Virus record (IMG/VR): IMGVR_UViG_3300031251_000003
Coordinates: 62,001 to 126,000 of that record
DNA from: a virus
Length of the DNA: 64,000 nt
Strand: one strand, 5' to 3'
The translations under genes were made by a program, and so were the position numbers. This document shows positions 1 to 64,000 of this stretch, one piece after another; position 1 is the stretch's first letter; each line of letters starts with the position of its first letter. The notes beneath the pieces were generated by a model. The model made no database searches. It saw only the letters and a list, made by a program, of their open reading frames with translations, and was not told where the DNA came from.

Positions 1-114
1 ACGTTTGACACCAACAAGGCTACAGGGTTTAGACTTGCTCCGAAGCCTGGTGTCATTGACACTACTTGGACGCAGGGTGGCCCAACTGACGCTGAAGTAG
101 CAAAGCGTAGTTAA
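1..114 (+). CDS. C-terminal end of a truncated gene, possibly capsid
   Basis: An open frame runs in from the left edge and stops at TAA 112-114, leaving 37 residues that end in AEVAKRS. It is followed after 22 bases by a strong AGGAGG site for the next gene, so it is co-directional with the virion genes. A structural role, perhaps the major capsid protein, is only a guess from position. Confidence 0.5.
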   Translation, partial: TFDTNKATGFRLAPKPGVIDTTWTQGGPTDAEVAKRS

Positions 115-136
115 GTAAGAATAAAAGGAGGAAATT

Positions 137-673
137 ATGAGTGATGTAAATCTAGAGGACAAGAACAAGGAAGAGCTACTTGAGATTGCTCGTGAACAGG
201 ATCTAGAAGGTCGTTCCAGCATGAACAAGGCAGATCTTGTCGAAGCACTTGGTAATCAAGGAGATGGGAGTGTAAGTGAAGGCGGCACCGAAGTACGTGA
301 TGCCGAAGATCTTCTTACTCCTACTGGCCCTGGAACGGAAAATGATCAAGCAGAAAGCGAAGGTGCTCAAGAACGATTAGACACTGTTAAAGAAGTTTCG
401 CCTGTAGCTGCCGATTTAGTGGCAGAAGAATTAGATTTCCAAGGCCCACTTCATATCCAGGATCCTCGTGAAAGAGTTATGACCGGCGCTGTTAGCGAAG
501 AGCAGGCTAAGGAACAGGAAGAGTTGCTAGCTAACAAACCCGATGATTTTATTGGTGATACCACTGAGGCTGGTTTCGATACCGAGGGGAATCACATTAC
601 AGCAAAGCGTTTGCCTGAAGTTGTTTCTGAAGAGTCTGATGAAGACTCAGTTGACTCAGAAGATCAGGACTAA
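137..673 (+). CDS. SAP/Rho-N-like domain protein, acidic
   Basis: 178 aa, preceded by a strong AAAGGAGG site. Residues about 5-40 (LEDKNKEELLEIAREQDLEG then MNKADLVEAL) match the small helical fold found in SAP and Rho N-terminal domains, which often binds nucleic acid. The rest is very acidic and low in complexity, with no other domain seen. The gene at 1415 carries the same N-terminal pattern, so the two are paralogues with diverged tails. Position among virion genes suggests a capsid-associated or packaging role. No enzymatic motif is visible. Confidence 0.75.
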   Translation: MSDVNLEDKNKEELLEIAREQDLEGRSSMNKADLVEALGNQGDGSVSEGGTEVRDAEDLLTPTGPGTENDQAESEGAQERLDTVKEVSPVAADLVAEELDFQGPLHIQDPRERVMTGAVSEEQAKEQEELLANKPDDFIGDTTEAGFDTEGNHITAKRLPEVVSEESDEDSVDSEDQD

Positions 674-699
674 AACCGCCTAACAAACACGGGTGTTCT

Positions 700-796
700 T
701 CTAAACGAAACCTCCCCTTTAGGGAGGTTTCGTCTTTCTGTTAGTTTGTTTTGTACCCCGGCTCGGCCAGCAGGTACCTATCTCACTTCATCATAT
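700..796 (-). ncRNA. Candidate small RNA with its own promoter and terminator
   Basis: A (-) strand promoter (803-830) would start RNA near 796, and the bidirectional terminator (706-732) would end it near 700. The roughly 97-nt product has no open frame of useful size. Its 5' half folds into a hairpin GTACC-TG-CTGGC-CGA-GCCGG-GGTAC. Function is unknown; antisense control of the flanking + strand transcripts is possible. Confidence 0.5.
706..740. terminator. Bidirectional intrinsic terminator
   Basis: Perfect 11-bp stem (706-716 with 722-732) with a 5-base loop. It is followed by TCTTTCT on the + strand and TTTAG on the - strand, so it can stop transcription from both sides. It ends the gene at 137-673 and also a leftward RNA from the promoter at 803-830. 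Confidence 0.8.
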
Positions 797-802
797 GGTG
801 AT

Positions 803-830
803 AGTATAGCAGATCCTCATAAAGTGTCAA
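803..830 (-). promoter_or_regulatory. Sigma70-type promoter, leftward
   Basis: On the minus strand TTGACA (830-825), 16-bp spacer, TGC-TATACT (808-803), an extended -10. No minus-strand gene follows, only the candidate small RNA. Confidence 0.65.
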
Positions 831-847
831 GACCGATGAGGTAATCA

Positions 848-1414
848 TTGAAGGATACCACCGCCCTTCTTTTACAACAGGTGGAGTCAGGGAAACAAAT
901 AATGAGCAATGCAAGTACAGCGTATTTAAGAAACGGTCGTCCTAACTCAGTCGTATTCCATTTTCAGGGGGTACGTTATAAGCTTGAGCATCGTGGGCAC
1001 CGACAAGATTCCGTAGCAGTACCCGCTGAGGCACTGAACGATGGTAACATTTCTCGCTGGATCAAGATTGGCCAGCTTGAGAAGATCACTCGTGATTCCT
1101 TTATGACATTGGGAGCACGTACAGTTGATATTTTGCCGAATGAGTTCTTGGCCCAGCCGATGCGAACCAGTCGTAACGGTGGCGCAGGCGCAGTTCCGAT
1201 GGAAAAGGCTGAAGCAGATACAGCCGGTACTTTGACACAGATCAAGGATGCCGACGTATTCAAGACTGTTCGTGAAGGAGTTTCGCCCAAGTGGGGTGGA
1301 GATCTACTTTCCACTGAAGAGGAACTTGAATCTTCCGAATTCGTCAATGCACAGACGACAACAAACAACTATCCTTCCAAGAACCGAGAAGATACTCGTG
1401 AGAGGGGATTCTAA
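848..1414 (+). CDS. Hypothetical protein in virion cluster
   Basis: 188 aa if it starts at TTG 848, which has a GATGAGG site 5 bases upstream. An ATG at 902, with AGGGAA upstream, would give 170 aa. I cannot decide between them. The mid-section (VRYKLEHRGHRQDSVAVPAE) looks like a small beta-rich domain; the C-terminal third is polar and probably extended. Its stop touches the start of the next gene, so the two are translated together. Placed between two paralogous SAP-like genes, it is probably a minor capsid or head-completion protein. No family recognised. Confidence 0.7.
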   Translation: MKDTTALLLQQVESGKQIMSNASTAYLRNGRPNSVVFHFQGVRYKLEHRGHRQDSVAVPAEALNDGNISRWIKIGQLEKITRDSFMTLGARTVDILPNEFLAQPMRTSRNGGAGAVPMEKAEADTAGTLTQIKDADVFKTVREGVSPKWGGDLLSTEEELESSEFVNAQTTTNNYPSKNREDTRERGF

Positions 1415-1957
1415 ATGTCAGAAGAGAACCTATTAGATATGAGCCGTGCAGAGCTAGTACATATTGCGGCTGAACAAAAGATTGACGGCGCTAACAAGAT
1501 GAACAAGGTAGAACTTCTTGCCGCTCTAACGCCCTCTACCACAGAGGCTGAAGCAGTAGCAACTCAGGTTGCGGAAGACGTAGCTGAGGCTCCTGAGGCT
1601 CCTGTGGAGCCTACAGAGGCATCTCAGGAACCATGGATCCCTTCTCCTGAAGAGGTTCAGGCTGCTCGCGATTCTGTTGAGGCTGATGAAGAAGAGAAGG
1701 ATGAGCCTTTGCCCGCTGTTTTCTATGGCGCTCCAACAGGTCGCTGGGTACAGCAGAAAGCAGTCCTCTATACAGATGGTGTATCTGGGGTCGCTGATCT
1801 CAATCATGAAAGGGCTTATGAGTACAACGAGCGCTTTCAGTCTAGCGATTCCAACGAGCGTATCACCGGGGATGTTTCTTTAAGTGAAGCAGCTAAAGAA
1901 CAGAAGGAAGATATTGATCGACGTAGAGCAGAATACGTCAAAAGACAGAATAACTAA
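1415..1957 (+). CDS. SAP/Rho-N-like domain protein, paralogue of gene 137-673
   Basis: 180 aa, starting directly after the stop of the preceding gene. Residues about 5-40 (LLDMSRAELVHIAAEQKIDG then MNKVELLAAL) repeat the SAP/Rho-N-like helix pattern seen at 137-673. A Pro/Ala/Glu-rich linker follows, then a C-terminal part with RWVQQKAVLYTDG that may be a separate small domain. The shared N-terminus with different tails suggests a duplicated nucleic-acid or capsid docking module. Function not known. Confidence 0.75.
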   Translation: MSEENLLDMSRAELVHIAAEQKIDGANKMNKVELLAALTPSTTEAEAVATQVAEDVAEAPEAPVEPTEASQEPWIPSPEEVQAARDSVEADEEEKDEPLPAVFYGAPTGRWVQQKAVLYTDGVSGVADLNHERAYEYNERFQSSDSNERITGDVSLSEAAKEQKEDIDRRRAEYVKRQNN

Positions 1958-2030
1958 CAAAGAATAACTAGAAGTGGATATCCGGCCAATAACGGAGACG
2001 GGATAAAGACAACACTTCCATGGAGATAAA

Positions 2031-2612
2031 ATGGCAACTTTAGTAAAGATTAGAGGACTAGATCGAATTTCACCGTCAACCGACTCCCCGGTATCCAGGG
2101 GCTACAGAGGTTTTCGTGTGAAGTCTCAGTTCACTCAGGTTCAGGGTGGAACCAGTATGGTAAAGGCTACTTTGAGCATCACGAACCAGTTAACCGTAAC
2201 TGCTCTTACAGCGGGTACTTGGGGTAACAGCGTTACTTTCGCAACGGCTGTTGGTGGTTCTACCCCTGTTGTGGCAACAACATATGCATCAAGTACAGGT
2301 CTACCGACCATTACGGTCACGGCTCCTGCAACTGCTACATTAGCAGCTAACACATTGATCGTTAACGCAATTAACACAGACCCGCTTGCATCACAGTTCG
2401 TCGTGGCTGCTCTTGTAGGTACTGGTGCTGCTGCTAACGGTTCAACTTCGGCTGCTTTGTCAACCGGTTCCAACGGTTCTAACGGTACTCAGTACCCGAT
2501 CTGGATCCGAACGGGACAGAATGCTCCGGTAATTGTAGATATCGATGATCCTCAGAACGTTCGAATTCTTCGACGTAACTACAATCGTTTCATCTCACTA
2601 GGCGCAGCCTAA
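2031..2612 (+). CDS. Virion protein with beta-rich Ala/Thr/Gly domain
   Basis: 193 aa. Residues about 45-150 form an Ala/Thr/Val/Gly-rich domain (TAGTWGNSVTFATA, ANGSTSAALSTG) of the kind found in phage capsid decoration and tail proteins. The last 35 residues (DIDDPQNVRILRRNYNRF) may be a docking tail. The gene at 46465-47076 carries a similar domain, so this module occurs twice in the window. Probably surface exposed; the exact role is unproven. Confidence 0.65.
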   Translation: MATLVKIRGLDRISPSTDSPVSRGYRGFRVKSQFTQVQGGTSMVKATLSITNQLTVTALTAGTWGNSVTFATAVGGSTPVVATTYASSTGLPTITVTAPATATLAANTLIVNAINTDPLASQFVVAALVGTGAAANGSTSAALSTGSNGSNGTQYPIWIRTGQNAPVIVDIDDPQNVRILRRNYNRFISLGAA

Positions 2613-2623
2613 GGAATTAAGGA

Positions 2624-2653
2624 TATCCCTGCTGATCCACAAGTCAGCAGGGA
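2624..2653 (+). terminator. Strong hairpin between virion gene and endolysin
   Basis: Perfect 11-bp stem ATCCCTGCTGA / TCAGCAGGGAT with an 8-base loop, followed by TTTACC. The U-tract is weak, so it may attenuate rather than stop transcription into the endolysin gene. Confidence 0.5.
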
Positions 2654-2680
2654 TTTACCTCTCTTCGGGAGTAGATTATA

Positions 2681-3283
2681 ATGCCTAAACTCAATTACTA
2701 TAATACTCATGATCTAATGGTGAAGGAAGCTCATGGTTCACAAACCAAGACCCTGGCTGTTCTTCACGAAACTGTTAGTCCTGATATCGCTGGACTCTCA
2801 GATATTACCGGAGTTGAGAACTATCTAGCTTCGATTGGATATGGTATCCATGGTATGACTGATCTAGAAGGTCATATGGCCTGGGCTTATGGATTAGGTA
2901 ATGCAATCTTCTGGCAGGCCGGTGGAGTCAATGAGATGTCTATCGGCATCGAGCAAGTGAGTTATATTCCTGCTCAACTTGCAAACAAGAGTATCACGCT
3001 AGCGCAGGCTAAGGCTAGGTGGCAGGCTAGAGATAAGCAACTTCACGCCACGGCTAAGCTACTTGCTTGCTGGCATAACGTATCTCCCACGAATCATCGA
3101 CTTGAATACGTTGATGGTACGGGTACTCACAAGGGCGTCACATCTCATTGGGACGTATCCCAGCATCATCCTGAGTCTGAGGGCCATACGGATTGTTGGC
3201 CTGTACCTCATGGTGGCTACTATCCTATTCTTGAAGTGATCGACTTCGCTAAGACGTACGCGAAGCTGAACTATCACTTCTAG
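2681..3283 (+). CDS. N-acetylmuramoyl-L-alanine amidase, endolysin
   Basis: 200 aa, with CGGGAG upstream of ATG. The sequence fits the zinc amidase (Amidase_2/PGRP-like) fold: the first zinc histidine in VLHETV near residue 29, GIEQVSY near 89, and a C-terminal SHWDVS plus HTDCWP that can supply further zinc ligands. These enzymes cut the amide bond between MurNAc and L-Ala of peptidoglycan at the end of infection. There is no separate wall-binding domain and no signal peptide, so export would need a holin; candidates lie at 43632 and 63316. Confidence 0.85.
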   Translation: MPKLNYYNTHDLMVKEAHGSQTKTLAVLHETVSPDIAGLSDITGVENYLASIGYGIHGMTDLEGHMAWAYGLGNAIFWQAGGVNEMSIGIEQVSYIPAQLANKSITLAQAKARWQARDKQLHATAKLLACWHNVSPTNHRLEYVDGTGTHKGVTSHWDVSQHHPESEGHTDCWPVPHGGYYPILEVIDFAKTYAKLNYHF

Positions 3284-3358
3284 AGAACATCTAGCAGTCT
3301 CTCCACGGTTTAAAACTATTACAGTTTTGTTTAAATCGGGATCTTCTAGATCGTCTGC
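3284..3358. other. Convergent intergenic region
   Basis: Between the (+) endolysin and the (-) NIF3 gene. Contains an imperfect AT-rich hairpin around GTTTAAAAC / GTTTTGTTTAAA that may act as a weak terminator in both directions. Confidence 0.35.
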
Positions 3359-4117
3359 TTAGACTGGATTAGAGTCGGCCAGAAAGTGCCAGGGAATGTT
3401 GAATTCCTTTGCAACCATCTTGGCCAATGCCTGCACACCAGATCTCTCAGTCTTATCATGACCGAGGGCCAGAACGTTCATCTTTAGATCCCGCGCAAGG
3501 TAGAGTGTCGGTTCAGCAGGCTCACCAGTAACGAAGGTATCAAACCCGTCACGATGAGCCTGCACTACGTAATGAGCCGCACCCCCAGCAATCACAGAAA
3601 TCTTTTTGGCACCGATGTTACCGAAGTTGTAAAGAGTTCCTTCTCTATCACTTAAACCAAGTGCAGTGCTAAGCTTCGCATACAATGACGGAAGGAAGTA
3701 AGGTTCCTTTAGCTCGCCTCCCCAACCGATATCGGCCCAAGGCTTGAGCTTCTTTAGACCTAGCGCCTTAGCAAGAAGAACGTTATTACCAATCTTAGGA
3801 TGGGCATCGAGAGCTAGATGATAACCCAGAAGGGTAATCCCATACTGTTCTAGGAGATCGATGCGGCCACCAACACGTTCATCGAGGATACGAGATTCAT
3901 TGTTCCAGAACATGCCATGGTGAACGATAAGGAGATCAGCGTCAGCAGCAGCGGTTCGCTCAATGATATCTTTCGATACACTGACGGCACAAGCAACCTT
4001 TCTAACTTCATCCTTACCCTGGAACTGTAGACCCATTGGCCCGTAGTCGGGAAAGGAGTGAAGCTTCAAGATATCGTTACAGAATGATGTAATGTTATCT
4101 CTGGGCGTGGCTCGCAT
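3359..4117 (-). CDS. NIF3-like dinuclear-metal protein
   Basis: 252 aa from ATG 4117. A longer frame reaches 4216, but its extra 33 residues are antisense noise over the neighbouring gene, and AGGA precedes the chosen ATG. Family marks of NIF3/YbgI: LIVHHGMFW near residue 62, YHLALDAHPKIGNN near 98, and a C-terminal VTGEP plus ALGHDKTE that would complete the two-metal site. Length matches short members of the family. The biochemical role of NIF3 proteins is uncertain. Last gene of a long leftward transcript whose preceding genes are much richer in GC. Confidence 0.85.
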   Translation of the reverse strand: MRATPRDNITSFCNDILKLHSFPDYGPMGLQFQGKDEVRKVACAVSVSKDIIERTAAADADLLIVHHGMFWNNESRILDERVGGRIDLLEQYGITLLGYHLALDAHPKIGNNVLLAKALGLKKLKPWADIGWGGELKEPYFLPSLYAKLSTALGLSDREGTLYNFGNIGAKKISVIAGGAAHYVVQAHRDGFDTFVTGEPAEPTLYLARDLKMNVLALGHDKTERSGVQALAKMVAKEFNIPWHFLADSNPV

Positions 4118-4124
4118 TCCTGAA

Positions 4125-4307
4125 TCAGCCACGGTCGACCCACTCCTTGTGCCAGCGCTCGACCACTTCGACAAGCGCAGCGGCGCACTCTCCGGTCGCG
4201 GCGATCTGAACGTCAATCACCACGTCCGGGTCGGCATCCGTACCGCGTCCAACAGCCATGCCGAACTCGCCGCCGCTTTCGCGGACGACTGCGAGCAGAC
4301 TCGTCAT
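4125..4307 (-). CDS. Small high-GC hypothetical protein
   Basis: 60 aa (MTSLLAVVRESGGEFGMAVG...). Lies in a patch of clearly higher GC than the phage average and overlaps the upstream gene by 4 bases (ATGA type), so it is translationally coupled. Not recognised. An imported gene from a high-GC genome is the simplest reading. Confidence 0.6.
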   Translation of the reverse strand: MTSLLAVVRESGGEFGMAVGRGTDADPDVVIDVQIAATGECAAALVEVVERWHKEWVDRG

Positions 4308-4612
4308 GCGAACACCCGGATGCCATCGTCGGGCGCTTCGCCCGCGAGAACCTGGCGCTCTGCCTGCGCCTCGCGTTCAAGCCATTCAACCGGGCGACCA
4401 ACGATGTCGCCCACGACAGGACACGGCTTGTAGAAGGTCAGCGCGAAGCTGTAGCCGGGATGCGCCATCGCGGCCTGCTCGCTCGGGAAGCGCTGCGCCT
4501 GCTCAAGATCCCACGTTCCGCAGGGGCCGATGGCCGTCCAGGTCATCAGGTAGCCGATGCGCTCGGGCGCTTTCAAGTCCTGCTGCGCCAGCACGTATTC
4601 GGTGTCAGGCAC
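4304..4612 (-). CDS. High-GC hypothetical protein
   Basis: 102 aa. The N-terminal YVLAQQDLKAPERIGYLMTW and PCGTWDLEQAQRFPSEQAAM segments suggest a small alpha/beta fold. It overlaps both neighbours by a few bases in the same high-GC operon. Base composition is unlike the flanking genes. No family recognised. Confidence 0.65.
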   Translation of the reverse strand: MPDTEYVLAQQDLKAPERIGYLMTWTAIGPCGTWDLEQAQRFPSEQAAMAHPGYSFALTFYKPCPVVGDIVGRPVEWLEREAQAERQVLAGEAPDDGIRVFA

Positions 4613-4835
4613 GGGACTTCCTCGGTTTCCGTGGCCCGAAGTCGCGCACCCAGCCGGGTCGCGCGCCGAGCCTGACGTAGAACCGGCGCTCGCCGGGATA
4701 GGCGTGGTTCGTGAAGTAGCACCAGTGGGTCAGGTTCACCGCGAACTCGTTGCCGTGCCGCGAAAAGCGCCAGAGCGTCAGCCCTCTCACGAACGCGAAC
4801 AGCGACTCTCCGGGCGTGGTTGGCAGACGGTTCAT
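4605..4835 (-). CDS. High-GC hypothetical protein
   Basis: 76 aa with many Arg, Trp and Phe residues (LTHWCYFTNHAYPGERRFYV) and a basic C-terminus. Overlaps the next gene by 8 bases and the previous one by 4, which supports real translation. Third member of the high-GC patch. Function unknown. Confidence 0.6.
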   Translation of the reverse strand: MNRLPTTPGESLFAFVRGLTLWRFSRHGNEFAVNLTHWCYFTNHAYPGERRFYVRLGARPGWVRDFGPRKPRKSRA

Positions 4836-5350
4836 CTGTCCATCCTGATCTCGTAGCGGTGACCCTCGTAATGCCCCTCGTCAAGCAGGCAACGCTCACC
4901 CTCAACACTGGCTGGGCATCGAGCAGGAAGCACCTGCTCTGTCGCTTGCTTTGATTCAAACGTATTACTGATCTGTTCTCGCCAGTCCTCCCCAAAGAGT
5001 TCTTCAATAGAGAGAATGAGATCGTGAAGATCCCACGCCTCATCGATTAGCCTCAAGATACGACCATTCGCATCGGCCCAATCCTGTAGAGACTGATTAC
5101 GAATCTCTCTACTAGTTCGTTCAACATCCTTAGCCTCAACAATAGCCACGAGAGAACGAGCATTCTTGACCTTAGATATCGGATTACTGTGATTCGCATG
5201 AGTCTCTCGTTTGATATGAAAGGTTCCGCCTTGTACTTTGGTAATTGTACCAATAGCGAGATCCCCAGAGTAGTTGAACGCTACACGAACACCCTCAACT
5301 AACTGTCTACCACGAATATCAATCATAGTCTGCACAATCATAGTCTTCAT
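4832..5350 (-). CDS. Hypothetical protein with KOW/SH3-like N-terminus
   Basis: 172 aa. Residues about 10-55 (GRQLVEGVRVAFNYSGDLAI, GTITKVQGGTFHI) look like a small beta-barrel. A helical middle and a Cys-containing tail (ARCPASVEGERCLLDEGHYEGH) follow; the tail may bind zinc. Two in-frame ATGs near 5350 and 5326 are possible starts. The 5' part has normal phage composition while the last third merges into the high-GC patch. Confidence 0.6.
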   Translation of the reverse strand: MKTMIVQTMIDIRGRQLVEGVRVAFNYSGDLAIGTITKVQGGTFHIKRETHANHSNPISKVKNARSLVAIVEAKDVERTSREIRNQSLQDWADANGRILRLIDEAWDLHDLILSIEELFGEDWREQISNTFESKQATEQVLPARCPASVEGERCLLDEGHYEGHRYEIRMDR

Positions 5351-5567
5351 CTTTCTTGATTTGGAAAGCTACCTCATCGGGCCAGAGATCGACAAAGACC
5401 TGTAAGAGTCGCTCTTTTCTCATCCTAACCCAGGCACTTTCTTTGCCATCGACATATAGTTGAATCTTTACCATATCTGCTTCACCCTCATCCATAACTG
5501 AGAAGAAATCTAAAGTGTTCTCAGGAAGCTTTTTAAGGATAATCTGTCGTTTGACTATATTAGCCAC
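5319..5567 (-). CDS. Small acidic protein, paralogue of gene 41241-41522
   Basis: 82 aa ending in a run of Asp/Tyr. The segment DLWPDEVAFQIKK is nearly repeated as SLWPDEVAFQFKS in the 93-aa protein at 41241-41522, which marks them as paralogues 36 kb apart. Overlaps both neighbours in the leftward operon. Role unknown. Confidence 0.65.
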   Translation of the reverse strand: MANIVKRQIILKKLPENTLDFFSVMDEGEADMVKIQLYVDGKESAWVRMRKERLLQVFVDLWPDEVAFQIKKDEDYDCADYD

Positions 5568-5928
5568 GGCCCTTTACCTCAGGATGGTGCCAGCAGTTAT
5601 AGGCGTCAGGGGAATTACATCTCGTACAGCGAAGAATGTGACGAGTTTGATTATTCCTCCGAGGACGAGTCAGGAAGGTAGCGGATCCACCCTTGCTTAG
5701 GTAAAACTCGTGAGGGCCAGGAACACGCTTCTCTCCGGTATACTCAAATCCTGAAGGGGCATCGTTGAAGTCAGTGAATCCGTCTTCAACCGGGCGCTCA
5801 ATTACGCGGTCACCTTTACCGTCGTTGTATCCCATCTCGTAATGAGACTCGGTAACCAGTGAAGCGTTAGCTGCCTTTCCTTCCTTGCCATCCTCATATC
5901 CAAGGTTATAGAGATCATCCGGGTTCAT
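5560..5928 (-). CDS. Zinc-ribbon-like hypothetical protein
   Basis: 122 aa. Two similar acidic motifs (YNLGYEDGKEGKA and YEMGYNDGKGDRV) form an internal repeat near residues 6-40. The C-terminus carries a single CTRCN pair plus CWHH, a plausible metal site. Shares a base with the start of the membrane gene upstream, so it is operonic. Confidence 0.65.
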   Translation of the reverse strand: MNPDDLYNLGYEDGKEGKAANASLVTESHYEMGYNDGKGDRVIERPVEDGFTDFNDAPSGFEYTGEKRVPGPHEFYLSKGGSATFLTRPRRNNQTRHILRCTRCNSPDAYNCWHHPEVKGRG

Positions 5929-6146
5929 TACTTATCCTTCCTATGGAAAGGCCCAAAGGTGACCAGAATAGCCAAGGGGACATAGACCAGAGCAACAACA
6001 CAAGCCACACTCCCAGCGGTCACCATGGAGCTATCTTTGGTAAAAACCATGATGGCGATTCCCACGATAGCGGCCCCGACAATTGGCAGTACATCTCTCT
6101 TCCAAGAGCCTGCCTCACCCCAGATTTTCCATGCTGTAAAGTTCAT
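5928..6146 (-). CDS. Two-helix membrane protein
   Basis: 72 aa with hydrophobic segments at about 18-35 (DVLPIVGAAIVGIAIMVF) and 41-64 (VTAGSVACVVALVYVPLA), then a basic tail. Small phage membrane protein of unknown role. Confidence 0.65.
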   Translation of the reverse strand: MNFTAWKIWGEAGSWKRDVLPIVGAAIVGIAIMVFTKDSSMVTAGSVACVVALVYVPLAILVTFGPFHRKDK

Positions 6147-6156
6147 CTCATCCTTT

Positions 6157-6339
6157 CTAGAAAAGTCTTACGGCTTCCATTATACCAATAATGGGCCAAA
6201 GAATCAAGTTAATTGTGACTGTTGTTGCGATGAATAGATGGACGAGAAACGGAACACTGAAACTGAATGTACAGGTACCTCCACCCACGACAGGGAACTT
6301 GAAACCAAACAGTGGAGATCCCTTAAATAGATCTCTCAT
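6157..6339 (-). CDS. Small membrane protein
   Basis: 60 aa; the C-terminal half (FLVHLFIATTVTINLILWPI) is one transmembrane segment. Its ATG overlaps the stop of the upstream gene (ATGA), so the pair is coupled. Confidence 0.6.
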   Translation of the reverse strand: MRDLFKGSPLFGFKFPVVGGGTCTFSFSVPFLVHLFIATTVTINLILWPIIGIMEAVRLF

Positions 6340-6500
6340 TGGTCAAACACCACTGCTGCTACTACAGTTGAAATGAAAACCAATGCCACGAGCGTCAGCG
6401 TGAGAACGATATAAACGTTCACATCGTTTGCTGCACAAACCACGGCTGCTAGGCATGGTAACCACACCAGACCCGAGATAGACAACCATGCCGTTCTCAC
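6336..6500 (-). CDS. Small two-helix membrane protein, GTG start
   Basis: 54 aa from a GTG that overlaps the TGA of the upstream gene (GTGA). It reads MRTAWLSISGLVWLPCLAAV, then a second hydrophobic stretch (YIVLTLTLVALVFIST). Overlaps at both ends make it a credible gene although it is short. Confidence 0.6.
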   Translation of the reverse strand: MRTAWLSISGLVWLPCLAAVVCAANDVNVYIVLTLTLVALVFISTVVAAVVFDQ

Positions 6501-6694
6501 TTACTTACCGCCTTATCTAGCTGATCGATTAGATCACCACAGAACTTGATCCTATCAGTAATTACCTGACCGCCACCTTCACGGCCACTTGAAGCGTTGA
6601 TACGATAGAGGTTAAGTGTGTGTGACAACTCCTTAGCCTCTTCCTCGGTCAGCAATACTTGAACCGCTGCGATGGTTGCCTTACCAGCTAGCAT
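6497..6694 (-). CDS. Small helical hypothetical protein
   Basis: 65 aa. Contains VLLTEEEAKELSHTLNLYRI, a helical stretch like small phage regulators, and a C-terminal helix. No family recognised. Coupled to the downstream membrane gene. Confidence 0.55.
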   Translation of the reverse strand: MLAGKATIAAVQVLLTEEEAKELSHTLNLYRINASSGREGGGQVITDRIKFCGDLIDQLDKAVSK

Positions 6695-6697
6695 TTC

Positions 6698-6904
6698 TTA
6701 CTCCTTCCCAAGTTGATGAATGGTCATTGTCAGTTCAAGCGGGATTGGCTTGTGGTATGCTTCTAGCAAAATACCCAAGGCATCTACAACTTCGTCCCAA
6801 TTGGGTCTAACTTCATGAGGTTCCAGACCCCATTCCTTTTCCATGCTCGGAGGACTTCCGTGAATTGCTCGTGCATAAACCTGTGTTGCATCTGCGATAG
6901 TCAT
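6698..6904 (-). CDS. Small hypothetical protein
   Basis: 68 aa, mostly helical (PNWDEVVDALGILLEAYHKP). Its ATG overlaps the TGA of the ArdC-like gene (ATGA). Not recognised. Confidence 0.55.
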   Translation of the reverse strand: MTIADATQVYARAIHGSPPSMEKEWGLEPHEVRPNWDEVVDALGILLEAYHKPIPLELTMTIHQLGKE

Positions 6905-7797
6905 CAGTCTTCCTCCTTTGCATTCATGCGGGACGCAAGCTCCTTGGCAAGCTCATCAACGAGCCGGACGTACTTGTGAAGAGCCTTGAGATCTCCACCC
7001 GACCAAGAGGCCAGATAGGGAACCGATGCCTCACTGACATCGAAACCGACCAGACCCAGAGCCATGACGGTAGCCGACTCCACGATAACCTCTGCCTCTT
7101 CGCGGCTGTAATCGGTGTAGTTGACATTGCCGTAGGCATGAGCAAGCTCGTGAACCAGGGTACGGACGATACCGTTACCACTCAGGTTCTTGTTGATGAT
7201 GATCTTCCACATGCGATCATCGACCCAACCATGAGCGTCGTTGGTATCCTCGCGGTACTCGACACTGTAGCCAAGAAGACGAGCGAAGTGCTCAAGCGGG
7301 CCGATCTTATCGCTCAGATCCTCGCCCTCAAGCTCGACCATGGGGTTGACCGTAACCTCAGGAGCATCGGTGTCGGAGACATCGAAACCACTGACGATGC
7401 GGAAGAACATGCGGCGCTGGGGATTCCCGTTCTTGTCGAGAACCTCGTTGCCGTTGGCATCCTTGTAAACGTAGAAACCGGCAGGAGCGAAGTAACGAAG
7501 CGGCTTCGCGTCAGCATTGACGGTGACCTTCTTCTTCTCCCACTGCTTCTTGCCCCAGACGACCGTGGCATCGCGCTTTTGCGACCAGATCATCAGAGCG
7601 TTGTTGAGAGTAAGACGACTCAGATTGGCCCGACCGAACTTGACGAAGTTCTCCCAAGCCTCCGAAGAAATGAGTTCCGCAACAGCGTTCTCGATCAACT
7701 GCTTCTGCTCCGAGAGGCGCTCTTCCTTCCAGGCAGCCTTCTCTTCGGCGGTGTAGTTGACCTTCTTGACCTTACCCTTCTTCGTTGCGACGGCCAT
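6904..7797 (-). CDS. ArdC-like antirestriction metallopeptidase
   Basis: 297 aa from ATG 7797, chosen because GAAAGGA lies just upstream. The N-terminal part (SRLTLNNALMIWSQKRDATV) resembles the ssDNA-binding domain of ArdC, and the C-terminal part has the zinc peptidase motif HELAHAYG. ArdC-type proteins protect incoming DNA from restriction. A 319-aa open frame on the opposite strand is an antisense shadow. First gene of the operon read from the promoter at 7827-7855. Confidence 0.8.
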   Translation of the reverse strand: MAVATKKGKVKKVNYTAEEKAAWKEERLSEQKQLIENAVAELISSEAWENFVKFGRANLSRLTLNNALMIWSQKRDATVVWGKKQWEKKKVTVNADAKPLRYFAPAGFYVYKDANGNEVLDKNGNPQRRMFFRIVSGFDVSDTDAPEVTVNPMVELEGEDLSDKIGPLEHFARLLGYSVEYREDTNDAHGWVDDRMWKIIINKNLSGNGIVRTLVHELAHAYGNVNYTDYSREEAEVIVESATVMALGLVGFDVSEASVPYLASWSGGDLKALHKYVRLVDELAKELASRMNAKEED

Positions 7798-7826
7798 TTG
7801 AAATCCTTTCATTCGCTTGTCGAAGT

Positions 7827-7855
7827 ATTATATCACTTCTACGTAACGATGTCAA
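7827..7855 (-). promoter_or_regulatory. Promoter for the ArdC-like operon
   Basis: Minus strand TTGACA (7855-7850), 17-bp spacer, TGA-TATAAT (7832-7827), a near-consensus extended -10 promoter. A leader of about 23 nt with a ribosome binding site follows. Confidence 0.85.
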
Positions 7856-8043
7856 ATATTTGTGTCGTTTGGCGGAATCCTATATGTTCCGACTACCAGG
7901 GCAGAAGAAACATACCAGACCCGACTTCCAGGTGACCATGCGGCCCGCTGAAGCGCCAGTTGGTTTTCCTTATAGGCTGCGACGTAACAACCGTCTACTT
8001 CAACGGCGTACCATCCATCTGTGAGTCCTGCTCTTCCAGTCAT
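7852..8043 (-). CDS. Small hypothetical protein, probably leaderless
   Basis: 63 aa (MTGRAGLTDGWYAVEVDG...). An ATG at 8049 lies right against the -10 box, so the RNA would start near the second ATG at 8043, 6 bases after TATACT; I choose that start. The WYAVEVDGCYVAAY pattern suggests a small beta fold. Function unknown. Confidence 0.6.
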   Translation of the reverse strand: MTGRAGLTDGWYAVEVDGCYVAAYKENQLALQRAAWSPGSRVWYVSSALVVGTYRIPPNDTNI

Positions 8044-8049
8044 ATTCAT

Positions 8050-8078
8050 AGTATATCAGGCTCGATAATAGATGTCAA
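8050..8078 (-). promoter_or_regulatory. Sigma70-type promoter
   Basis: Minus strand TTGACA (8078-8073), 17 bp, TGA-TATACT (8055-8050). Drives 7852-8043 with essentially no leader. Confidence 0.8.
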
Positions 8079-8335
8079 GCCAAATAACCTTTTGATTCAA
8101 GAAAATTACGGAATAGAGTTAGCGCACCTTCCACTTCATCTGGCTCTACATCAGTCCCGAATCCCTCGCCAATTGTATCGTCTCCTAGATAATCTAAGAT
8201 CCCTACATTATGTTCAAAGAAATAAACAAAAGCCTCAAAATCGTCGGCTTCGCAGAGATCATCAAAAGAGATCTTAAGAGGGAAGATCGTGTAGTCCTCA
8301 TCTTCACCATACCACAAGATCAATTTGTTATTCAC
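8075..8335 (-). CDS. Acidic hypothetical protein
   Basis: 86 aa, strongly acidic (ISFDDLCEADDFEAFVYFFE). Overlaps the 3' end of the HNH-RNA ligase gene by 4 bases, so it is translated with it. Not recognised; charge and size are compatible with a DNA mimic or partner protein, but this is speculation. Confidence 0.6.
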   Translation of the reverse strand: MNNKLILWYGEDEDYTIFPLKISFDDLCEADDFEAFVYFFEHNVGILDYLGDDTIGEGFGTDVEPDEVEGALTLFRNFLESKGYLA

Positions 8336-9327
8336 ATCATCATCCTGTTCTTGTCAATAGAACCTACCCGCCAGTGTGTGCGATTTGTTACATGATCGGC
8401 ACGGACATACTTGGCGACTGACTTCTGGAAGTCAGATAGAATAAAGGATCCAGACTTGCGAACAACGTAACCCTCACGGTCATCATCCTGCCAGGTCTGG
8501 AAGAACTCATCTAGATCTCCGAATCGAGTATGGGCAATTACTGGAACAGGAGTGATCCCAAGGATATCAAAGTTCTCTAGCGTTTCATCCCAACTCAGGC
8601 ATACGTTATCCTGCCAGATTCCAAATCCATAGAAGTATGATTTTAGATTATCATACTTGATCGAATGAGTCGCGGCCATATTCTCACCCACGATTCGCAT
8701 CCCTGTTGGAATCTGATAGGAAATGCTATTAGCCCAGAAGTTCTTGACCCATGTTCTAGACCAGTGATAACCACCTTCAAGAGATCGGGCATGGATATGA
8801 TCCGCGTACATGGTTGTATTCTCACCGTCAAGTTTCTCGGTAACAACTACGATTTCTTCAGGATCGAACGGAGCATCGGGGAGAACCATATCATCCTTGG
8901 AACGTCCAAGACTCCAAGGAAGATGCGGAGTACGAGGATACTTGACGTATTGGTGAAACTTACCCAGATAGGGCGCTATGATCTTCTGCACCGATTCATC
9001 ATAGAAGAGCGGGCCTCGCATACGATGACCATCAGGGAGGATGATATTCCCCCACTTATCGTATTCATGGTCGTCTTCAAGAGTATCGGGCAGAGTCACC
9101 TTATGGATACCGGCGAGCTTACGTAACTCGGTAGCCGATAGCTCAGTACTCTCAGCCTGAAGATGATGAACAGAACAAAGACTTACGCCATTGTCCAAAT
9201 GATACCCACCATCGGGCCAGAGCCGACGTTCAATCAGATGATGAGCATCGACGGCAGGAGCAAAGCACTTCACGCAGAGGAAGTTATCTCGCTCGAAAAC
9301 TGCTTCTCTGAACTCATCCCGTGTCAT
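8332..9327 (-). CDS. HNH nuclease-RNA ligase fusion protein
   Basis: 331 aa from ATG 9327, 8 bases after the -10 box (an ATG at 9333 would lie upstream of the expected RNA start). Residues about 1-55 hold an HNH-like zinc fold (CVKCFAPAVDAHHLIERRLW, then CSVHHL). From about residue 150 the protein has nucleotidyltransferase ligase motifs: EKLDGEN with the adenylated lysine, a DDREGYVVR motif IV and AKYVRA motif V. This matches RNA ligases used in tRNA break repair. A single chain joining HNH and RNA ligase domains is unusual. May work with the kinase at 42176-42622. Confidence 0.8.
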   Translation of the reverse strand: MTRDEFREAVFERDNFLCVKCFAPAVDAHHLIERRLWPDGGYHLDNGVSLCSVHHLQAESTELSATELRKLAGIHKVTLPDTLEDDHEYDKWGNIILPDGHRMRGPLFYDESVQKIIAPYLGKFHQYVKYPRTPHLPWSLGRSKDDMVLPDAPFDPEEIVVVTEKLDGENTTMYADHIHARSLEGGYHWSRTWVKNFWANSISYQIPTGMRIVGENMAATHSIKYDNLKSYFYGFGIWQDNVCLSWDETLENFDILGITPVPVIAHTRFGDLDEFFQTWQDDDREGYVVRKSGSFILSDFQKSVAKYVRADHVTNRTHWRVGSIDKNRMMM

Positions 9328-9335
9328 AACCATCC

Positions 9336-9364
9336 ATTATAACACATCAAGAGTGATGTGTAAA
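9336..9364 (-). promoter_or_regulatory. Promoter with operator-like dyad
   Basis: Minus strand TTTACA (9364-9359), 17 bp, TATAAT (9341-9336). The spacer carries a perfect 8-bp inverted repeat ACACATCA-N4-TGATGTGT, a likely repressor site. Confidence 0.75.
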
Positions 9365-9369
9365 GTGGT

Positions 9370-9585
9370 TTATTCGGCTTTATCGATCAGAACTGATGCG
9401 TTAAGTTTATTCAACTTCTTTGCCCTACGTGTCCAGAGCTTGAAGGAGAGACGAGCCATCCACCAAGTCATAAAAGTCTTATCTCTAACGATATTCATAT
9501 TGAAATCGGAACACTTATCGTCTCGAACCATAGTGACTCGCCACTTGAACGATCCAGTCTCACAATGAATCTGTGTTCTATACAT
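9370..9585 (-). CDS. Small basic hypothetical protein
   Basis: 71 aa, basic (WWMARLSFKLWTRRAKKLNK). Lies 2 bases downstream of the DNA ligase gene in the same operon. Function unknown. Confidence 0.55.
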   Translation of the reverse strand: MYRTQIHCETGSFKWRVTMVRDDKCSDFNMNIVRDKTFMTWWMARLSFKLWTRRAKKLNKLNASVLIDKAE

Positions 9586-9587
9586 GA

Positions 9588-10763
9588 TTAGACATCTTCT
9601 CTGATTCTAAGACCTACGGGGAATCGCGGGACTCCACCGTTCGTCATCCCCTGGAACTGTACGGTAAGCTTCTTACCTTCCCAGGTGGAATGATCCACAA
9701 GGTACTTCTTTAGATCATCCAGAGCGCCCTTCATCTTGACCTGGAAGGTTTCTCCATTCTCGGCTTCGCAGACGAAGAGTGCCTTGTCATCCATCTTCCC
9801 CTTACCAGCTACGACACCCTTGATTGGGAACTCGGCATCATCGAACTTCTTCACCTTCTGAAGACTATCGGTACGCTTGCCAACGTAATGACCATTGGCA
9901 CTACGAATCATGATACCCTCATACCCCAACTTGATAAATTCATCAAGAAGCCAGGGGAGAGTCTCACGGTCACCAATAGATTCGGTCATAACCGAGACAA
10001 TCGTATTCTGGGTTCCATTAGCCTCAGAACGTGTCTCAAGCTCTGAGAGTACAGGAACACGATCCTTAAAGGGGGCGTCCACCACAACGTCGTAGACCCA
10101 ATACTGGACTACCTCATAACCAGGCTGAGGAACGGTCTGACGAATCTTGCTAGTCAGTTCCTCGAACCGATCCTTGTAGGCGTGGTTATAAAGCTCACCA
10201 TCGAGGGTGATATCGACATCAGGATACAGGCGCTCCAAGGCGTCCACGATATGCGGCATCGAAGTGATGCGCTTCCTCGTGCGCGACCAGAGTGTGCAGC
10301 CACCATCCTTAACGATAGCGATACAACGATGACCATCGAGCTTCGGCTGAATGTATGCGGGGAACTGCATCTTGTGACCATCTTTCTCGAAGGTCTTGGC
10401 CAGCATGGGATTGACGCCGCCCTCGATCAGGGAATCGACTGTACCGGCCTGTGCGTCATCGATAGACTCCACGTAGCCTTTCTTCTTCTTCTGTTCCCAC
10501 TGACTCTTAGCCTCAAGCTCAGCCTGTTCCAGGGCGGTTGTGGAGTTAGCCTTACCCAGGTTCTTACCTTCTTTGATAAGCTCCTTGGCAGTCTGCGGCT
10601 TGCCATTCTGCAAACCATAGACGGTAATAATCTGACCATAAGTGAATGGGATACCGTCACCCCCACCACCGTAATAGATCCGATGCTTAAAGGGTTCAAC
10701 TGAAATATCCCACATCTGGATCTTCCCTGTTGAAGTCTTCTTGTAAAGAGTCGGTAGATTCAT
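9588..10763 (-). CDS. ATP-dependent DNA ligase
   Basis: 391 aa. The N-terminal 60 residues (WDISVEPFKHRIYYGGGGDG) resemble a WGR-type domain. The catalytic core follows: motif I KLDGHR with the adenylated lysine near residue 143, LDGELY (motif III), EGIMIR (motif IV) and a KVKKFDD-type motif V, then a beta-rich C-terminal OB-like domain. Seals nicks in duplex DNA during replication or repair. Upstream gene 10760-10999 overlaps its start. Confidence 0.85.
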   Translation of the reverse strand: MNLPTLYKKTSTGKIQMWDISVEPFKHRIYYGGGGDGIPFTYGQIITVYGLQNGKPQTAKELIKEGKNLGKANSTTALEQAELEAKSQWEQKKKKGYVESIDDAQAGTVDSLIEGGVNPMLAKTFEKDGHKMQFPAYIQPKLDGHRCIAIVKDGGCTLWSRTRKRITSMPHIVDALERLYPDVDITLDGELYNHAYKDRFEELTSKIRQTVPQPGYEVVQYWVYDVVVDAPFKDRVPVLSELETRSEANGTQNTIVSVMTESIGDRETLPWLLDEFIKLGYEGIMIRSANGHYVGKRTDSLQKVKKFDDAEFPIKGVVAGKGKMDDKALFVCEAENGETFQVKMKGALDDLKKYLVDHSTWEGKKLTVQFQGMTNGGVPRFPVGLRIREDV

Positions 10764-10999
10764 GACTTGCTCTGCTCCAATATCCCGTAGTGGTTGTTCA
10801 TGACCAACGAAGTTCTCTTGGTGATAAGAGAAAGCTCAATGATGTGCTTTCTCTCGTCCACTCCACGACTGGCCACTTCTTCGCCCTCGTTGTTAACCTC
10901 GATCCCACTCAAACACTTAGTACCCATGAACTCGACTTCATGAGAATCACGGAGGATCACAGTCTTGTTATCGAAGCGAATACGTTCATACTTGACCAT
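10760..10999 (-). CDS. Small hypothetical protein, leaderless
   Basis: 79 aa (MVKYERIRFDNKTVILRD...). ATG lies exactly 6 bases after the TATACT box at 11011-11006, so the mRNA should begin at the start codon. Overlaps the DNA ligase start by 4 bases and may set its expression by coupling. Mixed alpha/beta pattern, no family recognised. Confidence 0.65.
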   Translation of the reverse strand: MVKYERIRFDNKTVILRDSHEVEFMGTKCLSGIEVNNEGEEVASRGVDERKHIIELSLITKRTSLVMNNHYGILEQSKS

Positions 11000-11005
11000 A
11001 TGTAT

Positions 11006-11034
11006 AGTATATCACGTCAGAGTGTTCGTGTCAA
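11006..11034 (-). promoter_or_regulatory. Promoter for the DNA ligase operon
   Basis: Minus strand TTGACA (11034-11029), 17 bp, TGA-TATACT (11011-11006). Contains a CACG/CGTG dyad in the spacer. Confidence 0.85.
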
Positions 11035-11045
11035 CTTGTCCTAAA

Positions 11046-11351
11046 TCAAGAATGCAAGGCTGCGTCACAAGGCGTACCGGGCGCTGTATGACAGATAGGA
11101 CAAGCCATCTCATGGTACGCCTTTACGATATCTACCTTGAGGTTTTCAATTACGTCGAAATTCTTGTCACGGGTTCGGTGAACCCAACGACCATCGGGAT
11201 GTCCACGCCAGAACTTCTCGACATCAGTAGATTCTAGCAGGACTTCGGTAGAAGTAACACGAATAACCACCCATGGATTACCGTATCGACGGATACGATT
11301 CTTCCCATGGAGAGTCTTCCCTTGAAGGGTTATGGTGTCTCCGGGTTTCAA
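11046..11351 (-). CDS. Hypothetical protein with C-terminal zinc motif
   Basis: 101 aa. The beta-rich N-terminus (MKPGDTITLQGKTLHGKNRI) is followed by CPICHTAPGTPCDAALH at the C-terminus, a common phage zinc finger. ATGA overlap with the HD gene upstream. Probably nucleic-acid binding. Confidence 0.65.
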   Translation of the reverse strand: MKPGDTITLQGKTLHGKNRIRRYGNPWVVIRVTSTEVLLESTDVEKFWRGHPDGRWVHRTRDKNFDVIENLKVDIVKAYHEMACPICHTAPGTPCDAALHS

Positions 11352-11746
11352 AAGTCTGCGTTCCTCAGTCTATTAAGTGCCTTTTCGTACCGGGGAACAT
11401 GAGAGAAACGATCTACTTTCGCCCTTGCGAGGTTGACGGTAAGGTCGATGATCTTGACATCGACGGCTCCGCTGTTCCCAGATTCTAGGATGCGAGTAAT
11501 GAAATCGTCATAAGTCTCACCGTCACGGCGACTGACGATCATTACAATATCGACAACCTCATCGGGGAACAGACCACGAAGCTCTTCTTCAGTAGCGTAG
11601 CCATCCTCGACGGAATCATGCAACCAACCAGCGATCCCCTGGGCAGTATAACCACTGAACCGGGATGCTACACGAACCAGATGCGGAAGATCGTCAGCCC
11701 TGGCTGCGATGTTGATAGCGAGATCGATGTGATGATCGTTAATCAT
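11348..11746 (-). CDS. HD-domain hydrolase, RelA/SpoT-like
   Basis: 132 aa from ATG 11746, at the expected RNA start 6 bases after TATAAT (11758-11753). An HD pattern (VRVASRFSG, then IAGWLHDSVEDGYATEEEL, and a late DLTVNLAR) matches the metal-dependent phosphohydrolase fold of small SpoT-like ppGpp hydrolases. It might degrade (p)ppGpp or a related nucleotide to blunt the stringent response; the substrate is inferred only. Confidence 0.75.
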   Translation of the reverse strand: MINDHHIDLAINIAARADDLPHLVRVASRFSGYTAQGIAGWLHDSVEDGYATEEELRGLFPDEVVDIVMIVSRRDGETYDDFITRILESGNSGAVDVKIIDLTVNLARAKVDRFSHVPRYEKALNRLRNADF

Positions 11747-11752
11747 GGACAT

Positions 11753-11781
11753 ATTATATCATGCCTCCTGTAGAAGTGCAA
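11753..11781 (-). promoter_or_regulatory. Promoter for leaderless HD gene
   Basis: Minus strand TTGCAC (11781-11776), 17 bp, TGA-TATAAT (11758-11753). It lies inside the 3' end of the upstream exonuclease gene. Confidence 0.7.
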
Positions 11782-12331
11782 GTAGTGCTTCAGCATTACC
11801 CTTGGCATCATCGACGGGATTGTGAGTATGAGTGGTCTTCCGTAGCTTCTTCCAGGAGTTATGATCCGACCAATCTCTATTAAGCCCGCTATAGAAATCA
11901 CCGATCCTACGAGCACTAAAGCCAAAGGGATTACCCAACCCGTAGAGATGGAAATAGAAGTTAATGAACTGCCAATCAAAGGCAGGATTATCGGATACAA
12001 AGACCGGTCTATCGAACAGCGTGGTTAGCCAACTCTTGAACTGGATCATTGTTAGTTGAGAGTGTTGGAAGGACTCATGCTCAGCCCTCGTATAGCCACT
12101 GATGGCCAGATTCTTCTCTTCCCATCTAATGTACTCATCGGTGCGGCCACGAATCGATAGGTCAGCGGTCGTGAGAGGCGCTGTAAGCCCGTAGAAGCTC
12201 ACGTTCTTGTGTTCCGATAGACGGTTAACACTAACGGCTCCGAAGCACACCATGGAGCCTAGAGTGGGTGCAGGCCCATCAGCCTCAACGTCTACGATGA
12301 TGTACTCTCGATCTAGCTTAGTGTCAAGCAT
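11759..12331 (-). CDS. DnaQ-like 3'-5' exonuclease
   Basis: 190 aa from ATG 12331 (AAAGGA 8 bases upstream). DEDD motifs are all visible: ExoI DVEADGP near the N-terminus, ExoII DNPAFDWQFI near residue 121, ExoIII HNPVDDAKGNAEALL near the C-terminus with the HxxxxD spacing of DEDDh enzymes. Could serve proofreading, DNA degradation or RNA trimming. Overlaps the upstream gene by 8 bases. Confidence 0.85.
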   Translation of the reverse strand: MLDTKLDREYIIVDVEADGPAPTLGSMVCFGAVSVNRLSEHKNVSFYGLTAPLTTADLSIRGRTDEYIRWEEKNLAISGYTRAEHESFQHSQLTMIQFKSWLTTLFDRPVFVSDNPAFDWQFINFYFHLYGLGNPFGFSARRIGDFYSGLNRDWSDHNSWKKLRKTTHTHNPVDDAKGNAEALLALLQEA

Positions 12332-12767
12332 TGCACACATCCTTTAGCTTAGCAATAGCTTTGGGAGAAAGAACCTTGAAGCTATCACCTGTAATTGTCT
12401 TGGTCTGGGCAATGGCAATATCGGGCTTCCAGACCCCGTTGTACTTATACAGATCAACAATAAATTCACAGCCTCCCTCATTAATCCTGATCTGAGGGGT
12501 GTAATAGATCTCGTTCCCGCCCTGCTTGATAGCATTGGAAGGAAATCGATACCCATTAGCAATAAGATCTTGATAGATCTGTTGATGTTTTGCTTTACCT
12601 TGAGCTTCGCTGCGTCGGACAGCGCCATCAAATGTAACAACTGAACATGCAACAAGGATCACGAAAAAGATAAGAAAAACAGGATCTCCTGCATAGATCG
12701 TGGACATCAAAGCAAAAAATGCTGCACTAGCAAAAATAACACCGAAGATGAAGAAGAAAACTACCAT
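12324..12767 (-). CDS. Membrane-anchored hypothetical protein
   Basis: 147 aa with two hydrophobic segments at about 3-23 and 30-48, then a soluble alpha/beta C-terminal domain of about 95 residues (IYQDLIANGYRFPSNAIKQG). Role unknown. Confidence 0.65.
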   Translation of the reverse strand: MVVFFFIFGVIFASAAFFALMSTIYAGDPVFLIFFVILVACSVVTFDGAVRRSEAQGKAKHQQIYQDLIANGYRFPSNAIKQGGNEIYYTPQIRINEGGCEFIVDLYKYNGVWKPDIAIAQTKTITGDSFKVLSPKAIAKLKDVCNA

Positions 12768-12770
12768 TTA

Positions 12771-13178
12771 TTACCTCCAATAAGGTTTGATATCAAAGTT
12801 GTCATAAAAGCCCTTAGCACCTTCGTCCCAAGGATAGCAGTACACGTTCTTGAAACGGCTCATACGTCGAGCAAGTTTAGTACCAATCCCACGGCGACGG
12901 AATCGCTTAGGAACATAAATCATCATGATTCTTCGGCCCATCGTGTAATGAGCCTCAGCGATCAGACTCCATCCCATGATGGTATTATGATTACGAGCGA
13001 TCACGATGGGAACATCCTTAGCTGAAATATCTCCTGCCTCTAAACATTCCAAAGTTCGATACATCGTTGAACCCATATCCCCATCAGGATTCTCACCCGT
13101 AAGAGTAAGCTTCTTCAGTCTAGCCCGTAGCTTGGGGCTACACTTGGAGTAGTTTGTTTTCTGCAACTTTATAGACAC
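12771..13178 (-). CDS. GNAT-family acetyltransferase
   Basis: 135 aa. The acetyl-CoA pyrophosphate loop is visible as RFRRRGIGTKLARR near residue 90, preceded by a beta strand MMIYVPK and followed by a FYDNF motif typical of the GNAT end. Substrate unknown. Confidence 0.75.
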   Translation of the reverse strand: MSIKLQKTNYSKCSPKLRARLKKLTLTGENPDGDMGSTMYRTLECLEAGDISAKDVPIVIARNHNTIMGWSLIAEAHYTMGRRIMMIYVPKRFRRRGIGTKLARRMSRFKNVYCYPWDEGAKGFYDNFDIKPYWR

Positions 13179-13360
13179 AGTTCCCGAACCCTTCTCAGGC
13201 AGGAACTCATTGCGTCATCGTTACTCATGAAAGGCTGGCCCTTAGCGAGCCGCCTGTAGTTGGTTGCGTCGAAAGAAATCAGATTGCCAGAATGACGCTT
13301 CTGGGCGATTACTACCCAACCCAGATCCTCGATCATTTCTTTAGCGGCTTGATGCGTCAT
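13169..13360 (-). CDS. Small hypothetical protein
   Basis: 63 aa from ATG 13360 (MTHQAAKEMIEDLGWVVIAQ...). I prefer this to earlier in-frame starts because GAAAGGA lies 6 bases upstream. Its start lies inside the preceding zinc-finger gene. Function unknown. Confidence 0.6.
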   Translation of the reverse strand: MTHQAAKEMIEDLGWVVIAQKRHSGNLISFDATNYRRLAKGQPFMSNDDAMSSCLRRVRELCL

Positions 13361-13520
13361 CTTCATTCCTTTCGCGTACGCATTGATTACAAATACCAAC
13401 TGGAACATCCTTGTCATTAAGACTGACCTGGAAGGGATTCTCTGGGTCAACTACCTTTTCCGCAATGTATCTCATTCGGAAACAAGAAGTACAGAAACCT
13501 AGATCTCCTTCGTATGTCAT
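13341..13520 (-). CDS. Small zinc-finger protein, leaderless
   Basis: 59 aa (MTYEGDLGFCTSCFRMRYIA ... GICNQCVRER). The CTSC and CNQC pairs form a four-cysteine zinc site. ATG is 7 bases after the TATACT box. Its 3' end overlaps the next gene by 20 bases. Confidence 0.65.
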   Translation of the reverse strand: MTYEGDLGFCTSCFRMRYIAEKVVDPENPFQVSLNDKDVPVGICNQCVRERNEDDASSR

Positions 13521-13527
13521 ACTAACT

Positions 13528-13556
13528 AGTATAGCAGATTAATATTAGAAAAGCAA
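13528..13556 (-). promoter_or_regulatory. Promoter for leaderless zinc-finger gene
   Basis: Minus strand TTGCTT (13556-13551), 17 bp, TGC-TATACT (13533-13528). Its -35 box lies in the U-tract of the rIIB terminator. Confidence 0.7.
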
Positions 13557-13580
13557 GAGGGACGGTTGCCCGTCCCTCTC
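13545..13580 (-). terminator. Intrinsic terminator of rIIA-rIIB operon
   Basis: Perfect 9-bp GC-rich stem (13570-13578 with 13557-13565), 4-base loop, followed leftward by TTGCTTTTC. Confidence 0.8.
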
Positions 13581-13601
13581 ACCTTTTGCTAGCCTGAACT
13601 A

Positions 13602-14783
13602 CTAGACCTTACGGAACCTGTGTGGTGTGGTCAGTCTCTCCGTAGAGATCCACACATGGACGTTACTCGGTAGCGACTTGCAATATGACTTATTCGGCCC
13701 TGACTCAAGAATCGTGACGGTGCGACCGACCCGCCTTGGATCAAGATCCTGGAAGATATCTCCAATGTTTACCGTAACATCCTCGGGATCGAAATCAGGG
13801 TCTACCTCTTCGTAGTCCTTGCTGATCAGCCGACCCAACTTGACCTTGACGACGTTGCCGGTTGTGGAGGACTGGCAGTAAGCAACCTGCTCATCCCGAT
13901 CAACGCTCACGACGGTCAGAGTGCGACCCTTGCGACGGGGATCACGGTCAGCGTAGACCTTGCCGACGTAGTAATCCTCGACCTGATCCTCATCGTCCTC
14001 ACGAGTAACCACAGCAGCGGTGTATTCCTGCTCGATGAGATCGACAACGGTATAACGGCAGACACGCATCTTAGCCTGTCCACAGTCCGTAGGAACGCTC
14101 ACAACGTCACGAGGGTTGACGTGAACCTCAAGCAGAGCGCCCTGCGCCCAACCTCTTGCGTAGTCGTAGGTGCCGACGTGCAGCCCCGTAGAACAGCCCT
14201 CACTAGGATCATGAGTAACCTCGTTGCGAGGCATCTCAACAACCGAACCAATTGCGTTCGGGATGGCTCCGGTCTTGACTTCACCGTCAACGATAGCGGT
14301 ACCCTGGTTGACGGAAACGTAGCCACCGTCCTCGCCCTTGCGGACGCCCTTGTAACCGATGATCAGACCGTCATTGGTGATACTGAAGTTACGAGACTCA
14401 AGCCAGGTGTAAAGCTGCTCACGGGAATGCTCGTTCGGATTGGCTAGGACGTTCTCGAAGAAGAGAACGAGTGACTTCCAATCCTCAACACCCTCATCGA
14501 GGAACCGGATGACCTGAGCCGTGAGAGCATTTGCAACCTCAACATTGTCAAGGTAGAGCCGTCCGTTGGCGGTGGTGATCCGATCACTGAGCCGCTGGAA
14601 CTTGGTTGCGGCGGTCTGAGCGACATCGAAAAGCTCGACTACGGATTCGTCATCAGCCACAACAGCGGCAACGATCTTGTCGAAGTTGACGTGGGTGGAA
14701 TGAGCCACCAATGGAGCCGAACCCTTGACGAACACGGTGATGTTCGAAGTCCCGTCCTCAGCGCCTACTAGTGTGTATTGCAT
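13602..14783 (-). CDS. rIIB-like protein
   Basis: 393 aa from ATG 14783 (GGAGAGG upstream). Features shared with phage rIIB-like proteins: an N-terminal region with VNFDKIVAAVVADD, a central LYTWLESRNFSITNDGLIIG followed by YKGV, and CSTGLHVGTYDYARGW. The C-terminus holds two similar units (YYVGKVYADRDPRRKGRTLT; IFQDLDPRRVGRTVT), an internal repeat. Follows the rIIA-like gene by one base. In T4 rIIA/B counter exclusion systems; here this is by analogy. Confidence 0.8.
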   Translation of the reverse strand: MQYTLVGAEDGTSNITVFVKGSAPLVAHSTHVNFDKIVAAVVADDESVVELFDVAQTAATKFQRLSDRITTANGRLYLDNVEVANALTAQVIRFLDEGVEDWKSLVLFFENVLANPNEHSREQLYTWLESRNFSITNDGLIIGYKGVRKGEDGGYVSVNQGTAIVDGEVKTGAIPNAIGSVVEMPRNEVTHDPSEGCSTGLHVGTYDYARGWAQGALLEVHVNPRDVVSVPTDCGQAKMRVCRYTVVDLIEQEYTAAVVTREDDEDQVEDYYVGKVYADRDPRRKGRTLTVVSVDRDEQVAYCQSSTTGNVVKVKLGRLISKDYEEVDPDFDPEDVTVNIGDIFQDLDPRRVGRTVTILESGPNKSYCKSLPSNVHVWISTERLTTPHRFRKV

Positions 14784-14784
14784 G

Positions 14785-16695
14785 TTAGTTTTCCTCTCCT
14801 GCCGAGTAAACGGCATTCATATAATGAGTCAGGTGATCAATCATCTTGGTATTCAGTTTATCATAGAAATAGATCTGTGTCAAGAGGATGTACTTATCGA
14901 AGGGGTTCTCCCATTCAGTCTCGGGGAGAACAGCGTAATTGCGGTAGAGATCGTAATCCTGAATCAGCTTGCTACCACTGTTGGAGAACTGAATCACATG
15001 CTTGAGTGCGGGATCCAGGATTCTCTCAGCGTCAAACTGACTGACCCGATGGGTGTGATCGTCTAGATGAAGCCGGATCGATGAAACCTGATCGGGAGTC
15101 AACTTGGCAAACCACTTCTGAGCCGCCTTGGACTGGTAATCGGTAAGGCTCTTGGCCTTAGGAAAGTCCCGCTGGAACTTGTTGACCCTGTTGCGATACA
15201 GAGTAACGATGGTGTGATTGGGGTTCTTCTTCTGAGCAAGAGCCGGATTGTACCGGTCACCCTGGACGTGATAGAAGATCGGATTACCCTGATTGATATC
15301 AGCGGCCTGAAGCTCGTGAACCCGAACACCGTCAACGAGGGCGCTGTAGGAGCCAGAGATCCGCCCGTTCCGAAGAACGGTACCTTGCGGCCGAGCGATC
15401 TTCTGAGCAGCAACGTCCGCCCAATCGTGAATCGTAGAAGGGTCAACCCACTCGGGAGCAGGAACCTTATCGACCAGTGCATAGTTCTCGAACTTGTAGT
15501 TCTCGATGCCCTTCTCTTCCAAATACTGGAACATCTTCTTGCGCTTGGTAGGAGTGAAGTCAGCACCGTCATAACCGGTGAACCAAAGGGTCTTGTTGAA
15601 CGTGAGGGGGAAGAGATCCTTCTCGAAATGCCATCCCTTGCTCTTATACCCCTTGGTACGATTGACCATGAGAATCTTGATATCCTGGCCCTGGGCACCC
15701 TGACCCAACTCAATCCGCTGAGGGATATCGACGCCCTTGTACACGGGGACTTCGGAGAAACCAAGAGCCTTGGCCTCCTTATAGATCCTGATTGCATCGA
15801 CGTTATCGACAGCAGCGTCAATTAGCTTCTGAAGAGCGACGTTCTTTTCGGCAACAACGCGATCCTTGAGGGTAGCGATAGTTGCCTTGGTCTTCGCCGT
15901 CATCTGAAGTGCCTCCCGCGAAGGAGTGAAGTTAACATCACCGATTGCGACAAAGGCAACGAATGGATGAGGCTCGTAGTGATCATTCGGATAGGGATAT
16001 GCGACATTACCCATGACGATCATAGACCGATCAACATCACGAGTGACTACGATGTCATCAGCGATCCACATGCCATCGATACGAGTAGGCTCTTCTCCAT
16101 TGACCAGAACGGAACCCTTCTCCCAGAAGCGGAAGAAATTCGTGCTCTTGGTATCAAAGGAATTCCAGCGATTGACCGGGACAATGATCTCGACGCCCGA
16201 AGGCTCATCGGTATCGTACTGAGCAACGATGGTCATAGAGCCGCCGCCGTCCTCATCACGGCTCACGCTCACCTGGGTACAAACTCCGTTCTTGATCCCC
16301 TGAAGGGTGAACTGGTCGCTGTAAGTGAGGGCCGACTTACAACCCAGACCCAGCGTGCCCACGACATCGTTGGATTCACGCTTCGTGGAAGTACCGTAGC
16401 GTGAGTAAATGTTGCGAATGTCACCGGCATCCAAGCCGAAACCAAAGTCACGAACGCGGAAGAAGGGAGCGAGATTCGACGGCAGAGTAACCTCGATAGG
16501 ACGGGTAACTCCAGCCTCGACGTGTGCATCGTATGCATTGGTGCTGTACTCACGGATGACCGCCAACTCGGGGTCGGAGTACAGGTCGGTAAGGACGCTC
16601 ATGATATGAGCAAGGGCACCCTCATCGATGGACATCCCAACGCGCTCACCCTCAAGGGTGGTCGTGACATCCATGACACGCGCTTCAACTTTCAT
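14785..16695 (-). CDS. rIIA-like GHKL ATPase
   Basis: 636 aa. The N-terminal GHKL/Hsp90-type ATP site is clear: REYSTNAYDAHVEAG (N box), RVRDFGFGLDAGDI (G1), GTLGLGCKSALTYSD (G2). A long C-terminal region resembles rIIA. Forms an operon with the rIIB-like gene one base downstream and has its own promoter and ribosome site (AGAAAGGAT). Likely an anti-exclusion or anti-defence complex by analogy with T4. Confidence 0.85.
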   Translation of the reverse strand: MKVEARVMDVTTTLEGERVGMSIDEGALAHIMSVLTDLYSDPELAVIREYSTNAYDAHVEAGVTRPIEVTLPSNLAPFFRVRDFGFGLDAGDIRNIYSRYGTSTKRESNDVVGTLGLGCKSALTYSDQFTLQGIKNGVCTQVSVSRDEDGGGSMTIVAQYDTDEPSGVEIIVPVNRWNSFDTKSTNFFRFWEKGSVLVNGEEPTRIDGMWIADDIVVTRDVDRSMIVMGNVAYPYPNDHYEPHPFVAFVAIGDVNFTPSREALQMTAKTKATIATLKDRVVAEKNVALQKLIDAAVDNVDAIRIYKEAKALGFSEVPVYKGVDIPQRIELGQGAQGQDIKILMVNRTKGYKSKGWHFEKDLFPLTFNKTLWFTGYDGADFTPTKRKKMFQYLEEKGIENYKFENYALVDKVPAPEWVDPSTIHDWADVAAQKIARPQGTVLRNGRISGSYSALVDGVRVHELQAADINQGNPIFYHVQGDRYNPALAQKKNPNHTIVTLYRNRVNKFQRDFPKAKSLTDYQSKAAQKWFAKLTPDQVSSIRLHLDDHTHRVSQFDAERILDPALKHVIQFSNSGSKLIQDYDLYRNYAVLPETEWENPFDKYILLTQIYFYDKLNTKMIDHLTHYMNAVYSAGEEN

Positions 16696-16722
16696 AAGAG
16701 ATCCTTTCTATCGTGTTCAGAT

Positions 16723-16751
16723 AGTATATCAGAATGACTCAGAGAAGTCAA
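16723..16751 (-). promoter_or_regulatory. Promoter of the rIIA-rIIB operon
   Basis: Minus strand TTGACT (16751-16746), 17 bp, TGA-TATACT (16728-16723). The dyad TGACT-N6-AGTCA overlaps the -35 box. Confidence 0.85.
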
Positions 16752-16927
16752 ATCTTTTCAGTGGAAACCTTTTTCCAGACGGCTGTTTTCGCCCAGACCG
16801 TAAAGGTCTGATCCCTCTGCTTCTCAGCCCTGGACTCGGCTAGTTCTTTAGTCGAAGCTTGGACTCTGAAGGAGTAGGTGCCGCCCGCCGGAACCTTATT
16901 GTTGGTGTAAGTAACTTTCCACTTCAT
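16748..16927 (-). CDS. Small basic hypothetical protein
   Basis: 59 aa (MKWKVTYTNNKVPAGGTYSF...). Beta hairpin followed by a helix with many Lys/Arg/Glu. Start overlaps the stop of the preceding gene by one base (TGATG), and its 3' end overlaps the rIIA promoter. Confidence 0.65.
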   Translation of the reverse strand: MKWKVTYTNNKVPAGGTYSFRVQASTKELAESRAEKQRDQTFTVWAKTAVWKKVSTEKI

Positions 16928-17148
16928 CAGTCAAGCCCTCCGGTGACACCATGGAACCGATCACCGTTATGATCGATCTCGTACTGAAGCCATCCGGGTT
17001 CACCGAACTTGTAGAACCGTGCAACGACAGTACGGCTCTCCTGCTCGCTGTAAGTAAGCTGAACGTTGAAATAGTTCAGTTCGTTCAACTCTTTGTTCAA
17101 CTCCGCAAGAGTGCTGATCTGATTACCGTTGAGTTGGAAAATCAACAT
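16927..17148 (-). CDS. Small hypothetical protein
   Basis: 73 aa from ATG 17148, chosen for AGGAAAGGATAGCG upstream and a promoter 30 bases away. A longer frame upstream crosses that promoter and is not used. MLIFQLNGNQISTLAELNKE... is an alpha/beta protein without a recognised family. Confidence 0.7.
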   Translation of the reverse strand: MLIFQLNGNQISTLAELNKELNELNYFNVQLTYSEQESRTVVARFYKFGEPGWLQYEIDHNGDRFHGVTGGLD

Positions 17149-17178
17149 CGCTATCCTTTCCTCGAAACTTGTACAGAT

Positions 17179-17207
17179 AGTATACCAGATTAGGATTTCT
17201 GTGTCAA
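17179..17207 (-). promoter_or_regulatory. Sigma70-type promoter
   Basis: Minus strand TTGACA (17207-17202), 17 bp, TGG-TATACT (17184-17179). Overlaps the 3' end of the next gene upstream. Confidence 0.85.
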
Positions 17208-17485
17208 GACTTGTTACGAACAAATTCATACGGATCATATCCCCGATTCCTGAATACAGCAGATATGAACCCTTGAGTGGCCATAACGATAAGAACCACC
17301 GCCAGAGAAGTGTAGGTTGACGAGAATGCATTCCAAAGATACACGTACGCAACGATGGTCAAAAAGAAGTCGAACAGAAACAGATATATCCTCTCGGTAG
17401 TATCACTCGTACGACGCGCCTGAATCATGGGCAAGAATGATGCGCTATAGATCAAAATGGCCCAGAGTAGATTAATCCAGTGCAT
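17204..17485 (-). CDS. Membrane protein
   Basis: 93 aa with three hydrophobic segments (about 3-20, 30-50, 58-74) and a charged C-terminus. Unknown role. Confidence 0.65.
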   Translation of the reverse strand: MHWINLLWAILIYSASFLPMIQARRTSDTTERIYLFLFDFFLTIVAYVYLWNAFSSTYTSLAVVLIVMATQGFISAVFRNRGYDPYEFVRNKS

Positions 17486-17492
17486 GACTCTC

Positions 17493-17687
17493 CTAAAGAT
17501 TGATTTGAACTGCTTGAACTTTTCGTTTCTTACCTTGTCGATAGTTCTTGATCCGTGGCCTCATGTAATCCCGCCACGCTTCAGTACACTTATCACAGCG
17601 GCAGCCATGGTTGTTGTACGAGCTAGCTCGCCCGTGGACAACCGATTTACCTGATGGTGTTAAGTCTACTGTAATGGGTTCAGTCAT
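17493..17687 (-). CDS. Small zinc-binding protein
   Basis: 64 aa. HGRASSYNNHGCRCDKCTEA followed by WRDYMRPR is a compact Cys/His unit often seen in small actinophage proteins. Basic tail. Probably binds DNA; supports an actinobacterial host. Confidence 0.7.
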   Translation of the reverse strand: MTEPITVDLTPSGKSVVHGRASSYNNHGCRCDKCTEAWRDYMRPRIKNYRQGKKRKVQAVQINL

Positions 17688-18215
17688 TTAAACCTCCTGC
17701 AAATCTTCTAGTTCCACCCTTTCATACTCGTGGTCACCACGGTCACTGAGGATAATCCAAGACAATGGAGTCTTGCGACCATTCTTGAATGTCACCATTC
17801 TAGTAGTATCCTGAGACTCAACTAGTTCTTTCATCTCAGCATACCACTCTCTATATCCACGACGATATTTATATTCTGAAACAGCGTTTTTAAACCCTTT
17901 GAGCTTCAGGTCTAGGATATCCTGATCATCGCCATACTTCTCTCTGATCTCTTTTGAATGAGCGTTAATAGCCTCGCTACGCACTTGTTCATCGACATCC
18001 CATCCTGGCCATGATTCACCAAGATGTGTTTCTACGAGATCCTTCGGACGAAACTTAAGTGTTTCGTTATCAAGGATCTCGGGATCATGATACCAGTATC
18101 CCTGTTCGTATCTCTGAGTTAGAATTGTCAGAGCAGACTTCGATAGCTCTTCATCTGTTGAGGCGGGCCAATACCACGTTCCATGCTTCTCTTCCGCTAC
18201 TAAGATGCTTCCCAT
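17688..18215 (-). CDS. Hypothetical protein
   Basis: 175 aa, aromatic and charged (EKHGTWYWPASTDEELSKSA; YKYRRGYREWYAEMKELVES). Overlaps the upstream cREC-like gene by 16 bases. No family recognised. Confidence 0.6.
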   Translation of the reverse strand: MGSILVAEEKHGTWYWPASTDEELSKSALTILTQRYEQGYWYHDPEILDNETLKFRPKDLVETHLGESWPGWDVDEQVRSEAINAHSKEIREKYGDDQDILDLKLKGFKNAVSEYKYRRGYREWYAEMKELVESQDTTRMVTFKNGRKTPLSWIILSDRGDHEYERVELEDLQEV

Positions 18216-18523
18216 TTCCTGATCCTTTCTATGGAGTCAATTGCCGCTTGCATGTTCTTTCGACCGACTGGATTAGCAGAATGAATAGAGAACTTGTCAG
18301 GTAAAATCACTGAACGCATTTCTCCTGTGCCCACCATTCCCTCTAGGATATTGACAAAATCATATCCCGTAAGGATATCAGTCTCACCGAGATCGTGATC
18401 CAGGCTAACCTCTTCTACGAATCCACAATTATCAAGGAGCAAATCAAACGCATCCTGGACAGTACGAGCTACCGTCCAGGAATCATTTGGTGCATCTCTG
18501 AGATCATCTAGCCAGATTTTCAT
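18200..18523 (-). CDS. cREC-like receiver domain protein
   Basis: 107 aa. MKIWLDDLRDAPNDSWTVAR, then VSLDHDLGE, TGYDFVNILE and IHSANPVGRKNM are the marks of the receiver-like family named cyclic-phosphate processing receiver (cREC), which has been tied to RNA-repair neighbourhoods. The Asp-rich pocket is intact. In a phage with an RNA ligase and a Pnk-like kinase, a role in handling RNA ends is plausible but inferred. Confidence 0.65.
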   Translation of the reverse strand: MKIWLDDLRDAPNDSWTVARTVQDAFDLLLDNCGFVEEVSLDHDLGETDILTGYDFVNILEGMVGTGEMRSVILPDKFSIHSANPVGRKNMQAAIDSIERIRKWEAS

Positions 18524-18963
18524 TTAGTGTGCTTCCTATATGTCCCGTCGAGATTGGTCGAAACAATCCTGTGACAATAGCGACACTCGGACTTCTTCCC
18601 GAATGCTCTATGCCTTTTCTCAACAAGAGCACCAGAACCAGGACAGGTACCTGAGGGCAGCTTCTTGGGCTTTGAGTTGAATGGATTAGTTCTTGGGGTA
18701 ATTCGAACACCAGGCTTCTTAGAGACTATTGGAGCAGGGGTTCGTTTAGCCGTTCTAGGAATACGAACGGGGCTTTCCTTTGTAAGAACCAACGTGTACT
18801 TATCACCAACGCTATCCAACGATGGATCTCCAAAGATGTCGTAGTCAACTAGAAGGATGTACTTGATATCGCGCTCAACACCCTCAAGAGTGGTTGCGCG
18901 AGCCGTGTTGTCTACGTTCGTGGCTATAAGGTTAACTTCTACTTTGGGCTTCTTGATACTCAT
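18520..18963 (-). CDS. Hypothetical protein with C-terminal zinc finger
   Basis: 147 aa from ATG 18963, about 8 bases after a TATTAT box, so near-leaderless; a GTG at 18969 lies too close to that box. The C-terminus has CPGSGALVEKRHRAFGK then CRYCHR, a common phage zinc finger. The middle is a basic linker. Confidence 0.65.
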   Translation of the reverse strand: MSIKKPKVEVNLIATNVDNTARATTLEGVERDIKYILLVDYDIFGDPSLDSVGDKYTLVLTKESPVRIPRTAKRTPAPIVSKKPGVRITPRTNPFNSKPKKLPSGTCPGSGALVEKRHRAFGKKSECRYCHRIVSTNLDGTYRKHTK

Positions 18964-18971
18964 CGTCACCT

Positions 18972-19000
18972 ATAATATCACATATCTTACCAAACCGCAA
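18972..19000 (-). promoter_or_regulatory. Leftward promoter facing the structural genes
   Basis: Minus strand TTGCGG (19000-18995), 17 bp, TGA-TATTAT (18977-18972). First promoter of the leftward block. Confidence 0.6.
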
Positions 19001-19032
19001 CTTCCGGCTGTAAATAAATAGGAGGTAAGTAT

Positions 19033-19857
19033 ATGCAAGAGCGGGTTTACACAGGAGATACGGCTCTCATCGAGGCCAGTTTGTTTGACGAGGATGGAAC
19101 AACTCCGCTATCGTCAACTACCGTAGAGTATAGCATAAAGAAGCCGGACGGTACAACTTTTCAAGCACCCCCTTCTTCTATGGCTCAAACCATAGCCAGT
19201 ATAGCGTATAACGATACTGATCTGGTTGGCCAGTATTTAGCTAAGGTGACGTTCACTTTGAATGATCCATCTAGTACCAGACGTTCTACGCCTCTATCCT
19301 TTGAGGTTGTCGATCCACTTGAGAGCACGTATGATGAATCGACACCAGTAGATCATGTAGTCAACCGAACATGGATGAAGCTAGAAGATCTCTTCGACTC
19401 TGATCTAGGTGGCCCGTGGCTACGTGATAGAACCTTAGCGACATTCAATCGTGATAAGATAGAACGCTTGCTTCCCGACGCATTGTATAACATCAACTAC
19501 TACTATCAGCCCGCAACGAATTACTCCGAAACCGATTTCCCATACGAGACTCAGTTGCCTCTACTCTCACAAGCACTTTTGGTAGAGTCAGTAAGACATC
19601 TAATGCGATCTTACGTCGAGCAGCCTCAGCCAATGGGAGCCGGTACACCCACGTACTTTGATCGCCGTGACTATCTCAACCGATGGCAGAGTATTCTCAC
19701 CATCGAAGAAGACCGTCTAAACATGTGGTTGGATCTCTTCAAGAGAGGACTTATGGGATTCGGGCATACATCGATCCTTGTCGGTGGTTACGCAAGTTAC
19801 ACAAGTCGTTACCCTCGCTACATGCGTGGACGATATCCATACTTCTACAGGTACTAA
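19033..19857 (+). CDS. Head-tail connector-like protein
   Basis: 274 aa behind a strong AGGAGG. The N-terminal 100 residues are an Ig-like beta domain (VYTGDTALIEASLFDEDGTT). The C-terminal half is helical with a Tyr/Arg-rich end. First structural gene of the rightward tail block, upstream of completion proteins and the sheath, so a connector or adaptor role is likely from order. Confidence 0.6.
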   Translation: MQERVYTGDTALIEASLFDEDGTTPLSSTTVEYSIKKPDGTTFQAPPSSMAQTIASIAYNDTDLVGQYLAKVTFTLNDPSSTRRSTPLSFEVVDPLESTYDESTPVDHVVNRTWMKLEDLFDSDLGGPWLRDRTLATFNRDKIERLLPDALYNINYYYQPATNYSETDFPYETQLPLLSQALLVESVRHLMRSYVEQPQPMGAGTPTYFDRRDYLNRWQSILTIEEDRLNMWLDLFKRGLMGFGHTSILVGGYASYTSRYPRYMRGRYPYFYRY

Positions 19858-19858
19858 T

Positions 19859-20149
19859 ATGCTAGCAAACATTATCATCAGTTTTGCGAATGTTCTCCGA
19901 ACTATGGATGTATTCTTGCTCGCTCTTTCAACCGGTATTTTTATCAGTAAGATATTCATCTATAAATCTTTCTCATATGGATGGATGCTCTCGTTCTCAT
20001 TCATTGTGTACTCTGTAGTTACCTTAGAGGTTGTACTCCATCGTTTCAATCATCCATTTAATTTTTGGATTGTAATAGTTTTCTTGGCAGCCTTGTGTAC
20101 TACAATAGGTCAATTAATGTATCCAGGTCTTAATATCAAAAATGAGTAA
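19859..20149 (+). CDS. Membrane protein embedded in structural block
   Basis: 96 aa starting one base after the previous stop (MLANIIISFANVLRTMDVFL...). Three hydrophobic segments. Overlaps the next gene by 8 bases. A membrane gene between connector and completion genes is unexpected; function unknown. Confidence 0.65.
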   Translation: MLANIIISFANVLRTMDVFLLALSTGIFISKIFIYKSFSYGWMLSFSFIVYSVVTLEVVLHRFNHPFNFWIVIVFLAALCTTIGQLMYPGLNIKNE

Positions 20150-20942
20150 AACATTAGAGAACTATGATCTTGGCCCAGCAGGGACTCCGCATGAAGTTAA
20201 GCAGTTACGTGAATCATCTTATGATTTACACAACCAACTTGGCGAAGCAATAATTTTCAAGCACCGTTGGAATGACCAAGATGTCCTCGACGGCAAGACT
20301 CAGCCGTGTCCATATCATGACGAACTATATGGTGGTCGTGATTCTGAATGGGACAATGTTTGTTTTGGAACCGGCTTCGTCGGTGGATACTCCGATGGAG
20401 TAGTCGTATTTGTTACTATTCAAGATGCGCCTGAAACACAGATCAAGATTACACAGCAAGGTATCTTGCAATTAGATATGCATCCGGCGATGACAGCACC
20501 CTGGTTACCCCATATGGGGAACGGGGATCTAATCATTACGGGAGAATTTAATACAGGATCATGGACTCTCGTTGATGAGTATGAACGTTTTACTCTCAGA
20601 GATGTTTCTCCTATTACGATGCGAGGGCCAGGTTGGGGACGGCAAGCAGGGTCGGTGTTGAAAAGAGAAAGGATCAGTCAGCAATCTCAGCTAGATAAAC
20701 TCCCATCTGGACATCCTCTCTACAAGGTTCCTATTGTCTTCGATTACTCATCAGTACCTCCCGACGTGACTCCACCATATGCACCACCCGGAACGACTCA
20801 GTATACAGACTTCGACGTACTTGTTCGGATTCATGGAATTGAAGGAGTACCCGAAGTTATTGAAGGTACGACAACAGTTACTCAGGTTACCAGTAAGATT
20901 GGTGGCAAGAGTCTAGATCCCGGAACTATAATAAACTTCTAA
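20142..20942 (+). CDS. Virion structural protein, head-completion candidate
   Basis: 266 aa. Contains HRWNDQDVLDGKTQPCPYHD, GTGFVGGYSDGVVVF and a C-terminal beta domain (TDFDVLVRIHGIEGVPEVIE). Order suggests a head-completion or neck protein. Shares its last base with the next start. Confidence 0.6.
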   Translation: MSKTLENYDLGPAGTPHEVKQLRESSYDLHNQLGEAIIFKHRWNDQDVLDGKTQPCPYHDELYGGRDSEWDNVCFGTGFVGGYSDGVVVFVTIQDAPETQIKITQQGILQLDMHPAMTAPWLPHMGNGDLIITGEFNTGSWTLVDEYERFTLRDVSPITMRGPGWGRQAGSVLKRERISQQSQLDKLPSGHPLYKVPIVFDYSSVPPDVTPPYAPPGTTQYTDFDVLVRIHGIEGVPEVIEGTTTVTQVTSKIGGKSLDPGTIINF

Positions 20943-21577
20943 TGACTGTCGGAATAAACTTCAATTACACTCAGGGTGTCAAGCGGGCAGTTGTGTCTAC
21001 ACTTGAACCTATGATGAAAGATCCCAACTTCCCTATCCCCGAATTGACCGGTAATGTTACCGTTGGATTAGAGTACCCATTAACCAAGGCAAGTTACCCC
21101 GCTATCTTTATTACGTTTCAAGAAAGTCAGTTGAGAAATGTCGGAGTAGGAAATGAAGAGTTAGTCATTCAAGCTGATGGAACACCCACTCGTGTTAAGC
21201 ATTGGTATTTTATCGGAACAATTAACTTCAATATTCTAGCTTTATCTCCGATGGAACGTGATGAATTAGGATCCGTTTTAATTAATATCTTGGCATTTGG
21301 TGACACGAATAGTTGGCTGGGTAGATTCCAAAAGAATTTGATGGACGCATCTTACATAGAGGTTCAGTACCTCAAAGATATAATCCATCCAGGCGGCGAG
21401 CAAATTGGTACCGTTCCATGGGAAAGCACCACAGAGATGTCATTCGGAGTAAATTACTCGATAGATATCTTCGGTGAATTCTATAGTGATCCATGGACAG
21501 GAGATCTTATTCAGGTTGAGCATGTTGAGCTTTACCCTTATCTTCCTGGAACTACTCCACCGCTTGGAGATATCTAA
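20942..21577 (+). CDS. Tail completion/terminator-like protein
   Basis: 211 aa, alpha/beta pattern; sits directly upstream of the sheath as tail terminators do. MTVGINFNYTQGVKRAVVST and YPAIFITFQESQLRN are typical of that class by order and size, not by a diagnostic motif. Confidence 0.55.
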   Translation: MTVGINFNYTQGVKRAVVSTLEPMMKDPNFPIPELTGNVTVGLEYPLTKASYPAIFITFQESQLRNVGVGNEELVIQADGTPTRVKHWYFIGTINFNILALSPMERDELGSVLINILAFGDTNSWLGRFQKNLMDASYIEVQYLKDIIHPGGEQIGTVPWESTTEMSFGVNYSIDIFGEFYSDPWTGDLIQVEHVELYPYLPGTTPPLGDI

Positions 21578-21589
21578 GATATACTATTT

Positions 21590-21680
21590 CATTAGTATAA
21601 CACTCAATAGGAATCTCCACTATAAAGAGGCAAAACTCTCAGGCTAATAGATGATGAATCTTTCGGGAGATAGAATTTAA
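21590..21680 (+). promoter_or_regulatory. Structured leader of the sheath gene
   Basis: Non-coding 91 bases between tail completion and sheath genes. ATCTCC (21613-21618) can pair with GGAGAT near 21667-21672, enclosing CTAT/ATAG and GAG/CTC helices around GGCAAAACTCTCAGGC. The inner part resembles half of a glycine riboswitch, but P2 and the GCCGAAG strand are missing. May act as a translation-control or stability leader. Confidence 0.4.
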
Positions 21681-23363
21681 ATGGCCTACACTTCGCCTGG
21701 TGTAACAGTAGTCGAGACTGTCAATCCTACAGTTGCGCCCATAGCTGGAAACCCTGCTGTTGTCGCCCTAGTTGGTGCAGCCTCAGGTACACAGTCAGCA
21801 TCCCAAGCGGTTACTCTACCAGGGACGCAGGCTATTACGCTTAACAACACAGGCATTACCACGAACACAATCGTAGTTAAGACCTATGCCGGGGTAACAG
21901 TTGGTGCTGGTAGTTACGCTGTCGTTCAATCCAGTGCAGGAACCTCTGCAATCGGTGATGAAGTTTACACTATCGCTCGTGTAGCTTCTCCTTCAACAGC
22001 ACCGACAACAGCGTCAACGGCAGGTGCTCTAACAGGTACTTATGTCTACGCAGTATCTTATATCAATGCTGGTGGAGAAACTGGTATCGGCCCAGCGAGC
22101 GCACCGATCACGCTTACCGCCCAGGGTACTAGCATTTCAGCTATCCCCATCGGTATATCGGGTACTACGTCGAGAAACATCTATCGTATTAGAACTGATG
22201 GAGATAACATCTACCATCTTGTCGCAACGATTGCTAACAACTCCGCGACAACTCTAACCGATAACGTATCAGATGCTACCGCTTCAACTGGTGCTCTTCC
22301 CAAGGGAGGCATTGGAGATGGAGATACCGTGTACGTTTCTTATAGCTACGCTGATCTTCAGTACTACCAGCCGACCTTGATGTCCAATTTCGGTGATGTC
22401 ACGAATAAGTACGGTCAGCCTTACGATACAAACGGTAACATTCTAAGCCCTCTTAGCTTTGCAGCTAGATTAGCGTATGTAAATGGAGCCTCAGATGTCG
22501 TCTGTGTTGCAGCCAAGTCTTCAGGACAAGCAGATATTCAGAGCGCACTTCAGCTACTCGAATCAGATCCTACTATCAGGATCGTAGTAGTTGCCGAAGG
22601 TAGCGCCGGAACTCTTGCCTCTGTAGCGGCTCATTGTAACACCACGATTTCACAGGGATTGTATCGAATCGGTGTATGTGGACTCGATGGTACAAGTACT
22701 GCTATCACACCGGCAAGCCTTCGATCTTCTGCCCAAGGTATCAACTTCCAGGCAATTCGTCTCGTAAGCCCGACGAGTTTCCAGATGCAAAACCCGGTAT
22801 CCCCAGCAGCCAGTCTTAACGTTGGTGGTCAGTACATGGCGGCGGCATTAGCAGGAATGTATGCAGCCCGAGACGTACAGATTCCATTGACTAGAAAGTC
22901 AATTGCAGGGTTCACTGGTATAAACGATATTCGTACAGCAAGTGATCTCGTTCTAGATGCAACCGCTGGTCTACTTGCAGTCAAGCTCCTTGGTGGGGTT
23001 CTATTAGTAAATCACGATATAACCACCGCTGTAGGTAACGTTAACACTCGTGAGGCTTCAGTGGTTCGTGCTAAGTACGAGATGGCTACGCGACTCAAGC
23101 TCACACTTGACTCTGGGGTTGTCGGTTTGGTTGCACCTACTGACCGAGCAATCTTGGTTGTACAGAGCACCATCGTTGGAGTCTTGGAGCAGATGGTTCT
23201 TGAACAAGCTATCCAGTCCTACAGTGATGTTGCGGCTGTGGTCGCTAATGCTGATCCGACAACAGTGCAGGCTCAGTTCATGTATGTTCCTGCATACCCG
23301 ATCAACAACATTATTGTTCAACTAGCAATCAATACTACGAGTGGAGAGTTTACTCTTCAATAA
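21681..23363 (+). CDS. Contractile tail sheath protein
   Basis: 560 aa. MAYTSPGVTVVETVNPTVAP at the N-terminus and the C-terminal subtilisin-like sheath domain (REASVVRAKYEMATRLKLTL; NNIIVQLAINTTSGEFTLQ) are characteristic. Residues about 100-200 form an inserted Ig-like domain. Forms the outer contractile tube; followed by the tail tube gene after 12 bases. Confidence 0.9.
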   Translation: MAYTSPGVTVVETVNPTVAPIAGNPAVVALVGAASGTQSASQAVTLPGTQAITLNNTGITTNTIVVKTYAGVTVGAGSYAVVQSSAGTSAIGDEVYTIARVASPSTAPTTASTAGALTGTYVYAVSYINAGGETGIGPASAPITLTAQGTSISAIPIGISGTTSRNIYRIRTDGDNIYHLVATIANNSATTLTDNVSDATASTGALPKGGIGDGDTVYVSYSYADLQYYQPTLMSNFGDVTNKYGQPYDTNGNILSPLSFAARLAYVNGASDVVCVAAKSSGQADIQSALQLLESDPTIRIVVVAEGSAGTLASVAAHCNTTISQGLYRIGVCGLDGTSTAITPASLRSSAQGINFQAIRLVSPTSFQMQNPVSPAASLNVGGQYMAAALAGMYAARDVQIPLTRKSIAGFTGINDIRTASDLVLDATAGLLAVKLLGGVLLVNHDITTAVGNVNTREASVVRAKYEMATRLKLTLDSGVVGLVAPTDRAILVVQSTIVGVLEQMVLEQAIQSYSDVAAVVANADPTTVQAQFMYVPAYPINNIIVQLAINTTSGEFTLQ

Positions 23364-23375
23364 ACCGAGGGAATA

Positions 23376-23891
23376 ATGGCAGTAGCAAGAGTAGGTGGCG
23401 GGTTTACCGTCTTCCATTGGAGTAATTCAACTGATCCGGGTAAGGTTATCGGATACGCTGATCGCGTTCAGAAAACTGCTGTACAGCCGGTTGCAACTCC
23501 GGTTGACGTACAGCCCATGAATGCTCTTCGTCCGCTAGAGATTGCGGTACCGAGAGCACATATTCATGGTGTTCTTACTCTCACATTGACTGAACTTTAC
23601 AATCAGGCTGTGTGGCAGAGACTAGCGGGACTTGCTAACTCTAACGATATCATCGATATCATGGAGTACATGGCGGGTCTTGATCAAGGTGTCATGATCA
23701 CCGAATACATCGAGCCGCCTAACGGTAAGACTTACAGTGAGACGTTCTATAACTGTATGATTACCCGCGTTGGTGACGACGAGGATATTCGTATCGACAC
23801 AATGTTGGTGAACAAGGATCTTGAAGTATGGTACACATACAGCAAGAAGAACTGGATCAACTCACCGGCACGACCCGCGACGTTTACTTAA
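23376..23891 (+). CDS. Tail tube protein
   Basis: 171 aa, directly after the sheath gene, the order found in most myoviruses. Beta-rich with RPLEIAVPRAHIHGVLTLTL and SETFYNCMITRVGDDEDIRI. Builds the inner tube through which DNA passes. Confidence 0.85.
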   Translation: MAVARVGGGFTVFHWSNSTDPGKVIGYADRVQKTAVQPVATPVDVQPMNALRPLEIAVPRAHIHGVLTLTLTELYNQAVWQRLAGLANSNDIIDIMEYMAGLDQGVMITEYIEPPNGKTYSETFYNCMITRVGDDEDIRIDTMLVNKDLEVWYTYSKKNWINSPARPATFT

Positions 23892-23917
23892 AATCTTTTC
23901 TATAAGCGAGGTTAGGG

Positions 23918-24361
23918 ATGACGACGCCTTTAGAGGCAGCTTTTGATGTGCCTGTATTTGAGGAACCTGAGATTCAGGAAGATCCCATTGCAGATGACAC
24001 ATACAGTTTACTTCAGTTAGGATACCTGACTGACACAGTTACGATTGGGACGCATGTGATCCGTATTCGGACTCTCAAGATTGGAGAGGAACTGAATGCG
24101 GCCTTACTCGCTAACAAGTACAAGGATACAGCCGAAGAAGCAAGAGCCTTCGCAACAGCATTGGTTGCTGGCTCGATTGTTTCGGTGGACAATGCACCAT
24201 TACTTGGTGAATTACTCGGCCCCCGAGATGATGCATTGGAAGCTAAGTTCGACTTCATCCTTGCTAACTGGCATTGGGAGCCGATTAACCGGCTCTGGGT
24301 TAAGTACAATGAGCTACTTAATCGTGTTCGTGAGTCGGCAGACGAACTAAAAAAAGACTAA
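23918..24361 (+). CDS. Tail assembly chaperone, short form
   Basis: 147 aa, acidic N-terminus and helical body (YSLLQLGYLTDTVTIG; RIRTLKIGEELNAALLANKY). Located between the tail tube and tape measure like lambda gpG. Ends in ELKKD at a run of seven A residues, where a -1 frameshift can extend it into the downstream frame. Confidence 0.8.
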   Translation: MTTPLEAAFDVPVFEEPEIQEDPIADDTYSLLQLGYLTDTVTIGTHVIRIRTLKIGEELNAALLANKYKDTAEEARAFATALVAGSIVSVDNAPLLGELLGPRDDALEAKFDFILANWHWEPINRLWVKYNELLNRVRESADELKKD

Positions 24362-24372
24362 AGGCCGAGTCT
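24349..24372 (+). promoter_or_regulatory. Programmed -1 frameshift site
   Basis: Slippery heptamer A-AAA-AAA at 24349-24355 in the reading frame CTA AAA AAA, followed at once by a small stem AGACT / AGTCT. Shifting -1 avoids the TAA at 24359 and opens the frame that runs to 24675. Confidence 0.75.
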
Positions 24373-24675
24373 GAGTTAGTAGGAAATCTGTTGAGACTCT
24401 TAGATCGCCAAGGACTTCTTAAGGGAGATCTGAATATTTTGCAACAGAACGGATTAGCATGGGTCTTGGGTTATGAATCTCAACAAATGGTTGACTTCGA
24501 GAAGTATCGAACGATCAACACAGGGCTAGTGACTAACCCAGCTACCTCTAAGGGGTTCCTCAAGAGACTTCTTGATGAACAAGAGCCGCAAACGATCCAT
24601 GAATCAAGCGATGAGTGGATGACCCCTCAGTCACTTCAAGATATCGAAGCCTTTTTGCAGCAGACGGTTACGTAG
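24355..24675 (+). CDS. Tail assembly chaperone, -1 frame extension
   Basis: About 106 codons read after the slip, giving a fusion of about 252 aa with the gene at 23918. The frame reads without stops through the site (KRLKAESELVGNLLRLLDRQ). It has no good ribosome site of its own, so the fusion reading is preferred, as for gpGT of lambda and equivalents in myoviruses. Confidence 0.75.
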   Translation, partial: RLKAESELVGNLLRLLDRQGLLKGDLNILQQNGLAWVLGYESQQMVDFEKYRTINTGLVTNPATSKGFLKRLLDEQEPQTIHESSDEWMTPQSLQDIEAFLQQTVT

Positions 24676-24829
24676 TGTCGTTGCCGAACAGGGTGCCCAG
24701 GAGCAACATGAAAATCACGAAGGCAATAACTCCACCGATGACCGGGATGGTCAAAGCTCCGAGCACTACGAAGATCATTCCGAAGAAGATGAATAATCCG
24801 TACCCTATATTTGAAGCTAACTGTTTCAT
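24668..24829 (-). CDS. Hidden two-helix membrane protein on the opposite strand
   Basis: 53 aa (MKQLASNIGYGLFIFFGMIF ... GVIAFVIFMLLLGTLFGN). AAAGGATAAAAC precedes the ATG and a near-consensus promoter lies 22 bases further out. Two transmembrane segments joined by TIPVIGG. Its 3' end overlaps the tail chaperone extension by 8 bases. Could be a holin-like, superinfection or immunity protein; unproven. Confidence 0.75.
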   Translation of the reverse strand: MKQLASNIGYGLFIFFGMIFVVLGALTIPVIGGVIAFVIFMLLLGTLFGNDTT

Positions 24830-24850
24830 AGTTTTATCCTTTCAATCACT

Positions 24851-24878
24851 ATTATATCACTAATTATGTGGATGTCAA
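24851..24878 (-). promoter_or_regulatory. Antisense promoter inside tail module
   Basis: Minus strand TTGACA (24878-24873), 16 bp, TGA-TATAAT (24856-24851). Ends at the start codon of the tape measure gene on the other strand. Confidence 0.8.
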
Positions 24879-27167
24879 ATGGCCGATATAAGTAATAGTC
24901 CTTTTTTTGATTCAGGATCCCAACGTAGAATTAACCCTTTGACGTTTGATCCTGGGCAATTCCCTCCTGGTCAACCTACCCCAACTCATCCTCTGTTATA
25001 TCAGATTCCTACTGTTGGCAGAGAACAGGTAGACCTTACGAATATCCTTAAAACCAATCTAGAAGTACTGGTGGGATTAGGCAATCAAACAAATAGGAGT
25101 CTTGGAGGCATTAATAATCTCCTTAATAGGACTGTGCAGCACTATGACAATATGGTAAATAGTGCTCAGCAACTTAATATCGAAACACAAAAGGGTGCAG
25201 AACAAAATCAGCAAATGATCGAGTTCGCTCAAGCCAGAGAACGGGCAGAGAAGCAAGTCAATGCTGCTATGGAGAAAGGTTTAAACTCACTAAGAACACA
25301 GTTTCAACTTGCCGGAATGTTAAAGAAAGAGAAGATCACTTATGCTGATTCCCAAGGTAGACCAAGATCTATTGATTTAAATCAGTTTTCTTCTCTTCCA
25401 CAAGAACAACAAGATCTTATCAAGAGGCAAGTTGTCTCAGGTATAGCTTCGGCTTCTCCTGGTAAGGCATCATTCAGTCAAGCATTTCAGCATATCCTTC
25501 ACGGAAACCTTGGAGCAGCAGTTGGTGAGCTAGTACAGGCACTACCGGGTACCAGCGGATTTGCAATGAAAGCTGCCGAAAAAGGAGCAGCTATTCAAGC
25601 CGGTGCAGGAGAGGGAATGACAGGGATGTTACAAAGAGGGCTTGGAGGACTTGTAGCATCGGGTGGAGAGTTCTTGGTTTCACCGGCAGCAGTATATTTG
25701 GTTCAGCGAGAGGTACGCCAAGGGATTAGAGCTTATCAGGAAAACCTTAGAACTGGTATGCAGACAGGTCTACAGGGTGGTTCAGCAGTAACGGAATCTA
25801 TTGGAGCTAATATCCGAGCGCACTTCGAGGCGCTGAACCCCTTCGACGCTTTGACGACCAGCATGGCAGAACAGATTTCCAAGGGGATTATGAGTGAAGG
25901 GTTCTCTGGGCCGATAAGAGCGGCATGGCAGGACTCAGTAACCGATGTGGTCAAGCAGACTGGATTAGACGCTAGCCAAGCTCTACAACTAATGACAACA
26001 GCAGTAGACCAATTAGGGTCTAGCGCTGACCAGTTCCGTAGCAACATGGGACTCGTTGAGCTAACCTCTAAACAAACTACTCTAAGTGTCGAGCAAGCGG
26101 CACAGTCCATGCAAGCTTTACAGTCACAGTTCGCCCCTAAGGGTGGAGCAGCCGGTGCTCAAGCTGTAGCTCCTGGTGGACAAGTATTCCAATCTCAGAT
26201 CACAAAGTTCTCCCGAATTGCAGGAGCAGGGTTAGCTCAGAGACTAATCCCAGCTATAGGGCAGAATTGGCAGATGTTGGTCACCAGGGCCGGACTCAAT
26301 CCCGCTGATGCATTTACACCACAGGTTGAAAAGCAGTTCCTAAAAGTTTTGGATGCTAATGGTCAGTGGTTATGGAACCTCAAGAATTCAAATCCGCTAT
26401 GGAGAAATATGGGATTAGGGCTTTGGGTAGGTCATATGGAAGGTATGTCTCCACAACTATTCGATACCCTATTGGGGCCGGGTGTCCAGAATTCAGATGT
26501 TGTAGCCTTTATGAATGCAACCAAGGGTCACGGGTTAGAGGTTCAGCAAGCCAAGACTGCCGCTGATCAACTCAAGACAGAGACTAAACCACAGGCTCAG
26601 CATAGAGGATTCTTTGGTGGACTCCTTCATGGTGGTCTTCATGTTATAACTGCCGGTACCCATGAAGTAGGGAATATAGCTAGCATCCCAGGAAAGTATC
26701 TAGGGAAGGGTGTGGCCGAAACCCTTCGTGATGTCGGTGTACCGAAGGATCTAGCTAATCAGATCGGAGGAATTAGTGGTGAGACTGGTGGGGATCTTGT
26801 ACCCGGAGCCTTGTTCAAGCATCTGCCAATCTATAACGATTACAGTTTCTCGAAAACACAAAATCAGATGCTCAAAGTTGCTTCACAGCAATTGAATTCA
26901 TTGAATATCCCGAGCAAATACAGAGATGAAATCCTTGCCCCATTACGCGAAGCCAATTCTATTGATCAGCTTCGTGGATCGGCCGCGAAAGCATATCAAG
27001 ATCAAGTAGTGAAGATTGAGATAGACCTTCATCCTAATGCCAAGAAGTTGATTCTTGCTCGAACAGATCCATCCTCGCAGCAGAAGTACCACGATTCCCG
27101 CAGCGCTAAATCAGGTACACAGGGTATGCCAACTACAGCAAACAACTCATCCTATTACGGTCAATAA
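24879..27167 (+). CDS. Tape measure protein
   Basis: 762 aa, long helical stretches (NMVNSAQQLNIETQKGAEQN; ARERAEKQVNAAMEKGLNSL) and a Gly/Ala-rich hydrophobic middle, directly after the chaperone pair. Sets tail length. Short compared with many myovirus tape measures, implying a fairly short tail. The ribosome site is poor, perhaps because of the antisense promoter there. Confidence 0.85.
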   Translation: MADISNSPFFDSGSQRRINPLTFDPGQFPPGQPTPTHPLLYQIPTVGREQVDLTNILKTNLEVLVGLGNQTNRSLGGINNLLNRTVQHYDNMVNSAQQLNIETQKGAEQNQQMIEFAQARERAEKQVNAAMEKGLNSLRTQFQLAGMLKKEKITYADSQGRPRSIDLNQFSSLPQEQQDLIKRQVVSGIASASPGKASFSQAFQHILHGNLGAAVGELVQALPGTSGFAMKAAEKGAAIQAGAGEGMTGMLQRGLGGLVASGGEFLVSPAAVYLVQREVRQGIRAYQENLRTGMQTGLQGGSAVTESIGANIRAHFEALNPFDALTTSMAEQISKGIMSEGFSGPIRAAWQDSVTDVVKQTGLDASQALQLMTTAVDQLGSSADQFRSNMGLVELTSKQTTLSVEQAAQSMQALQSQFAPKGGAAGAQAVAPGGQVFQSQITKFSRIAGAGLAQRLIPAIGQNWQMLVTRAGLNPADAFTPQVEKQFLKVLDANGQWLWNLKNSNPLWRNMGLGLWVGHMEGMSPQLFDTLLGPGVQNSDVVAFMNATKGHGLEVQQAKTAADQLKTETKPQAQHRGFFGGLLHGGLHVITAGTHEVGNIASIPGKYLGKGVAETLRDVGVPKDLANQIGGISGETGGDLVPGALFKHLPIYNDYSFSKTQNQMLKVASQQLNSLNIPSKYRDEILAPLREANSIDQLRGSAAKAYQDQVVKIEIDLHPNAKKLILARTDPSSQQKYHDSRSAKSGTQGMPTTANNSSYYGQ

Positions 27168-28093
27168 TGGCTACGATATTCTCTCATCCAAATCTCAAGA
27201 CAGATCTAATATTGCGGCTAGACCCTACTGAAGTTGACTGGACATACAATCTCAATACTTCAGAGACAGCCACGTATGCAGGCCAGGTTGTTCAGATCCT
27301 CAGTGTGAACTTTGAGAGCTTTGTCATTCAAGGCAGATTTGGACGAGAAGCTAGAGATGATTATACCAGAGAAGGTGCGGCCCTAGTTAGGAAGCCACAG
27401 GGGAACCCGCTAACATCAGGAGCTTATGGGCCAGGATTGTTTCAAATGCATGAATGGTTCAAGCAGTATTTCTCTATAGCATCTCAGGGAATCAATGGTC
27501 AGGACAACTACAACCAGAGTCCGGTAACAGTAACCTACCGAGGAACTTATGATATCCCGGTCGATGATGATAAATCTGAAACTAGTTGGAAGGTATACCC
27601 AACTAGCTTTCCTAGCTTCCGAATTGCAAACGATAATTTCGCCCCGGAATGGAAAGTGGAATGTCAAGTCTATGAAGCGCCTAGTTCTATATCAACCTCT
27701 ACAATCGATGAAGCAATCGATAGATTACAGTATCAGCCTTTGTATCAGCCGGGTTCCAAGTGGAGTGATCCTAATCCTATCTCCGGTAATCCTACGCCAT
27801 CCCAACTAAGAGATGCAGCCCAAGCTGTATTCAACTCTTTGAATCAGGCAGCGGATATCTTTATTCAGAATCTACCGACCTATACTGCTTCAGATTTAGA
27901 AGAAATGATCGTAAAGGGATTCTCCACACCGCAGAGTGCTTCTGTTGGAAGTCAGGCGAAACCACAACAAGAAGTGATACCGGGTAACCTTTTCTCTGGT
28001 GATCCATTCTCGTTAGATCAGATCCTACCGGGTGTAGACGTAAATCCAGCTACAAATCCCAATGCTGCTGGGCCAGTGAAAGGAGGATCATAA
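27167..28093 (+). CDS. Baseplate/tail hub-proximal protein
   Basis: 308 aa, overlapping the tape measure stop. Beta-rich start (DPTEVDWTYNLNTSETATYA; QILSVNFESFVIQGRFGREA) followed by a flexible Pro/Ser/Gln-rich tail. By order a distal tail or tape-measure-binding protein. Confidence 0.65.
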   Translation: MATIFSHPNLKTDLILRLDPTEVDWTYNLNTSETATYAGQVVQILSVNFESFVIQGRFGREARDDYTREGAALVRKPQGNPLTSGAYGPGLFQMHEWFKQYFSIASQGINGQDNYNQSPVTVTYRGTYDIPVDDDKSETSWKVYPTSFPSFRIANDNFAPEWKVECQVYEAPSSISTSTIDEAIDRLQYQPLYQPGSKWSDPNPISGNPTPSQLRDAAQAVFNSLNQAADIFIQNLPTYTASDLEEMIVKGFSTPQSASVGSQAKPQQEVIPGNLFSGDPFSLDQILPGVDVNPATNPNAAGPVKGGS

Positions 28094-28645
28094 ATGGCAC
28101 AATGGGGAACACTTAGTTACATCGATGTTCAGGGGAACAGCCTTACTCACGACATCAAGATAACGAGCATAGATCAGCAGCAGTCCTTAGAAGGTCAGTC
28201 TTATCAAAGTCGTTCTAAGAGACATTTCTATCCTCGATCCCATATGCCGGGAGATATTCTCGTGGCTGGGATCTGTTCTAAGAGTAATCTAGGAGATGGT
28301 CAACAAACCTATCAGGCTTTAGCTGCATTTATTCGTCACCATCAGAGAGTGTTGTTAGGTGTACCTAGTGGCAATTTCCAGTTTAAAACAAATGCAGCAA
28401 GTAAATCACTTTTAACTTTGAATATCCCTACAGAGAATAGCGAATGGCAAGGATTCATTAAACAATTTGGAATGGTAAAGAAAGGAGTTTATGAACCAGC
28501 ACCAACTTACTTATTTAACTTCTTTGTTGTATTCGATAATTCTTCTGTAAATATCGGAATATCGAATCGTGTTTCAGCATATTACACAGCAGGGGCACAA
28601 ACTCCACCCCCGCCGAATTTGGCACAGATAATAAAGAACACTTAA
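28094..28645 (+). CDS. Tail/baseplate protein
   Basis: 183 aa, starting directly after the previous stop. Compact alpha/beta protein (YIDVQGNSLTHDIKITSIDQ; LLTLNIPTENSEWQGFIKQF). Its stop TAATG overlaps the hub gene start. Role assigned by position only. Confidence 0.6.
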   Translation: MAQWGTLSYIDVQGNSLTHDIKITSIDQQQSLEGQSYQSRSKRHFYPRSHMPGDILVAGICSKSNLGDGQQTYQALAAFIRHHQRVLLGVPSGNFQFKTNAASKSLLTLNIPTENSEWQGFIKQFGMVKKGVYEPAPTYLFNFFVVFDNSSVNIGISNRVSAYYTAGAQTPPPPNLAQIIKNT

Positions 28646-31206
28646 TGGAAAGATTAGTATACAATCCAAAGGTAGAATGTCTCATCATGCTAGAGGATGA
28701 AACGAGGCAGATAGATGTAACTCCTGATATCGTCAGCGGTACTATCAATCGACGCCTTAATGCCATGAGTGATATGTCTCTGACTCTTCAGAACAAGGAC
28801 GGGCGCTACACCAAGACAGATCTCATTCAGCCAATGGATCGTATCATTGTACGCATGTGTAGGGTTGGACAACCCTTCCTGACATTTAGTGGATTTGTCG
28901 ATGATGCTCCATACTATCAAATCTACCCCGGTACAGTGACGTTAGCGGCGAGTGATACACTGAAACTTCTCGCTAATACTTACTTTGATCCAGGACTTGT
29001 TGCGTTGCAAATGTGGTTCCAAAGTAAAGGATGGACTTATGATGCTGCTGCTGGGACTCTTTTGAAGTTTAGCAATGGCGGTGGAGTAGGTAATGACGAT
29101 CTCTTTGGGAACATGGGAGATCTGATTCAGTCCATGCTGATGGAGATAGCAAATTGGCCCAAAGACTCTATAGCAATTTATAACATTCCAATAACATTTA
29201 TTCAAAGTATTGCTAATGTATTGCAGGATGTAAATGCTGACGCCGAACAAACCTACAAGGAATCCGTGATTCTTTTGGATAAACTCTATGGTTCTACATC
29301 ATCCAATTTACAGAGTACAGGTGGTGGAACCATAACAAGCCCAGGAGCTTCGACGGGTGGCGGAAACATTAGTGGAAATGATGTAGCTAAGCTGGCTCTC
29401 AATGCTGGATTCTCAGGTGACAGTGCGGTAAAAGCTGTAGCCATTTCTAATGCAGAAAGTTCTTTCGTTACGAATGCCATGAACTTTAATTCAGATGGTT
29501 CTTATGATGTCGGACTGTGGCAAATCAATACCGTCCACACTTCGGGTGGAACCGGATTAACTGCGCCTCCCGGTGGAGTAGGAACCCTCAAGATGCCAGA
29601 AGATTGGTATGCTGTCAAGCCATCCCTGCCTTCCTCCGTTGCAGCATATATCGAAAGTATGTTCGTCCCGGCGACTAATGCCGGTGCTGCATTCTCGATC
29701 TCTAGTTCAGGTACAAGCTTCTCTCCTTGGTCAACATTCAATAATGGTGATTATCTATCTCATATGAGTGATGCAGCAGGATTCGTTCAAGGTGGAGCAA
29801 GTTCTTTGTCGGCAGGAACCTTGGGCCAACTAGCTAAAAATTCAAATGATACAACGCAGGCCACCACAAATCAAGCTCAGACGACAACCATTGCCGACAA
29901 CATTGTCAAGATAGCAGAGGGTGAAGCATCCAAGGGAATTAGGGAAATTGGTGATACTAACTCTGGCCCCGAGATCCAGAAGTATCAAGCTGTCACGGGT
30001 GCATTCGGTGAGGCTTGGTGTGCGTCATTCGTTCAGTGGGTCTACAAGACCGCAGGACGACCGTTGACGGAAACGGGATATACAGCGGGTGTAGGATCAA
30101 TGCAAGCAACAGCAGCGAGTAAGAATTGGGATATTGGTTCTCCACGCCCTGGCGATATCGTTATGTGGAGTGACGATCATACAGGGATTGTTACAGGCGT
30201 ACAAGGCAATCAGTTCTGGACGGTTGAAGGTAACTCATCCGATGGAGTAAACGCTCGTGGCCCATATACCATCGGTGTAGCGACTCCTGATGTCGATGGT
30301 GCTGTCCCGACATTTGCTCATCCATCGGGAATCGGATCATCAGCGGCTAACTACGTAGGAACCGATGCAAACACAACAGGTGTCGGCGGTAACCAGGATC
30401 TATCAACCCTTACAGTAGCACAAATTGCTCAACTTGGTAACCAGGGTGCATTCTACACACAGCAATTCCAGAGTTCGGATGTACTTCTTTCTCAATCTCT
30501 AACAGGTGCCCGTGCTTTAGCGAACGACCAGCCGATCCTAGAATGGATAGATACCGCTGTGCAGTCATCCGGTCGCGTCTACTGTACCACCCCAAGTGGT
30601 AAGTTTTTGGCATTCTTTCCAGATCGTTGGGGCTTCTTTGAGCGAACCCCTTACTTCCACATCAACGATATAGAAATAATAGATTTAACCATTAACAAGA
30701 ACGACACAAACCTTACTACACATGTGTTCACTAGTGGCCCAATCCTTCCAGCTTCCGGGATCACTATCATTGACCGTATGAGATCCATGGTGGCTTCAAT
30801 CGAGGATGAGGCATTTCCATTCTTCGTTCCGACCAGCAAGCCTCTCAATGCACTAGACTTCTTAAAGAGGTATGGTGCTCGCCCCTTTGTGAACGATATC
30901 CAGAATATCAACAACCCCTTCTTACTTTGGATGCACGGTTGGATGAAGTTCATCGAGCTATGGTCACAGAGATTTACTTCCAGCGCTTCGTTTACATTCA
31001 TGCCCGAGATTCTACCCGGTGGTCTAGTTTCTTTTGGTAATCGTGTCCAAATGTTTGTGGAGAGTGTAACCCATAACTTTGATTTGAGTGGCGGGTTTAC
31101 CACCAATGCAGAACTATCATCTCTCACCGCCTTGCAAGGAACTAATCAATTCCCCGATCTTACGGCTCCTGCACTTGAAGGTGGATTCGGAGTACAGACT
31201 ACATAA
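28645..31206 (+). CDS. Tail hub protein with lysozyme-like and CHAP domains
   Basis: 853 aa. The N-terminal 170 residues look like a phage hub domain (INRRLNAMSDMSLTLQNKDG). Residues about 245-370 hold a lysozyme-like/SLT domain with Glu271 in AISNAESSF and DVGLWQINTVH. Residues about 440-560 are a CHAP domain with Cys459 in EAWCASFVQWV and His512 in DDHTGIVTG. The C-terminal part returns to hub-like beta sequence. The enzymes would open the cell wall during DNA entry. Confidence 0.9.
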   Translation: MERLVYNPKVECLIMLEDETRQIDVTPDIVSGTINRRLNAMSDMSLTLQNKDGRYTKTDLIQPMDRIIVRMCRVGQPFLTFSGFVDDAPYYQIYPGTVTLAASDTLKLLANTYFDPGLVALQMWFQSKGWTYDAAAGTLLKFSNGGGVGNDDLFGNMGDLIQSMLMEIANWPKDSIAIYNIPITFIQSIANVLQDVNADAEQTYKESVILLDKLYGSTSSNLQSTGGGTITSPGASTGGGNISGNDVAKLALNAGFSGDSAVKAVAISNAESSFVTNAMNFNSDGSYDVGLWQINTVHTSGGTGLTAPPGGVGTLKMPEDWYAVKPSLPSSVAAYIESMFVPATNAGAAFSISSSGTSFSPWSTFNNGDYLSHMSDAAGFVQGGASSLSAGTLGQLAKNSNDTTQATTNQAQTTTIADNIVKIAEGEASKGIREIGDTNSGPEIQKYQAVTGAFGEAWCASFVQWVYKTAGRPLTETGYTAGVGSMQATAASKNWDIGSPRPGDIVMWSDDHTGIVTGVQGNQFWTVEGNSSDGVNARGPYTIGVATPDVDGAVPTFAHPSGIGSSAANYVGTDANTTGVGGNQDLSTLTVAQIAQLGNQGAFYTQQFQSSDVLLSQSLTGARALANDQPILEWIDTAVQSSGRVYCTTPSGKFLAFFPDRWGFFERTPYFHINDIEIIDLTINKNDTNLTTHVFTSGPILPASGITIIDRMRSMVASIEDEAFPFFVPTSKPLNALDFLKRYGARPFVNDIQNINNPFLLWMHGWMKFIELWSQRFTSSASFTFMPEILPGGLVSFGNRVQMFVESVTHNFDLSGGFTTNAELSSLTALQGTNQFPDLTAPALEGGFGVQTT

Positions 31207-32462
31207 TGGCATCAGATAGACAAATACGACGGATGACCGAACAGAGAAGTGTAATCATCAATAACGTCGATACGACGAATAACAATATCAGCATGACCGA
31301 TCAGTATGGTAGTACTCTCTCGGCATCTATCCACTTCGGAGATCCAGTCATCTCTGTCCCTAAACAGGGCGAAGAGTGGGTAGTAGAAAGGAGAAATAAC
31401 GACTGGTTTCTTAAAGATAAAGCTACTGTTGGAGTATTACCGACTCTCAATCCGGGCGATGTTTTCTTTACTGGTGACAATCTCATTATGCCTGGTGGCA
31501 ACACTTATGGAAATACTGTTTTCATTACACAAGCTAATCATGGATTCACTAATGGAACTGTGCTGTATTACACCGGAAGTGCTTATGGGAAGGCAAAAGC
31601 AGATTCTATGCCTAACTCAGAAGTCGTAGGTATCGTGAGTTCCGTTCAAGATGCTAATAGTTTCATTCTCACTACAAGCGGATTGATGACTGGACTCTCT
31701 GGTCTTACTCCTGGCGCTGTCTACTTCTTAGATCCAGTTACAGCCGGGGCGTTAACCACCACGGAACCCACTACAGCGGGACAAGTCAGCAAGCCTCTTC
31801 TGGTTGCTGTTAGTGCTCTGAGCGGTTTCTTTATCAACTGGCGAGGTAATCTAGTAGTTTCATCGGTACCCTCAGGAGCAGTCTTCGCTCACGCTGCCAC
31901 TTCAGCACCTTCCGGCTATCTAATCTGTGATGGATCATCCCAACTTAGAGCCACATACCCTACTCTCTTTACTGCAATTGGTACTACGTATGGATCAGTC
32001 GATGGTACTCACTTTACTCTACCCGATATGCGAGGTAGAACTGTAGCTGGGTATGCCTCAGGTGGACACTCAGATGTCGCCACTATCGGTAACAACGATG
32101 GATCCTCCTTAGCCAATAGGCGACCAAAACACCCTCATACATCTTCTCATACCCTAACACTACCTAATCACGGTCACTCCGATACAATTTCGGTTAGCGT
32201 TGTACCTGATAATTCTGGTTCAGGTTATGAGTTCGTTACACACATCCCTGGTGCTAATAACTATGGGACATTCGGGATGTCAGCTAATTTCAATACAGGT
32301 GGTAATGAAGGTCACGTAGCAAATGCCGTGGCTACTAAAAGTGGATCAGTTGATAACCCTACCTCTAACCCGGCGATTAACGGTTCGGTAACAGTTGGAT
32401 CCTCAGGAGCAGCAAATGATGCACCTTCGTATATCGTCCTCAATTACATCATCAAAATATAA
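31206..32462 (+). CDS. Baseplate spike/collar fibre protein
   Basis: 418 aa. N-terminus (ISMTDQYGSTLSASIHFGDP) suggests an OB-type spike base. Residues about 215-290 match the phage tail collar domain (APSGYLICDGSSQLRATYPT; THFTLPDMRGRTVAGY). C-terminus is a Gly/Asn-rich fibre tip with HPHTSSHTLTLPNHGHSD. Probably host contact. Confidence 0.75.
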   Translation: MASDRQIRRMTEQRSVIINNVDTTNNNISMTDQYGSTLSASIHFGDPVISVPKQGEEWVVERRNNDWFLKDKATVGVLPTLNPGDVFFTGDNLIMPGGNTYGNTVFITQANHGFTNGTVLYYTGSAYGKAKADSMPNSEVVGIVSSVQDANSFILTTSGLMTGLSGLTPGAVYFLDPVTAGALTTTEPTTAGQVSKPLLVAVSALSGFFINWRGNLVVSSVPSGAVFAHAATSAPSGYLICDGSSQLRATYPTLFTAIGTTYGSVDGTHFTLPDMRGRTVAGYASGGHSDVATIGNNDGSSLANRRPKHPHTSSHTLTLPNHGHSDTISVSVVPDNSGSGYEFVTHIPGANNYGTFGMSANFNTGGNEGHVANAVATKSGSVDNPTSNPAINGSVTVGSSGAANDAPSYIVLNYIIKI

Positions 32463-32926
32463 TGTCCAATAATTTCAAAATAGCCAATGGAGATCTAGTC
32501 GTACAGAGTCGTTCGTATGATCGAGTCTCCGGTTTACAAAAACTACAACAGGATCTGATCCTCTGGATTCTAGAACATATCGGCACGGATCCATCCACTC
32601 CTACCTATGGAAGTTCATTGGACGGCGGTGTAATAGATGGAAGCCCTGTTCCTTCTTTCATAGGAGAACAGCCTACTCAAGCTCGTATCCAACAAATCGT
32701 GTCCGAAGTTAGGAGAGTTCTTGAGCTTTACCAGCAAACCCAAATCAATAAGATGCAGTTAGAAATGTCTATCTTTAGAGGAAAGCACACCTTGAGCGCC
32801 GATGAGGTTTTGGCTTCTGTTGATTCCATCAACGCAGTCGTTGAAGGAGATCAGGTGATCGTTCAGGTAGGAATTTCCACAGCTTCTAACCAGTCTCTAC
32901 TTCTCACTATCCCGGCACAGGCTTAA
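32462..32926 (+). CDS. gp25-like baseplate wedge protein
   Basis: 154 aa with the fold pattern of the T4 gp25/lysozyme-like wedge family (LQKLQQDLILWILEHIGTDP; IVSEVRRVLELYQQTQINKM). Immediately before the baseplate J gene, the usual order in contractile tails. Confidence 0.75.
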   Translation: MSNNFKIANGDLVVQSRSYDRVSGLQKLQQDLILWILEHIGTDPSTPTYGSSLDGGVIDGSPVPSFIGEQPTQARIQQIVSEVRRVLELYQQTQINKMQLEMSIFRGKHTLSADEVLASVDSINAVVEGDQVIVQVGISTASNQSLLLTIPAQA

Positions 32927-34696
32927 ATGGCACAGACATCAGCAGATATCTCGAATGCAATTAGAACGAATCTTCGCGTTCTTGATCCTGACATCTCGAC
33001 CGAACCTCTAACACCTGAACGTAAGATCATCGACACTGTTGCCGATGTCATCGCAGAGGCCGGTGTCGATACCTTTGTTTCTAATTATCAGTTTGATATC
33101 GATACCAAGGTTGGTACTGATCTTGACAAGTTCATAGCTCTCTGGGGATTTGCTCGCCAAGGTGGTAGAGCAGCTTCAGGGGTTGTCACACTTTCTCGTT
33201 TCGATAGCGCAACGGTAGATCTACAGATTCCAGCGGGTACTCAGATTGTCAAGCCTGCTACTAGTGTTTCTCCGGCTATCACGTTCCAGACTACCACGAG
33301 TACGACAATCTATGTCGGCACGACATCTGCTAATGCTCCGATCCAATGTACGACGATAGGTAATCTCGGTAACGTTGCAGCTAATACCCTCACGGTTCTG
33401 TCCAGCTTAGCGGGTAGTGGTGTTTCGGCCGTTACGAATCCTAACCCTACCTCTGGTGGTACCGATCAAGAAAGTGATGCAGAGCTTCGTGTCCGCTTCA
33501 AGAACACTGTCTTTAGGAACATCGCTGGTACTCAAGATCAGTTCCTCGCTCTAGCTATCGCCTCTAGGTTCGCTAACAAAGCAAACGTCATTGGGCCTAC
33601 TAGCCGTTTCATCGAATATTTGCAGATTGCGGCTGGTGCAGCTACGTCAATTATCCCTTATTCAAAGAACACTTATAGCTTTGATTACTGGTTAACTGAT
33701 GGGAATTATACATCGGAGACTTTCTATACTCCTGCTGGTGCTGATTACACGTTCAATGCTACAACACCACCATCTATCACAGTAAACAACTCTACTCATC
33801 TTCCTAACGGGAAGATCGTTCTCTTGGAACACACCTATACGTCTAAGAATTCACGTAATGTCCCTGCCAGTGGGATCATGAACTATGTAGATGTCTACGT
33901 CTCCGGTAGGGATGAAACAACGGCAACCGAGGCGTGTGTATTCCCGTCATCGGCCAACAATTTCGTCAGTACTCCTACCACATCTACGTTCTACAATCAG
34001 AGCTTCTTACGAGTCGCTACATCAGTGGCTCCTACTGTGGGGAATAGACTTCAGTTCCTTATGTGGCAACCTGTAGATATTCTACCATCTCAGATTATCA
34101 TCGGCGCAAGCACATACAACTTGAACACTCACTACTGGTTCGTACGCGACGTAACGCTTTCTAAGGGATCAAGACGTGCCCTTAATGGTATTGAGTGGTC
34201 TACTACCGTCACGGGCGCTGTGACGGCTGGTACGGCCTTCCAGGTGGTATATACGTTCAATAGACTTCCACTTACGTTGAATGAGCTTATGGAAGCTCAC
34301 AAGCAGATCGCCACAGACGTACTTGTTCATGCGGCTTTGGAACGATACTATCGAATCGCTTTAACTGTTATGTACTCTCCTGGATTCTCTCAGGCAGCGG
34401 TTGATACGGCGATCACATCATCCTTGACAGATTTCCTTGAACGTCAGCAATTCGGTGCAGTCATCCAGGTATCAGATATCCTCGAAGTAGCCCATGAGGT
34501 TCCGGGTGTAGATAACGTAAGACTGACTACCAACGTCGAAAATGGAACTGTCTATGGTATCCAGGAAATGGCCATCGACGGTTCAACTGTTCTGAGCACT
34601 ACTTCCGGGGACTTTACATTACCTGATTCTGATCTTCCAGTCCTCAACAACATCGTAACACTCGCTAAGAGTCAGAACACATGGAGCACCTTCTAA
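32927..34696 (+). CDS. Baseplate J-like wedge protein
   Basis: 589 aa. The Baseplate_J signature is visible in FARQGGRAASGVVTLSRFDS and LQIPAGTQIVKPATS, followed by DQESDAELRVRFKNTVFRNI. Larger than P2 gpJ, with inserted beta domains in the middle. Forms the wedge that triggers sheath contraction. Confidence 0.85.
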   Translation: MAQTSADISNAIRTNLRVLDPDISTEPLTPERKIIDTVADVIAEAGVDTFVSNYQFDIDTKVGTDLDKFIALWGFARQGGRAASGVVTLSRFDSATVDLQIPAGTQIVKPATSVSPAITFQTTTSTTIYVGTTSANAPIQCTTIGNLGNVAANTLTVLSSLAGSGVSAVTNPNPTSGGTDQESDAELRVRFKNTVFRNIAGTQDQFLALAIASRFANKANVIGPTSRFIEYLQIAAGAATSIIPYSKNTYSFDYWLTDGNYTSETFYTPAGADYTFNATTPPSITVNNSTHLPNGKIVLLEHTYTSKNSRNVPASGIMNYVDVYVSGRDETTATEACVFPSSANNFVSTPTTSTFYNQSFLRVATSVAPTVGNRLQFLMWQPVDILPSQIIIGASTYNLNTHYWFVRDVTLSKGSRRALNGIEWSTTVTGAVTAGTAFQVVYTFNRLPLTLNELMEAHKQIATDVLVHAALERYYRIALTVMYSPGFSQAAVDTAITSSLTDFLERQQFGAVIQVSDILEVAHEVPGVDNVRLTTNVENGTVYGIQEMAIDGSTVLSTTSGDFTLPDSDLPVLNNIVTLAKSQNTWSTF

Positions 34697-34699
34697 TTC

Positions 34700-37432
34700 A
34701 TGACATCTGTAGCAGATTTAAGAGTAGTTAGTGATTCACTAACTGCCACGTCCTACCCTATACTTGAACCCCTCAATGCTCCCGAGATCTTTGGGAACAA
34801 ACTTGCGCGGTTCGGTGACATCTATAATCTGGGTGGTCAATCTCATCTCTATCGTTACTTAGTCGCCCTTTGTGGAGATGCAGGAGCGGGTCAACTCAAG
34901 AAAGAAATGCTACTCCCGAGATTAGAGCAGGCATTATCCGGGACGAACTTCGGAAATCTTGACAAGCTCTATGGGAATCCTCTAGCTCTACCTCGTATAT
35001 CCGCTGAGCTTTATACCTATGATCCAGAAACTGATATTCTAACTGGTGCTCAGTGGGATGAAGTCTTCATGAAGGATGCCTCATATCGAGCAAGATGCCT
35101 CATTTGGATGAGAGCGCTCATTTATGGCCCTACTCCTGACGGTATAGCTCTGGCAGCCCTGGCCGCTACAGGGATCGAGGCAGACGTATGGGAAAGATAC
35201 CAGTATGTTCAAACCTCTCTAGGTACAGACTTCGGAAAGACTTCGAGCACCAATGAATTTGTGGTTATCCCAAGAACTACCTCATTGACATTAGACCAAT
35301 CACGAGGTCTTAGTCGATTGCTGGATATCATCAAGCCAACAAATACAATTGGTACCGTTTACAACGGAGTATCACCCCGAACACAGAAAACAGTTCGCCT
35401 AACAGACTCTTCTTCGACGTTCTTCAATATCCAGAGATTAGTTACCGGACGTTCTGATATAACCTGGCCGGTACTGGATTCATCAACTGGTTCTTGGATT
35501 AGTACAGCCGAAACAGAAGCTCCTACTCTTGCATTCATGAATCGTCAAGAGTCAGTAACCTACTTGAGTGTGCTTGGAACTACCTCGTCATCGATCCACG
35601 TAGGTCAGTTCAGTCCCGCCCAGCAAAGTCTATTCTCCCATCTCAATCATGACGTGGATGATTTCTTTGCCTTCCTGCCCGATTATTCCTTTGATACTAG
35701 CATTGCTCCGGTCAATATCACAATCGGGTGGAATGGTGGAGGGACAACCGGGGAGAACATCGTTGTCAATAACAACTATCCGGTTTCTTACTTCACTAAT
35801 GAGCAGACACCATTAGTCAACACTCTCGGAAAGTTCTTTTGGGCATCGGTAGAAGCCACAACCGGTAGCGAATGGATTACCTACGATCTCGGTAGACTTC
35901 GCCCACTCAATTACATTCACTTTGAAATCTGTCAGAAGCCAATCGACTGGACTATCCAATACTACGATGGTTCAAACTGGATCAATATACCGACTAGAAG
36001 TGACTACCCTGTTACTATGTCGTCCTCCTATCTTCCATCCTTGTCTAACCCTTGGATGGAATTCGATGTTTACTTCAATACCATTCAAGCTTCACAGGTT
36101 CGGATCAATTTCACTAGACGGAGTGATCCATTCCCGGTTAGTTCATCCGATCCTATTCCTTTCAGTATCGACCTTCGTGGTGTTAATCTCATGCATACTA
36201 TGCCTACAGCTAGTGATTTCGTAGCTGATACGGGGGTGGATATCTTGGGTAACAACTTCAGAACCGCAATAGTTTCCTATAGCCCAAGTTACACCAATGA
36301 CGGCTTAGACACTCAATGGAAGTCTAAGCCTAATCCTTCTCGATGGGCTATTGAGTCTCTGTACTTTGATCTTAGATTAGGATCTACTGCCGGACTCATG
36401 AGTGTCTTGGACACCAAGTACATGGATGAACTTGACGATCTCGATATGGCAAACATTGAAACATTCCGTGCTGGTGGCCAGTTAGTCGATGAGATATTCA
36501 TCGATCCGATTACCTATGGTCAGGATATGCACTTCTATTACAGTGATGATGACAGTACCGGCGTGTGGGATAACAAGCTATGGGTTCCCATTCCTCGTGA
36601 CTATATTCTAAAGAGGGGCTTCCATTCATTACCTCGACCGACGATGATCAAGTACTTCAAGATCGAATTCTCTAATCTATGTCCATTCCCGTACGAACCT
36701 GTACAGACACCAACAATGCCACCTGTGACATTCAACAGATTCCCACTTTGGGTGAACAACTACTTCTTGAATGTCAATCCTATTACGACCAAGGATGTCA
36801 TAATCCAAACGGATACTCTTAGCTTGGATCCACTTCAGTTTGGTTTCGTACTTGAAAACGATAACCTTGTCTCATCTTATGAGCAAGAGCGAACCTTGCA
36901 GTTGGCTGACACAACTCCCGAAGTTACTAGCTTCATCCAGGGTCTTGTCATCGGGCAAACTCCAACCACTGAGCAGACTTCCCTGGAATCTACCATCGAA
37001 TATCATTCTCCTGTAATGTGGCAGTCTGATCTAATCTCTAACTTAGATCCGACTCGTGCTCTTTCTAGAGTAGCACTTCAACCCCACGATAGCAATGTCA
37101 ACAGTACGGGATGGAATGCAGAGTTAGCTTTGCCTCAAACGTCTGCGAATATCCCTGTTCAGGCTTCTACGACTGATCTCTCTAAACCACTAGCCGAGAA
37201 GACTTTCCCAACTATGTTCTTCCCGATTAGATGTCGTCACTACTATCAAGTCTGTCAGGCTCCTTTGACGAACAAGATTGCCTATATGGTAGGTATCAAG
37301 GAAGTTGGCTTTTACCGCCGTGACTATACATCTCCGATTGATGAATCGATCTATGTCGAAACCTTAGACGATACGGCTCACATTTCGTCTAATGACTTTG
37401 TACAGAACGATTGGAGATATGAGGTAAGCTAA
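34700..37432 (+). CDS. Large baseplate or tail fibre-attachment protein
   Basis: 910 aa. Helical N-terminus (YNLGGQSHLYRYLVALCGDA) resembles wedge proteins downstream of baseplate J. The middle has two jelly-roll-like beta regions (WITYDLGRLRPLNYIHFEIC; WTIQYYDGSNWINIPTRSD) of discoidin type that could bind surface sugars. Confidence 0.65.
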   Translation: MTSVADLRVVSDSLTATSYPILEPLNAPEIFGNKLARFGDIYNLGGQSHLYRYLVALCGDAGAGQLKKEMLLPRLEQALSGTNFGNLDKLYGNPLALPRISAELYTYDPETDILTGAQWDEVFMKDASYRARCLIWMRALIYGPTPDGIALAALAATGIEADVWERYQYVQTSLGTDFGKTSSTNEFVVIPRTTSLTLDQSRGLSRLLDIIKPTNTIGTVYNGVSPRTQKTVRLTDSSSTFFNIQRLVTGRSDITWPVLDSSTGSWISTAETEAPTLAFMNRQESVTYLSVLGTTSSSIHVGQFSPAQQSLFSHLNHDVDDFFAFLPDYSFDTSIAPVNITIGWNGGGTTGENIVVNNNYPVSYFTNEQTPLVNTLGKFFWASVEATTGSEWITYDLGRLRPLNYIHFEICQKPIDWTIQYYDGSNWINIPTRSDYPVTMSSSYLPSLSNPWMEFDVYFNTIQASQVRINFTRRSDPFPVSSSDPIPFSIDLRGVNLMHTMPTASDFVADTGVDILGNNFRTAIVSYSPSYTNDGLDTQWKSKPNPSRWAIESLYFDLRLGSTAGLMSVLDTKYMDELDDLDMANIETFRAGGQLVDEIFIDPITYGQDMHFYYSDDDSTGVWDNKLWVPIPRDYILKRGFHSLPRPTMIKYFKIEFSNLCPFPYEPVQTPTMPPVTFNRFPLWVNNYFLNVNPITTKDVIIQTDTLSLDPLQFGFVLENDNLVSSYEQERTLQLADTTPEVTSFIQGLVIGQTPTTEQTSLESTIEYHSPVMWQSDLISNLDPTRALSRVALQPHDSNVNSTGWNAELALPQTSANIPVQASTTDLSKPLAEKTFPTMFFPIRCRHYYQVCQAPLTNKIAYMVGIKEVGFYRRDYTSPIDESIYVETLDDTAHISSNDFVQNDWRYEVS

Positions 37433-39402
37433 TGTCAGGAATCTTTGCTAGTAAGCTGAACGAAAATTTTGATGCGCATGATGGGTCTATGACGAACTAC
37501 CTACAAAGCGATCACTCGACGGCGCTCACCCCACGATACCACTATGACCTTCGAGCCTTTCATGCTCTGAACCCAACCGTCCCATTCACCCAGAACGATT
37601 ATGATTTCTGGCATCTGTACGCATACAATTCCATGAATACCTATTCGGTTGCAGATAACAGACCACTTGGTACAGCATTCGGTACAGAAACATGGTCTAA
37701 TGGAACTGTAGCCAAGAACTCTTCTTATCGGTACTCTAATACTATGACTCTCTCTGTCAGTGCAGCAGGAAGTACAACCTACGGTGTGGGTCACTATGGA
37801 ACAGACACATATGGTGTATCGAACCCGATCACATACTCGACTTTCGGAGACGACATTCTAACGGACTTCAATGTGGCAGGACATTCATACTTCCTACAGG
37901 TCGTCTTACGAAGTCTACCATCTCAGGCATCATCTCCTAAACTGGATCTCACAAACAGCTTTATCGATATTTCCAGTTCGGCTACATTCGATCCGACCGT
38001 GACAGATACTCTCGCATTCAGTGCATCACTGAACAGCGTTTCTGGTGGTGGAGATTGTTACCTTAGTTACAATCGTAACTCACTCACCCATGCTGATCTT
38101 ACAAATATCCAAGGGGTAAGGTTCAGATTGCTAAGCGTTGGAGGAACTGTAACGTTTATCATGCAGGCCATGAGATTAGTACGCGACGATTATTCGTTCC
38201 AGGTTATTGACGTGGATACCAAGAGAGGCCAACTAGCTAGAAGTGTGCCACAGGCAGGAGGATCCGAATCTGGTTCCGTCTATGGCGACATCTATTTCAA
38301 GGGCAGCAAGCCTAAGGATTCCACTTACGTTGTCTCCTTCAATGCTGGGCACAATCCAACTGGAAATGATAATGTTTATCGACAATACTTCCGTACCCAG
38401 GCAAACGGTGATCGTATCGAAGTCAATATAGCGGCGAGGGATACACAGTCTAGGCTCACAATTAAGCAGACTGTAAGCGGGGTCACGACGACGATCTATC
38501 AGTCATCTATCAACACGAACATCCTTACCAACGAATCCTATTACTACCTCGTAATCAAGGTAATCGGAACAGTAGTGAACGCAACAGTGTATGCCAACAA
38601 CGGGATTCTATTGGGTTCGTCGGTCTATACGTCTGGGGATCAGACCACGACTCTTACCTCTCGTGGCCTAGTTGGTTATAGCTTTGAGCCTTACAACTAC
38701 GATTTTACGATTCAATACATTGCTCCACAGACAACAGCCTTCGCTACTTTCCAGACAACATCCTTCGCGTCTCATAGCCTGGTAATCGGTGCAACTCTGT
38801 ATCCACAGAATAGTACACCGTTGAATCTCATCAGCGATCTAACCCCTAAAGCATGGGCCGATGCTACTGTATCCACAGACGCTAATGGGGATCTTGTCGT
38901 TACTCGTGCAAATACTTTACCTCAGGGTGGAGTTAAATGGACGCCATTGACATTCACCGGAGACAGCAATCAGCTAATCATTCATGGATACCTCTGGACA
39001 TCTCTTGTTCAGGGATCATATCGAGCGGCCTTACTCGATCAGTTCGATAGCGTGCAGTGGCTACTTACGATCCCCAATGTACTCGCCAACCAGTGGAACG
39101 AGTTTACTCTCTTGGTCACACCTAATCTCTTACCGGAATCCTCTTATCTTCATATTCAACAACTAGGAACCTATGGTGGCTCTTTCAAGCTGCGTGATGT
39201 ATCCTTGGGTTACAAGACTATTGAATGGGATATCTCAGGAGATAACGGAACCACATGGCAATCGTTTGTAAATGCAGTTGGAGCGCCCTATACTGGTGCA
39301 ATGTTTGCGACTCCTTCAACAGCCTTTAAACTACGAGCTATAGCCAATACTGACCAAGGATGGATCGGTGGCTACCAGCTTGTACCGAATTACAAATTCT
39401 AA
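37432..39402 (+). CDS. Tail fibre/receptor-binding protein candidate
   Basis: 656 aa, last gene of the tail block and overlapping the previous stop. All-beta with carbohydrate-binding-like stretches (YVVSFNAGHNPTGNDNVYRQ; TIEWDISGDNGTTWQSFVNA). Position at the end of the morphogenesis cluster favours a fibre or adhesin. Confidence 0.6.
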   Translation: MSGIFASKLNENFDAHDGSMTNYLQSDHSTALTPRYHYDLRAFHALNPTVPFTQNDYDFWHLYAYNSMNTYSVADNRPLGTAFGTETWSNGTVAKNSSYRYSNTMTLSVSAAGSTTYGVGHYGTDTYGVSNPITYSTFGDDILTDFNVAGHSYFLQVVLRSLPSQASSPKLDLTNSFIDISSSATFDPTVTDTLAFSASLNSVSGGGDCYLSYNRNSLTHADLTNIQGVRFRLLSVGGTVTFIMQAMRLVRDDYSFQVIDVDTKRGQLARSVPQAGGSESGSVYGDIYFKGSKPKDSTYVVSFNAGHNPTGNDNVYRQYFRTQANGDRIEVNIAARDTQSRLTIKQTVSGVTTTIYQSSINTNILTNESYYYLVIKVIGTVVNATVYANNGILLGSSVYTSGDQTTTLTSRGLVGYSFEPYNYDFTIQYIAPQTTAFATFQTTSFASHSLVIGATLYPQNSTPLNLISDLTPKAWADATVSTDANGDLVVTRANTLPQGGVKWTPLTFTGDSNQLIIHGYLWTSLVQGSYRAALLDQFDSVQWLLTIPNVLANQWNEFTLLVTPNLLPESSYLHIQQLGTYGGSFKLRDVSLGYKTIEWDISGDNGTTWQSFVNAVGAPYTGAMFATPSTAFKLRAIANTDQGWIGGYQLVPNYKF

Positions 39403-39431
39403 TTGACACACAATTAATTTTGTGATATAAT
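39403..39431 (+). promoter_or_regulatory. Promoter for the helicase gene
   Basis: TTGACA (39403-39408), 17 bp, TGA-TATAAT (39426-39431). CACAA-N6-TTGTG dyad in the spacer. RNA start would lie about 3 bases before the ATG. Confidence 0.9.
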
Positions 39432-39440
39432 TAAAGGTAA

Positions 39441-41258
39441 ATGTCACAAGTCATTCGTTGGGATGATTCGCTTAAATCGGACTTCAAGAAATGGGTAGAC
39501 GATAAAAGTTCGGTTCTTATCATTGAGAATCATCCCACCTATCTATCATATCTGGTTGTCAATTCCTTTAACCCAGACTTCGAGGAAATCTTCGAGTCGG
39601 TTATTGGCCCATACAAGGCAATCCATAAGCTAGATATTTACAAACTCTTAGAAGCGGCCGAGAAGGAACAGTTCTCTGTCGTCTTCATCAATGATCCCCA
39701 AGAAGTATTCGACTTCGTAGATTCGTTGAATGATCCTCTGCCGGTTAAGCTCAACGTCAATCTCTTTCCCTTCCAGTTAAGAGGGTTCAACTACCTGAAG
39801 GATCTCGATGCATCCATTTGTAATTGGAGTACAGGCACGGGTAAGTCGGTCTGGGCAGTAACATGGTCTAAGTACCTGCTCGAAACCAACCAGATCGATA
39901 AGATTATCGTCTTAAGCAAGAGTCATAACAAGTACAACTGGCAACGTCAGTACAAGGGGATTGGCGATTTGGATTCCATTACTGATGAAGATGTCAAAGG
40001 CAGTAACAAAACGGATGTCAAGAGAGAACGACGTGAAACTCTCTACGCCGACAATCAGATCATCATCCTCAACTACGAGAAGCTACGCTTTAGACCGGAG
40101 AACGAGAAGGAGAGGTTCCTAGCAGGGCGCAAACTTCCTTCAAGCTCAGGAGACGGCGCAGAGCTTCTCAAGGCTCTCAAGGGCAAGCGAGTGGCCTGGA
40201 TCCTCGATGAAGCTCCGTCTAAGCTTAAGTCTATGAACACCGGCTGGTACAAGGGGCTTTCTAAGCTTCAAAGTAAAACAAAATCTAATAAGATTACAGC
40301 ACTCACGGCTACCAAGATAGAGAAGAACCCGGAAGATCTCTACGCCTGGATTAAAGTATTAGATAAACAGATCTGGCCCACCAAGGTTAACTTCAGATAT
40401 GCCTACGCTAGATCGATGATCGGTTATCAGGTTCTCTCGTGGGATGCTTCAAAATTACCCGAGATTGGAATGAAGATCGCCCACTTCACTTCAAAGGCCG
40501 ACAAATATCTCGACCCCGATATCCGTGACCAGTTCCCTGAATCACACCATGAAGATGTCTACATTCAACTTTATCCTACCGAACGTCGGATCTATGATGC
40601 ACTAAAGAAGGAGATCAAAGACCAGGATCTTCTCACCATTTCTTCTCTGGCTCCGTTACAGATCGCCGTCAACAATGTAAGCTACTTGAAGAACTCAACT
40701 AGTCCACTGGCGCAGAAGATAGCCGATCAGTTCAGGCCATCCGATTCTCATGTGGCGAAGATCGACAAATTACACGATATGTTAGATGAGATCCCCGGTA
40801 AGGTTGTGATTTTCTCAGCCTATACAGAGTTTGGTTCTCTGATGCTGGCCGACTACCTGACAAAATGGGGATACTGGTTTGCTCTCTATGATGGAGATGC
40901 CAAGAAGAAGCAGATGGCTCAGGATGCTTTCAACAACAATCCAAAGATCAAGATCTTCCTCTCGTCAGACCAAGGTTCAGATAGCATCAACCTAGAACAA
41001 GCCGCTAGTGTTATCCATTATGATCTACCATGGAACTCTAGTACATTCATTCAACGAATGAATCGCATCCATAGGATCACGAGCAAACACCTACACGTCT
41101 ACTCTTACTCCCTTATCGCGGATAAAACTCTTGAAGAAGGTAAGCTAGATACGCTCGAAAGGAAGAGAGTAATGGAGCTAGCCGTTGACGAACACTTGAC
41201 AAATCAGGAAGATTTGATGCGTTCATTCTCTAGCGACCAGTTACGGGAAATGATTTAG
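39441..41258 (+). CDS. SNF2-family helicase/ATPase
   Basis: 605 aa. Walker A NWSTGTGKSVWAVTW near residue 135, DEAP box in WILDEAPSK near 257, SALTATK-type motif III, and a C-terminal helicase domain ending in WNSSTFIQRMNRIHRI (motif VI). This is the UvsW/SNF2-like arrangement used in replication-fork or recombination work. Almost no leader between promoter and ATG. Confidence 0.85.
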   Translation: MSQVIRWDDSLKSDFKKWVDDKSSVLIIENHPTYLSYLVVNSFNPDFEEIFESVIGPYKAIHKLDIYKLLEAAEKEQFSVVFINDPQEVFDFVDSLNDPLPVKLNVNLFPFQLRGFNYLKDLDASICNWSTGTGKSVWAVTWSKYLLETNQIDKIIVLSKSHNKYNWQRQYKGIGDLDSITDEDVKGSNKTDVKRERRETLYADNQIIILNYEKLRFRPENEKERFLAGRKLPSSSGDGAELLKALKGKRVAWILDEAPSKLKSMNTGWYKGLSKLQSKTKSNKITALTATKIEKNPEDLYAWIKVLDKQIWPTKVNFRYAYARSMIGYQVLSWDASKLPEIGMKIAHFTSKADKYLDPDIRDQFPESHHEDVYIQLYPTERRIYDALKKEIKDQDLLTISSLAPLQIAVNNVSYLKNSTSPLAQKIADQFRPSDSHVAKIDKLHDMLDEIPGKVVIFSAYTEFGSLMLADYLTKWGYWFALYDGDAKKKQMAQDAFNNNPKIKIFLSSDQGSDSINLEQAASVIHYDLPWNSSTFIQRMNRIHRITSKHLHVYSYSLIADKTLEEGKLDTLERKRVMELAVDEHLTNQEDLMRSFSSDQLREMI

Positions 41259-41522
41259 GGGACTATTGTTTCGTCGGATTTGGCTCAACGGTGAAGTGGC
41301 CGGTGACTTAAATTGAAACGCTACTTCATCAGGCCAAAGAGATTCAATCATCTCAGCGAATCGATCCCTACTGATTAGACCTTCGGCCTTTAGTGGACGC
41401 TGACCGCCTCGTGGCCCTTCTTCTCCAAACACTTGGATAAGAACATCTCCTTCTCCGGTATCATGAAGCTTCAATTTCAATCTGCCGGTAGAAGAGACTA
41501 CTGTTCTAATCACTGGTATCAT
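41241..41522 (-). CDS. Small protein, paralogue of gene 5319-5567
   Basis: 93 aa. SLWPDEVAFQFKS matches DLWPDEVAFQIKK of 5319-5567. Its 3' end overlaps the helicase gene in the opposite direction. Function unknown. Confidence 0.65.
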   Translation of the reverse strand: MIPVIRTVVSSTGRLKLKLHDTGEGDVLIQVFGEEGPRGGQRPLKAEGLISRDRFAEMIESLWPDEVAFQFKSPATSPLSQIRRNNSPLNHFP

Positions 41523-41797
41523 TTAGAGTTAGGTGTAGAGAAGTCTTTAAAGAGGGTGTTCTTAATAGTAATCTCTTCCTCAGTCAACTTATAATCACTC
41601 GCCATTTTCTTTACGCAAACAGCACAAAGCTCCCTATAAATAGTGTACTGCTTCTTAAGAGGACTAGCTAGGTTTTCCCAACTCAATTCATAGGTGCTTC
41701 CGGCCCTAACCGGATAATTAAAGGGAACACGATACATATCGCTCGCGGGAACGTATGACTCACACTTGTCACAGATGTAGATTGTCTGATTAGCCAT
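41519..41797 (-). CDS. Zinc-ribbon protein
   Basis: 92 aa from ATG 41797 with GGGAG upstream. YICDKCESYVPASDMYRVP then LCAVCVKKM gives a four-cysteine site. ATGA overlap with the next gene. Confidence 0.65.
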   Translation of the reverse strand: MANQTIYICDKCESYVPASDMYRVPFNYPVRAGSTYELSWENLASPLKKQYTIYRELCAVCVKKMASDYKLTEEEITIKNTLFKDFSTPNSK

Positions 41798-42179
41798 CAA
41801 CACTCCCGATGTTTCTCACATGACTCCAATCAGACCCAAGTGAATCTCGTAGGGCCTCCCATCGATCTTCTTTGTGAGGCTTATCGAGCCAGTCCATCAG
41901 TAGTACTACCTGTGCAACCGCAGCATCACGCTCAGCCTTCAGAGCCGCGGCGTCCTCGTAAGCCTCGCGGTACAGATCAGCCCAGAACGACGGCTGCCAC
42001 TCGGCGGCGCGCTTCCAGCGGTCGCGTTCCCGTTCGGCTGTCTCTACCAGAGCGCGCAAAGCCGCCAACGACTCCTGAGCCAACGGAACACGAGCATCGC
42101 TCGCCATGCAAGCCTCGCACACGTCATCGAGCACTTCGCGGATTCTAGCTATATGTTCTGCTACTGTCAGTTCCATCAT
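41790..42179 (-). CDS. Coiled-coil protein with high-GC body
   Basis: 129 aa, helical and Ala/Glu/Arg-rich (LVETAERERDRWKRAAEWQP). Positions about 41900-42140 are much richer in GC than both ends of the same gene, so the middle may have been imported from a high-GC source. Confidence 0.55.
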   Translation of the reverse strand: MMELTVAEHIARIREVLDDVCEACMASDARVPLAQESLAALRALVETAERERDRWKRAAEWQPSFWADLYREAYEDAAALKAERDAAVAQVVLLMDWLDKPHKEDRWEALRDSLGSDWSHVRNIGSVDG

Positions 42180-42622
42180 CCATCGAGCCTTTCCATCTTC
42201 TCATACATCCGGTGGATAACTGTATCGGGGATCTGTCGATCAACAGGACGATCACTCTGCCGGTCAATTGCAACCTGAAGAGGAACCTGGACAGAGACGA
42301 CCTGAACGTCATAGTCGAAAATCTTGGCCATCACCATGTACGGCTCTGCATCCTTGCGAGTGATGTTCGTGTTGTCAATAATAATGTCACCAGAGTCAGG
42401 CGCTGCCATTTCCTTGACGGTGCGCTGCTGATTCCACTGGTGAGCTACACCAAGCTTTCCGGGATCGAAATCGTACTCCGTAGTATTACCATTCTTCTGA
42501 TACCAGAAGTCATCAGTAGAGAAGATGGTTCCGCCTACCTTGTCGGCAATGACCTTGGCCAACGTAGACTTACCGCTGCCCGGAATGCCTTGCATAATCC
42601 AAAGAGTCTTGTTTTTAGCCAT
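42176..42622 (-). CDS. Polynucleotide-kinase-like P-loop kinase
   Basis: 148 aa from ATG 42622, 6 bases after the -10 box (leaderless). Walker A MQGIPGSGKSTLAK, STDDFW after strand 2, and IIIDNTNITRKDAEPYM in place of Walker B resemble the kinase domain of T4 Pnk. The end DRQIPDTVIHRMYEKMERL parallels the T4 lid region. Expected to phosphorylate 5'-OH ends of RNA or DNA. No 3'-phosphatase domain is attached. Would pair with the RNA ligase at 8332-9327. Confidence 0.75.
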   Translation of the reverse strand: MAKNKTLWIMQGIPGSGKSTLAKVIADKVGGTIFSTDDFWYQKNGNTTEYDFDPGKLGVAHQWNQQRTVKEMAAPDSGDIIIDNTNITRKDAEPYMVMAKIFDYDVQVVSVQVPLQVAIDRQSDRPVDRQIPDTVIHRMYEKMERLDG

Positions 42623-42628
42623 TGATAT

Positions 42629-42657
42629 AGTATACCACAGATCTACACGTCTGTAAA
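42629..42657 (-). promoter_or_regulatory. Promoter of the kinase gene
   Basis: Minus strand TTTACA (42657-42652), 17 bp, TGG-TATACT (42634-42629). ACAGA/TCTGT dyad in the spacer. Confidence 0.8.
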
Positions 42658-42747
42658 CTGAAAGGCCAGTTCGGTGTCCTGCCATGAGCGAAGTCGCAAT
42701 TTCCCCGCAGGAGATGCAACGATCTTCTCTACGACGATCTTAGCCAT
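42643..42747 (-). CDS. 34-aa leaderless micro-protein
   Basis: MAKIVVEKIVASPAGKLRLR then SWQDTELAFQFTDV, stop TAG. ATG is 6 bases after the TACTAT box. Its 3' end runs into the kinase promoter. The tail resembles the EVAFQF end of the 41241 paralogue group. Short, but promoter spacing supports it. Confidence 0.6.
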   Translation of the reverse strand: MAKIVVEKIVASPAGKLRLRSWQDTELAFQFTDV

Positions 42748-42753
42748 CTGGAT

Positions 42754-42782
42754 ATAGTATCAGGGATCTAGTTAGATGTCAA
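42754..42782 (-). promoter_or_regulatory. Promoter of the micro-protein gene
   Basis: Minus strand TTGACA (42782-42777), 17 bp, TGA-TACTAT (42759-42754). ATCTA-AC-TAGAT dyad in the spacer. Confidence 0.75.
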
Positions 42783-43085
42783 CTAACGGCCAATACGTTC
42801 ATGGTGCCAGAGCATACCAAGAATGATACTACGGAACAGATATCCAGCAACAAGATTGGGATCCAACCCACCACGAGTCTTAACCCGTTCGGTAATTTCG
42901 GTCATGCGATCAGAGATGTAACGCTTAACGTCTTCCTCTTCCCAATCGGCTAAATGTAGATCGTGTGGCCATACATAACTATCTGAGATTTCTTCATCTG
43001 TCAAGAACCCATCGGCAATAGCCTGGTCTAGTGAATGAGTGTAGATATCCCAGATCTCTGTTAATGGCTGAATAGATTTGTCCAC
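42783..43085 (-). CDS. Acidic hypothetical protein
   Basis: 100 aa, helical (IYTHSLDQAIADGFLTDEEI; VAGYLFRSIILGMLWHHERI). No motif recognised. Promoter of the next gene begins at its stop codon. Confidence 0.6.
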   Translation of the reverse strand: MDKSIQPLTEIWDIYTHSLDQAIADGFLTDEEISDSYVWPHDLHLADWEEEDVKRYISDRMTEITERVKTRGGLDPNLVAGYLFRSIILGMLWHHERIGR

Positions 43086-43113
43086 TTCATCTATTCAGAC
43101 GAAGTTTGCTCTC

Positions 43114-43395
43114 CTAAGTGTGTGCGACCTTGGAGTCGGGATCTTTCTTCTTCCCAATAGGAGATTGTGCAACAGTCTCCTTGATCTCACGACCCTCAGC
43201 CAAAAACTCAGCCCACTTACGAGACTCCTTGTAATCCTCGGTGATCAAGTTCGACTTGACCATCTTCTGTTCTACGTCATGCTTATGCTTCATGGTACAG
43301 TTATCTGCACAAGCGATCCAACCCTCATCGGGGTAGAAGATCTCATACTTACCGTCAAGTCTCTTGTGGAGAATGAGATAGTCGATCTTAGTCAT
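43114..43395 (-). CDS. Hypothetical protein, leaderless
   Basis: 93 aa. EIFYPDEGWIACADNCTMKH suggests a beta hairpin with possible Cys/His metal ligands. ATG is 6 bases after TGC-TAAACT; no good -35 is seen. Confidence 0.6.
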   Translation of the reverse strand: MTKIDYLILHKRLDGKYEIFYPDEGWIACADNCTMKHKHDVEQKMVKSNLITEDYKESRKWAEFLAEGREIKETVAQSPIGKKKDPDSKVAHT

Positions 43396-43631
43396 GGATA
43401 TAGTTTAGCATATCGGTCAAGTTTGTGCCGAAAGTCACCAGCCACTAAGTCCCTATCATCAACGTATTGTTAGAGGAAGGATTTAAAGGTAAGGACTTTC
43501 AACTACTAACCTATATAAGTAATACATATATAAGTACTATGGGTTGGCAAGTGCCGATTGGTACAAACATTCGGACAGTTATTTCTCACAATGTACGACA
43601 GTGAATAGATGAAGAAACTTTTAGGAGGAAT
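43396..43631. other. Divergent intergenic region
   Basis: 236 bases with AT-rich near-repeats (TATATAAGTAATACATATATAAGTAC) but no clear promoter to consensus and no open frame. It precedes the holin-like gene, whose site TTAGGAGG ends the region. Confidence 0.4.
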
Positions 43632-44072
43632 ATGCAACACTTACTATCAGAGGCCGGTCGTAGCTTTTTGAGAGCTTTCGGTGCCTCACTTATTGTTTTG
43701 ATCCCTGGTATTTTGGCCGCGCCGAATATGAGTACGACGCTAGCTTTGAGCGTTGCTGGTCTGGTCGCAGCTTTAGCAGCAGGACTAAAGGCTGTCCAGG
43801 TCTTTGTACCACAGATTTCGTTCAAGTCTATTATGAAGGGAAAGATTGCACCGTACTACACTTGGGCCGACTCGTTTGTTCGAGCAGCAGTATCAGCTTT
43901 CATCGTCGGTATCTTGGGTTGGTTGGCAATGCCGACTCTAGACTTTAGCAAGTCAGTAATCTTCGGTTTACTCGTTGGTGCATTTGCAGCAGGGTTCAGA
44001 GCGCTTCAGGGTACCGGTACTGTAGGAGATGTCCCTCAGCCGGAAAAGGGGTTAGTTACTAAAAGCGGCTAA
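43632..44072 (+). CDS. Holin-like membrane protein with internal duplication
   Basis: 146 aa. Two similar halves, RSFLRAFGASLIVLIPGIL ... AGLKAVQVF (residues 9-57) and DSFVRAAVSAFIVGILGW ... AGFRALQGT (80-129), each with two hydrophobic helices. Four transmembrane segments and a polar tail fit a holin or phage membrane channel. Strong AGGAGG. Confidence 0.65.
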   Translation: MQHLLSEAGRSFLRAFGASLIVLIPGILAAPNMSTTLALSVAGLVAALAAGLKAVQVFVPQISFKSIMKGKIAPYYTWADSFVRAAVSAFIVGILGWLAMPTLDFSKSVIFGLLVGAFAAGFRALQGTGTVGDVPQPEKGLVTKSG

Positions 44073-44118
44073 GTGTGCTACACTGCAAAGATCGGTTCAG
44101 GGAACCGGTATGTGTGGC

Positions 44119-44168
44119 TGGGAGTAGCAAGCTTTCCTCCTTTCCCTTGCTACTCCCAAATTTTTCTG
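44119..44168 (+). terminator. Strong intrinsic terminator
   Basis: Perfect 12-bp stem (44120-44131 with 44146-44157), 14-base loop, then AAATTTTTC. Separates the holin-like gene from the RNA island. Confidence 0.85.
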
Positions 44169-44175
44169 GTATAAT
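44147..44175 (+). promoter_or_regulatory. Promoter inside the terminator
   Basis: TTGCTA (44147-44152), 17 bp, TGG-TATAAT (44170-44175). The -35 box is the 3' arm of the terminator stem. Drives the tRNA array with the next promoter. Confidence 0.6.
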
Positions 44176-44231
44176 CCTTGTGTGGTTGACCCTTATTTTT
44201 GGTTCGTTTGAACAACTAACTTATAGAAGCC

Positions 44232-44260
44232 TTGACACAGGCGAAGAATTTTGGTATACT
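44232..44260 (+). promoter_or_regulatory. Main promoter of the tRNA array
   Basis: TTGACA (44232-44237), 17 bp, TGG-TATACT (44255-44260). Start expected about 8 bases before the first tRNA. Confidence 0.85.
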
Positions 44261-44275
44261 GTAGTAGATGAGTGA

Positions 44276-44347
44276 GTCCCTATAGCTGAGTGGATTTAGC
44301 GGCGGTCTTCTAAACCGCATACGAGGGTTCGAATCCTTCTAGGGATA
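44276..44347 (+). tRNA. tRNA-Arg(TCT)
   Basis: 72 nt, 7-bp acceptor GTCCCTA/TAGGGAT, loop CTTCTAA, normal T arm. First tRNA of the island. No encoded CCA. Confidence 0.85.
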
Positions 44348-44393
44348 TAGAATAAGGTGGTTCGACTCCATGAAAGTCCGGCGAAAATTCTTC

Positions 44394-44422
44394 TTGACAG
44401 CAAGATCGTCAAGTGGTATCAT
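44394..44422 (+). promoter_or_regulatory. Internal promoter in tRNA array
   Basis: TTGACA (44394-44399), 17 bp, TGG-TATCAT (44417-44422). Would drive the structured spacer 44430-44700. Confidence 0.6.
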
Positions 44423-44703
44423 GTAGTTAGCAAGAAAGGGTTCCTCCGGTCGAAAGACTATGAGCCTTGTAGGTGTCGGGTGACCAGCCTGCTTGGTGAT
44501 TGGATGCAAAACCGGGAAGTGTCGATCCAGACTCTAATATCCTCCGCGAGAGGGTGGCGAGGAAGGGGAGCTTCGTAGGGGAGTAGAGAGAATCCTTCCG
44601 TATTTTGGAGAATAGACTGTATTGACGTGGGCGCACGGAACGACGACCATTCGTGGTATGCTAACCCTAGCCCCGTCAATAGAGTCTAGGCTCTATTTTA
44701 TGC
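44423..44703 (+). ncRNA. Structured spacer RNA with terminator-like end
   Basis: 281 bases without a credible protein. TATTGACG (44619-44626) pairs with CGTCAATA (44673-44680); inside, ACCA-TTCG-TGGT is a UUCG tetraloop hairpin. ATAGAG/CTCTAT followed by TTTTATG near 44679-44702 looks like a terminator. May be a small RNA expressed from the promoter at 44394. Confidence 0.4.
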
Positions 44704-44771
44704 TGTCCATCGTCTAATAGGAAGGACTCCGGCCTCTGCCGGGAACGGGAGTTCGATTCTCTCTGGGCCTA
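44704..44771 (+). tRNA. Degenerate tRNA-Glu-like gene
   Basis: Normal T arm (GGGAG-TTCGATT-CTCTC) and D arm of tRNA-Glu type, but the anticodon arm closes as CCGGC-CTCT-GCCGG with only 4 loop bases. The acceptor pairs over 5 bp only. Probably not a standard tRNA. Confidence 0.45.
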
Positions 44772-44776
44772 AGCAG

Positions 44777-44863
44777 AACTAAGATTGAGGATCCCGGAAA
44801 CGTCTTTTAAAACTGCTCCATCGCTAACATCGTTGGGGTGAGCGAAAGCTGGGGGAGTCTTAG
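44777..44863 (+). ncRNA. Structured spacer element E1
   Basis: ACTAAGA/TCTTAGT closes a domain holding CCGGAAACGTCT (from 44794) and the GNRA hairpin AGCGAAAGCT (44841-44850). The same pair of motifs recurs at 45562-45609 and 50268-50338. Lies immediately upstream of tRNA-Ala. Function unknown. Confidence 0.45.
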
Positions 44864-44878
44864 TGATGAGCATAACTT

Positions 44879-44950
44879 GGGGGATCAGTGCTAATGGGGA
44901 AACGTTGCGCTTGCACCGCAAAGAAAAGAGTTCGACTCTCTTATCCTCCA
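44879..44950 (+). tRNA. tRNA-Ala(TGC), copy 1
   Basis: 72 nt, acceptor GGGGGAT/ATCCTCC, anticodon loop CTTGCAC, T stem AAGAG/CTCTT. D stem is weak. Confidence 0.8.
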
Positions 44951-45048
44951 CTGCAAGGAAGAAGAGTAGGTTGAGGGACGACGAATCCCAAAATTACCCG
45001 AATCGATGAATCCTTTGAGGGTGTACGGGTCGTGCCGTTACCCAATAC

Positions 45049-45120
45049 GGGCGGTTAGTGCTAGTGGGAACACGCCGGTTTTGCATACCGGAGTCAGGAG
45101 TTCGACTCTCCTACTGTCCA
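45049..45120 (+). tRNA. tRNA-Ala(TGC), copy 2
   Basis: 72 nt, acceptor GGGCGGT/ACTGTCC, loop TTTGCAT. Same anticodon as the preceding tRNA but a different body. Confidence 0.85.
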
Positions 45121-45286
45121 TATGAAAGCTGATGCGGGATATAAGATGGTGGTAAGAAGGGGTACCGCACCAAATGAGTAGCCACCTTAAGCTTTCAGAA
45201 TTGCCGATGCCATTAGATCAGGTGGCTTAAGCAACAGCGGAACCTGCTAAAGTGGTTCGCGGGCAACCGGCGACAGGTTGCAACAT

Positions 45287-45358
45287 GGGCGAGTAGTTCA
45301 GCGGGAGAATAGCTGCTTTACACGCAGAAGATCGTAGGTTCGATCCCTACCTTGCCCA
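45287..45358 (+). tRNA. tRNA-Val(TAC)
   Basis: 72 nt, acceptor GGGCGAG/CTTGCCC, loop TTTACAC, T arm GTAGG/CCTAC. Confidence 0.85.
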
Positions 45359-45375
45359 CTACATATTAGATTTGA

Positions 45376-45432
45376 ATTAGCTGGCGAACCCCTTGACCGG
45401 GGTTGTGATGGGTTCGATTCCCAGGTGAGCGT
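45376..45432 (+). pseudogene. 5'-truncated tRNA-like fragment
   Basis: Anticodon arm AACCC-CTTGACC-GGGTT (TGA) and T arm ATGGG-TTCGATT-CCCAG are intact, and a 3' strand GTGAGCG follows. No matching 5' acceptor strand is found on either side, and the D arm is shortened. Confidence 0.45.
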
Positions 45433-45469
45433 GGTTGCCATGCGAGAGCCGTCAGTGAAGTTGAGTCAT

Positions 45470-45546
45470 TCGGGATAGATCTCACGGTTACACTATTATT
45501 CTTAAATAATGGTAGTGTGTTGGTTCGAGTCCAACGGTCTAGCCCC
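45470..45546 (+). tRNA. tRNA-like structure lacking a D arm
   Basis: 5' GGGATAGATC pairs with 3' GGTCTAGCCC (9 of 10 bp), directly stacked on T arm GTTGG-TTCGAGT-CCAAC. The rest is one long hairpin ACACTA...TAGTGT with inner ATTAT-TCTTAA-ATAAT. No D stem and no 7-base anticodon loop. Confidence 0.45.
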
Positions 45547-45919
45547 TATGTACCGCTGGAAGCCGGAAACGTCTCCGATGATACTTTAATCTAGGATATA
45601 GCGAAAGCTGGCTGAGGTATTAGGGCGTCTTTGAATGACTTTATCTTAGACCGGAAGCGAATATGTACGGAGTCAAGCGTGACATATGGCTAACTCTAGT
45701 TGTCTCTAGAACTTGACAGAAGGAGACAACGTGGTCTTATACGGCGGTCGAGTCCCATTAAGTTGGGATTCCCGCCACCAATTTGAAACACCCGCTCCGG
45801 GGTAGGAGGCGTGAACTAGCGTAACTAGTTCGGAGGCTACTTGATCCTAATCGTAGCAGGGTTCGCCCTAAACAGCGTAATCAAGCGTGGTTAGCTCTAA
45901 CGGGTTAATCACGCTCCAT
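45547..45919 (+). ncRNA. Structured spacer region including element E2
   Basis: 373 bases without a gene. Holds CCGGAAACGTCT (45563-45574) and AGCGAAAGCT (45600-45609), hairpins ATATGT/ACATAT, GTTGTCTC/GAGACAAC and GGCGG...CCGCC, and a GCGTG/CACGC hairpin just before tRNA-Leu. No open frame worth calling. Confidence 0.45.
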
Positions 45920-46002
45920 ACCCCGCTGGTGAAATTAGGTAAACACGCAGGTCTTAGAAATCTGTGCCGCGAGGCTTACGAGTTCGATTCTCGTGTGGGG
46001 TA
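45920..46002 (+). tRNA. tRNA-Leu(TAG)
   Basis: 83 nt with a long variable arm, acceptor ACCCCGC/GTGGGGT, anticodon arm CAGGT-CTTAGAA-ATCTG. Confidence 0.85.
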
Positions 46003-46219
46003 CTTGGGGTGAGGTAGTCGTTGTCCGGGATAGCTTCCTAAGGAATAGGCTAGCGCTGGCTGATTTGCGTAAATCTGCACACCCTAAAACTTGAGTAAGG
46101 GCGAAGTCTGCTACATGCAGCAGATAGGTTAGCTTGTGCCGTGGTGTAAGGAGCCTGGGGTCATAGAATCCCGACAGACCCTCTGTATTTCTTCCATTAC
46201 CGTGATGGTAATGTGTAGG
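46003..46219 (+). other. Structured spacer
   Basis: 217 bases before the virion-type genes. Hairpin TCTGCT/AGCAGA and a possible decayed tRNA near 46137-46190. No intact tRNA or gene. Confidence 0.3.
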
Positions 46220-46456
46220 ATGTCTGGATACGAAAGAGAACAACAAAAAGAAACTCAGTACACCGATACGGCGGATTTCCCCCGTTACTCTGACTATGCT
46301 GGTTTTAGTTCTTATTCTTATCCTACCTATCCTGCTCAGAGTCGAACGTACGTCGTTCAAACTAGTAATTGGGATCAGACACAAGACTACACCGCTTCTG
46401 GTCTAGCTGCTACTCAAGCAACCTGGACAAGAACTGAACTGCATAACACTAATTAG
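46220..46456 (+). CDS. Tyr/Thr/Ser-rich small protein
   Basis: 78 aa (MSGYEREQQKETQYTDTADF...), rich in Tyr, Ser, Thr and Gln. In-frame ATGs 6 and 12 bases upstream are alternatives. Ends 8 bases before the next gene, so likely one transcript. Could be a short fibre or scaffold piece; not recognised. Confidence 0.55.
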   Translation: MSGYEREQQKETQYTDTADFPRYSDYAGFSSYSYPTYPAQSRTYVVQTSNWDQTQDYTASGLAATQATWTRTELHNTN

Positions 46457-46464
46457 AGGTTAAC

Positions 46465-47076
46465 ATGGCTAAGAGAAAGTTTGACGATAAGGCTACGTGG
46501 CGCACCGATACTTGGGGTATCGATATGACCCAGCCTGCTCGTGCCGAGCGCGTATTTGACCCTAACGATACCGTTACCGATGATCCCACTAAGGGTGGAA
46601 TCGCTGGTTCTGGTGATAATACCAAGGTCACTCATGCTGCTGGTGTTATGTACACAGGATTGAATGATAATCCGGCTGTCGCTGTAGCTCGTGCATACGA
46701 CGATTTCCAGAATCTTACTCCTGCTGTAACTGCGACTTTGACAACATCTTTAACGGGCGCGAACAATGACGTGACTTTCAGTGCTCTTCGTTCCGGTGCA
46801 TCAGGAAACGCAATATCTGTAACCTATGTCGATCCAGGTGGTGCTACTGCTACTCTTGGGGTAACAGTCTCCGGTACCGATATCACGGTCAACCTAGGTC
46901 GAGCAGCATCAGCTATTAACACCACAGGTACGTTGCTCATCGCAGCAGTACAGGCAGTTCCCGCAGCAGCGGCATTGGTCAATGTGGCCAACGCAGCAGG
47001 TAATGATGGAACTGGTCTAGTAACTGCTTTGACTAAGACGAACCTTGCTGGTGGTTTGGAAGCTTTCTACTCTTAA
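46465..47076 (+). CDS. Virion-type protein inside the tRNA array
   Basis: 203 aa. Residues about 85-200 (TFSALRSGASGNAISVTYVD; ITVNLGRAASAINTTGTLLI; GLVTALTKTNLAGG) are a domain common in phage capsid and tail proteins, related to that in 2031-2612. N-terminal 80 residues are polar. A structural gene isolated among tRNAs; perhaps a late decoration protein. Confidence 0.65.
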   Translation: MAKRKFDDKATWRTDTWGIDMTQPARAERVFDPNDTVTDDPTKGGIAGSGDNTKVTHAAGVMYTGLNDNPAVAVARAYDDFQNLTPAVTATLTTSLTGANNDVTFSALRSGASGNAISVTYVDPGGATATLGVTVSGTDITVNLGRAASAINTTGTLLIAAVQAVPAAAALVNVANAAGNDGTGLVTALTKTNLAGGLEAFYS

Positions 47077-47079
47077 CGC

Positions 47080-47108
47080 TTGACAGCCAGTACCCTGTGT
47101 GATATAAT
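47080..47108 (+). promoter_or_regulatory. Promoter with symmetric operator
   Basis: TTGACA (47080-47085), 17 bp, TGA-TATAAT (47103-47108). CCTGTGT and ACACAGG flank the -10 box as a perfect inverted repeat. Confidence 0.85.
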
Positions 47109-47142
47109 ACACAGGTAAGGGAAAACGACAGAAAGGATTCCC

Positions 47143-47499
47143 ATGGCACTTTCAGCAGCAGAGCGCGAGACAGTGATTGTCATCTCGGATGCAGACGACT
47201 TCTGGACTATCCATACTTGTCAGCGCCGGATGGTGACCCAGCTTCTCAAGAACCCGGTCGCCAAGATCCTTGAGAACACCCTCTTCGAGGGTACTCGGTT
47301 CCTCGTTGCTGAGGTTCCTGCGAATGGTATCACTGTTCGCAAGTCGAACGGTCGCAAGGCCAAGTCTTCGCAGCCGCGTAAGGCGACTCTCCGGACAATG
47401 CCGGGTGAGAAGTGCGGCGGCACCAAGTCTGATGGAAGTAAGTGCGGTGCAATCGCAGTGAGTGGTACGGGGTTCTGCCGCCATCATCAGAGCAAGTGA
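47143..47499 (+). CDS. Small DNA-binding-like protein with zinc finger
   Basis: 118 aa from ATG with GAAAGGA upstream. Helical N-terminal half (CQRRMVTQLLKNPVAKILEN), basic linker, then CGGTKSDGSKCGAIAVSGTG plus FCRHH, a CxnC...CxxHH zinc site. May regulate the local promoter, which carries an inverted repeat; inferred. Confidence 0.7.
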   Translation: MALSAAERETVIVISDADDFWTIHTCQRRMVTQLLKNPVAKILENTLFEGTRFLVAEVPANGITVRKSNGRKAKSSQPRKATLRTMPGEKCGGTKSDGSKCGAIAVSGTGFCRHHQSK

Positions 47500-47548
47500 A
47501 GTGCAGTTGAAGTGAAGTAGTAGTTGAAATTGTAGTTAGTCTTCTTGG

Positions 47549-47631
47549 GAGGGTCAGGAGTCGGTTGTGTCCTTCGATCTAAGGAGGTATACAAATTACG
47601 ACTAAGGTAGTAAGAGGGACTCCTGACCCTC
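47549..47631 (+). repeat. 14-bp perfect inverted repeat
   Basis: GAGGGTCAGGAGTC (47549-47562) and its complement at 47618-47631 enclose 55 bases that include CCTT/AAGG and an AAGGAGG sequence with no good start codon behind it. Lies just upstream of tRNA-Lys. Likely a long RNA hairpin for processing. Confidence 0.6.
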
Positions 47632-47645
47632 ACAGGGGACTTTAC

Positions 47646-47719
47646 GGGTGTGTAGCTAAGCGGTTCAAGGCAGGGGACTCTTAATCCCAAGATCACAGGT
47701 TCGAATCCTGTCACACTCA
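47646..47719 (+). tRNA. tRNA-Lys(CTT)
   Basis: 74 nt, acceptor GGGTGTG/CACACTC, loop CTCTTAA. Confidence 0.85.
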
Positions 47720-47729
47720 TCTAAGCACG

Positions 47730-48011
47730 GTGGATAGGAACTATCCGCAGGAGCGATACGAGGATACAAGACCGATCAGGGGCCACTGTGAGGTCTTCTC
47801 TACCTCTGGCAGGGTCGCGGTGGGTACTAACTCATCTAGTGTATATGCCGGTCTTAGCCCGAATGCAGATGTTTCAGCGTATACATCTAGTAGGGCTTTA
47901 CTTTGTAACACCCCTCTCAAGTACACGGAGGAAGGATACGAACGGTACGCAGCCAAAAGGGTCTGCCATATTGAGAACCGAGTAACAATGCTCAATACTT
48001 ACCTGATTTAA
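47730..48011 (+). CDS. Hypothetical protein, GTG start
   Basis: 93 aa (MDRNYPQERYEDTRPIRGHC...). GTG start without a good ribosome site, so the start is uncertain. The frame ends inside an intrinsic terminator, which supports a real gene. No family recognised. Confidence 0.45.
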   Translation: MDRNYPQERYEDTRPIRGHCEVFSTSGRVAVGTNSSSVYAGLSPNADVSAYTSSRALLCNTPLKYTEEGYERYAAKRVCHIENRVTMLNTYLI

Positions 48012-48022
48012 TCAGGTATTTT
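48001..48022 (+). terminator. Intrinsic terminator
   Basis: ACCTGAT-TTA-ATCAGGT stem (48001-48017) followed by ATTTTA. Ends the gene at 47730-48011. Confidence 0.7.
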
Positions 48023-48061
48023 ACCGTCATCCGTCTGGTCGTACCGGGATGACGTTAGAAA

Positions 48062-48147
48062 CTCCAAGTGGTGGAATTAGGTATACACGTCAGGTTGAGA
48101 GCCTGATGGCCATCGCGGTCTTGCAGGTTCAAATCCTGTCTTGGAGA
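48062..48147 (+). tRNA. tRNA-Leu(GAG)
   Basis: 86 nt, acceptor CTCCAAG/CTTGGAG, anticodon arm TCAGG-TTGAGAG-CCTGA, long variable arm. Preceded by a CGTCATCC/GGATGACG hairpin. Confidence 0.85.
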
Positions 48148-48169
48148 TCTCTTACAGGAGGTAAGAAAT

Positions 48170-48298
48170 ATGAATCCAATCTTTTGGCTTCTCTTGATTC
48201 TCTTGATTGTCATCCTTTTGGGTGGAGCAGTATTCAGCCATCTAATCTGGGTATTGATCATTGTAGTTGTCATCCTTTTCTTCCTCTTCGGAAGGTAA
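48170..48298 (+). CDS. 42-aa two-helix membrane protein (DUF3309-like)
   Basis: MNPIFWLLLILLIVILLGGA...FLFGR behind AGGAGG. Two hydrophobic helices split by a short turn; similar in size and pattern to DUF3309 membrane peptides. Function unknown. Confidence 0.7.
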   Translation: MNPIFWLLLILLIVILLGGAVFSHLIWVLIIVVVILFFLFGR

Positions 48299-48346
48299 GT
48301 CATGGCCGTTCCCTATTCTTATGCGGTCTGGGGTAACGGCCACCAT

Positions 48347-48419
48347 GGTTCTCTAGCTCCAACGGTAGAGCGGCTGTTTGAAGCACAGCGCGTTGGCGGT
48401 TCGAATCCGTCGGGAACCA
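48347..48419 (+). tRNA. tRNA-Phe(GAA)
   Basis: 73 nt, acceptor GGTTCTC/GGGAACC, anticodon arm GCTGT-TTGAAGC-ACAGC. A GGCCGTT/AACGGCC hairpin lies directly upstream. Confidence 0.85.
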
Positions 48420-48591
48420 CTGTAGTCGAAGATCCAAGAGCCTCGCTCCACTAAAGTTGGCTGTCTTATAATACAGCACCGGAAGAGAAACTCAAGGGGA
48501 GACGAAATTACGGAGACAAATAGATTAAGCTCCGTAAGATTTATGTTCTATCCTGATGCGTGAATGTTGATCACTAACAAAAGGAGAGAAC

Positions 48592-48792
48592 ATGAAGACA
48601 GCAGTAGGTACTGAAGATCTAACAGGCGCAGTAGTGGTTGATGTTGGCTACAATGATGTGACTCTTGAGAAGGATGGAGTCAGGTTTACTCTTGAACTTG
48701 AGTATGAAGCCGACTACAACAGTTTCTGCGAAGGTAGTTGCTCTTGTTGTGGTAGTTCTGGCTCATCGTACTTCCGGGCCTATAAGGAATAA
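48592..48792 (+). CDS. Small Cys-rich hypothetical protein
   Basis: 66 aa behind AAAGGAGAG. Beta-rich N-terminus and CEGSCSCCGSSGSSYF at the C-terminus, a possible metal site. Followed by a GCCGGA/TCCGGC hairpin before tRNA-Glu. Confidence 0.65.
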   Translation: MKTAVGTEDLTGAVVVDVGYNDVTLEKDGVRFTLELEYEADYNSFCEGSCSCCGSSGSSYFRAYKE

Positions 48793-48842
48793 AGAATCGT
48801 CTGTCACGCCGGATCCTGACGTAAAACTTAGTCCGGCCACAT

Positions 48843-48915
48843 GGCTCTATAGACTAGTTGGTTAGGTCGCTACCCTCTCAAGGTAGAAGTCGGAGTTCGA
48901 GTCTCCGTAGAGCTA
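48843..48915 (+). tRNA. tRNA-Glu(CTC)
   Basis: 73 nt, acceptor GGCTCTA/TAGAGCT, anticodon arm CTACC-CTCTCAA-GGTAG. Confidence 0.85.
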
Positions 48916-48918
48916 CTA

Positions 48919-48998
48919 TGATCACGCAGCCACAGGGCAGGGCGCGGCGACCCGACACTTTCTCGGGGAACATGGAGGTTCGAATCCTCTCGGGATCA
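48919..48998 (+). tRNA. tRNA-like gene with non-U33 anticodon loop
   Basis: Acceptor GATCACG/CGGGATC (6 of 7 pairs), T arm GGAGG-TTCGAAT-CCTCT, D stem GCC/GGC. Anticodon arm CCCGA-CACTTTC-TCGGG has A at position 33, and extra bases separate it from the D stem. Probably decayed or specialised. Confidence 0.45.
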
Positions 48999-48999
48999 C

Positions 49000-49230
49000 T
49001 GTGGGATAGAAAGGGCAACAAAGCGATATAACTTGACGCATCAGGGAGAGTTAGTCCCCTACTATCCCCCTATACTTTAAGAACGTGTGTGTGACGCTGT
49101 GACGCAGCAGAGGCACACTTTCGGGCGGGGGCGTCACCCCACGGTACCGGCGCGGTTTGGGACAACCGTTGTAAGACGACCGGAGGCGGCTTAGCGGCTG
49201 CTGAGAGGGTTCTCAAATGTTCTTATACTA
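49000..49230 (+). other. GC-rich structured spacer
   Basis: 231 bases, GGGATAG/CTATCCC and GTGACGC/GCGTCAC hairpins. No gene or canonical tRNA. Confidence 0.35.
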
Positions 49231-49301
49231 TGGCGTATCGTTCAACGGCAGGACGGGTGGCTGTTAACCATCTAATTCAGGTTCGAATCCTGGTATGCCA
49301 G
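49231..49301 (+). tRNA. tRNA-Asn(GTT), copy 1
   Basis: 71 nt, acceptor TGGCGTA/TATGCCA, anticodon arm GGTGG-CTGTTAA-CCATC. Confidence 0.85.
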
Positions 49302-49372
49302 CTTTAAATTCGTAGGGCACTACTCGCTGGTCGGACTAGTTTGCTGGCGAGCAACCCTACGGCGCGTTTCAT

Positions 49373-49443
49373 TCCCCGGTCGTCTAACGGTAGGGCAGAT
49401 GGCTGTTAACCATCGTATGAGGGTTCGATTCCTTCCTGGGGAG
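49373..49443 (+). tRNA. tRNA-Asn(GTT), copy 2
   Basis: 71 nt, acceptor TCCCCGG/CTGGGGA, anticodon arm GATGG-CTGTTAA-CCATC. Confidence 0.85.
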
Positions 49444-49607
49444 CTTCGCAGTACATTGTTCGTCGTCCGGGAGCATCGCGAGGCATAACGGGTAGCTCAG
49501 GGTTAAATTCCCTGATAGGGCGGCTAGCCCTAGACTGAACGTATTGATCCTTACTTGTTAAAGCGGGTTTGGGGAATGTGGCAATGTATTGCGCCGGTTT
49601 TAATCGT

Positions 49608-49662
49608 CGCGGATTAGAGAAAAGGTCATCTCGTGAGTCTCATAAACTTTTCATGAGTTTAC
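49608..49662 (+). pseudogene. 5' two-thirds of a tRNA-Met-like gene
   Basis: CGCGGAT acceptor strand, GAG/CTC D arm and anticodon region GAGTCTCATAAACT match the intact tRNA-Met at 50023, but no T arm follows. The sequence breaks off where the HNH gene begins. Confidence 0.5.
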
Positions 49663-49679
49663 GAACACTAATAGTAGAG

Positions 49680-50048
49680 ATGCCATACAAAGATCCCGAA
49701 AAACAGAAAGAAGCACAGGCTAGATTAAGTGCTGCTTATTATCAAAAGAATAAGAAAAAGATGAAAGTTCGTGCAAAGCAGTATACATACGAACATCGAG
49801 AACGTCTTAAGCAGTTTTTGATAGAGATAAAGTCTGCTCCATGTATGGACTGTGGAAATTCGTTTCCATCATGTGTAATGGACTTTGATCACCGTGAGGG
49901 TGAAGAGAAAAACGGTTGTGTGTCTGTAATGGTGAACCGCGCACTAAGCTTAGATAGAATTAAACAAGAAGTATCTAAGTGCGACCTAGTATGTGCGAAC
50001 TGTCATCGGATTCGAACCTCCACGCGGAAACAAGCCCTGGTGGGCTAG
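49680..50048 (+). CDS. HNH endonuclease, homing-type candidate
   Basis: 122 aa from ATG 49680 (MPYKDPEKQKEAQARLSAAY...). Basic helical N-terminus, CMDCG, DFDHREG and CANCHRIRT form the zinc and HNH site. Its last codons (CGG AAA CAA GCC CTG GTG GGC TAG) lie inside the 5' half of the tRNA-Met at 50023. Upstream lies a partial copy of that tRNA, so it looks like an insertion at a tRNA gene. Confidence 0.75.
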   Translation: MPYKDPEKQKEAQARLSAAYYQKNKKKMKVRAKQYTYEHRERLKQFLIEIKSAPCMDCGNSFPSCVMDFDHREGEEKNGCVSVMVNRALSLDRIKQEVSKCDLVCANCHRIRTSTRKQALVG

Positions 50049-50096
50049 GGAGTCTCATAAACTCTCTCATGGTCAGTTCGATTCTGACTTCCGCTA
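50023..50096 (+). tRNA. tRNA-Met(CAT), overlapping HNH gene
   Basis: 74 nt. Acceptor CGCGGAA/TTCCGCT with a 1-72 mismatch like initiator tRNA, D stem AGCCC/GGGCT, anticodon arm GGAGT-CTCATAA-ACTCT. The 5' 26 bases are also HNH coding sequence. Confidence 0.8.
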
Positions 50097-50494
50097 TTTC
50101 AAAATGCAACTAGGCCGACATAGTTGCGCCATATGGTGAAATGATCGGCATACAATTCTGTCTAACCTAGATAGGAGCGCAAATAATCATGAAGTAAGTT
50201 ATAACCTTTGCTCGTATTTGAAGGTTAAATGATTATTCCGCATATACGTGAGACGAATGCCGCAGAAGCCGGAAACGTCTAGCAGGGTCAAGTCCGCGAT
50301 AATCAGCTTGATGCATTCCCTGTGAATACAGCGAAAGCCGCCGCCGAGGTTGAGTCTGGATTACAGTGTATGTGATTATATGATATGATTTTAAGTTTGA
50401 TTCATCTTGACTGTGGAGCCGAAAGCTGAGAAGCAGATCAAGAAACTAATGTAGATACATCGAGGGGTCGCGCATCTCTAACACGCGAATATTT
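50097..50494 (+). ncRNA. Structured spacer region including element E3
   Basis: 398 bases without a gene. Nested hairpins GCAACTA/TAGTTGC, AATAATCAT/ATGATTATT and TAACCTT/AAGGTTA, then CCGGAAACGTCT (50269-50280) and AGCGAAAGCC (50330-50339), then GGAGC-CGAAA-GCT near 50415. Likely a structured RNA rather than a protein gene. Confidence 0.45.
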
Positions 50495-50584
50495 GGATAG
50501 GTACTCAAGAGGCTTAAGAGGATGGTTTGCTAAACCATTAGAGGATGTCAAAGTCCTGCCAGAGTTCGAATCTCTGTCTATCCG
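50495..50584 (+). tRNA. tRNA-Ser(GCT)
   Basis: 90 nt with a long variable arm, acceptor GGATAGG/TCTATCC, anticodon arm ATGGT-TTGCTAA-ACCAT. Confidence 0.85.
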
Positions 50585-50655
50585 TGTAAGACGATCCGAA
50601 GACGATGGGAACGTACGCGCATATCATGCGTGGTGACAGTCTATTCGAGGATCAG

Positions 50656-50728
50656 TGAATTGTAGCTCAACGGTTAGAGCGTTCCCTTCATATGGGAAAG
50701 GTAGTCGGTTCGACTCCGATCAATTCCA
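50656..50728 (+). tRNA. tRNA-Met or Ile2 (CAT)
   Basis: 73 nt, acceptor TGAATTG/CAATTCC with 1-72 mismatch, anticodon arm TTCCC-TTCATAT-GGGAA. Initiator, elongator or lysidine-modified Ile cannot be told apart by eye. Confidence 0.75.
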
Positions 50729-50816
50729 TTAAAGAGGATGGTAGCCGATAGGTTGGCGTGGGTGTGCTGATTCGGTGAGATGGTTCGTCCTGCCTCATAA
50801 GACCACGCGAGAATTT

Positions 50817-50903
50817 GGATATATGGCTGAGTGGATTAAAGCGCTAGTCTTGAAAACTAGTATGTGTGAAAGCGCATCCGGGGTTCGAATCCCTGTGTAT
50901 CCG
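50817..50903 (+). tRNA. tRNA-Ser(TGA)
   Basis: 87 nt, acceptor GGATATA/TGTATCC, anticodon arm CTAGT-CTTGAAA-ACTAG, long variable arm. Confidence 0.85.
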
Positions 50904-51083
50904 TAGGATGGTTTACGACGTGGTAGTGTACGTTTGGCGCTTAAGTGCGTTCTGGCCGAGAATCAAAGGCATCCATCCTTGGGGTTAGAGACTTAGGATT
51001 CTGAGGCGAGCAACCTGAAATGGTAAGGAACGAATAACCGTTGCTGCGGCCTGTCGTTCAAACTGGATCAAGTCTCTTCTTTT

Positions 51084-51170
51084 GGAAACGTGGCCGAGAG
51101 GATTAAGGCGCAGACCTGGAAAGTCTGTTGGTATTTACGTGCTACGCAGGTTCGAATCCTGTCGTTTCCG
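51084..51170 (+). tRNA. tRNA-Ser(GGA)
   Basis: 87 nt, acceptor GGAAACG/CGTTTCC, anticodon arm CAGAC-CTGGAAA-GTCTG, long variable arm. Confidence 0.85.
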
Positions 51171-51186
51171 CTCATGGGGTGAAAAT

Positions 51187-51310
51187 GGAGAGTCGTCTAG
51201 TTCGATTCTAGACTTGTGGATGGTTCCACGGCGGTTCAATTCCGCGTTATAAACTTGTGGCAGCAAATAGGGTAGCCCCCGCTCAGAGGGTTCAATTCCC
51301 TTACACTCCA
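51187..51310 (+). ncRNA. tRNA-like RNA with three T-arm-like hairpins
   Basis: 124 nt closed by GGAGAGT/ACACTCC (6 of 7 pairs). Holds GTCTAG-TTCGATT-CTAGAC, GCGG-TTCAATT-CCGC and the terminal GAGGG-TTCAATT-CCCTT, plus GTGGA/TCCAC. Each of the three has a T-loop-like TTCRAYT. Not a standard tRNA. Confidence 0.5.
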
Positions 51311-51356
51311 TTTATTTACAATTAGGATTACTAATTACTCTTGTATAATAGATAGA

Positions 51357-51785
51357 ATGATTAATTCTAGAGTTTTAAATGAGAAAATAAAGGCCCAAAA
51401 GGAGATTACGAATCAACGATTCGCTGATTCAGAAAAAGCTGTTGCAGCAGCTTTAGCTGCTCAAGAAAAGGCAACAGCGGCAGCATTTGCGGCTGCAAAG
51501 GAAGCTGTCATCAAGGCAGAAATTTCCCAACAGCGTGTCAATGAAAGTCAGAATGAATTCCGTGGCCAGCTTAAAGATCAAAATGCCGCTACGGAACGTA
51601 ATATGATGCCTCGTGCTGAAACAGAGTTATTGGTTAGAGAAATTCGAAGTAGTATTCAGGATCTTCAGAAGAGCCGAGATACCATCACAGGCAAGTCAAT
51701 GGGGATAGCTAACTTGACTAGCTCTGTCTATGCGTTTATCTTTGCTATTGCAGCTATTGCAGCTATCGCAGGCCACTTTCTCTAA
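51357..51785 (+). CDS. Coiled-coil protein with C-terminal membrane anchor, leaderless
   Basis: 142 aa. Long Ala/Gln/Glu-rich coiled coil (residues 5-110) and a final transmembrane helix (SSVYAFIFAIAAIAAIAGHF). ATG is 7 bases after TATAAT (51344-51349). Might be spanin- or exclusion-like; unproven. Confidence 0.7.
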   Translation: MINSRVLNEKIKAQKEITNQRFADSEKAVAAALAAQEKATAAAFAAAKEAVIKAEISQQRVNESQNEFRGQLKDQNAATERNMMPRAETELLVREIRSSIQDLQKSRDTITGKSMGIANLTSSVYAFIFAIAAIAAIAGHFL

Positions 51786-51804
51786 TATGCTATAATGTGA
51801 TCCC

Positions 51805-51957
51805 ATGAGGATCATTGGTGAACATTTCACTAGGCAGGGTAAGCCTAAGGTTACTTATGCGACCTTCCAGGGCGCTCAGAAGAAAGCACTGAAGCTTCAT
51901 ATGCGGGCTTATCAGTGTGGGTTTTGTGGCAAGTATTATCTAACGCATAAAGTTTAG
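51805..51957 (+). CDS. 50-aa zinc-finger protein, leaderless
   Basis: MRIIGEHFTRQGKPKVTYAT ... AYQCGFCGKYYLTHKV. One CGFC pair with a downstream His. ATG lies 8 bases after TGC-TATAAT (51791-51796). The G of its TAG stop is base 1 of tRNA-Ser(CGA). Confidence 0.65.
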   Translation: MRIIGEHFTRQGKPKVTYATFQGAQKKALKLHMRAYQCGFCGKYYLTHKV

Positions 51958-52039
51958 GAAGATATCCGAACGGTTAGGAAGCGCCCTCGAAAAGCGCCGG
52001 TGTTCATAGCACTTGGGAGTTCGAATCTCCTGTCTTCCG
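51957..52039 (+). tRNA. tRNA-Ser(CGA)
   Basis: 83 nt, acceptor GGAAGAT/GTCTTCC, loop CTCGAAA with one mismatched pair in the anticodon stem, long variable arm. Confidence 0.8.
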
Positions 52040-52254
52040 CTTATCGATAATCCGGGGATAGACCTAGGATTGTGACTGGATTAGGATCGCAACCTGATTA
52101 CGGCAATCTCATGATGGTCAGCTAGGGCCAGCACCTAGAATCGATTTCTAAAAGAACGACTCACGAAAGACTAGTGTAGGAAGGTAAGGGACGCAGGGTT
52201 GGGATGACGATCTCGACGCGCCTATTTCTGTATCTTTCGTGGGAAGGTTTAACA

Positions 52255-52328
52255 CACGCCTTAGCCAATGGATAGGCAGATCGGCTCCAACCCGATCCAA
52301 AGGTGGGTTCGATTCCTACAAGGCGTGC
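52255..52328 (+). tRNA. tRNA-Trp(CCA)
   Basis: 74 nt, acceptor CACGCCT/AGGCGTG, anticodon arm ATCGG-CTCCAAC-CCGAT, T arm GTGGG/CCTAC. One extra base at the acceptor/T-stem junction. Hairpin CACGAAAGA/TCTTTCGTG upstream. Confidence 0.8.
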
Positions 52329-52349
52329 TCAGTCTTATAAGGAGGATGT

Positions 52350-52682
52350 ATGCGAGTTCTATTACTGGTCTTGGTATTCTTGGTAATGGCAACGTCCGCG
52401 TTAGCATCTCCACCCCGCCCTGCGAGGGCTTTCGATACCTTATGGTGTTGGCAATTGAAAGTTCAGTACACGCTCAAGCTGGGATGGCAAGCTAAGCATT
52501 GGAAATGCAACCTAGGTAGTTGGGATCCGTATGCTAAAGAATGGACATATCGGGTCTGGGTTGATGAAGTAAAAGGTAGTCGTGTTTATCATGACTATGT
52601 GATCCTCTTTACAGACTTTGCTACTAAGAATTGGACACGAGTTCCCCATGGATATCCTGAAACAGGTGGTCTAAAGGGTTAA
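52350..52682 (+). CDS. Secreted small protein
   Basis: 110 aa behind ATAAGGAGG. N-terminal signal peptide MRVLLLVLVFLVMATSALA with likely cleavage at ALA-SPP; the mature part is Trp/Tyr-rich with two Cys (CWQLKVQYTLKLGWQAKHWK). Its 3' end is part of a 186-bp tandem duplication. Function unknown. Confidence 0.75.
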   Translation: MRVLLLVLVFLVMATSALASPPRPARAFDTLWCWQLKVQYTLKLGWQAKHWKCNLGSWDPYAKEWTYRVWVDEVKGSRVYHDYVILFTDFATKNWTRVPHGYPETGGLKG

Positions 52683-53022
52683 AGTGTGTACATCTCTTTC
52701 ACTGGATTCCAATGGTGTTCATGATTACAGTGACTGTGGAGCGAGAGCTTAGCACCAAGCGCACTCCTATTACTTGCACGGTTGGCTGATCGGTGTAAGC
52801 GCCACTCTTATAAGGTGGTTTAAGCTAGGTTCGACTGATATCCTGAAACAGGTGGTCTAAAGGGTTAAAGTGTGTACATCTCTTTCACTGGATTCCAATG
52901 GTGTTCATGATTACAGTGACTGTGGAGCGAGAGCTTAGCACCAAGCGCACTCCTATTACTTGCACGGTTGGCTGATCGGTGTAAGCGCCACTCTTATAAG
53001 GTGGTTTAAGCTAGGTTCGACT
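52651..53022. repeat. Perfect 186-bp tandem duplication
   Basis: 52651-52836 is repeated base for base at 52837-53022. The unit runs from the 3' end of the secreted-protein gene to the T loop of tRNA-Ile(TAT). It leaves one truncated and one complete tRNA. Confidence 0.9.
52776..52836 (+). pseudogene. 3'-truncated tRNA-Ile(TAT)
   Basis: Identical to the first 61 bases of the tRNA at 52962 but breaks in the T loop, so it cannot form an acceptor stem. Confidence 0.8.
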
Positions 53023-53035
53023 CCTAGACCGTGTA
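52962..53035 (+). tRNA. tRNA-Ile(TAT)
   Basis: 74 nt, acceptor GCACGGT/ACCGTGT, anticodon arm CCACT-CTTATAA-GGTGG. Reads the rare ATA codon. Confidence 0.85.
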
Positions 53036-53054
53036 CTTGTGCTATAATGTAGTC

Positions 53055-53549
53055 GTGAACGAAGAACGACAACAAGCTTGGAACCATTACTTCCAGACCG
53101 GCGATAGAGAACCAATCATCAAAGCCTACTGGAAGTCGATCAGTTACATTGCTCATGCTCGTTATCCGGCCTACGAAGAAGATATGTTCCAGGTCGGGCT
53201 AATGGGTTTGCTCAAGGCTATCAGTCGTATCGATGTCAATCGAGTCAAGTCTATTGATGCTTGGGTATGGTTGAATGTTCGTGGAGAAATGTTTAACGTA
53301 AAGCTTGCTAAGCCAACTCTTCCGATTGTTATCGAGTCAGAGAGGTTTGCTATCGAGGAAGACAAAGATCCAAAGATCTACATGCAACAGGCATTCGAGG
53401 TTCTAAACGAGCGCGATAGGTATATTCTTGATAGTATTTACTATAAGAATAAGACACGTCAGGCTCTAGGCAAGGAGTTGGGCATTACCGGCATGAGAGT
53501 CGGCCAACTAGAACAAAGAGCATTAAAGCAGTTGAGAGAAGTATTGTAA
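53055..53549 (+). CDS. Sigma70-family RNA polymerase sigma factor
   Basis: 164 aa from GTG 53055, 6 bases after TGC-TATAAT (53043-53048), so leaderless. Region 2-like EEDMFQVGLMGLLKAISRID (residues about 40-80) with DAWVWLNVRGEM, and region 4-like LNERDRYILDSIYYKNKTRQ ... MRVGQLEQRALKQLREVL with a helix-turn-helix. Small sigma factor that may redirect host polymerase to phage promoters. Ends directly at tRNA-Ile(GAT). Confidence 0.8.
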   Translation: MNEERQQAWNHYFQTGDREPIIKAYWKSISYIAHARYPAYEEDMFQVGLMGLLKAISRIDVNRVKSIDAWVWLNVRGEMFNVKLAKPTLPIVIESERFAIEEDKDPKIYMQQAFEVLNERDRYILDSIYYKNKTRQALGKELGITGMRVGQLEQRALKQLREVL

Positions 53550-53622
53550 GCACAGGTACTCAAGCGGTTAAGAGGCCACTCTGATAAGGTGGTATGCGAA
53601 AGTTCGAATCTTTCTCTGTGCA
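53550..53622 (+). tRNA. tRNA-Ile(GAT)
   Basis: 73 nt, acceptor GCACAGG/TCTGTGC, anticodon arm CCACT-CTGATAA-GGTGG. Begins on the base after the sigma factor stop. Confidence 0.85.
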
Positions 53623-53701
53623 TAGGATCGGATTATTGATCCAAAGTAAGGCGACCAATATCGTGGCGCTAGCGAAAATCACAAAAACGACTTTACAGAT
53701 A

Positions 53702-53798
53702 TTTTCATTTGTAGGTTCGAATCCTACTCCCCGCTCTTCACGCGGGGATGGCGAAATTGGCAAACGCGCTGGGCGATCAGCCCGGTTGTGAAATATCA
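53702..53798 (+). tRNA. Candidate circularly permuted tRNA, Leu-like
   Basis: The 3' half (T arm GTAGG-TTCGAAT-CCTAC and TCCCCGC) lies upstream of the 5' half (GCGGGGA, D arm GCGAAATTGGCAAACGC, anticodon arm CTGGG-CGATCAG-CCCGG) with a 7-base linker TCTTCAC. The outer ends pair as GATATTTTCA / TGAAATATC. Anticodon loop lacks U33, so decoding is uncertain. Confidence 0.5.
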
Positions 53799-53927
53799 AT
53801 CAAGCGAAAGTTGTGTTAGCTAGAATAAGGCGCGTGATGCTAGCCTTTTATTTAAGGTTATATGCCTCTTATAGTCTAGTGAGGATCAAAGAAACGTCTC
53901 ATGGTATGGGCTTCCAAACCTATACTA

Positions 53928-54000
53928 CGTGTAGCTCAAATGGGAGAGCCGCCGCCTGAAAAGCGGTGGGTTGGGGGTTCGAGTCCCTCCACGAAAGTAG
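53928..54000 (+). tRNA. tRNA-Phe(GAA)-like with disrupted acceptor
   Basis: D arm GCTC/GAGC, anticodon arm GCCGC-CTGAAAA-GCGGT and T arm GGGGG/CCCTC are fine. The 5' strand CTACGTG can pair with CAC...GTAG only if a GAAA insertion is looped out. Confidence 0.5.
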
Positions 54001-54051
54001 CGAAAGCTTTGGGAGTTAGTCGAGTGAAAAGTGGTTAATTAGCCTTATTCC

Positions 54052-54374
54052 GGGAGCGTCCCGGTTTCGATGTGGAATTACGGTTCTGACTTCAATCCGT
54101 GGAAACATGATGGCCACGTAAAAAACATGTAACGTACTAAATGCAAACGCTAATATGAGCGTCCCGGACTTCATCCCTGATTGGGTAATGGATGAGTCCT
54201 TAGTTGCTGCTTAACTAGGAAACCTAATAAGCAGAGACTCTCAGGAAAGACTGAGTGGCGGAGGGGCGACTGCCCTCCATGCTTGACAAGTACGACCGTG
54301 ATGGGTATAATCTATGATTGTAAGCGTTAGTTCAACGATTACCGCAGACGCGAGTTCGACTCTCGCCGCTTCCA
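54052..54374 (+). ncRNA. ssrA: tmRNA
   Basis: 323 nt. Acceptor GGGAGCG/CGCTTCC, T arm GCGAG-TTCGACT-CTCGC, and a TTTCGAT D-loop motif close the tRNA-like domain. CGTGG/CCACG plus ACATG/CATGT form a first pseudoknot upstream of the tag. Resume codon GCA at 54143 starts a 23-codon tag (ANANMSVPDF ... DESLVAA) ending at TAA 54212. GCAAACG at the resume site matches E. coli tmRNA. Rescues stalled ribosomes and marks the product for proteolysis. Confidence 0.88.
54283..54311 (+). promoter_or_regulatory. Promoter-like site inside tmRNA
   Basis: TTGACA (54283-54288), 17 bp, TATAAT (54306-54311). Would make an RNA holding only the 3' tRNA-like end and the downstream gene at 54410. Confidence 0.6.
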
Positions 54375-54409
54375 TATGTACTATATTTCACTCCCTCCAA
54401 AGGAAGTTA

Positions 54410-54604
54410 ATGCACGATAGATCAGACTACCATATCCACAAGGATGAGCAAGGGAAACTACACAGGTGTTACCACAACTGCCGAAATATCTTACCCAACT
54501 GGCAGTTCTGGGTTGGTATGACGATGGGATTCCCTCTCGAACATCTGATTTGGCAACATCTTTGGCCCTTCTATTTAGTTAGTAATCTTTTGGGCCTTTC
54601 GTGA
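54410..54604 (+). CDS. Small hypothetical protein
   Basis: 64 aa behind AAAGGAAG. MHDRSDYHIHKDEQGKLHRC then a hydrophobic C-terminal helix (WPFYLVSNLLGLS) that may touch the membrane. Stop TGA overlaps tRNA-Cys. Confidence 0.65.
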   Translation: MHDRSDYHIHKDEQGKLHRCYHNCRNILPNWQFWVGMTMGFPLEHLIWQHLWPFYLVSNLLGLS

Positions 54605-54672
54605 CCTTGGCCGAGTGGTTTAGGTATGGCTCTGCAAAAGCTATTACATCAGTTCGAATCTGATAGGTCACT
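54601..54672 (+). tRNA. tRNA-Cys(GCA)
   Basis: 72 nt, acceptor GTGACCT/AGGTCAC, loop CTGCAAA. Starts inside the preceding gene's last codons. Confidence 0.85.
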
Positions 54673-54784
54673 TGAAGTACAATGTTTCATACAGGATCTA
54701 CCTCTGGCTCATAGCTAGGCGGTTTAGATTTGAATGGTTGGAAAGGCTGGTTCGTAAACCTATAAACCAGAGATGGAGAAGGTA

Positions 54785-54985
54785 ATGGCACAGTTGCAGA
54801 AGACATTCATTGCACGATTCTACGATAGCTCACGACATCAATTTGCTACCAACAAGGTAGTCGCGGCAAACTTCGTGATGGCAGGAGAAGTTGCCCATGA
54901 GTGGGCAGAAGATCACTACCATGGACGTGCAACGAAGATCAAACTAGAATCCTCCAAAGGTGGAGAAGTTGTGTGTTCCGACTAA
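54785..54985 (+). CDS. Small hypothetical protein upstream of S12
   Basis: 66 aa from ATG 54785 (GGAGAAGG upstream). MAQLQKTFIARFYDSSRHQF ... HEWAEDHYHGRATKIKLESS. Alpha/beta; 12 bases before the S12 gene, so probably co-translated. Not recognised as a ribosomal protein. Confidence 0.65.
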   Translation: MAQLQKTFIARFYDSSRHQFATNKVVAANFVMAGEVAHEWAEDHYHGRATKIKLESSKGGEVVCSD

Positions 54986-54997
54986 AAGGAAGGGTGT

Positions 54998-55399
54998 ATG
55001 GCGACAATTAATCAGCTTGTAAGAAAGGGCCGAACGGCCAAGAGGAAGAAGGATAAGTCCCGTCATTTAAAGGGTAACCCTCAGGTTGCCGGTACTGTCT
55101 TGCGCGTCATGGTTCTCAACCCTTGTAAGCCGAATTCTGCCGAACGTCATTCGTGCAGGGTTAGACTCTCCAATGGCGGTGAGGTAACCTGTTACGTCCC
55201 TGGTCGTGGTATGAATATCCAGGAGCACAGCAGAGTCCTTGTTCGCGGCGGAATTGCTCCTGATCTCCGTGGAGTCAAGTACAAGGTTGTCCGTGGTAAT
55301 CGTGACTGTGCCGGGGTCAGTGATGAGATGGGTGGAAAGAAGAATTCCACACCAGTTCCTCGTAAGAATTCTCGTTCACTCTACGGAGTGAAGAAGTAG
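54998..55399 (+). CDS. rpsL: Ribosomal protein S12 homologue (uS12)
   Basis: 133 aa behind AAGGAAGG. Clear S12: [11 protein letters not shown] at the start, [45 protein letters not shown] and a SLYGVKK end. The lysines whose mutation gives streptomycin resistance in bacteria (K43 and K88, Mtb numbering) are Cys and Pro here, and the neighbouring Pro91 is Arg; Asp89 is kept. A ~15-residue insert precedes the C-terminal YGVKK. Expected to enter the 30S decoding centre if assembled. Confidence 0.92.
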
Positions 55400-55409
55400 T
55401 GTTACATCA

Positions 55410-55507
55410 CCTTATCGCTCGTTCCGATGCCTGTTGACGCAGGCTTAGGGAGCAAAACTGAAGCGTCAACTTCGTCTCAATATCGGCACAAGCCGAAGCG
55501 ATAAGGA
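55410..55507 (+). ncRNA. Structured element between S12 and tRNA-Leu
   Basis: Outer 10-bp stem CCTTATCGCT/AGCGATAAGG and inner 8-bp stem GTTGACGC/GCGTCAAC, with CCGAT/ATCGG between. May be an autoregulatory or processing element. Confidence 0.55.
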
Positions 55508-55511
55508 TCTT

Positions 55512-55595
55512 GCCCGCCTGGTGGAATGGTATACACGGTTGGCTTAAACCCAACTGCCTATAACGGGCTTGCGAGTTCGAATCTCGCGGTGGGTA
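55512..55595 (+). tRNA. tRNA-Leu(TAA)
   Basis: 84 nt, acceptor GCCCGCC/GGTGGGT, anticodon arm GTTGG-CTTAAAC-CCAAC, long variable arm. Confidence 0.85.
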
Positions 55596-55617
55596 CTTGG
55601 TAAGGATGGTAGTTCAT

Positions 55618-55701
55618 ACCGGTGTGCTGGAATTAGGTATACAGGGGCGTCTCAAAAACGTCTGCTCAAAAGGCATGAGAGTTCGATTCTCTCCATCGGT
55701 A
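55618..55701 (+). tRNA. tRNA-Leu(CAA)
   Basis: 84 nt, acceptor ACCGGTG/CATCGGT, anticodon arm GGCGT-CTCAAAA-ACGTC. Confidence 0.85.
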
Positions 55702-55779
55702 CTGTCGGTATCACGCTGGCGCTCTAAGGAGTCGAGGCCGAATATCGGGATGCATCTCGTGAGAGAAGGGGATCTTGAC

Positions 55780-55820
55780 GCCCGGAGTTTTGTCTTTATG
55801 TCTGAAACTCCTTTATGTTC
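55780..55820 (+). terminator. Terminator-like hairpin
   Basis: GGAGTTT/AAACTCC stem followed by TTTATGTTC. May end the S12-Leu segment. Confidence 0.5.
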
Positions 55821-56000
55821 AATAAACTAACTCATAACGGTACAGCACCTGAGTCAGTGGATGGAGTCGTCTAGTTCTCTAACAGTCAAATTGGCGTCCT
55901 TTCTAGATAAGGTAATCCTCTAAGATTGAGATTGACTAGCGGCGAACTTGAGGTACGGAAGTACCTTAGCCGACGACATTTATGATAAACTGTAGTATTA

Positions 56001-56073
56001 CCCTCCATAGCTTCAACGGTAAAGCACGGGCCTTTTAAGCCATGAGTTCTGGGTTCGAATCCTAGTGGGGGGA
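56001..56073 (+). tRNA. tRNA-Lys(TTT)
   Basis: 73 nt, acceptor CCCTCCA/TGGGGGG, loop CTTTTAA; the anticodon stem has only 3 strong pairs. Confidence 0.75.
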
Positions 56074-56150
56074 CTTGAGATCTAGGGTGTGGGTTATACG
56101 TCCACGTTTCCTTATAGGCGATGCGCTCGGTAGTGTCGTGATCTCTATTA

Positions 56151-56223
56151 GCCCTCTTAATTCAGTGGACAGAATGTTAGCCTTCGAAGCTAAACGTCGG
56201 GAGTTCGAATCTCTCAGAGGGTA
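56151..56223 (+). tRNA. tRNA-Arg(TCG)
   Basis: 73 nt, acceptor GCCCTCT/AGAGGGT, anticodon arm TTAGC-CTTCGAA-GCTAA. Confidence 0.85.
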
Positions 56224-56237
56224 TCTAGAAAGAAGAC

Positions 56238-56266
56238 TTGACAACCAGACAACAATGAGGTATACT
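56238..56266 (+). promoter_or_regulatory. Promoter for leaderless gene
   Basis: TTGACA (56238-56243), 17 bp, TATACT (56261-56266), then 6 bases to GTG. Confidence 0.8.
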
Positions 56267-56272
56267 TAAGCC

Positions 56273-56491
56273 GTGGCTAAGAAACACAAGCCGAAGGAAA
56301 AGACTGAAACGAAGTTTTCGAAGTATCTTCCCGGCGAGAGTACATGGACGGGACGACGCAATAAGACGAGGCAGGATCTAATCCCAATGGGTCAACGTGA
56401 TCGCGTTGAAACAGCACAGAAGATCAGATCCTTCTCGATGCAGCATAAGCCATCTTGCACTAAAGATTGGCTGAAGTTGCGAGTACATTGA
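56273..56491 (+). CDS. Small basic protein, leaderless GTG start
   Basis: 72 aa (MAKKHKPKEKTETKFSKYLP...). Very basic with many Lys/Arg, so an RNA- or DNA-binding role is plausible. GTG sits at the expected RNA start. Confidence 0.7.
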   Translation: MAKKHKPKEKTETKFSKYLPGESTWTGRRNKTRQDLIPMGQRDRVETAQKIRSFSMQHKPSCTKDWLKLRVH

Positions 56492-56653
56492 TAACTTAGG
56501 TGGTGGTACCGGGAACCCCGATCCGGTGACGCGGAAGCGTATGGTGTAAGGGTTATGCACGCCACATGTACTAAGCCTTGGGATGCGATTCTCAAGGTAC
56601 CCTTTCTAGCAGGGGATGTGCCTGGGCACCGCTCCAGAGCCAGCTAGATGTAA

Positions 56654-56727
56654 CTGGATGTAGGAAAGCTTGGTAATCCGTCTGCTTTGGGAGCAGAAGA
56701 GCGTGAGTTCGAATCTCACCGTCCAGA
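56654..56727 (+). tRNA. tRNA-Pro(TGG)
   Basis: 74 nt, acceptor CTGGATG/CGTCCAG, anticodon arm TCTGC-TTTGGGA-GCAGA. Confidence 0.85.
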
Positions 56728-56949
56728 CTGAAGAGTTAGGAGGTTGGCCTAAAGGCAGCCACCCTTTAAAGAGTAGACTTACGTGAGCCGACCACGCTGA
56801 GCGAAAGCCTATTTGAGAGTCATGATCGCGCAAAGGTGACAATGATCCCGCGCCCGGAATGGCAACATGACGAAGACCAAGGAAACGACTTGGAAGAATA
56901 AACGGGTTAGTCTTTTGGCGTAACAGCACACTATCTCTTTTAGAATTGA

Positions 56950-57024
56950 CTGGATATAGCTCAGCCTGGTTAGAGTACGCCCTTGGGGAGGGTGAGGCCG
57001 CAAGTTCGAATCTTGCTATCCAGA
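56950..57024 (+). tRNA. tRNA-Pro(GGG)
   Basis: 75 nt, acceptor CTGGATA/TATCCAG, loop TTGGGGA. Confidence 0.85.
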
Positions 57025-57027
57025 TAA

Positions 57028-57098
57028 CAGGATGTTGTATAGTGGTAATATACTTGCTTCGGGAGCATGAGTCAGAGGTTCGAGTCCTCTCATCCTGA
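57028..57098 (+). tRNA. tRNA-Pro(CGG)
   Basis: 71 nt, acceptor CAGGATG/CATCCTG, loop TTCGGGA; one T-T mismatch in the anticodon stem. Three bases after tRNA-Pro(GGG). Confidence 0.8.
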
Positions 57099-57154
57099 TA
57101 TGTACTAGCTTTCTTATGGTGATCTCGCCCTACTAATGGGTAGGTGATAAATAA

Positions 57155-57322
57155 ATGAGACAACATATAGAAGGTGGATTACTTTCATTCTTAGGATTAT
57201 GTGCTGCTGCTCTCTTCTTTGGTCTTCTCGTATTTGGAGGATCCATTAGCGATTGGCCATTAGAGGTAGCAGGCTTCTTTGCTCTAGCTATTGCGTTCGT
57301 TCTGGAACGCTTAGGGTTGTAA
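57155..57322 (+). CDS. Small two-helix membrane protein
   Basis: 55 aa (MRQHIEGGLLSFLGLCAAAL ... AFVLERLGL). Two hydrophobic helices joined by GGSISDWPLE. Weak ribosome site. Unknown role. Confidence 0.6.
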   Translation: MRQHIEGGLLSFLGLCAAALFFGLLVFGGSISDWPLEVAGFFALAIAFVLERLGL

Positions 57323-57557
57323 GACTCCGCTGGAATGCGGCGCATAGGGAGGTTCTTCGAGCCGTTGATCTATGTGATGGTGGAAACCGTGCCCGTTGAG
57401 CCGGGTAAAGGTACGACTAGCCATCGTATCGAAAGCGTAGGGCAGCGCGGTTGTAGCTGGTGGTGAGGGCGCAGCTATGGTATGGCTAAACGCCGAATCG
57501 TTCGAAGCGACAAGGCTTACGGGGTTGGTAATTCTCACGACTTGCCGATCCCGCCAA

Positions 57558-57629
57558 TGCGGTGTAGTCTAATGGTAGTGACTTCCGGCTCTGAACCGGA
57601 CAGTGTTGGTTCGAATCCAGCCTCCGCAG
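57558..57629 (+). tRNA. tRNA-Gln(CTG)
   Basis: 72 nt, acceptor TGCGGTG/CTCCGCA (one mismatch), anticodon arm TCCGG-CTCTGAA-CCGGA. Confidence 0.85.
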
Positions 57630-57919
57630 CTAACTCTAACGAGTAACAAGTGATTACAGCCGCTGATTGCCACGAGCGGTAAAGGATGGTCTTTTATGCC
57701 GGACGCTAGAATATGGCAGGTATAAAACTAAGTGTGTGGGTACCCGTAGCAATCACAGCCGCCGTTTTGTAATCCAGGATGTGGATTGTCGAGGTATGGT
57801 ATAGACACCACTTCTAGAAATCCACCATACATGCGCTACCTTGGAAAGGTGTAACGGTTCATAACCTGCCTTTCCTCCAATCCCCACTTAGGCTGAAATA
57901 TACCTAGGTGGGGAACCAA
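57630..57919 (+). other. Hairpin-rich spacer
   Basis: 290 bases without a gene. Ends in a strong CCCCACTTAGG/CCTAGGTGGGG hairpin directly before tRNA-Tyr; ATGGTGG/CCACCAT-type pairing inside. Confidence 0.4.
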
Positions 57920-58000
57920 GCATATGTTGAGCAAAGGCTAGCTCCGCTGTCTGTAAAACAGCCGTCTCCGACTATGTAGGTTCGAATCCTACCATATGCA
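57920..58000 (+). tRNA. tRNA-Tyr(GTA)
   Basis: 81 nt, acceptor GCATATG/CATATGC, anticodon arm GCTGT-CTGTAAA-ACAGC, long variable arm. Confidence 0.88.
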
Positions 58001-58004
58001 CTGA

Positions 58005-58076
58005 TGGGAAATCGGTTAATGGTTAAACCAAGAGCCTTTGAAGCTCTGACTTTGGGTTCGAGTCCCAATTTCCCTA
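58005..58076 (+). tRNA. tRNA-Gln(TTG)
   Basis: 72 nt, acceptor TGGGAAA/TTTCCCT with U1-U72, anticodon arm AGAGC-CTTTGAA-GCTCT. Confidence 0.85.
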
Positions 58077-58113
58077 TAGGTCAAGCTGGTGGGCCTGAAG
58101 CACTAGCATTTAC

Positions 58114-58187
58114 GGAAGCGTAGCTCAGTTGGTTAGAGCACCGGCCTGTCACGTCGGTAGTCGCGGGTTCGAGTCCCGTCGTTTCCG
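58114..58187 (+). tRNA. tRNA-Asp(GTC), copy 1
   Basis: 74 nt, acceptor GGAAGCG/CGTTTCC, anticodon arm CCGGC-CTGTCAC-GTCGG. Closest to a textbook bacterial tRNA. Confidence 0.88.
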
Positions 58188-58217
58188 CTCTTTGGACGAT
58201 GACCTGTGGAAGGATTT

Positions 58218-58388
58218 ATGCCAAACTTCCTAAAGGGTAAAAAGCTAGCGAGTAAGGCGAAGCTGGGGCACCACAAAATGCGTCAGTGGATGAAAGCTAG
58301 CGAATCAAGCTGCTGTAGGCATAACGGTAGTGTAATGAGCGAGTCTAACTCAAGTATTTTCGCTCCACCGTCCAAGGTTTTAAGTTGA
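58218..58388 (+). CDS. Small basic hypothetical protein
   Basis: 56 aa from ATG 58218 with GGAAGG upstream (MPNFLKGKKLASKAKLGHHK...). Basic N-terminus, Ser-rich C-terminus with a CC pair. Moderate support only. Confidence 0.5.
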   Translation: MPNFLKGKKLASKAKLGHHKMRQWMKASESSCCRHNGSVMSESNSSIFAPPSKVLS

Positions 58389-58413
58389 CCAATCATAATT
58401 TGTATGATATACT
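58385..58413 (+). promoter_or_regulatory. Promoter for leaderless gene
   Basis: TTGACC (58385-58390), 17 bp, TGA-TATACT (58408-58413), 5 bases to ATG. Confidence 0.8.
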
Positions 58414-58418
58414 AAGTC

Positions 58419-58592
58419 ATGGTTACTAAAACGGACATAAAAACTCTTGAATTCGATGTAGATGGGAAGACAATCGAGCTTCAAGTTAAATGTGAGTTGG
58501 TTAGTAAAACTTGGAAACTTACGATTAATTGTAAGGATCCCGGTCGTGTTGAGTTTGAAACCATCATGAGTAAGATGGGTGTTATAAGATAA
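58419..58592 (+). CDS. Small hypothetical protein, leaderless
   Basis: 57 aa (MVTKTDIKTLEFDVDGKTIE...). Beta-rich small domain. Promoter spacing supports the start. Not recognised. Confidence 0.65.
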   Translation: MVTKTDIKTLEFDVDGKTIELQVKCELVSKTWKLTINCKDPGRVEFETIMSKMGVIR

Positions 58593-58596
58593 ATAA

Positions 58597-58672
58597 CGGG
58601 GTGTGGTGTAGTCCGGTCTAACACGCTTGCCTGTCACGCAAGAGAACGAGGGTTCAAATCCCTTCATCCTGA
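58597..58672 (+). tRNA. tRNA-Asp(GTC), copy 2
   Basis: 76 nt, acceptor CGGGGTG/CATCCTG with G-T pairs, anticodon arm CTTGC-CTGTCAC-GCAAG. Confidence 0.8.
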
Positions 58673-58748
58673 TTGAAGATCGTCTAAAGTAGGACGCCTG
58701 GTTTAACGGGAGATTCTAGAGGTTAACGTCTCTGGCTTCAAAATACTT

Positions 58749-58823
58749 GCCTCGTTGGTCTAGCGGTCTAGGATACCGGGTTTTCACCCCGCGTGAACAA
58801 GGGTTCGAATCCCTTACGAGGTA
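58749..58823 (+). tRNA. tRNA-Glu(TTC)
   Basis: 75 nt, acceptor GCCTCGT/ACGAGGT, loop TTTTCAC. Confidence 0.85.
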
Positions 58824-59207
58824 CCTTAATAAAAATTAGACACCAGGGTTTCAGAGCAAAGCGGTAGCTCCGAGCGCTCTTATGAGATCTTGGGTGTTGT
58901 GACGGAAAAGTGCCTATCTTGCTTCCGCAAAGCGGTGAGCTAGGTATTGAACGTATAAGCGGCGAAAGCTCTGGGCAACCGGAGCCGGTAGCAGCCGAAG
59001 TAAAGGAATCGAAACCAGCGGCTTAGCGGCTGAGGGACTAGGTTCTGGGCGGGGGTTGTACCTCGTACAGTGGTGGCTCGACAGGGCAGCGGAAGTAGAA
59101 GAGAAACCATATGACAAGGTAGCTTGCCTCTTCTTGCGGGATACCAAGACCCGCCAACACAGTCTAAATCTTGGGGATGTTTGGGTAAAACTGAGCATCC
59201 CCACCAA
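58824..59207 (+). ncRNA. Long structured spacer
   Basis: 384 bases without a gene. Outer ACACC/GGTGT, a GGCGAAAGCTC motif near 58961 shared with other spacers, and a GGGGATG/CATCCCC hairpin just before the next tRNA. Candidate structured RNA. Confidence 0.4.
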
Positions 59208-59283
59208 CCTTCAGTAGCTCAACGGTAGAGCGGTACGCTGTATGGAAGCGTTCGGGTTGCGAGTTCAATTCTCGTCTGAGGGT
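59208..59283 (+). tRNA. tRNA-like gene with apparent ATG anticodon
   Basis: 76 nt, acceptor CCTTCAG/CTGAGGG, D arm GCTC/GAGC, T arm GCGAG-TTCAATT-CTCGT. Anticodon arm ACGCT-GTATGGA-AGCGT gives ATG (His codon CAT), unusual in bacteria. Junctions are 2 bases longer than normal. Confidence 0.5.
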
Positions 59284-59348
59284 CTTCTCGCTCGACACTC
59301 CCCTCCTAGGCCAATGATCTAGCCCGTGGGAAAGTGCGGCGAGTTCTA

Positions 59349-59421
59349 GCCAGCCTCGTATAACGGCATATTACACCGCACTTGTAATGCGGGTATTTCG
59401 GTTCAATTCCGAAGGTTGGCT
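59349..59421 (+). tRNA. tRNA-Thr(TGT)
   Basis: 73 nt, acceptor GCCAGCC/GGTTGGC, anticodon arm CCGCA-CTTGTAA-TGCGG. Confidence 0.85.
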
Positions 59422-59473
59422 CTCGTGTGTGGAAATGAAACTATGTGACGAGCGCGTTCCGGCATAGAAGTAG

Positions 59474-59512
59474 TGGCCTTTCTGGGTTCGAGTCCCAGCA
59501 CCGATTTATCAA
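59474..59512 (+). pseudogene. 3' tRNA fragment
   Basis: T arm CTGGG-TTCGAGT-CCCAG followed by CACCGAT. No 5' partner strand found. Remnant or misprocessed tRNA. Confidence 0.4.
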
Positions 59513-59526
59513 AACAAGGAGGCACT

Positions 59527-59880
59527 TTGCTGAAATGGCTAAAGTTGCCGATACTAACTGTACTAATCCTAAGTAGTTTGGGAAATCTCAGGACAAACGG
59601 CGCTAAAGCTGTCTCAGTTCGTAGTCTCACTGTTTTAGAGACTGCCTATTGTCTTAGGGGAACTATGGCCAACGGCCACTATGTTCACCCTGGGGCAATA
59701 GCGGTTGATCCAAGAGTTATTCCTATGGGATCTCGTATCTTTGTCCCCGGCTATGGTTGGGGAACAGCAGAGGATACGGGTGGTGCAATTATCGGCTATC
59801 ATATCGATGTATGGATGAGCGATTGCTCACAAGCTATGAGATCTACCCGATGGAATGTACGGATCAAAATTTCACGTTGA
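59527..59880 (+). CDS. Exported 3D-domain protein
   Basis: 117 aa from TTG 59527 (AAGGAGG 5 bases upstream). Signal-like N-terminus MLKWLKLPILTVLILSSLGN, then a 3D domain with its three aspartates (AVDPRVIPMGSRIFVPG; AEDTGGAIIG; HIDVWM). 3D domains occur in cell-wall lytic or resuscitation-type proteins. May help weaken the wall. Confidence 0.75.
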   Translation: MLKWLKLPILTVLILSSLGNLRTNGAKAVSVRSLTVLETAYCLRGTMANGHYVHPGAIAVDPRVIPMGSRIFVPGYGWGTAEDTGGAIIGYHIDVWMSDCSQAMRSTRWNVRIKISR

Positions 59881-60017
59881 GTGGGAAGGTAACAAATATA
59901 GGTGGCATTTGGGGCCAAATGGCTATGCCGAAATTACTAGAAGAGTTAGCTAAATGTGATGTTGTTTGTGCTAACTGCCATCTTCGTAGACATCATTCCG
60001 CGTTGTTCGTAGACTAA
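59840..60017 (+). pseudogene. Truncated HNH endonuclease
   Basis: The frame (GKVTNIGGIWGQMAMPKLLE ... AKCDVVCANCHLRRHH) matches the C-terminal third of the HNH gene at 49680 (VSKCDLVCANCHRIRT) but has no N-terminal part. Its last codons lie inside tRNA-His at 60002. An ATG at 59925 would give 30 aa. Confidence 0.6.
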
Positions 60018-60076
60018 TTGGTTAAGTCCCTACCCTGTGAAGGTAGCCTATACGGGTTCGAATCCCGCCGAACAAC
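60002..60076 (+). tRNA. tRNA-His(GTG), copy 1
   Basis: 75 nt with an 8-bp acceptor GTTGTTCG/CGAACAAC, including the extra G-1/C73 pair typical of tRNA-His. Anticodon arm CTACC-CTGTGAA-GGTAG. 5' end overlaps the HNH remnant. Confidence 0.88.
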
Positions 60077-60143
60077 TCAAGGGGATCTCCTTGATATGCC
60101 GTGGTTCGTCGGTTACGAATTCTTGGAGCAAGATCCCCTCCAT

Positions 60144-60257
60144 GCAGCAGTCGCTTAAGTGGGAAAGCACCTACTGATAAAGAAGTCTCCATGGTTATAG
60201 ACCGGTCAAACGGTGGAGATTTGTAGGAGATCATTGGTTCGAATCCAGTCTGTTGTT
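60144..60257 (+). tRNA. tRNA with a 41-nt insertion in the anticodon loop
   Basis: Acceptor GCAGCAG/CTGTTGT, D arm GCTT/AAGC, anticodon stem CCTAC/GTAGG, 5-base variable region and T arm ATTGG-TTCGAAT-CCAGT are all standard. The loop between the anticodon stem strands is 48 bases instead of 7 and holds its own hairpin TCTCC/GGAGA with ACCG/CGGT. Much shorter than known group I introns. GAT lies near the 5' side of the loop. Confidence 0.6.
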
Positions 60258-60261
60258 CTTT

Positions 60262-60336
60262 GAGAGATTAGCATAATTGGACTAATGTTCCAGGTTGTGA
60301 TCCTGGCTAATTTCGGTTCGAATCCGAAATCTCTCT
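60262..60336 (+). tRNA. tRNA-His(GTG), copy 2
   Basis: 75 nt, acceptor GAGAGAT/ATCTCTC, anticodon arm CCAGG-TTGTGAT-CCTGG. Lacks the G-1/C73 identity pair seen in copy 1. Confidence 0.75.
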
Positions 60337-60429
60337 TGCCTTGATAACCCCAGTCGCTTCGGCGGCTCCGAGATAGGCACGGAATGAAACAGACCATTGG
60401 GAGCAGATGGCTTTAGCCGATCTGTTTTC

Positions 60430-60502
60430 GCCTGAGTAGTGATAACGGTCAGCACACATCCTTGGTAAGGATGGAGTTTGGGTTCGATTCCCAGCTTGGG
60501 CT
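60430..60502 (+). tRNA. tRNA-Thr(GGT)
   Basis: 73 nt, acceptor GCCTGAG/CTTGGGC, anticodon arm CATCC-TTGGTAA-GGATG. Confidence 0.85.
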
Positions 60503-60503
60503 T

Positions 60504-60635
60504 ATGAGTAACTTCAAACGCAAGAAATCAAGACGTTCGGTAAAGTGTACCATGTGTACACCATTTAGATGGTTAGGAAATACCAAAGAACGGCGACCCT
60601 TTAAAGACCGTCGCCAACTTCAGAAGGAGGAATAG
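60504..60635 (+). CDS. 43-aa basic protein with CxxC
   Basis: MSNFKRKKSRRSVKCTMCTP ... RRQLQKEE. Basic, one CTMC pair and a WLGN motif like a small protein common in phages. Two bases before the vWA gene, whose ribosome site lies in its last codons. Confidence 0.65.
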   Translation: MSNFKRKKSRRSVKCTMCTPFRWLGNTKERRPFKDRRQLQKEE

Positions 60636-60637
60636 CA

Positions 60638-61366
60638 TTGGCAGCAGTTGATCAGGCAATCTATGTTATCATCGATGGCAGTGGCTCGATGAGTAGCGTG
60701 AAGCATGATGTAGTCAAGGGCATTAACGATTTCATTACGGAACAGCAGGACGACATCAAGGGCACACAGGATGTTGTGTTGTTTTCTCTGACATCCTTTG
60801 ACACGAATGTCCAGGAAATCTACGTGAGAGAGAATCTAGAGCTAGTCAATCCTGTCTCTTTGAAGGATACTTACTTGGGCGGTGGTACATCTCTTCTAGA
60901 TGCTATTGGCCGTACACTGACTAAGGCTGAGGATGAACAGGCTGATCGTAACATCGTCGTGATCTATACCGATGGTGGCGAGAATTCAAGTCATGAGTTC
61001 ACTAAGACTCAGGTTGGTGATTTGATCGACAAGCTGACTGGTACAGGAGATTGGCAGATCATCTATCTCGGTGCTGAGTTTGCCGACTTCGCAGAAGATC
61101 GTCAGGGCTTTGGTGCTATTGCTGGTGCCGCAGCGGGTGGTACCTTTACTGGTATGAACACGTCGAAGAATGATGTTGGTGCCACGTTCTCTAACCTGTC
61201 CCAGACATCCATCTATTACAGAGGGATGCACACCAATTCTGCTAAGAATCTTGTTGCTCGCGGTGGAGTCGTGGCCGCAGCAGCGGAGGATATTGGCCTT
61301 ACCTGGAACGAGGATGACACAACGGTTATTCCGGCCGATGTAGTGGAACCTAAGAAGAAAGCCTAG
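60638..61366 (+). CDS. von Willebrand A domain protein
   Basis: 242 aa from TTG 60638, chosen because AAGGAGG lies 8 bases upstream. MIDAS metal site is complete: DGSGSMSS (residues 13-20), GGGTSLLDA near 88, YTDGGE near 110. The C-terminal third is Gly/Ala-rich. Such domains mediate metal-dependent protein contacts; partner unknown. Similar stand-alone vWA proteins occur in stress and RNP systems. Confidence 0.8.
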   Translation: MAAVDQAIYVIIDGSGSMSSVKHDVVKGINDFITEQQDDIKGTQDVVLFSLTSFDTNVQEIYVRENLELVNPVSLKDTYLGGGTSLLDAIGRTLTKAEDEQADRNIVVIYTDGGENSSHEFTKTQVGDLIDKLTGTGDWQIIYLGAEFADFAEDRQGFGAIAGAAAGGTFTGMNTSKNDVGATFSNLSQTSIYYRGMHTNSAKNLVARGGVVAAAAEDIGLTWNEDDTTVIPADVVEPKKKA

Positions 61367-61407
61367 GGGAGAGGACGCCATCTGCTCTCTAAAAAATGAT
61401 GGCACTA

Positions 61408-61478
61408 GCCAGTTTAGTATAGTGGGAATACTCGCCTTTCGTAAGGGCGAAACTAGGGTTCGATTCCCTAATCTGGCT
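61408..61478 (+). tRNA. tRNA-Thr(CGT)
   Basis: 71 nt, acceptor GCCAGTT/ATCTGGC (one mismatch), loop TTCGTAA. Confidence 0.8.
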
Positions 61479-61514
61479 CTGCTTATCAGGCGCGTCCCGG
61501 TAGCTCCGGGTTAA

Positions 61515-61586
61515 GAGCGTGTAGTTCAGCGGGAGAACGTCTGGGTGACAACCAGAAGATCGTAGGTTCGATTCCTACCATGCTCA
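61515..61586 (+). tRNA. tRNA-Val(GAC)
   Basis: 72 nt, acceptor GAGCGTG/CATGCTC, anticodon arm TCTGG-GTGACAA-CCAGA. Confidence 0.85.
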
Positions 61587-61654
61587 TACGGCCCTTGTGG
61601 GGTCCAAAACAATACAAATTCTATTTAGATCTGAAAGGGATAAGGTGAATAGAT

Positions 61655-61843
61655 ATGAAGACTCGTTGGATGATTATTCCGACCGTGGTGGCCCTTTTAG
61701 GTATGATTGTTGTGTTCGTAGTCGGGTATCTTACTTACGGTATTTGGGCCGGTTTCTTTGTTTCTATTCTTTTCGGAGTTATTAGCTTGATTCTTCTCAT
61801 CTGGGCTGCTATAATGGATGGAGAAGATAATACGCATGTATAG
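61655..61843 (+). CDS. Small two-helix membrane protein
   Basis: 62 aa behind AAGGTG. Segments MIIPTVVALLGMIVVFVVGY and FFVSILFGVISLILLIWAAI. Its 3' end carries a promoter and its stop overlaps tRNA-Gly(GCC). Confidence 0.65.
   Translation: MKTRWMIIPTVVALLGMIVVFVVGYLTYGIWAGFFVSILFGVISLILLIWAAIMDGEDNTHV
61787..61815 (+). promoter_or_regulatory. Promoter for the Gly-Gly-Arg tRNA group
   Basis: TTGATT (61787-61792), 17 bp, TGC-TATAAT (61810-61815), inside the membrane gene. First tRNA starts 19 bases later. Confidence 0.65.
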
Positions 61844-61906
61844 CAAAGTTGGTATTGCGCTTCCTTGCCATGGAAGAGGCCACGAGTTCGAGTCTCGTTA
61901 CATGCT
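61834..61906 (+). tRNA. tRNA-Gly(GCC)
   Basis: 73 nt, acceptor GCATGTA/TACATGC, anticodon arm CTTCC-TTGCCAT-GGAAG. Confidence 0.88.
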
Positions 61907-61910
61907 TTAC

Positions 61911-61982
61911 GCACCAGTAATGTAGTGGTTAACATGACAGTCTTCCAAACTGTATACCAGAGTTCGAATCTCTGTTGGTGCA
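61911..61982 (+). tRNA. tRNA-Gly(TCC)
   Basis: 72 nt, acceptor GCACCAG/TTGGTGC, anticodon arm ACAGT-CTTCCAA-ACTGT. Confidence 0.88.
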
Positions 61983-61986
61983 TCGT

Positions 61987-62059
61987 TGCTCCGTAGATTA
62001 GAGGACAAATCACTTCCCTGCGAAGGAAGAAATCACGAGTTCGAATCTCGTCGGGGCTA
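61987..62059 (+). tRNA. tRNA-Arg(GCG)
   Basis: 73 nt, acceptor TGCTCCG/CGGGGCT with 1-72 mismatch, anticodon arm CTTCC-CTGCGAA-GGAAG. Confidence 0.78.
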
Positions 62060-62084
62060 TAGTTCAGCTAACACCGATTTATGA

Positions 62085-62090
62085 TATAAT
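62085..62090 (+). promoter_or_regulatory. Extended -10 box upstream of RNase P RNA
   Basis: TGA-TATAAT with a poor -35. RNA start expected near 62097, one base before helix P1. Confidence 0.6.
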
Positions 62091-62096
62091 AGGTAT

Positions 62097-62424
62097 CTCA
62101 GTAGATGGACATACGCTGCATCGTGTATCTATCGGTGTAGAGGAAGTTCGGGACATCCTTCTAGGGGAGCCAAGGAACCTAGAGAAAAACGTGCGGCAGT
62201 AGTGGGAGTCAGGTGCATTGGGTAAACCTTCGGGCATAATGCGGTGCTATCACCCTCCTGACGCCTTACCACGAGAATCGGCGGGATGCGATCACAAGCA
62301 GATACATCAGCTACGATGATATCGGGTAGTGAGCAGCCCTTCGGGGCCAGGGATTGAACAGACCCTGAGATAGATGTATGTCGCCCTTGACAGGGTACAA
62401 AATTCCGGCTATAATCTACTGAAG
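62097..62424 (+). ncRNA. rnpB: RNase P RNA
   Basis: About 328 nt. P1 TCAGTAGAT (62098-62106) / ATCTACTGA (62414-62422), P2 GACATAC (62108-62114) / GTATGTC (62376-62382), P3 CTGCATCG/CGGTGTAG. P4 joins GAGGAAGTTCGGGA (62140-62153) to ACAAAATTCCGGCT (62397-62410) and keeps the bulged U. These correspond to CR-I and CR-V of bacterial RNase P. Cleaves 5' leaders from pre-tRNAs, so it could process this very array with host or phage protein. The protein subunit is not seen in the window. Confidence 0.88.
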
Positions 62425-62432
62425 CAATGTAC

Positions 62433-62504
62433 GGCGATAAGCCTGCGGTGGGCAACTTCTCTCATAAGGAAGTCTGAGGTAAGGTTCGATTCCTACTATC
62501 GCTA
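62433..62504 (+). tRNA. tRNA-Met(CAT), third CAT tRNA
   Basis: 72 nt, acceptor GGCGATA/TATCGCT, anticodon arm CTTCT-CTCATAA-GGAAG. T stem has a bulged A. Directly follows RNase P RNA. Confidence 0.75.
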
Positions 62505-62506
62505 CT

Positions 62507-62767
62507 ATGAGCAAACACAACAAAACCAAGATCGAAAAGGTACTAAGGAACGAAGTCAACGTACTACGTTTCAAGCCGAAGACAGATCCTAAGGACTCTA
62601 AGCCAGAGAAGAAGATCGGCAAGTTCGCTAACTGGTGTCGTCTTCAGGGTCATCCTGCAACGTGCGGGTGTGCCTATAGCAAGATCGAAATCTCGGCTAA
62701 GAACCATCCAGTTAGTAATGGAGACTGTGTTAACGGCAGAGACTGCCCTAACCACCCGAGAAGGTAG
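62507..62767 (+). CDS. Small Cys-rich basic protein
   Basis: 86 aa. Lys-rich N-terminus, then NWCRLQGHPATCGCAYSK and GDCVNGRDCPNHPRR, a probable zinc site. Three bases after tRNA-Met, no clear ribosome site. Confidence 0.6.
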   Translation: MSKHNKTKIEKVLRNEVNVLRFKPKTDPKDSKPEKKIGKFANWCRLQGHPATCGCAYSKIEISAKNHPVSNGDCVNGRDCPNHPRR

Positions 62768-62781
62768 TGTACCCAATCTAA

Positions 62782-62853
62782 TCCCTTGTAGGTTAGAGGA
62801 TAAACCAGTGGTTTCCTAAACCACAATCCCGAGTTCGAGTCTCGGCAGGGGGA
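62782..62853 (+). tRNA. tRNA-Arg(CCT)
   Basis: 72 nt, acceptor TCCCTTG/CAGGGGG, anticodon arm GTGGT-TTCCTAA-ACCAC. Last tRNA found. Confidence 0.85.
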
Positions 62854-62855
62854 CT

Positions 62856-63056
62856 ATGAAAAGAAAACTAAAGTGCAGCACTTGTGGCACCACGACAAAT
62901 ACAGCTACAGGGAAGCCTTTGTATCTGTTAGGTTCCAGTGATGCGTCTCTAATGCTTCTTCCCGCTGAGATAGAATGTTGGGAATGTGGGGAGAAGAGAC
63001 GCGATGCCGATCAGAAGAGAAAGACCTTAGATCGGTACGCTAAGGCAAAATCTTAG
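62856..63056 (+). CDS. Zinc-ribbon protein
   Basis: 66 aa. KCSTCG and ECWECG form two CxxC knuckles about 38 residues apart; basic C-terminus. Starts 3 bases after tRNA-Arg. Likely nucleic-acid binding. Confidence 0.7.
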   Translation: MKRKLKCSTCGTTTNTATGKPLYLLGSSDASLMLLPAEIECWECGEKRRDADQKRKTLDRYAKAKS

Positions 63057-63070
63057 AATACGGTAAATCC

Positions 63071-63110
63071 AGCCCGGATGAGAGAAAATCTCATCCGGGC
63101 TTTCCTTTTG
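63071..63110 (+). terminator. Intrinsic terminator ending the RNA island
   Basis: Perfect 13-bp stem AGCCCGGATGAGA/TCTCATCCGGGCT with a 4-5 base loop, then TTCCTTTT. Confidence 0.9.
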
Positions 63111-63179
63111 TGGAAAATGGAAAATACGAGTGCGTAATTAAGGAGAGTACCTTTTGTTTAGTTAAAGTGAGGTCGGGAT

Positions 63180-63332
63180 ATGTTAGGTGTGTTAGCTTAT
63201 GATTGTGTACAGTGGGCTTGGGTACTGCTTCTTCCTTTCTGGTTAAGTGGGTATGGTGTGGGGTACTGGTTGGGTAGTAAAAAGCGCAAAGAGCGAAAGA
63301 GGACGAGAAACAATAATGTCAAAGGCAGATAG
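63180..63332 (+). CDS. Small membrane protein with basic tail
   Basis: 50 aa (MLGVLAYDCVQWAWVLLLPF ... KKRKERKRTRNNN). One transmembrane segment and a strongly basic C-terminus. Overlaps the next gene by 17 bases. Confidence 0.65.
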   Translation: MLGVLAYDCVQWAWVLLLPFWLSGYGVGYWLGSKKRKERKRTRNNNVKGR

Positions 63333-63513
63333 ATTTATTCGCAATTCGTTGTTAATTGTTATGCTCGTTCTATGGCTTGCTTCGGCGGTAGATGCTTTCC
63401 TAACCCAGAACTTTACAGGACTAGCATTAATAACGACAGCCGTAACAACCTTAGGAGGAATTTATCTAGGGTTCCAAGGCGGCAAGAAGGATGACAACAA
63501 AAATGACAAATAA
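63316..63513 (+). CDS. Small membrane protein, holin-like
   Basis: 65 aa from ATG 63316 with GAGG upstream (MSKADRFIRNSLLIVMLVLW...). Two transmembrane segments and a charged tail KKDDNKNDK, the usual shape of class II holins. Neighbours are also membrane proteins. Confidence 0.6.
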   Translation: MSKADRFIRNSLLIVMLVLWLASAVDAFLTQNFTGLALITTAVTTLGGIYLGFQGGKKDDNKNDK

Positions 63514-63907
63514 AGCAAAGAGATGGTATAGGGGTGTTGATAAGATTGCGCTTCTCATCATGATCGTGGCCGCTGCTGGTTTCTTGATTTTGTATTTCAG
63601 GACTACTAACCTGAATTCAGATATTAAGAATACACAGAAGAATCAAACGGCTTTGGTCAAGAAGCAGGCCACTTTAACAAGGTGTATAACCTCGTGGGCT
63701 AATGAGTTTGGTGATCGATCTATCATTCTAAGTGATCTTAGTGTCGATAGACAACAGAAGTTGGATGCATTGATCAGATCCGTAGCGACTGGCAAGGCTG
63801 ATATCTTCAAGGCAAAGCTTGCTGATTACATTCACTCTTCGAATGTATACAACACGGCAGCTAAGAAGCATCCGATCCCTTCACCACCGAAGATAGCGTG
63901 TAAGTAA
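63491..63907 (+). CDS. Membrane-anchored protein, spanin-like topology
   Basis: 138 aa; an ATG 12 bases later is an alternative start. N-terminal anchor (IALLIMIVAAAGFLILYF), then a helical soluble part and Pro-rich end. Could be part of a lysis cassette with the holin-like gene it overlaps. Confidence 0.6.
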   Translation: MTTKMTNKAKRWYRGVDKIALLIMIVAAAGFLILYFRTTNLNSDIKNTQKNQTALVKKQATLTRCITSWANEFGDRSIILSDLSVDRQQKLDALIRSVATGKADIFKAKLADYIHSSNVYNTAAKKHPIPSPPKIACK

Positions 63908-63915
63908 TAGATGTA

Positions 63916-64000
63916 ATGATCAATATTAGTCTTCATACCCTAGACCTGTTAAGGTTCGCGGGCCTGTTTGAGATTTTCTTCTCGATAGGGTTTGTCTTGG
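63916..64000 (+). CDS. Partial membrane protein at window edge
   Basis: MINISLHTLDLLRFAGLFEI then FFSIGFVL, cut by the window end. Hydrophobic; no ribosome site stands out. Confidence 0.35.
   Translation, partial: MINISLHTLDLLRFAGLFEIFFSIGFVL

Follow-up and report, generated by a model that had tools for sequence, protein, structure and literature searches.

RNA ligases with an N-terminal HNH domain are known from phages: a 2021 survey of jumbo phages by Iyer et al. (PMC7824862) described such domains on some Rnl2-family ligases, citing earlier work. The gene studied here lies in a window of 64,000 nt (positions 62,001 to 126,000) of the 158 kb virus record IMGVR_UViG_3300031251_000003 and encodes the same chain of N-terminal HNH and C-terminal ligase as these jumbo-phage proteins (PHROG 24030). 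The record is below jumbo size and its tail protein is actinophage-like, being closest to those of Eggerthella, Gordonia, Rhodococcus and Mycobacterium phages, but the architecture is otherwise the same. A megablast search returned no close phage isolate at the DNA level. The initial annotation had not recognised the fusion as a standard arrangement; our domain survey corrects this view, as the fusion had been published by 2021, constitutes a PHROG family and is widespread, and thus is an already-known architecture. A biochemical study of an HNH-ligase fusion was not found in the searchable literature.

Nearly full-length relatives with the same two domains include Salicola SCTP-2 gp101 (53% identity), Caulobacter CcrBL9 gp226 (50%) and Acinetobacter ME3 gp200 (43%). 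Gene 233 of halovirus HGTV-1, annotated as HNH protein / RNA ligase, shares the chain at 27% identity over nearly its full length but, unlike the window fusion, lacks most of the connector. Homologous ligases, mostly at 41-55% identity (PHROG 34045/24030), are also found in bacterial operons with HD-Pnk or in kinase fusions (gammaproteobacteria, Streptomyces, others); these have neither HNH nor connector and are accompanied by an end-healing kinase instead. HD-Pnk is a characterised end-healing enzyme that is often encoded with a putative ligase.

T4 Rnl2 (gp24.1) and Naegleria NgrRnl (Rnl5 type) have the same nucleotidyltransferase fold and motifs as the window ligase, at about 12-17% identity in fold alignments. 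Members of the T4 Rnl2 family carry a C-terminal domain of ~100 residues after motif V. This domain is missing in the window fusion, where only 25 residues follow the motif V lysine K308, and the N-terminal OB-fold of Rnl5 enzymes (DraRnl / NgrRnl) is likewise missing, with the HNH at the N-terminus instead. Alignment to T4 Rnl2 with hhalign was not significant, and phrog_548 matched the window protein weakly (0.095) and a ligase-only relative at 1e-4. With motifs I, Ia, III, IIIa, IV and V all present, the protein belongs to the PF09414 RNA ligase superfamily.

Gene structure and putative promoter

The fusion is encoded by a single reading frame of 333 codons with zero internal stops (Table 1). 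The alternative considered in the initial annotation, two separate genes joined by a missed stop, was ruled out, as the frame is open in the window gene and in 108 homologous ORFs. An in-frame ATG is located at residue 3 (position 9327). Since the promoter-like site upstream ends at 9336, three bases ahead of the upstream ATG, the ATG at 9327 is probably the likelier start, on a leaderless transcript; transcription would begin near 9328 and the protein would then comprise 331 aa. The palindrome between the -35 and -10 elements occurs only once in the window according to a pattern search and is a possible operator or repressor site. Within 6179-17207 (minus strand), each of the eight top-ranking matches to a sigma-70-type promoter is on this strand and has a 17-base spacer and a TG before the -10 element, and several are situated just upstream of short genes; the total count of such matches in this region was no higher than in shuffles.

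Table 1. Features of the fusion gene, its upstream region and its genomic surroundings (window coordinates).
Feature	Position	Strand	Evidence
HNH-RNA ligase fusion gene	8332..9333	-	one open frame; PHROG 24030 full length, E 3e-116
RNA ligase nucleotidyltransferase domain, residues 131-325	8359..8943	-	PF09414; Foldseek matches to RNA ligases
Ligase motif I KLDGEN, residues 167-172, adenylylation lysine K167	8818..8835	-	K167 invariant in 100/100
Conserved connector, residues 70-128	8950..9126	-	profile search
HNH endonuclease module, residues 5-66	9136..9321	-	PHROG HNH families, conservation, beta-beta-alpha elements in model
Promoter-like site TTTACA-17-TATAAT, TG before -10	9336..9364	-	near-consensus sigma-70-type, consensus scan
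Perfect palindrome 8+8, ACACATCA-N4-TGATGTGT, between -35 and -10 of ligase promoter	9342..9361	.	pattern search
Polynucleotide-kinase-like P-loop kinase, 169 aa	42176..42685	-	PF13671 1.5e-16; PHROG polynucleotide kinase 2e-21
46 tRNA genes, all 20 amino acids, and tmRNA (54052-54374)	44276..62854	+	ARAGORN, Rfam

Domain organisation and predicted structure

The Pfam RNA_ligase model PF09414 matched residues 161-310 (E 6e-25, 88.7 bits compared to a cut-off of 27). PHROG 24030, named RNA ligase, covers residues 2-330 of 333, so that an existing family already represents the chain in its fused form. More than 10 PHROG HNH families matched residues 3-94, mostly inside 5-70 (best 7e-10); none of the Pfam HNH models reached E 0.1 on the fusion protein, and a PF01844 search of the genome missed the gene. 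An HNH match was also found within a single open frame of 4720 aa in the same record, outside the window (G000:C1, near 27650).

The HNH and zinc residues are C20, C23, H31-H32, N48, C53 and H56-H57, of which H32, N48 and H57 form the H-N-H triad, whereas C20xxC23 and C53xxH56 likely constitute the zinc site; an N-terminal region devoid of metal-binding residues, which the initial annotation had considered, was thus not found. The ligase motifs comprise K167xDG (I), R183 (Ia), E217 (III), F237 (IIIa), E287G (IV) and K308 (V). The combination of a zinc HNH and a complete ligase in one chain was borne out by PF09414, the PHROG HNH families, PHROG 24030 and motifs I to V. It lies far outside what chance would give, since 100 unique fused homologues have retained these residues with hardly an exception and the structure model is confident.

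Structure prediction with AlphaFold from a 95-sequence alignment yielded a single confident chain (pLDDT 95.1, pTM 0.89), in which residues 70-160 are mostly coil. The best Foldseek matches of this model were almost all RNA ligases, with NgrRnl closest, along with archaeal Rnl3-type enzymes, T4 Rnl2, T4 Rnl1 and fungal tRNA ligase, and DNA ligases ranked lower. A PDB sequence search with the single fusion protein gave no match, and a PDB profile search gave weak matches only, including the IscB HNH at about 0.01.

Distribution and conservation of the fusion

Full-length homologues were detected in Salicola SCTP-2, Caulobacter CcrBL9 and relatives, Acinetobacter ME3 and halovirus HGTV-1, among others, and on more than 75 viral contigs. 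The fusion thus has a wide distribution that takes in large phages, a haloarchaeal virus and several bacterial phyla. A scan of viral contigs confirmed 304 relatives, of which the best 80 were analysed, and a scan of bacterial and archaeal genomes gave 533, of which again the best 80 were used. Among the loci examined (best 80 per scan), HNH, connector and ligase were present together in 108 ORFs, and 75 ORFs had the ligase without HNH and connector. Only two ORFs had ligase and connector without HNH, one being cut by a contig end and the other deriving from a TAG-split gene. In profile searches, the connector was common to all 108 fused ORFs and missing from complete ligase-only ORFs. When HNH and connector alone were used for scanning, the new loci always included the ligase, in one frame in 78 cases and split by an in-frame TAG in one. 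Among the best 80 matches per scan, the ligase thus occurs without HNH and connector, but no case of the reverse, HNH and connector lacking the ligase, was seen. These module counts are computational and not corrected for phylogeny.

Conservation was determined from 100 unique fused sequences with a median pairwise identity of 52%. H32 was kept in 99 of the 99 sequences covering it, N48 and H57 each in 99/100, and C53 and K167 each in 100/100; the scan patterns themselves fix K167, D169 and G170, and in the first two alignment scans also N48, C53 and H57. Mean column conservation was higher in the HNH (0.61) than in the ligase (0.52). In this set of 100 divergent fusions, the catalytic and zinc residues of the HNH thus vary about as little as the ligase lysine. 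HNH and ligase distances were correlated (Mantel r 0.41, with 0/500 permutations as high). In a quick ligase tree, fused and ligase-only forms were interleaved, with 12 changes, at least 5 of them forced by starred branches; the window gene was weakly placed.

Several exceptional loci were noticed. On a Pseudomonas serbica megaplasmid (L117, 4977-5999), the HNH is degenerate (H31T, H57R) and the ligase intact, so that nature provides a test here of whether cutting by the HNH is required; at a second locus (L080), the HNH catalytic positions are likewise changed and the ligase is intact. Phage LR745206 (L013:3995-4949) encodes a ligase followed by an HNH protein in separate overlapping ORFs, in reverse order and without connector. 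Two in-frame TAGs interrupt an otherwise intact HNH-ligase gene (L023:4157-4159 and L023:4574-4576; same gene as L233), which suggests that this phage reads TAG as an amino acid. In IMGVR_UViG_3300022916_000010 (L188:628-3124), the HNH-ligase gene appears broken directly after ligase motif I, with a free-standing VSR-like endonuclease gene between the halves; by its sequence motifs, this looks like a naturally split intein.

Association with end-healing kinases

In bacterial and archaeal genomes, a Pnk-type kinase accompanies 48 of 61 ligase-only genes, either directly adjacent (29) or in the same ORF (19), whereas it was nearby in 0/19 fused genes in bacterial genomes and a kinase was nearby in 8/88 viral fused loci, these counts being computational and not corrected for phylogeny. 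The adjacent kinases checked by Pfam have HD and kinase domains (HD-Pnk), and in Streptomyces-type ligase-only ORFs the kinase domain is C-terminal to the ligase. Neighbour clusters at high-GC Streptomyces loci contained shadow frames and were left out of the interpretation. By analogy, the partnership of ligase-only relatives with end-healing kinases appears well supported. Among the viral fused loci, three (L081, L087, L100) have a kinase-phosphatase Pnkp directly after the fusion and one (L012) an HD-Pnk. In four bacterial genomes that carry the fusion (Devosia, Burkholderiaceae PBA, Variovorax, Achromobacter), searches found neither HD-Pnk nor HAD-Pnkp. The fused gene stands alone between apparent flagellar genes in Devosia and between other chromosomal genes in PBA (neighbours named by eye from their translations). 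Absence of a kinase nearby does not equal absence from the genome, since an AAA_33 kinase was encoded elsewhere in the large-phage genomes in 14 of 18 records. Fusion to an HNH and pairing with HD-Pnk resemble two different routes to ligatable ends.

Genomic context and candidate roles

The tRNA array and the tmRNA (Table 1) are candidate substrates of the fusion. A weak additional tRNA at 44880-44950 (+) lies at the Rfam gathering threshold and was not listed by ARAGORN. The polynucleotide-kinase-like protein is a possible end-healing partner, and a CCA-enzyme-like protein is encoded in the same genome. The window also contains a gene for a DUF34/NIF3 family protein (3359-4216, minus strand; PF01784 3.7e-51).

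The initial annotation had proposed tRNA repair, intron removal or defence. RNA or tRNA repair emerged as the best supported of these because of the 46 tRNAs and the tmRNA, the Pnk-like and CCA-enzyme-like genes and the relatives in end-healing operons; the other two gained no support. An intron or splicing role was rejected, as ARAGORN and Rfam analyses of the window reported neither an Rfam intron family nor an interrupted tRNA. That the fusion is a known anti-phage defence protein was likewise rejected, given that PADLOC models did not match it at E 0.01.

Functional interpretation

Our preferred reading, to which we assign a probability of about 0.5, is a phage ligase of the PF09414 superfamily that repairs RNA (probably tRNA) and has its own active N-terminal HNH nuclease. 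Both domains are present, intact and co-inherited, and a repair ligase that also cuts would be the simplest reading using both intact sites. Sealing by the ligase domain is well supported at the level of sequence: as a member of its family, it would adenylylate K167 and seal 3'-OH/5'-phosphate breaks via lysine-AMP. The conserved residues predict that the HNH domain works as a nuclease. HNH nucleases leave 3'-OH/5'-phosphate ends, which are exactly the ends that can be ligated, so that the chain might cut damaged strands, be it for trimming, opening or disposal, and then reseal without a separate end-healing step. Given the RNA-ligase fold matches and the tRNA-rich genome, we infer that the substrate is RNA, most likely tRNA or another structured RNA that host anticodon nucleases have damaged. 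Coupling of the cut to the seal is likewise inferred.

Several points count against repair combined with cutting. The Pnk-free genomes would also fit a ligase that meets clean nicks only, the ligase-only forms indicate that the HNH is dispensable for sealing, the HNH-degenerate L117 has kept its ligase, and RlaP was not found in the virus's own record. HNH enzymes usually cut DNA, which counts against an RNA substrate. We propose only tentatively that cutting and sealing take place in a single chain, the HNH cutting damaged or foreign RNA and its own ligase rejoining it, and that an end-healing kinase is dispensable for fused forms; HNH fusion and HD-Pnk as apparent alternative suppliers of ligatable ends would then be explained.

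Phage HNH domains mostly act on DNA, and the PHROG HNH matches of the fusion are phage endonucleases. These observations are in line with the proposal of Iyer et al. 2021 (PMC7824862) of two independent weapons, in which the DNA of the host or of a superinfecting phage is cut by the HNH, damaged RNA is mended by the ligase and no substrate is shared. Such a division of tasks seems unlikely to us: one would expect to meet an independent DNase in free-standing form, but HNH and connector were never seen without the ligase among the best matches; moreover, the chain models as one rigid unit, and bacteria with lone chromosomal copies would have to tolerate a resident DNase.

It is also doubtful that the enzyme repairs breaks in DNA or RNA-DNA hybrids, with the HNH incising round a lesion or ribonucleotide and the ligase sealing the duplex like the nick-sealing Rnl5-type enzymes. 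NgrRnl, the closest fold, seals nicked duplexes, and an ATP-dependent DNA ligase gene is located close by (9588-10763). Furthermore, a passage of PMC9146567 citing Schmier and Shuman 2018 (its ref 50) ties Deinococcus HD-Pnk, the type of partner found with ligase-only relatives, to radiation resistance, and on this account the substrate could be DNA. However, the nearby gene means that the phage already has a DNA ligase, and the tRNA-rich genome together with the RNA-ligase fold matches points to RNA. That the HNH module is a nucleic-acid-binding or structural domain from a homing endonuclease that has lost cutting would fit L117, L080 and the many relatives whose ligase works without HNH, but is improbable, since the catalytic residues are kept in at least 98/100 sequences and no other part of the chain is as well conserved as the HNH columns.

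Beyond the known architecture, the present analysis adds three computational findings that lack a correction for phylogeny: the HNH is strictly conserved, its module depends on the ligase, and end-healing kinases show a complementary pattern of association. Should cutting and sealing prove to be coupled, the fusion would be an unusual way of repairing RNA and would make a useful enzyme tool. The pattern of ligases either fused to an HNH or encoded alongside HD-Pnk provides a specific, testable hypothesis for the purpose of the HNH domain.
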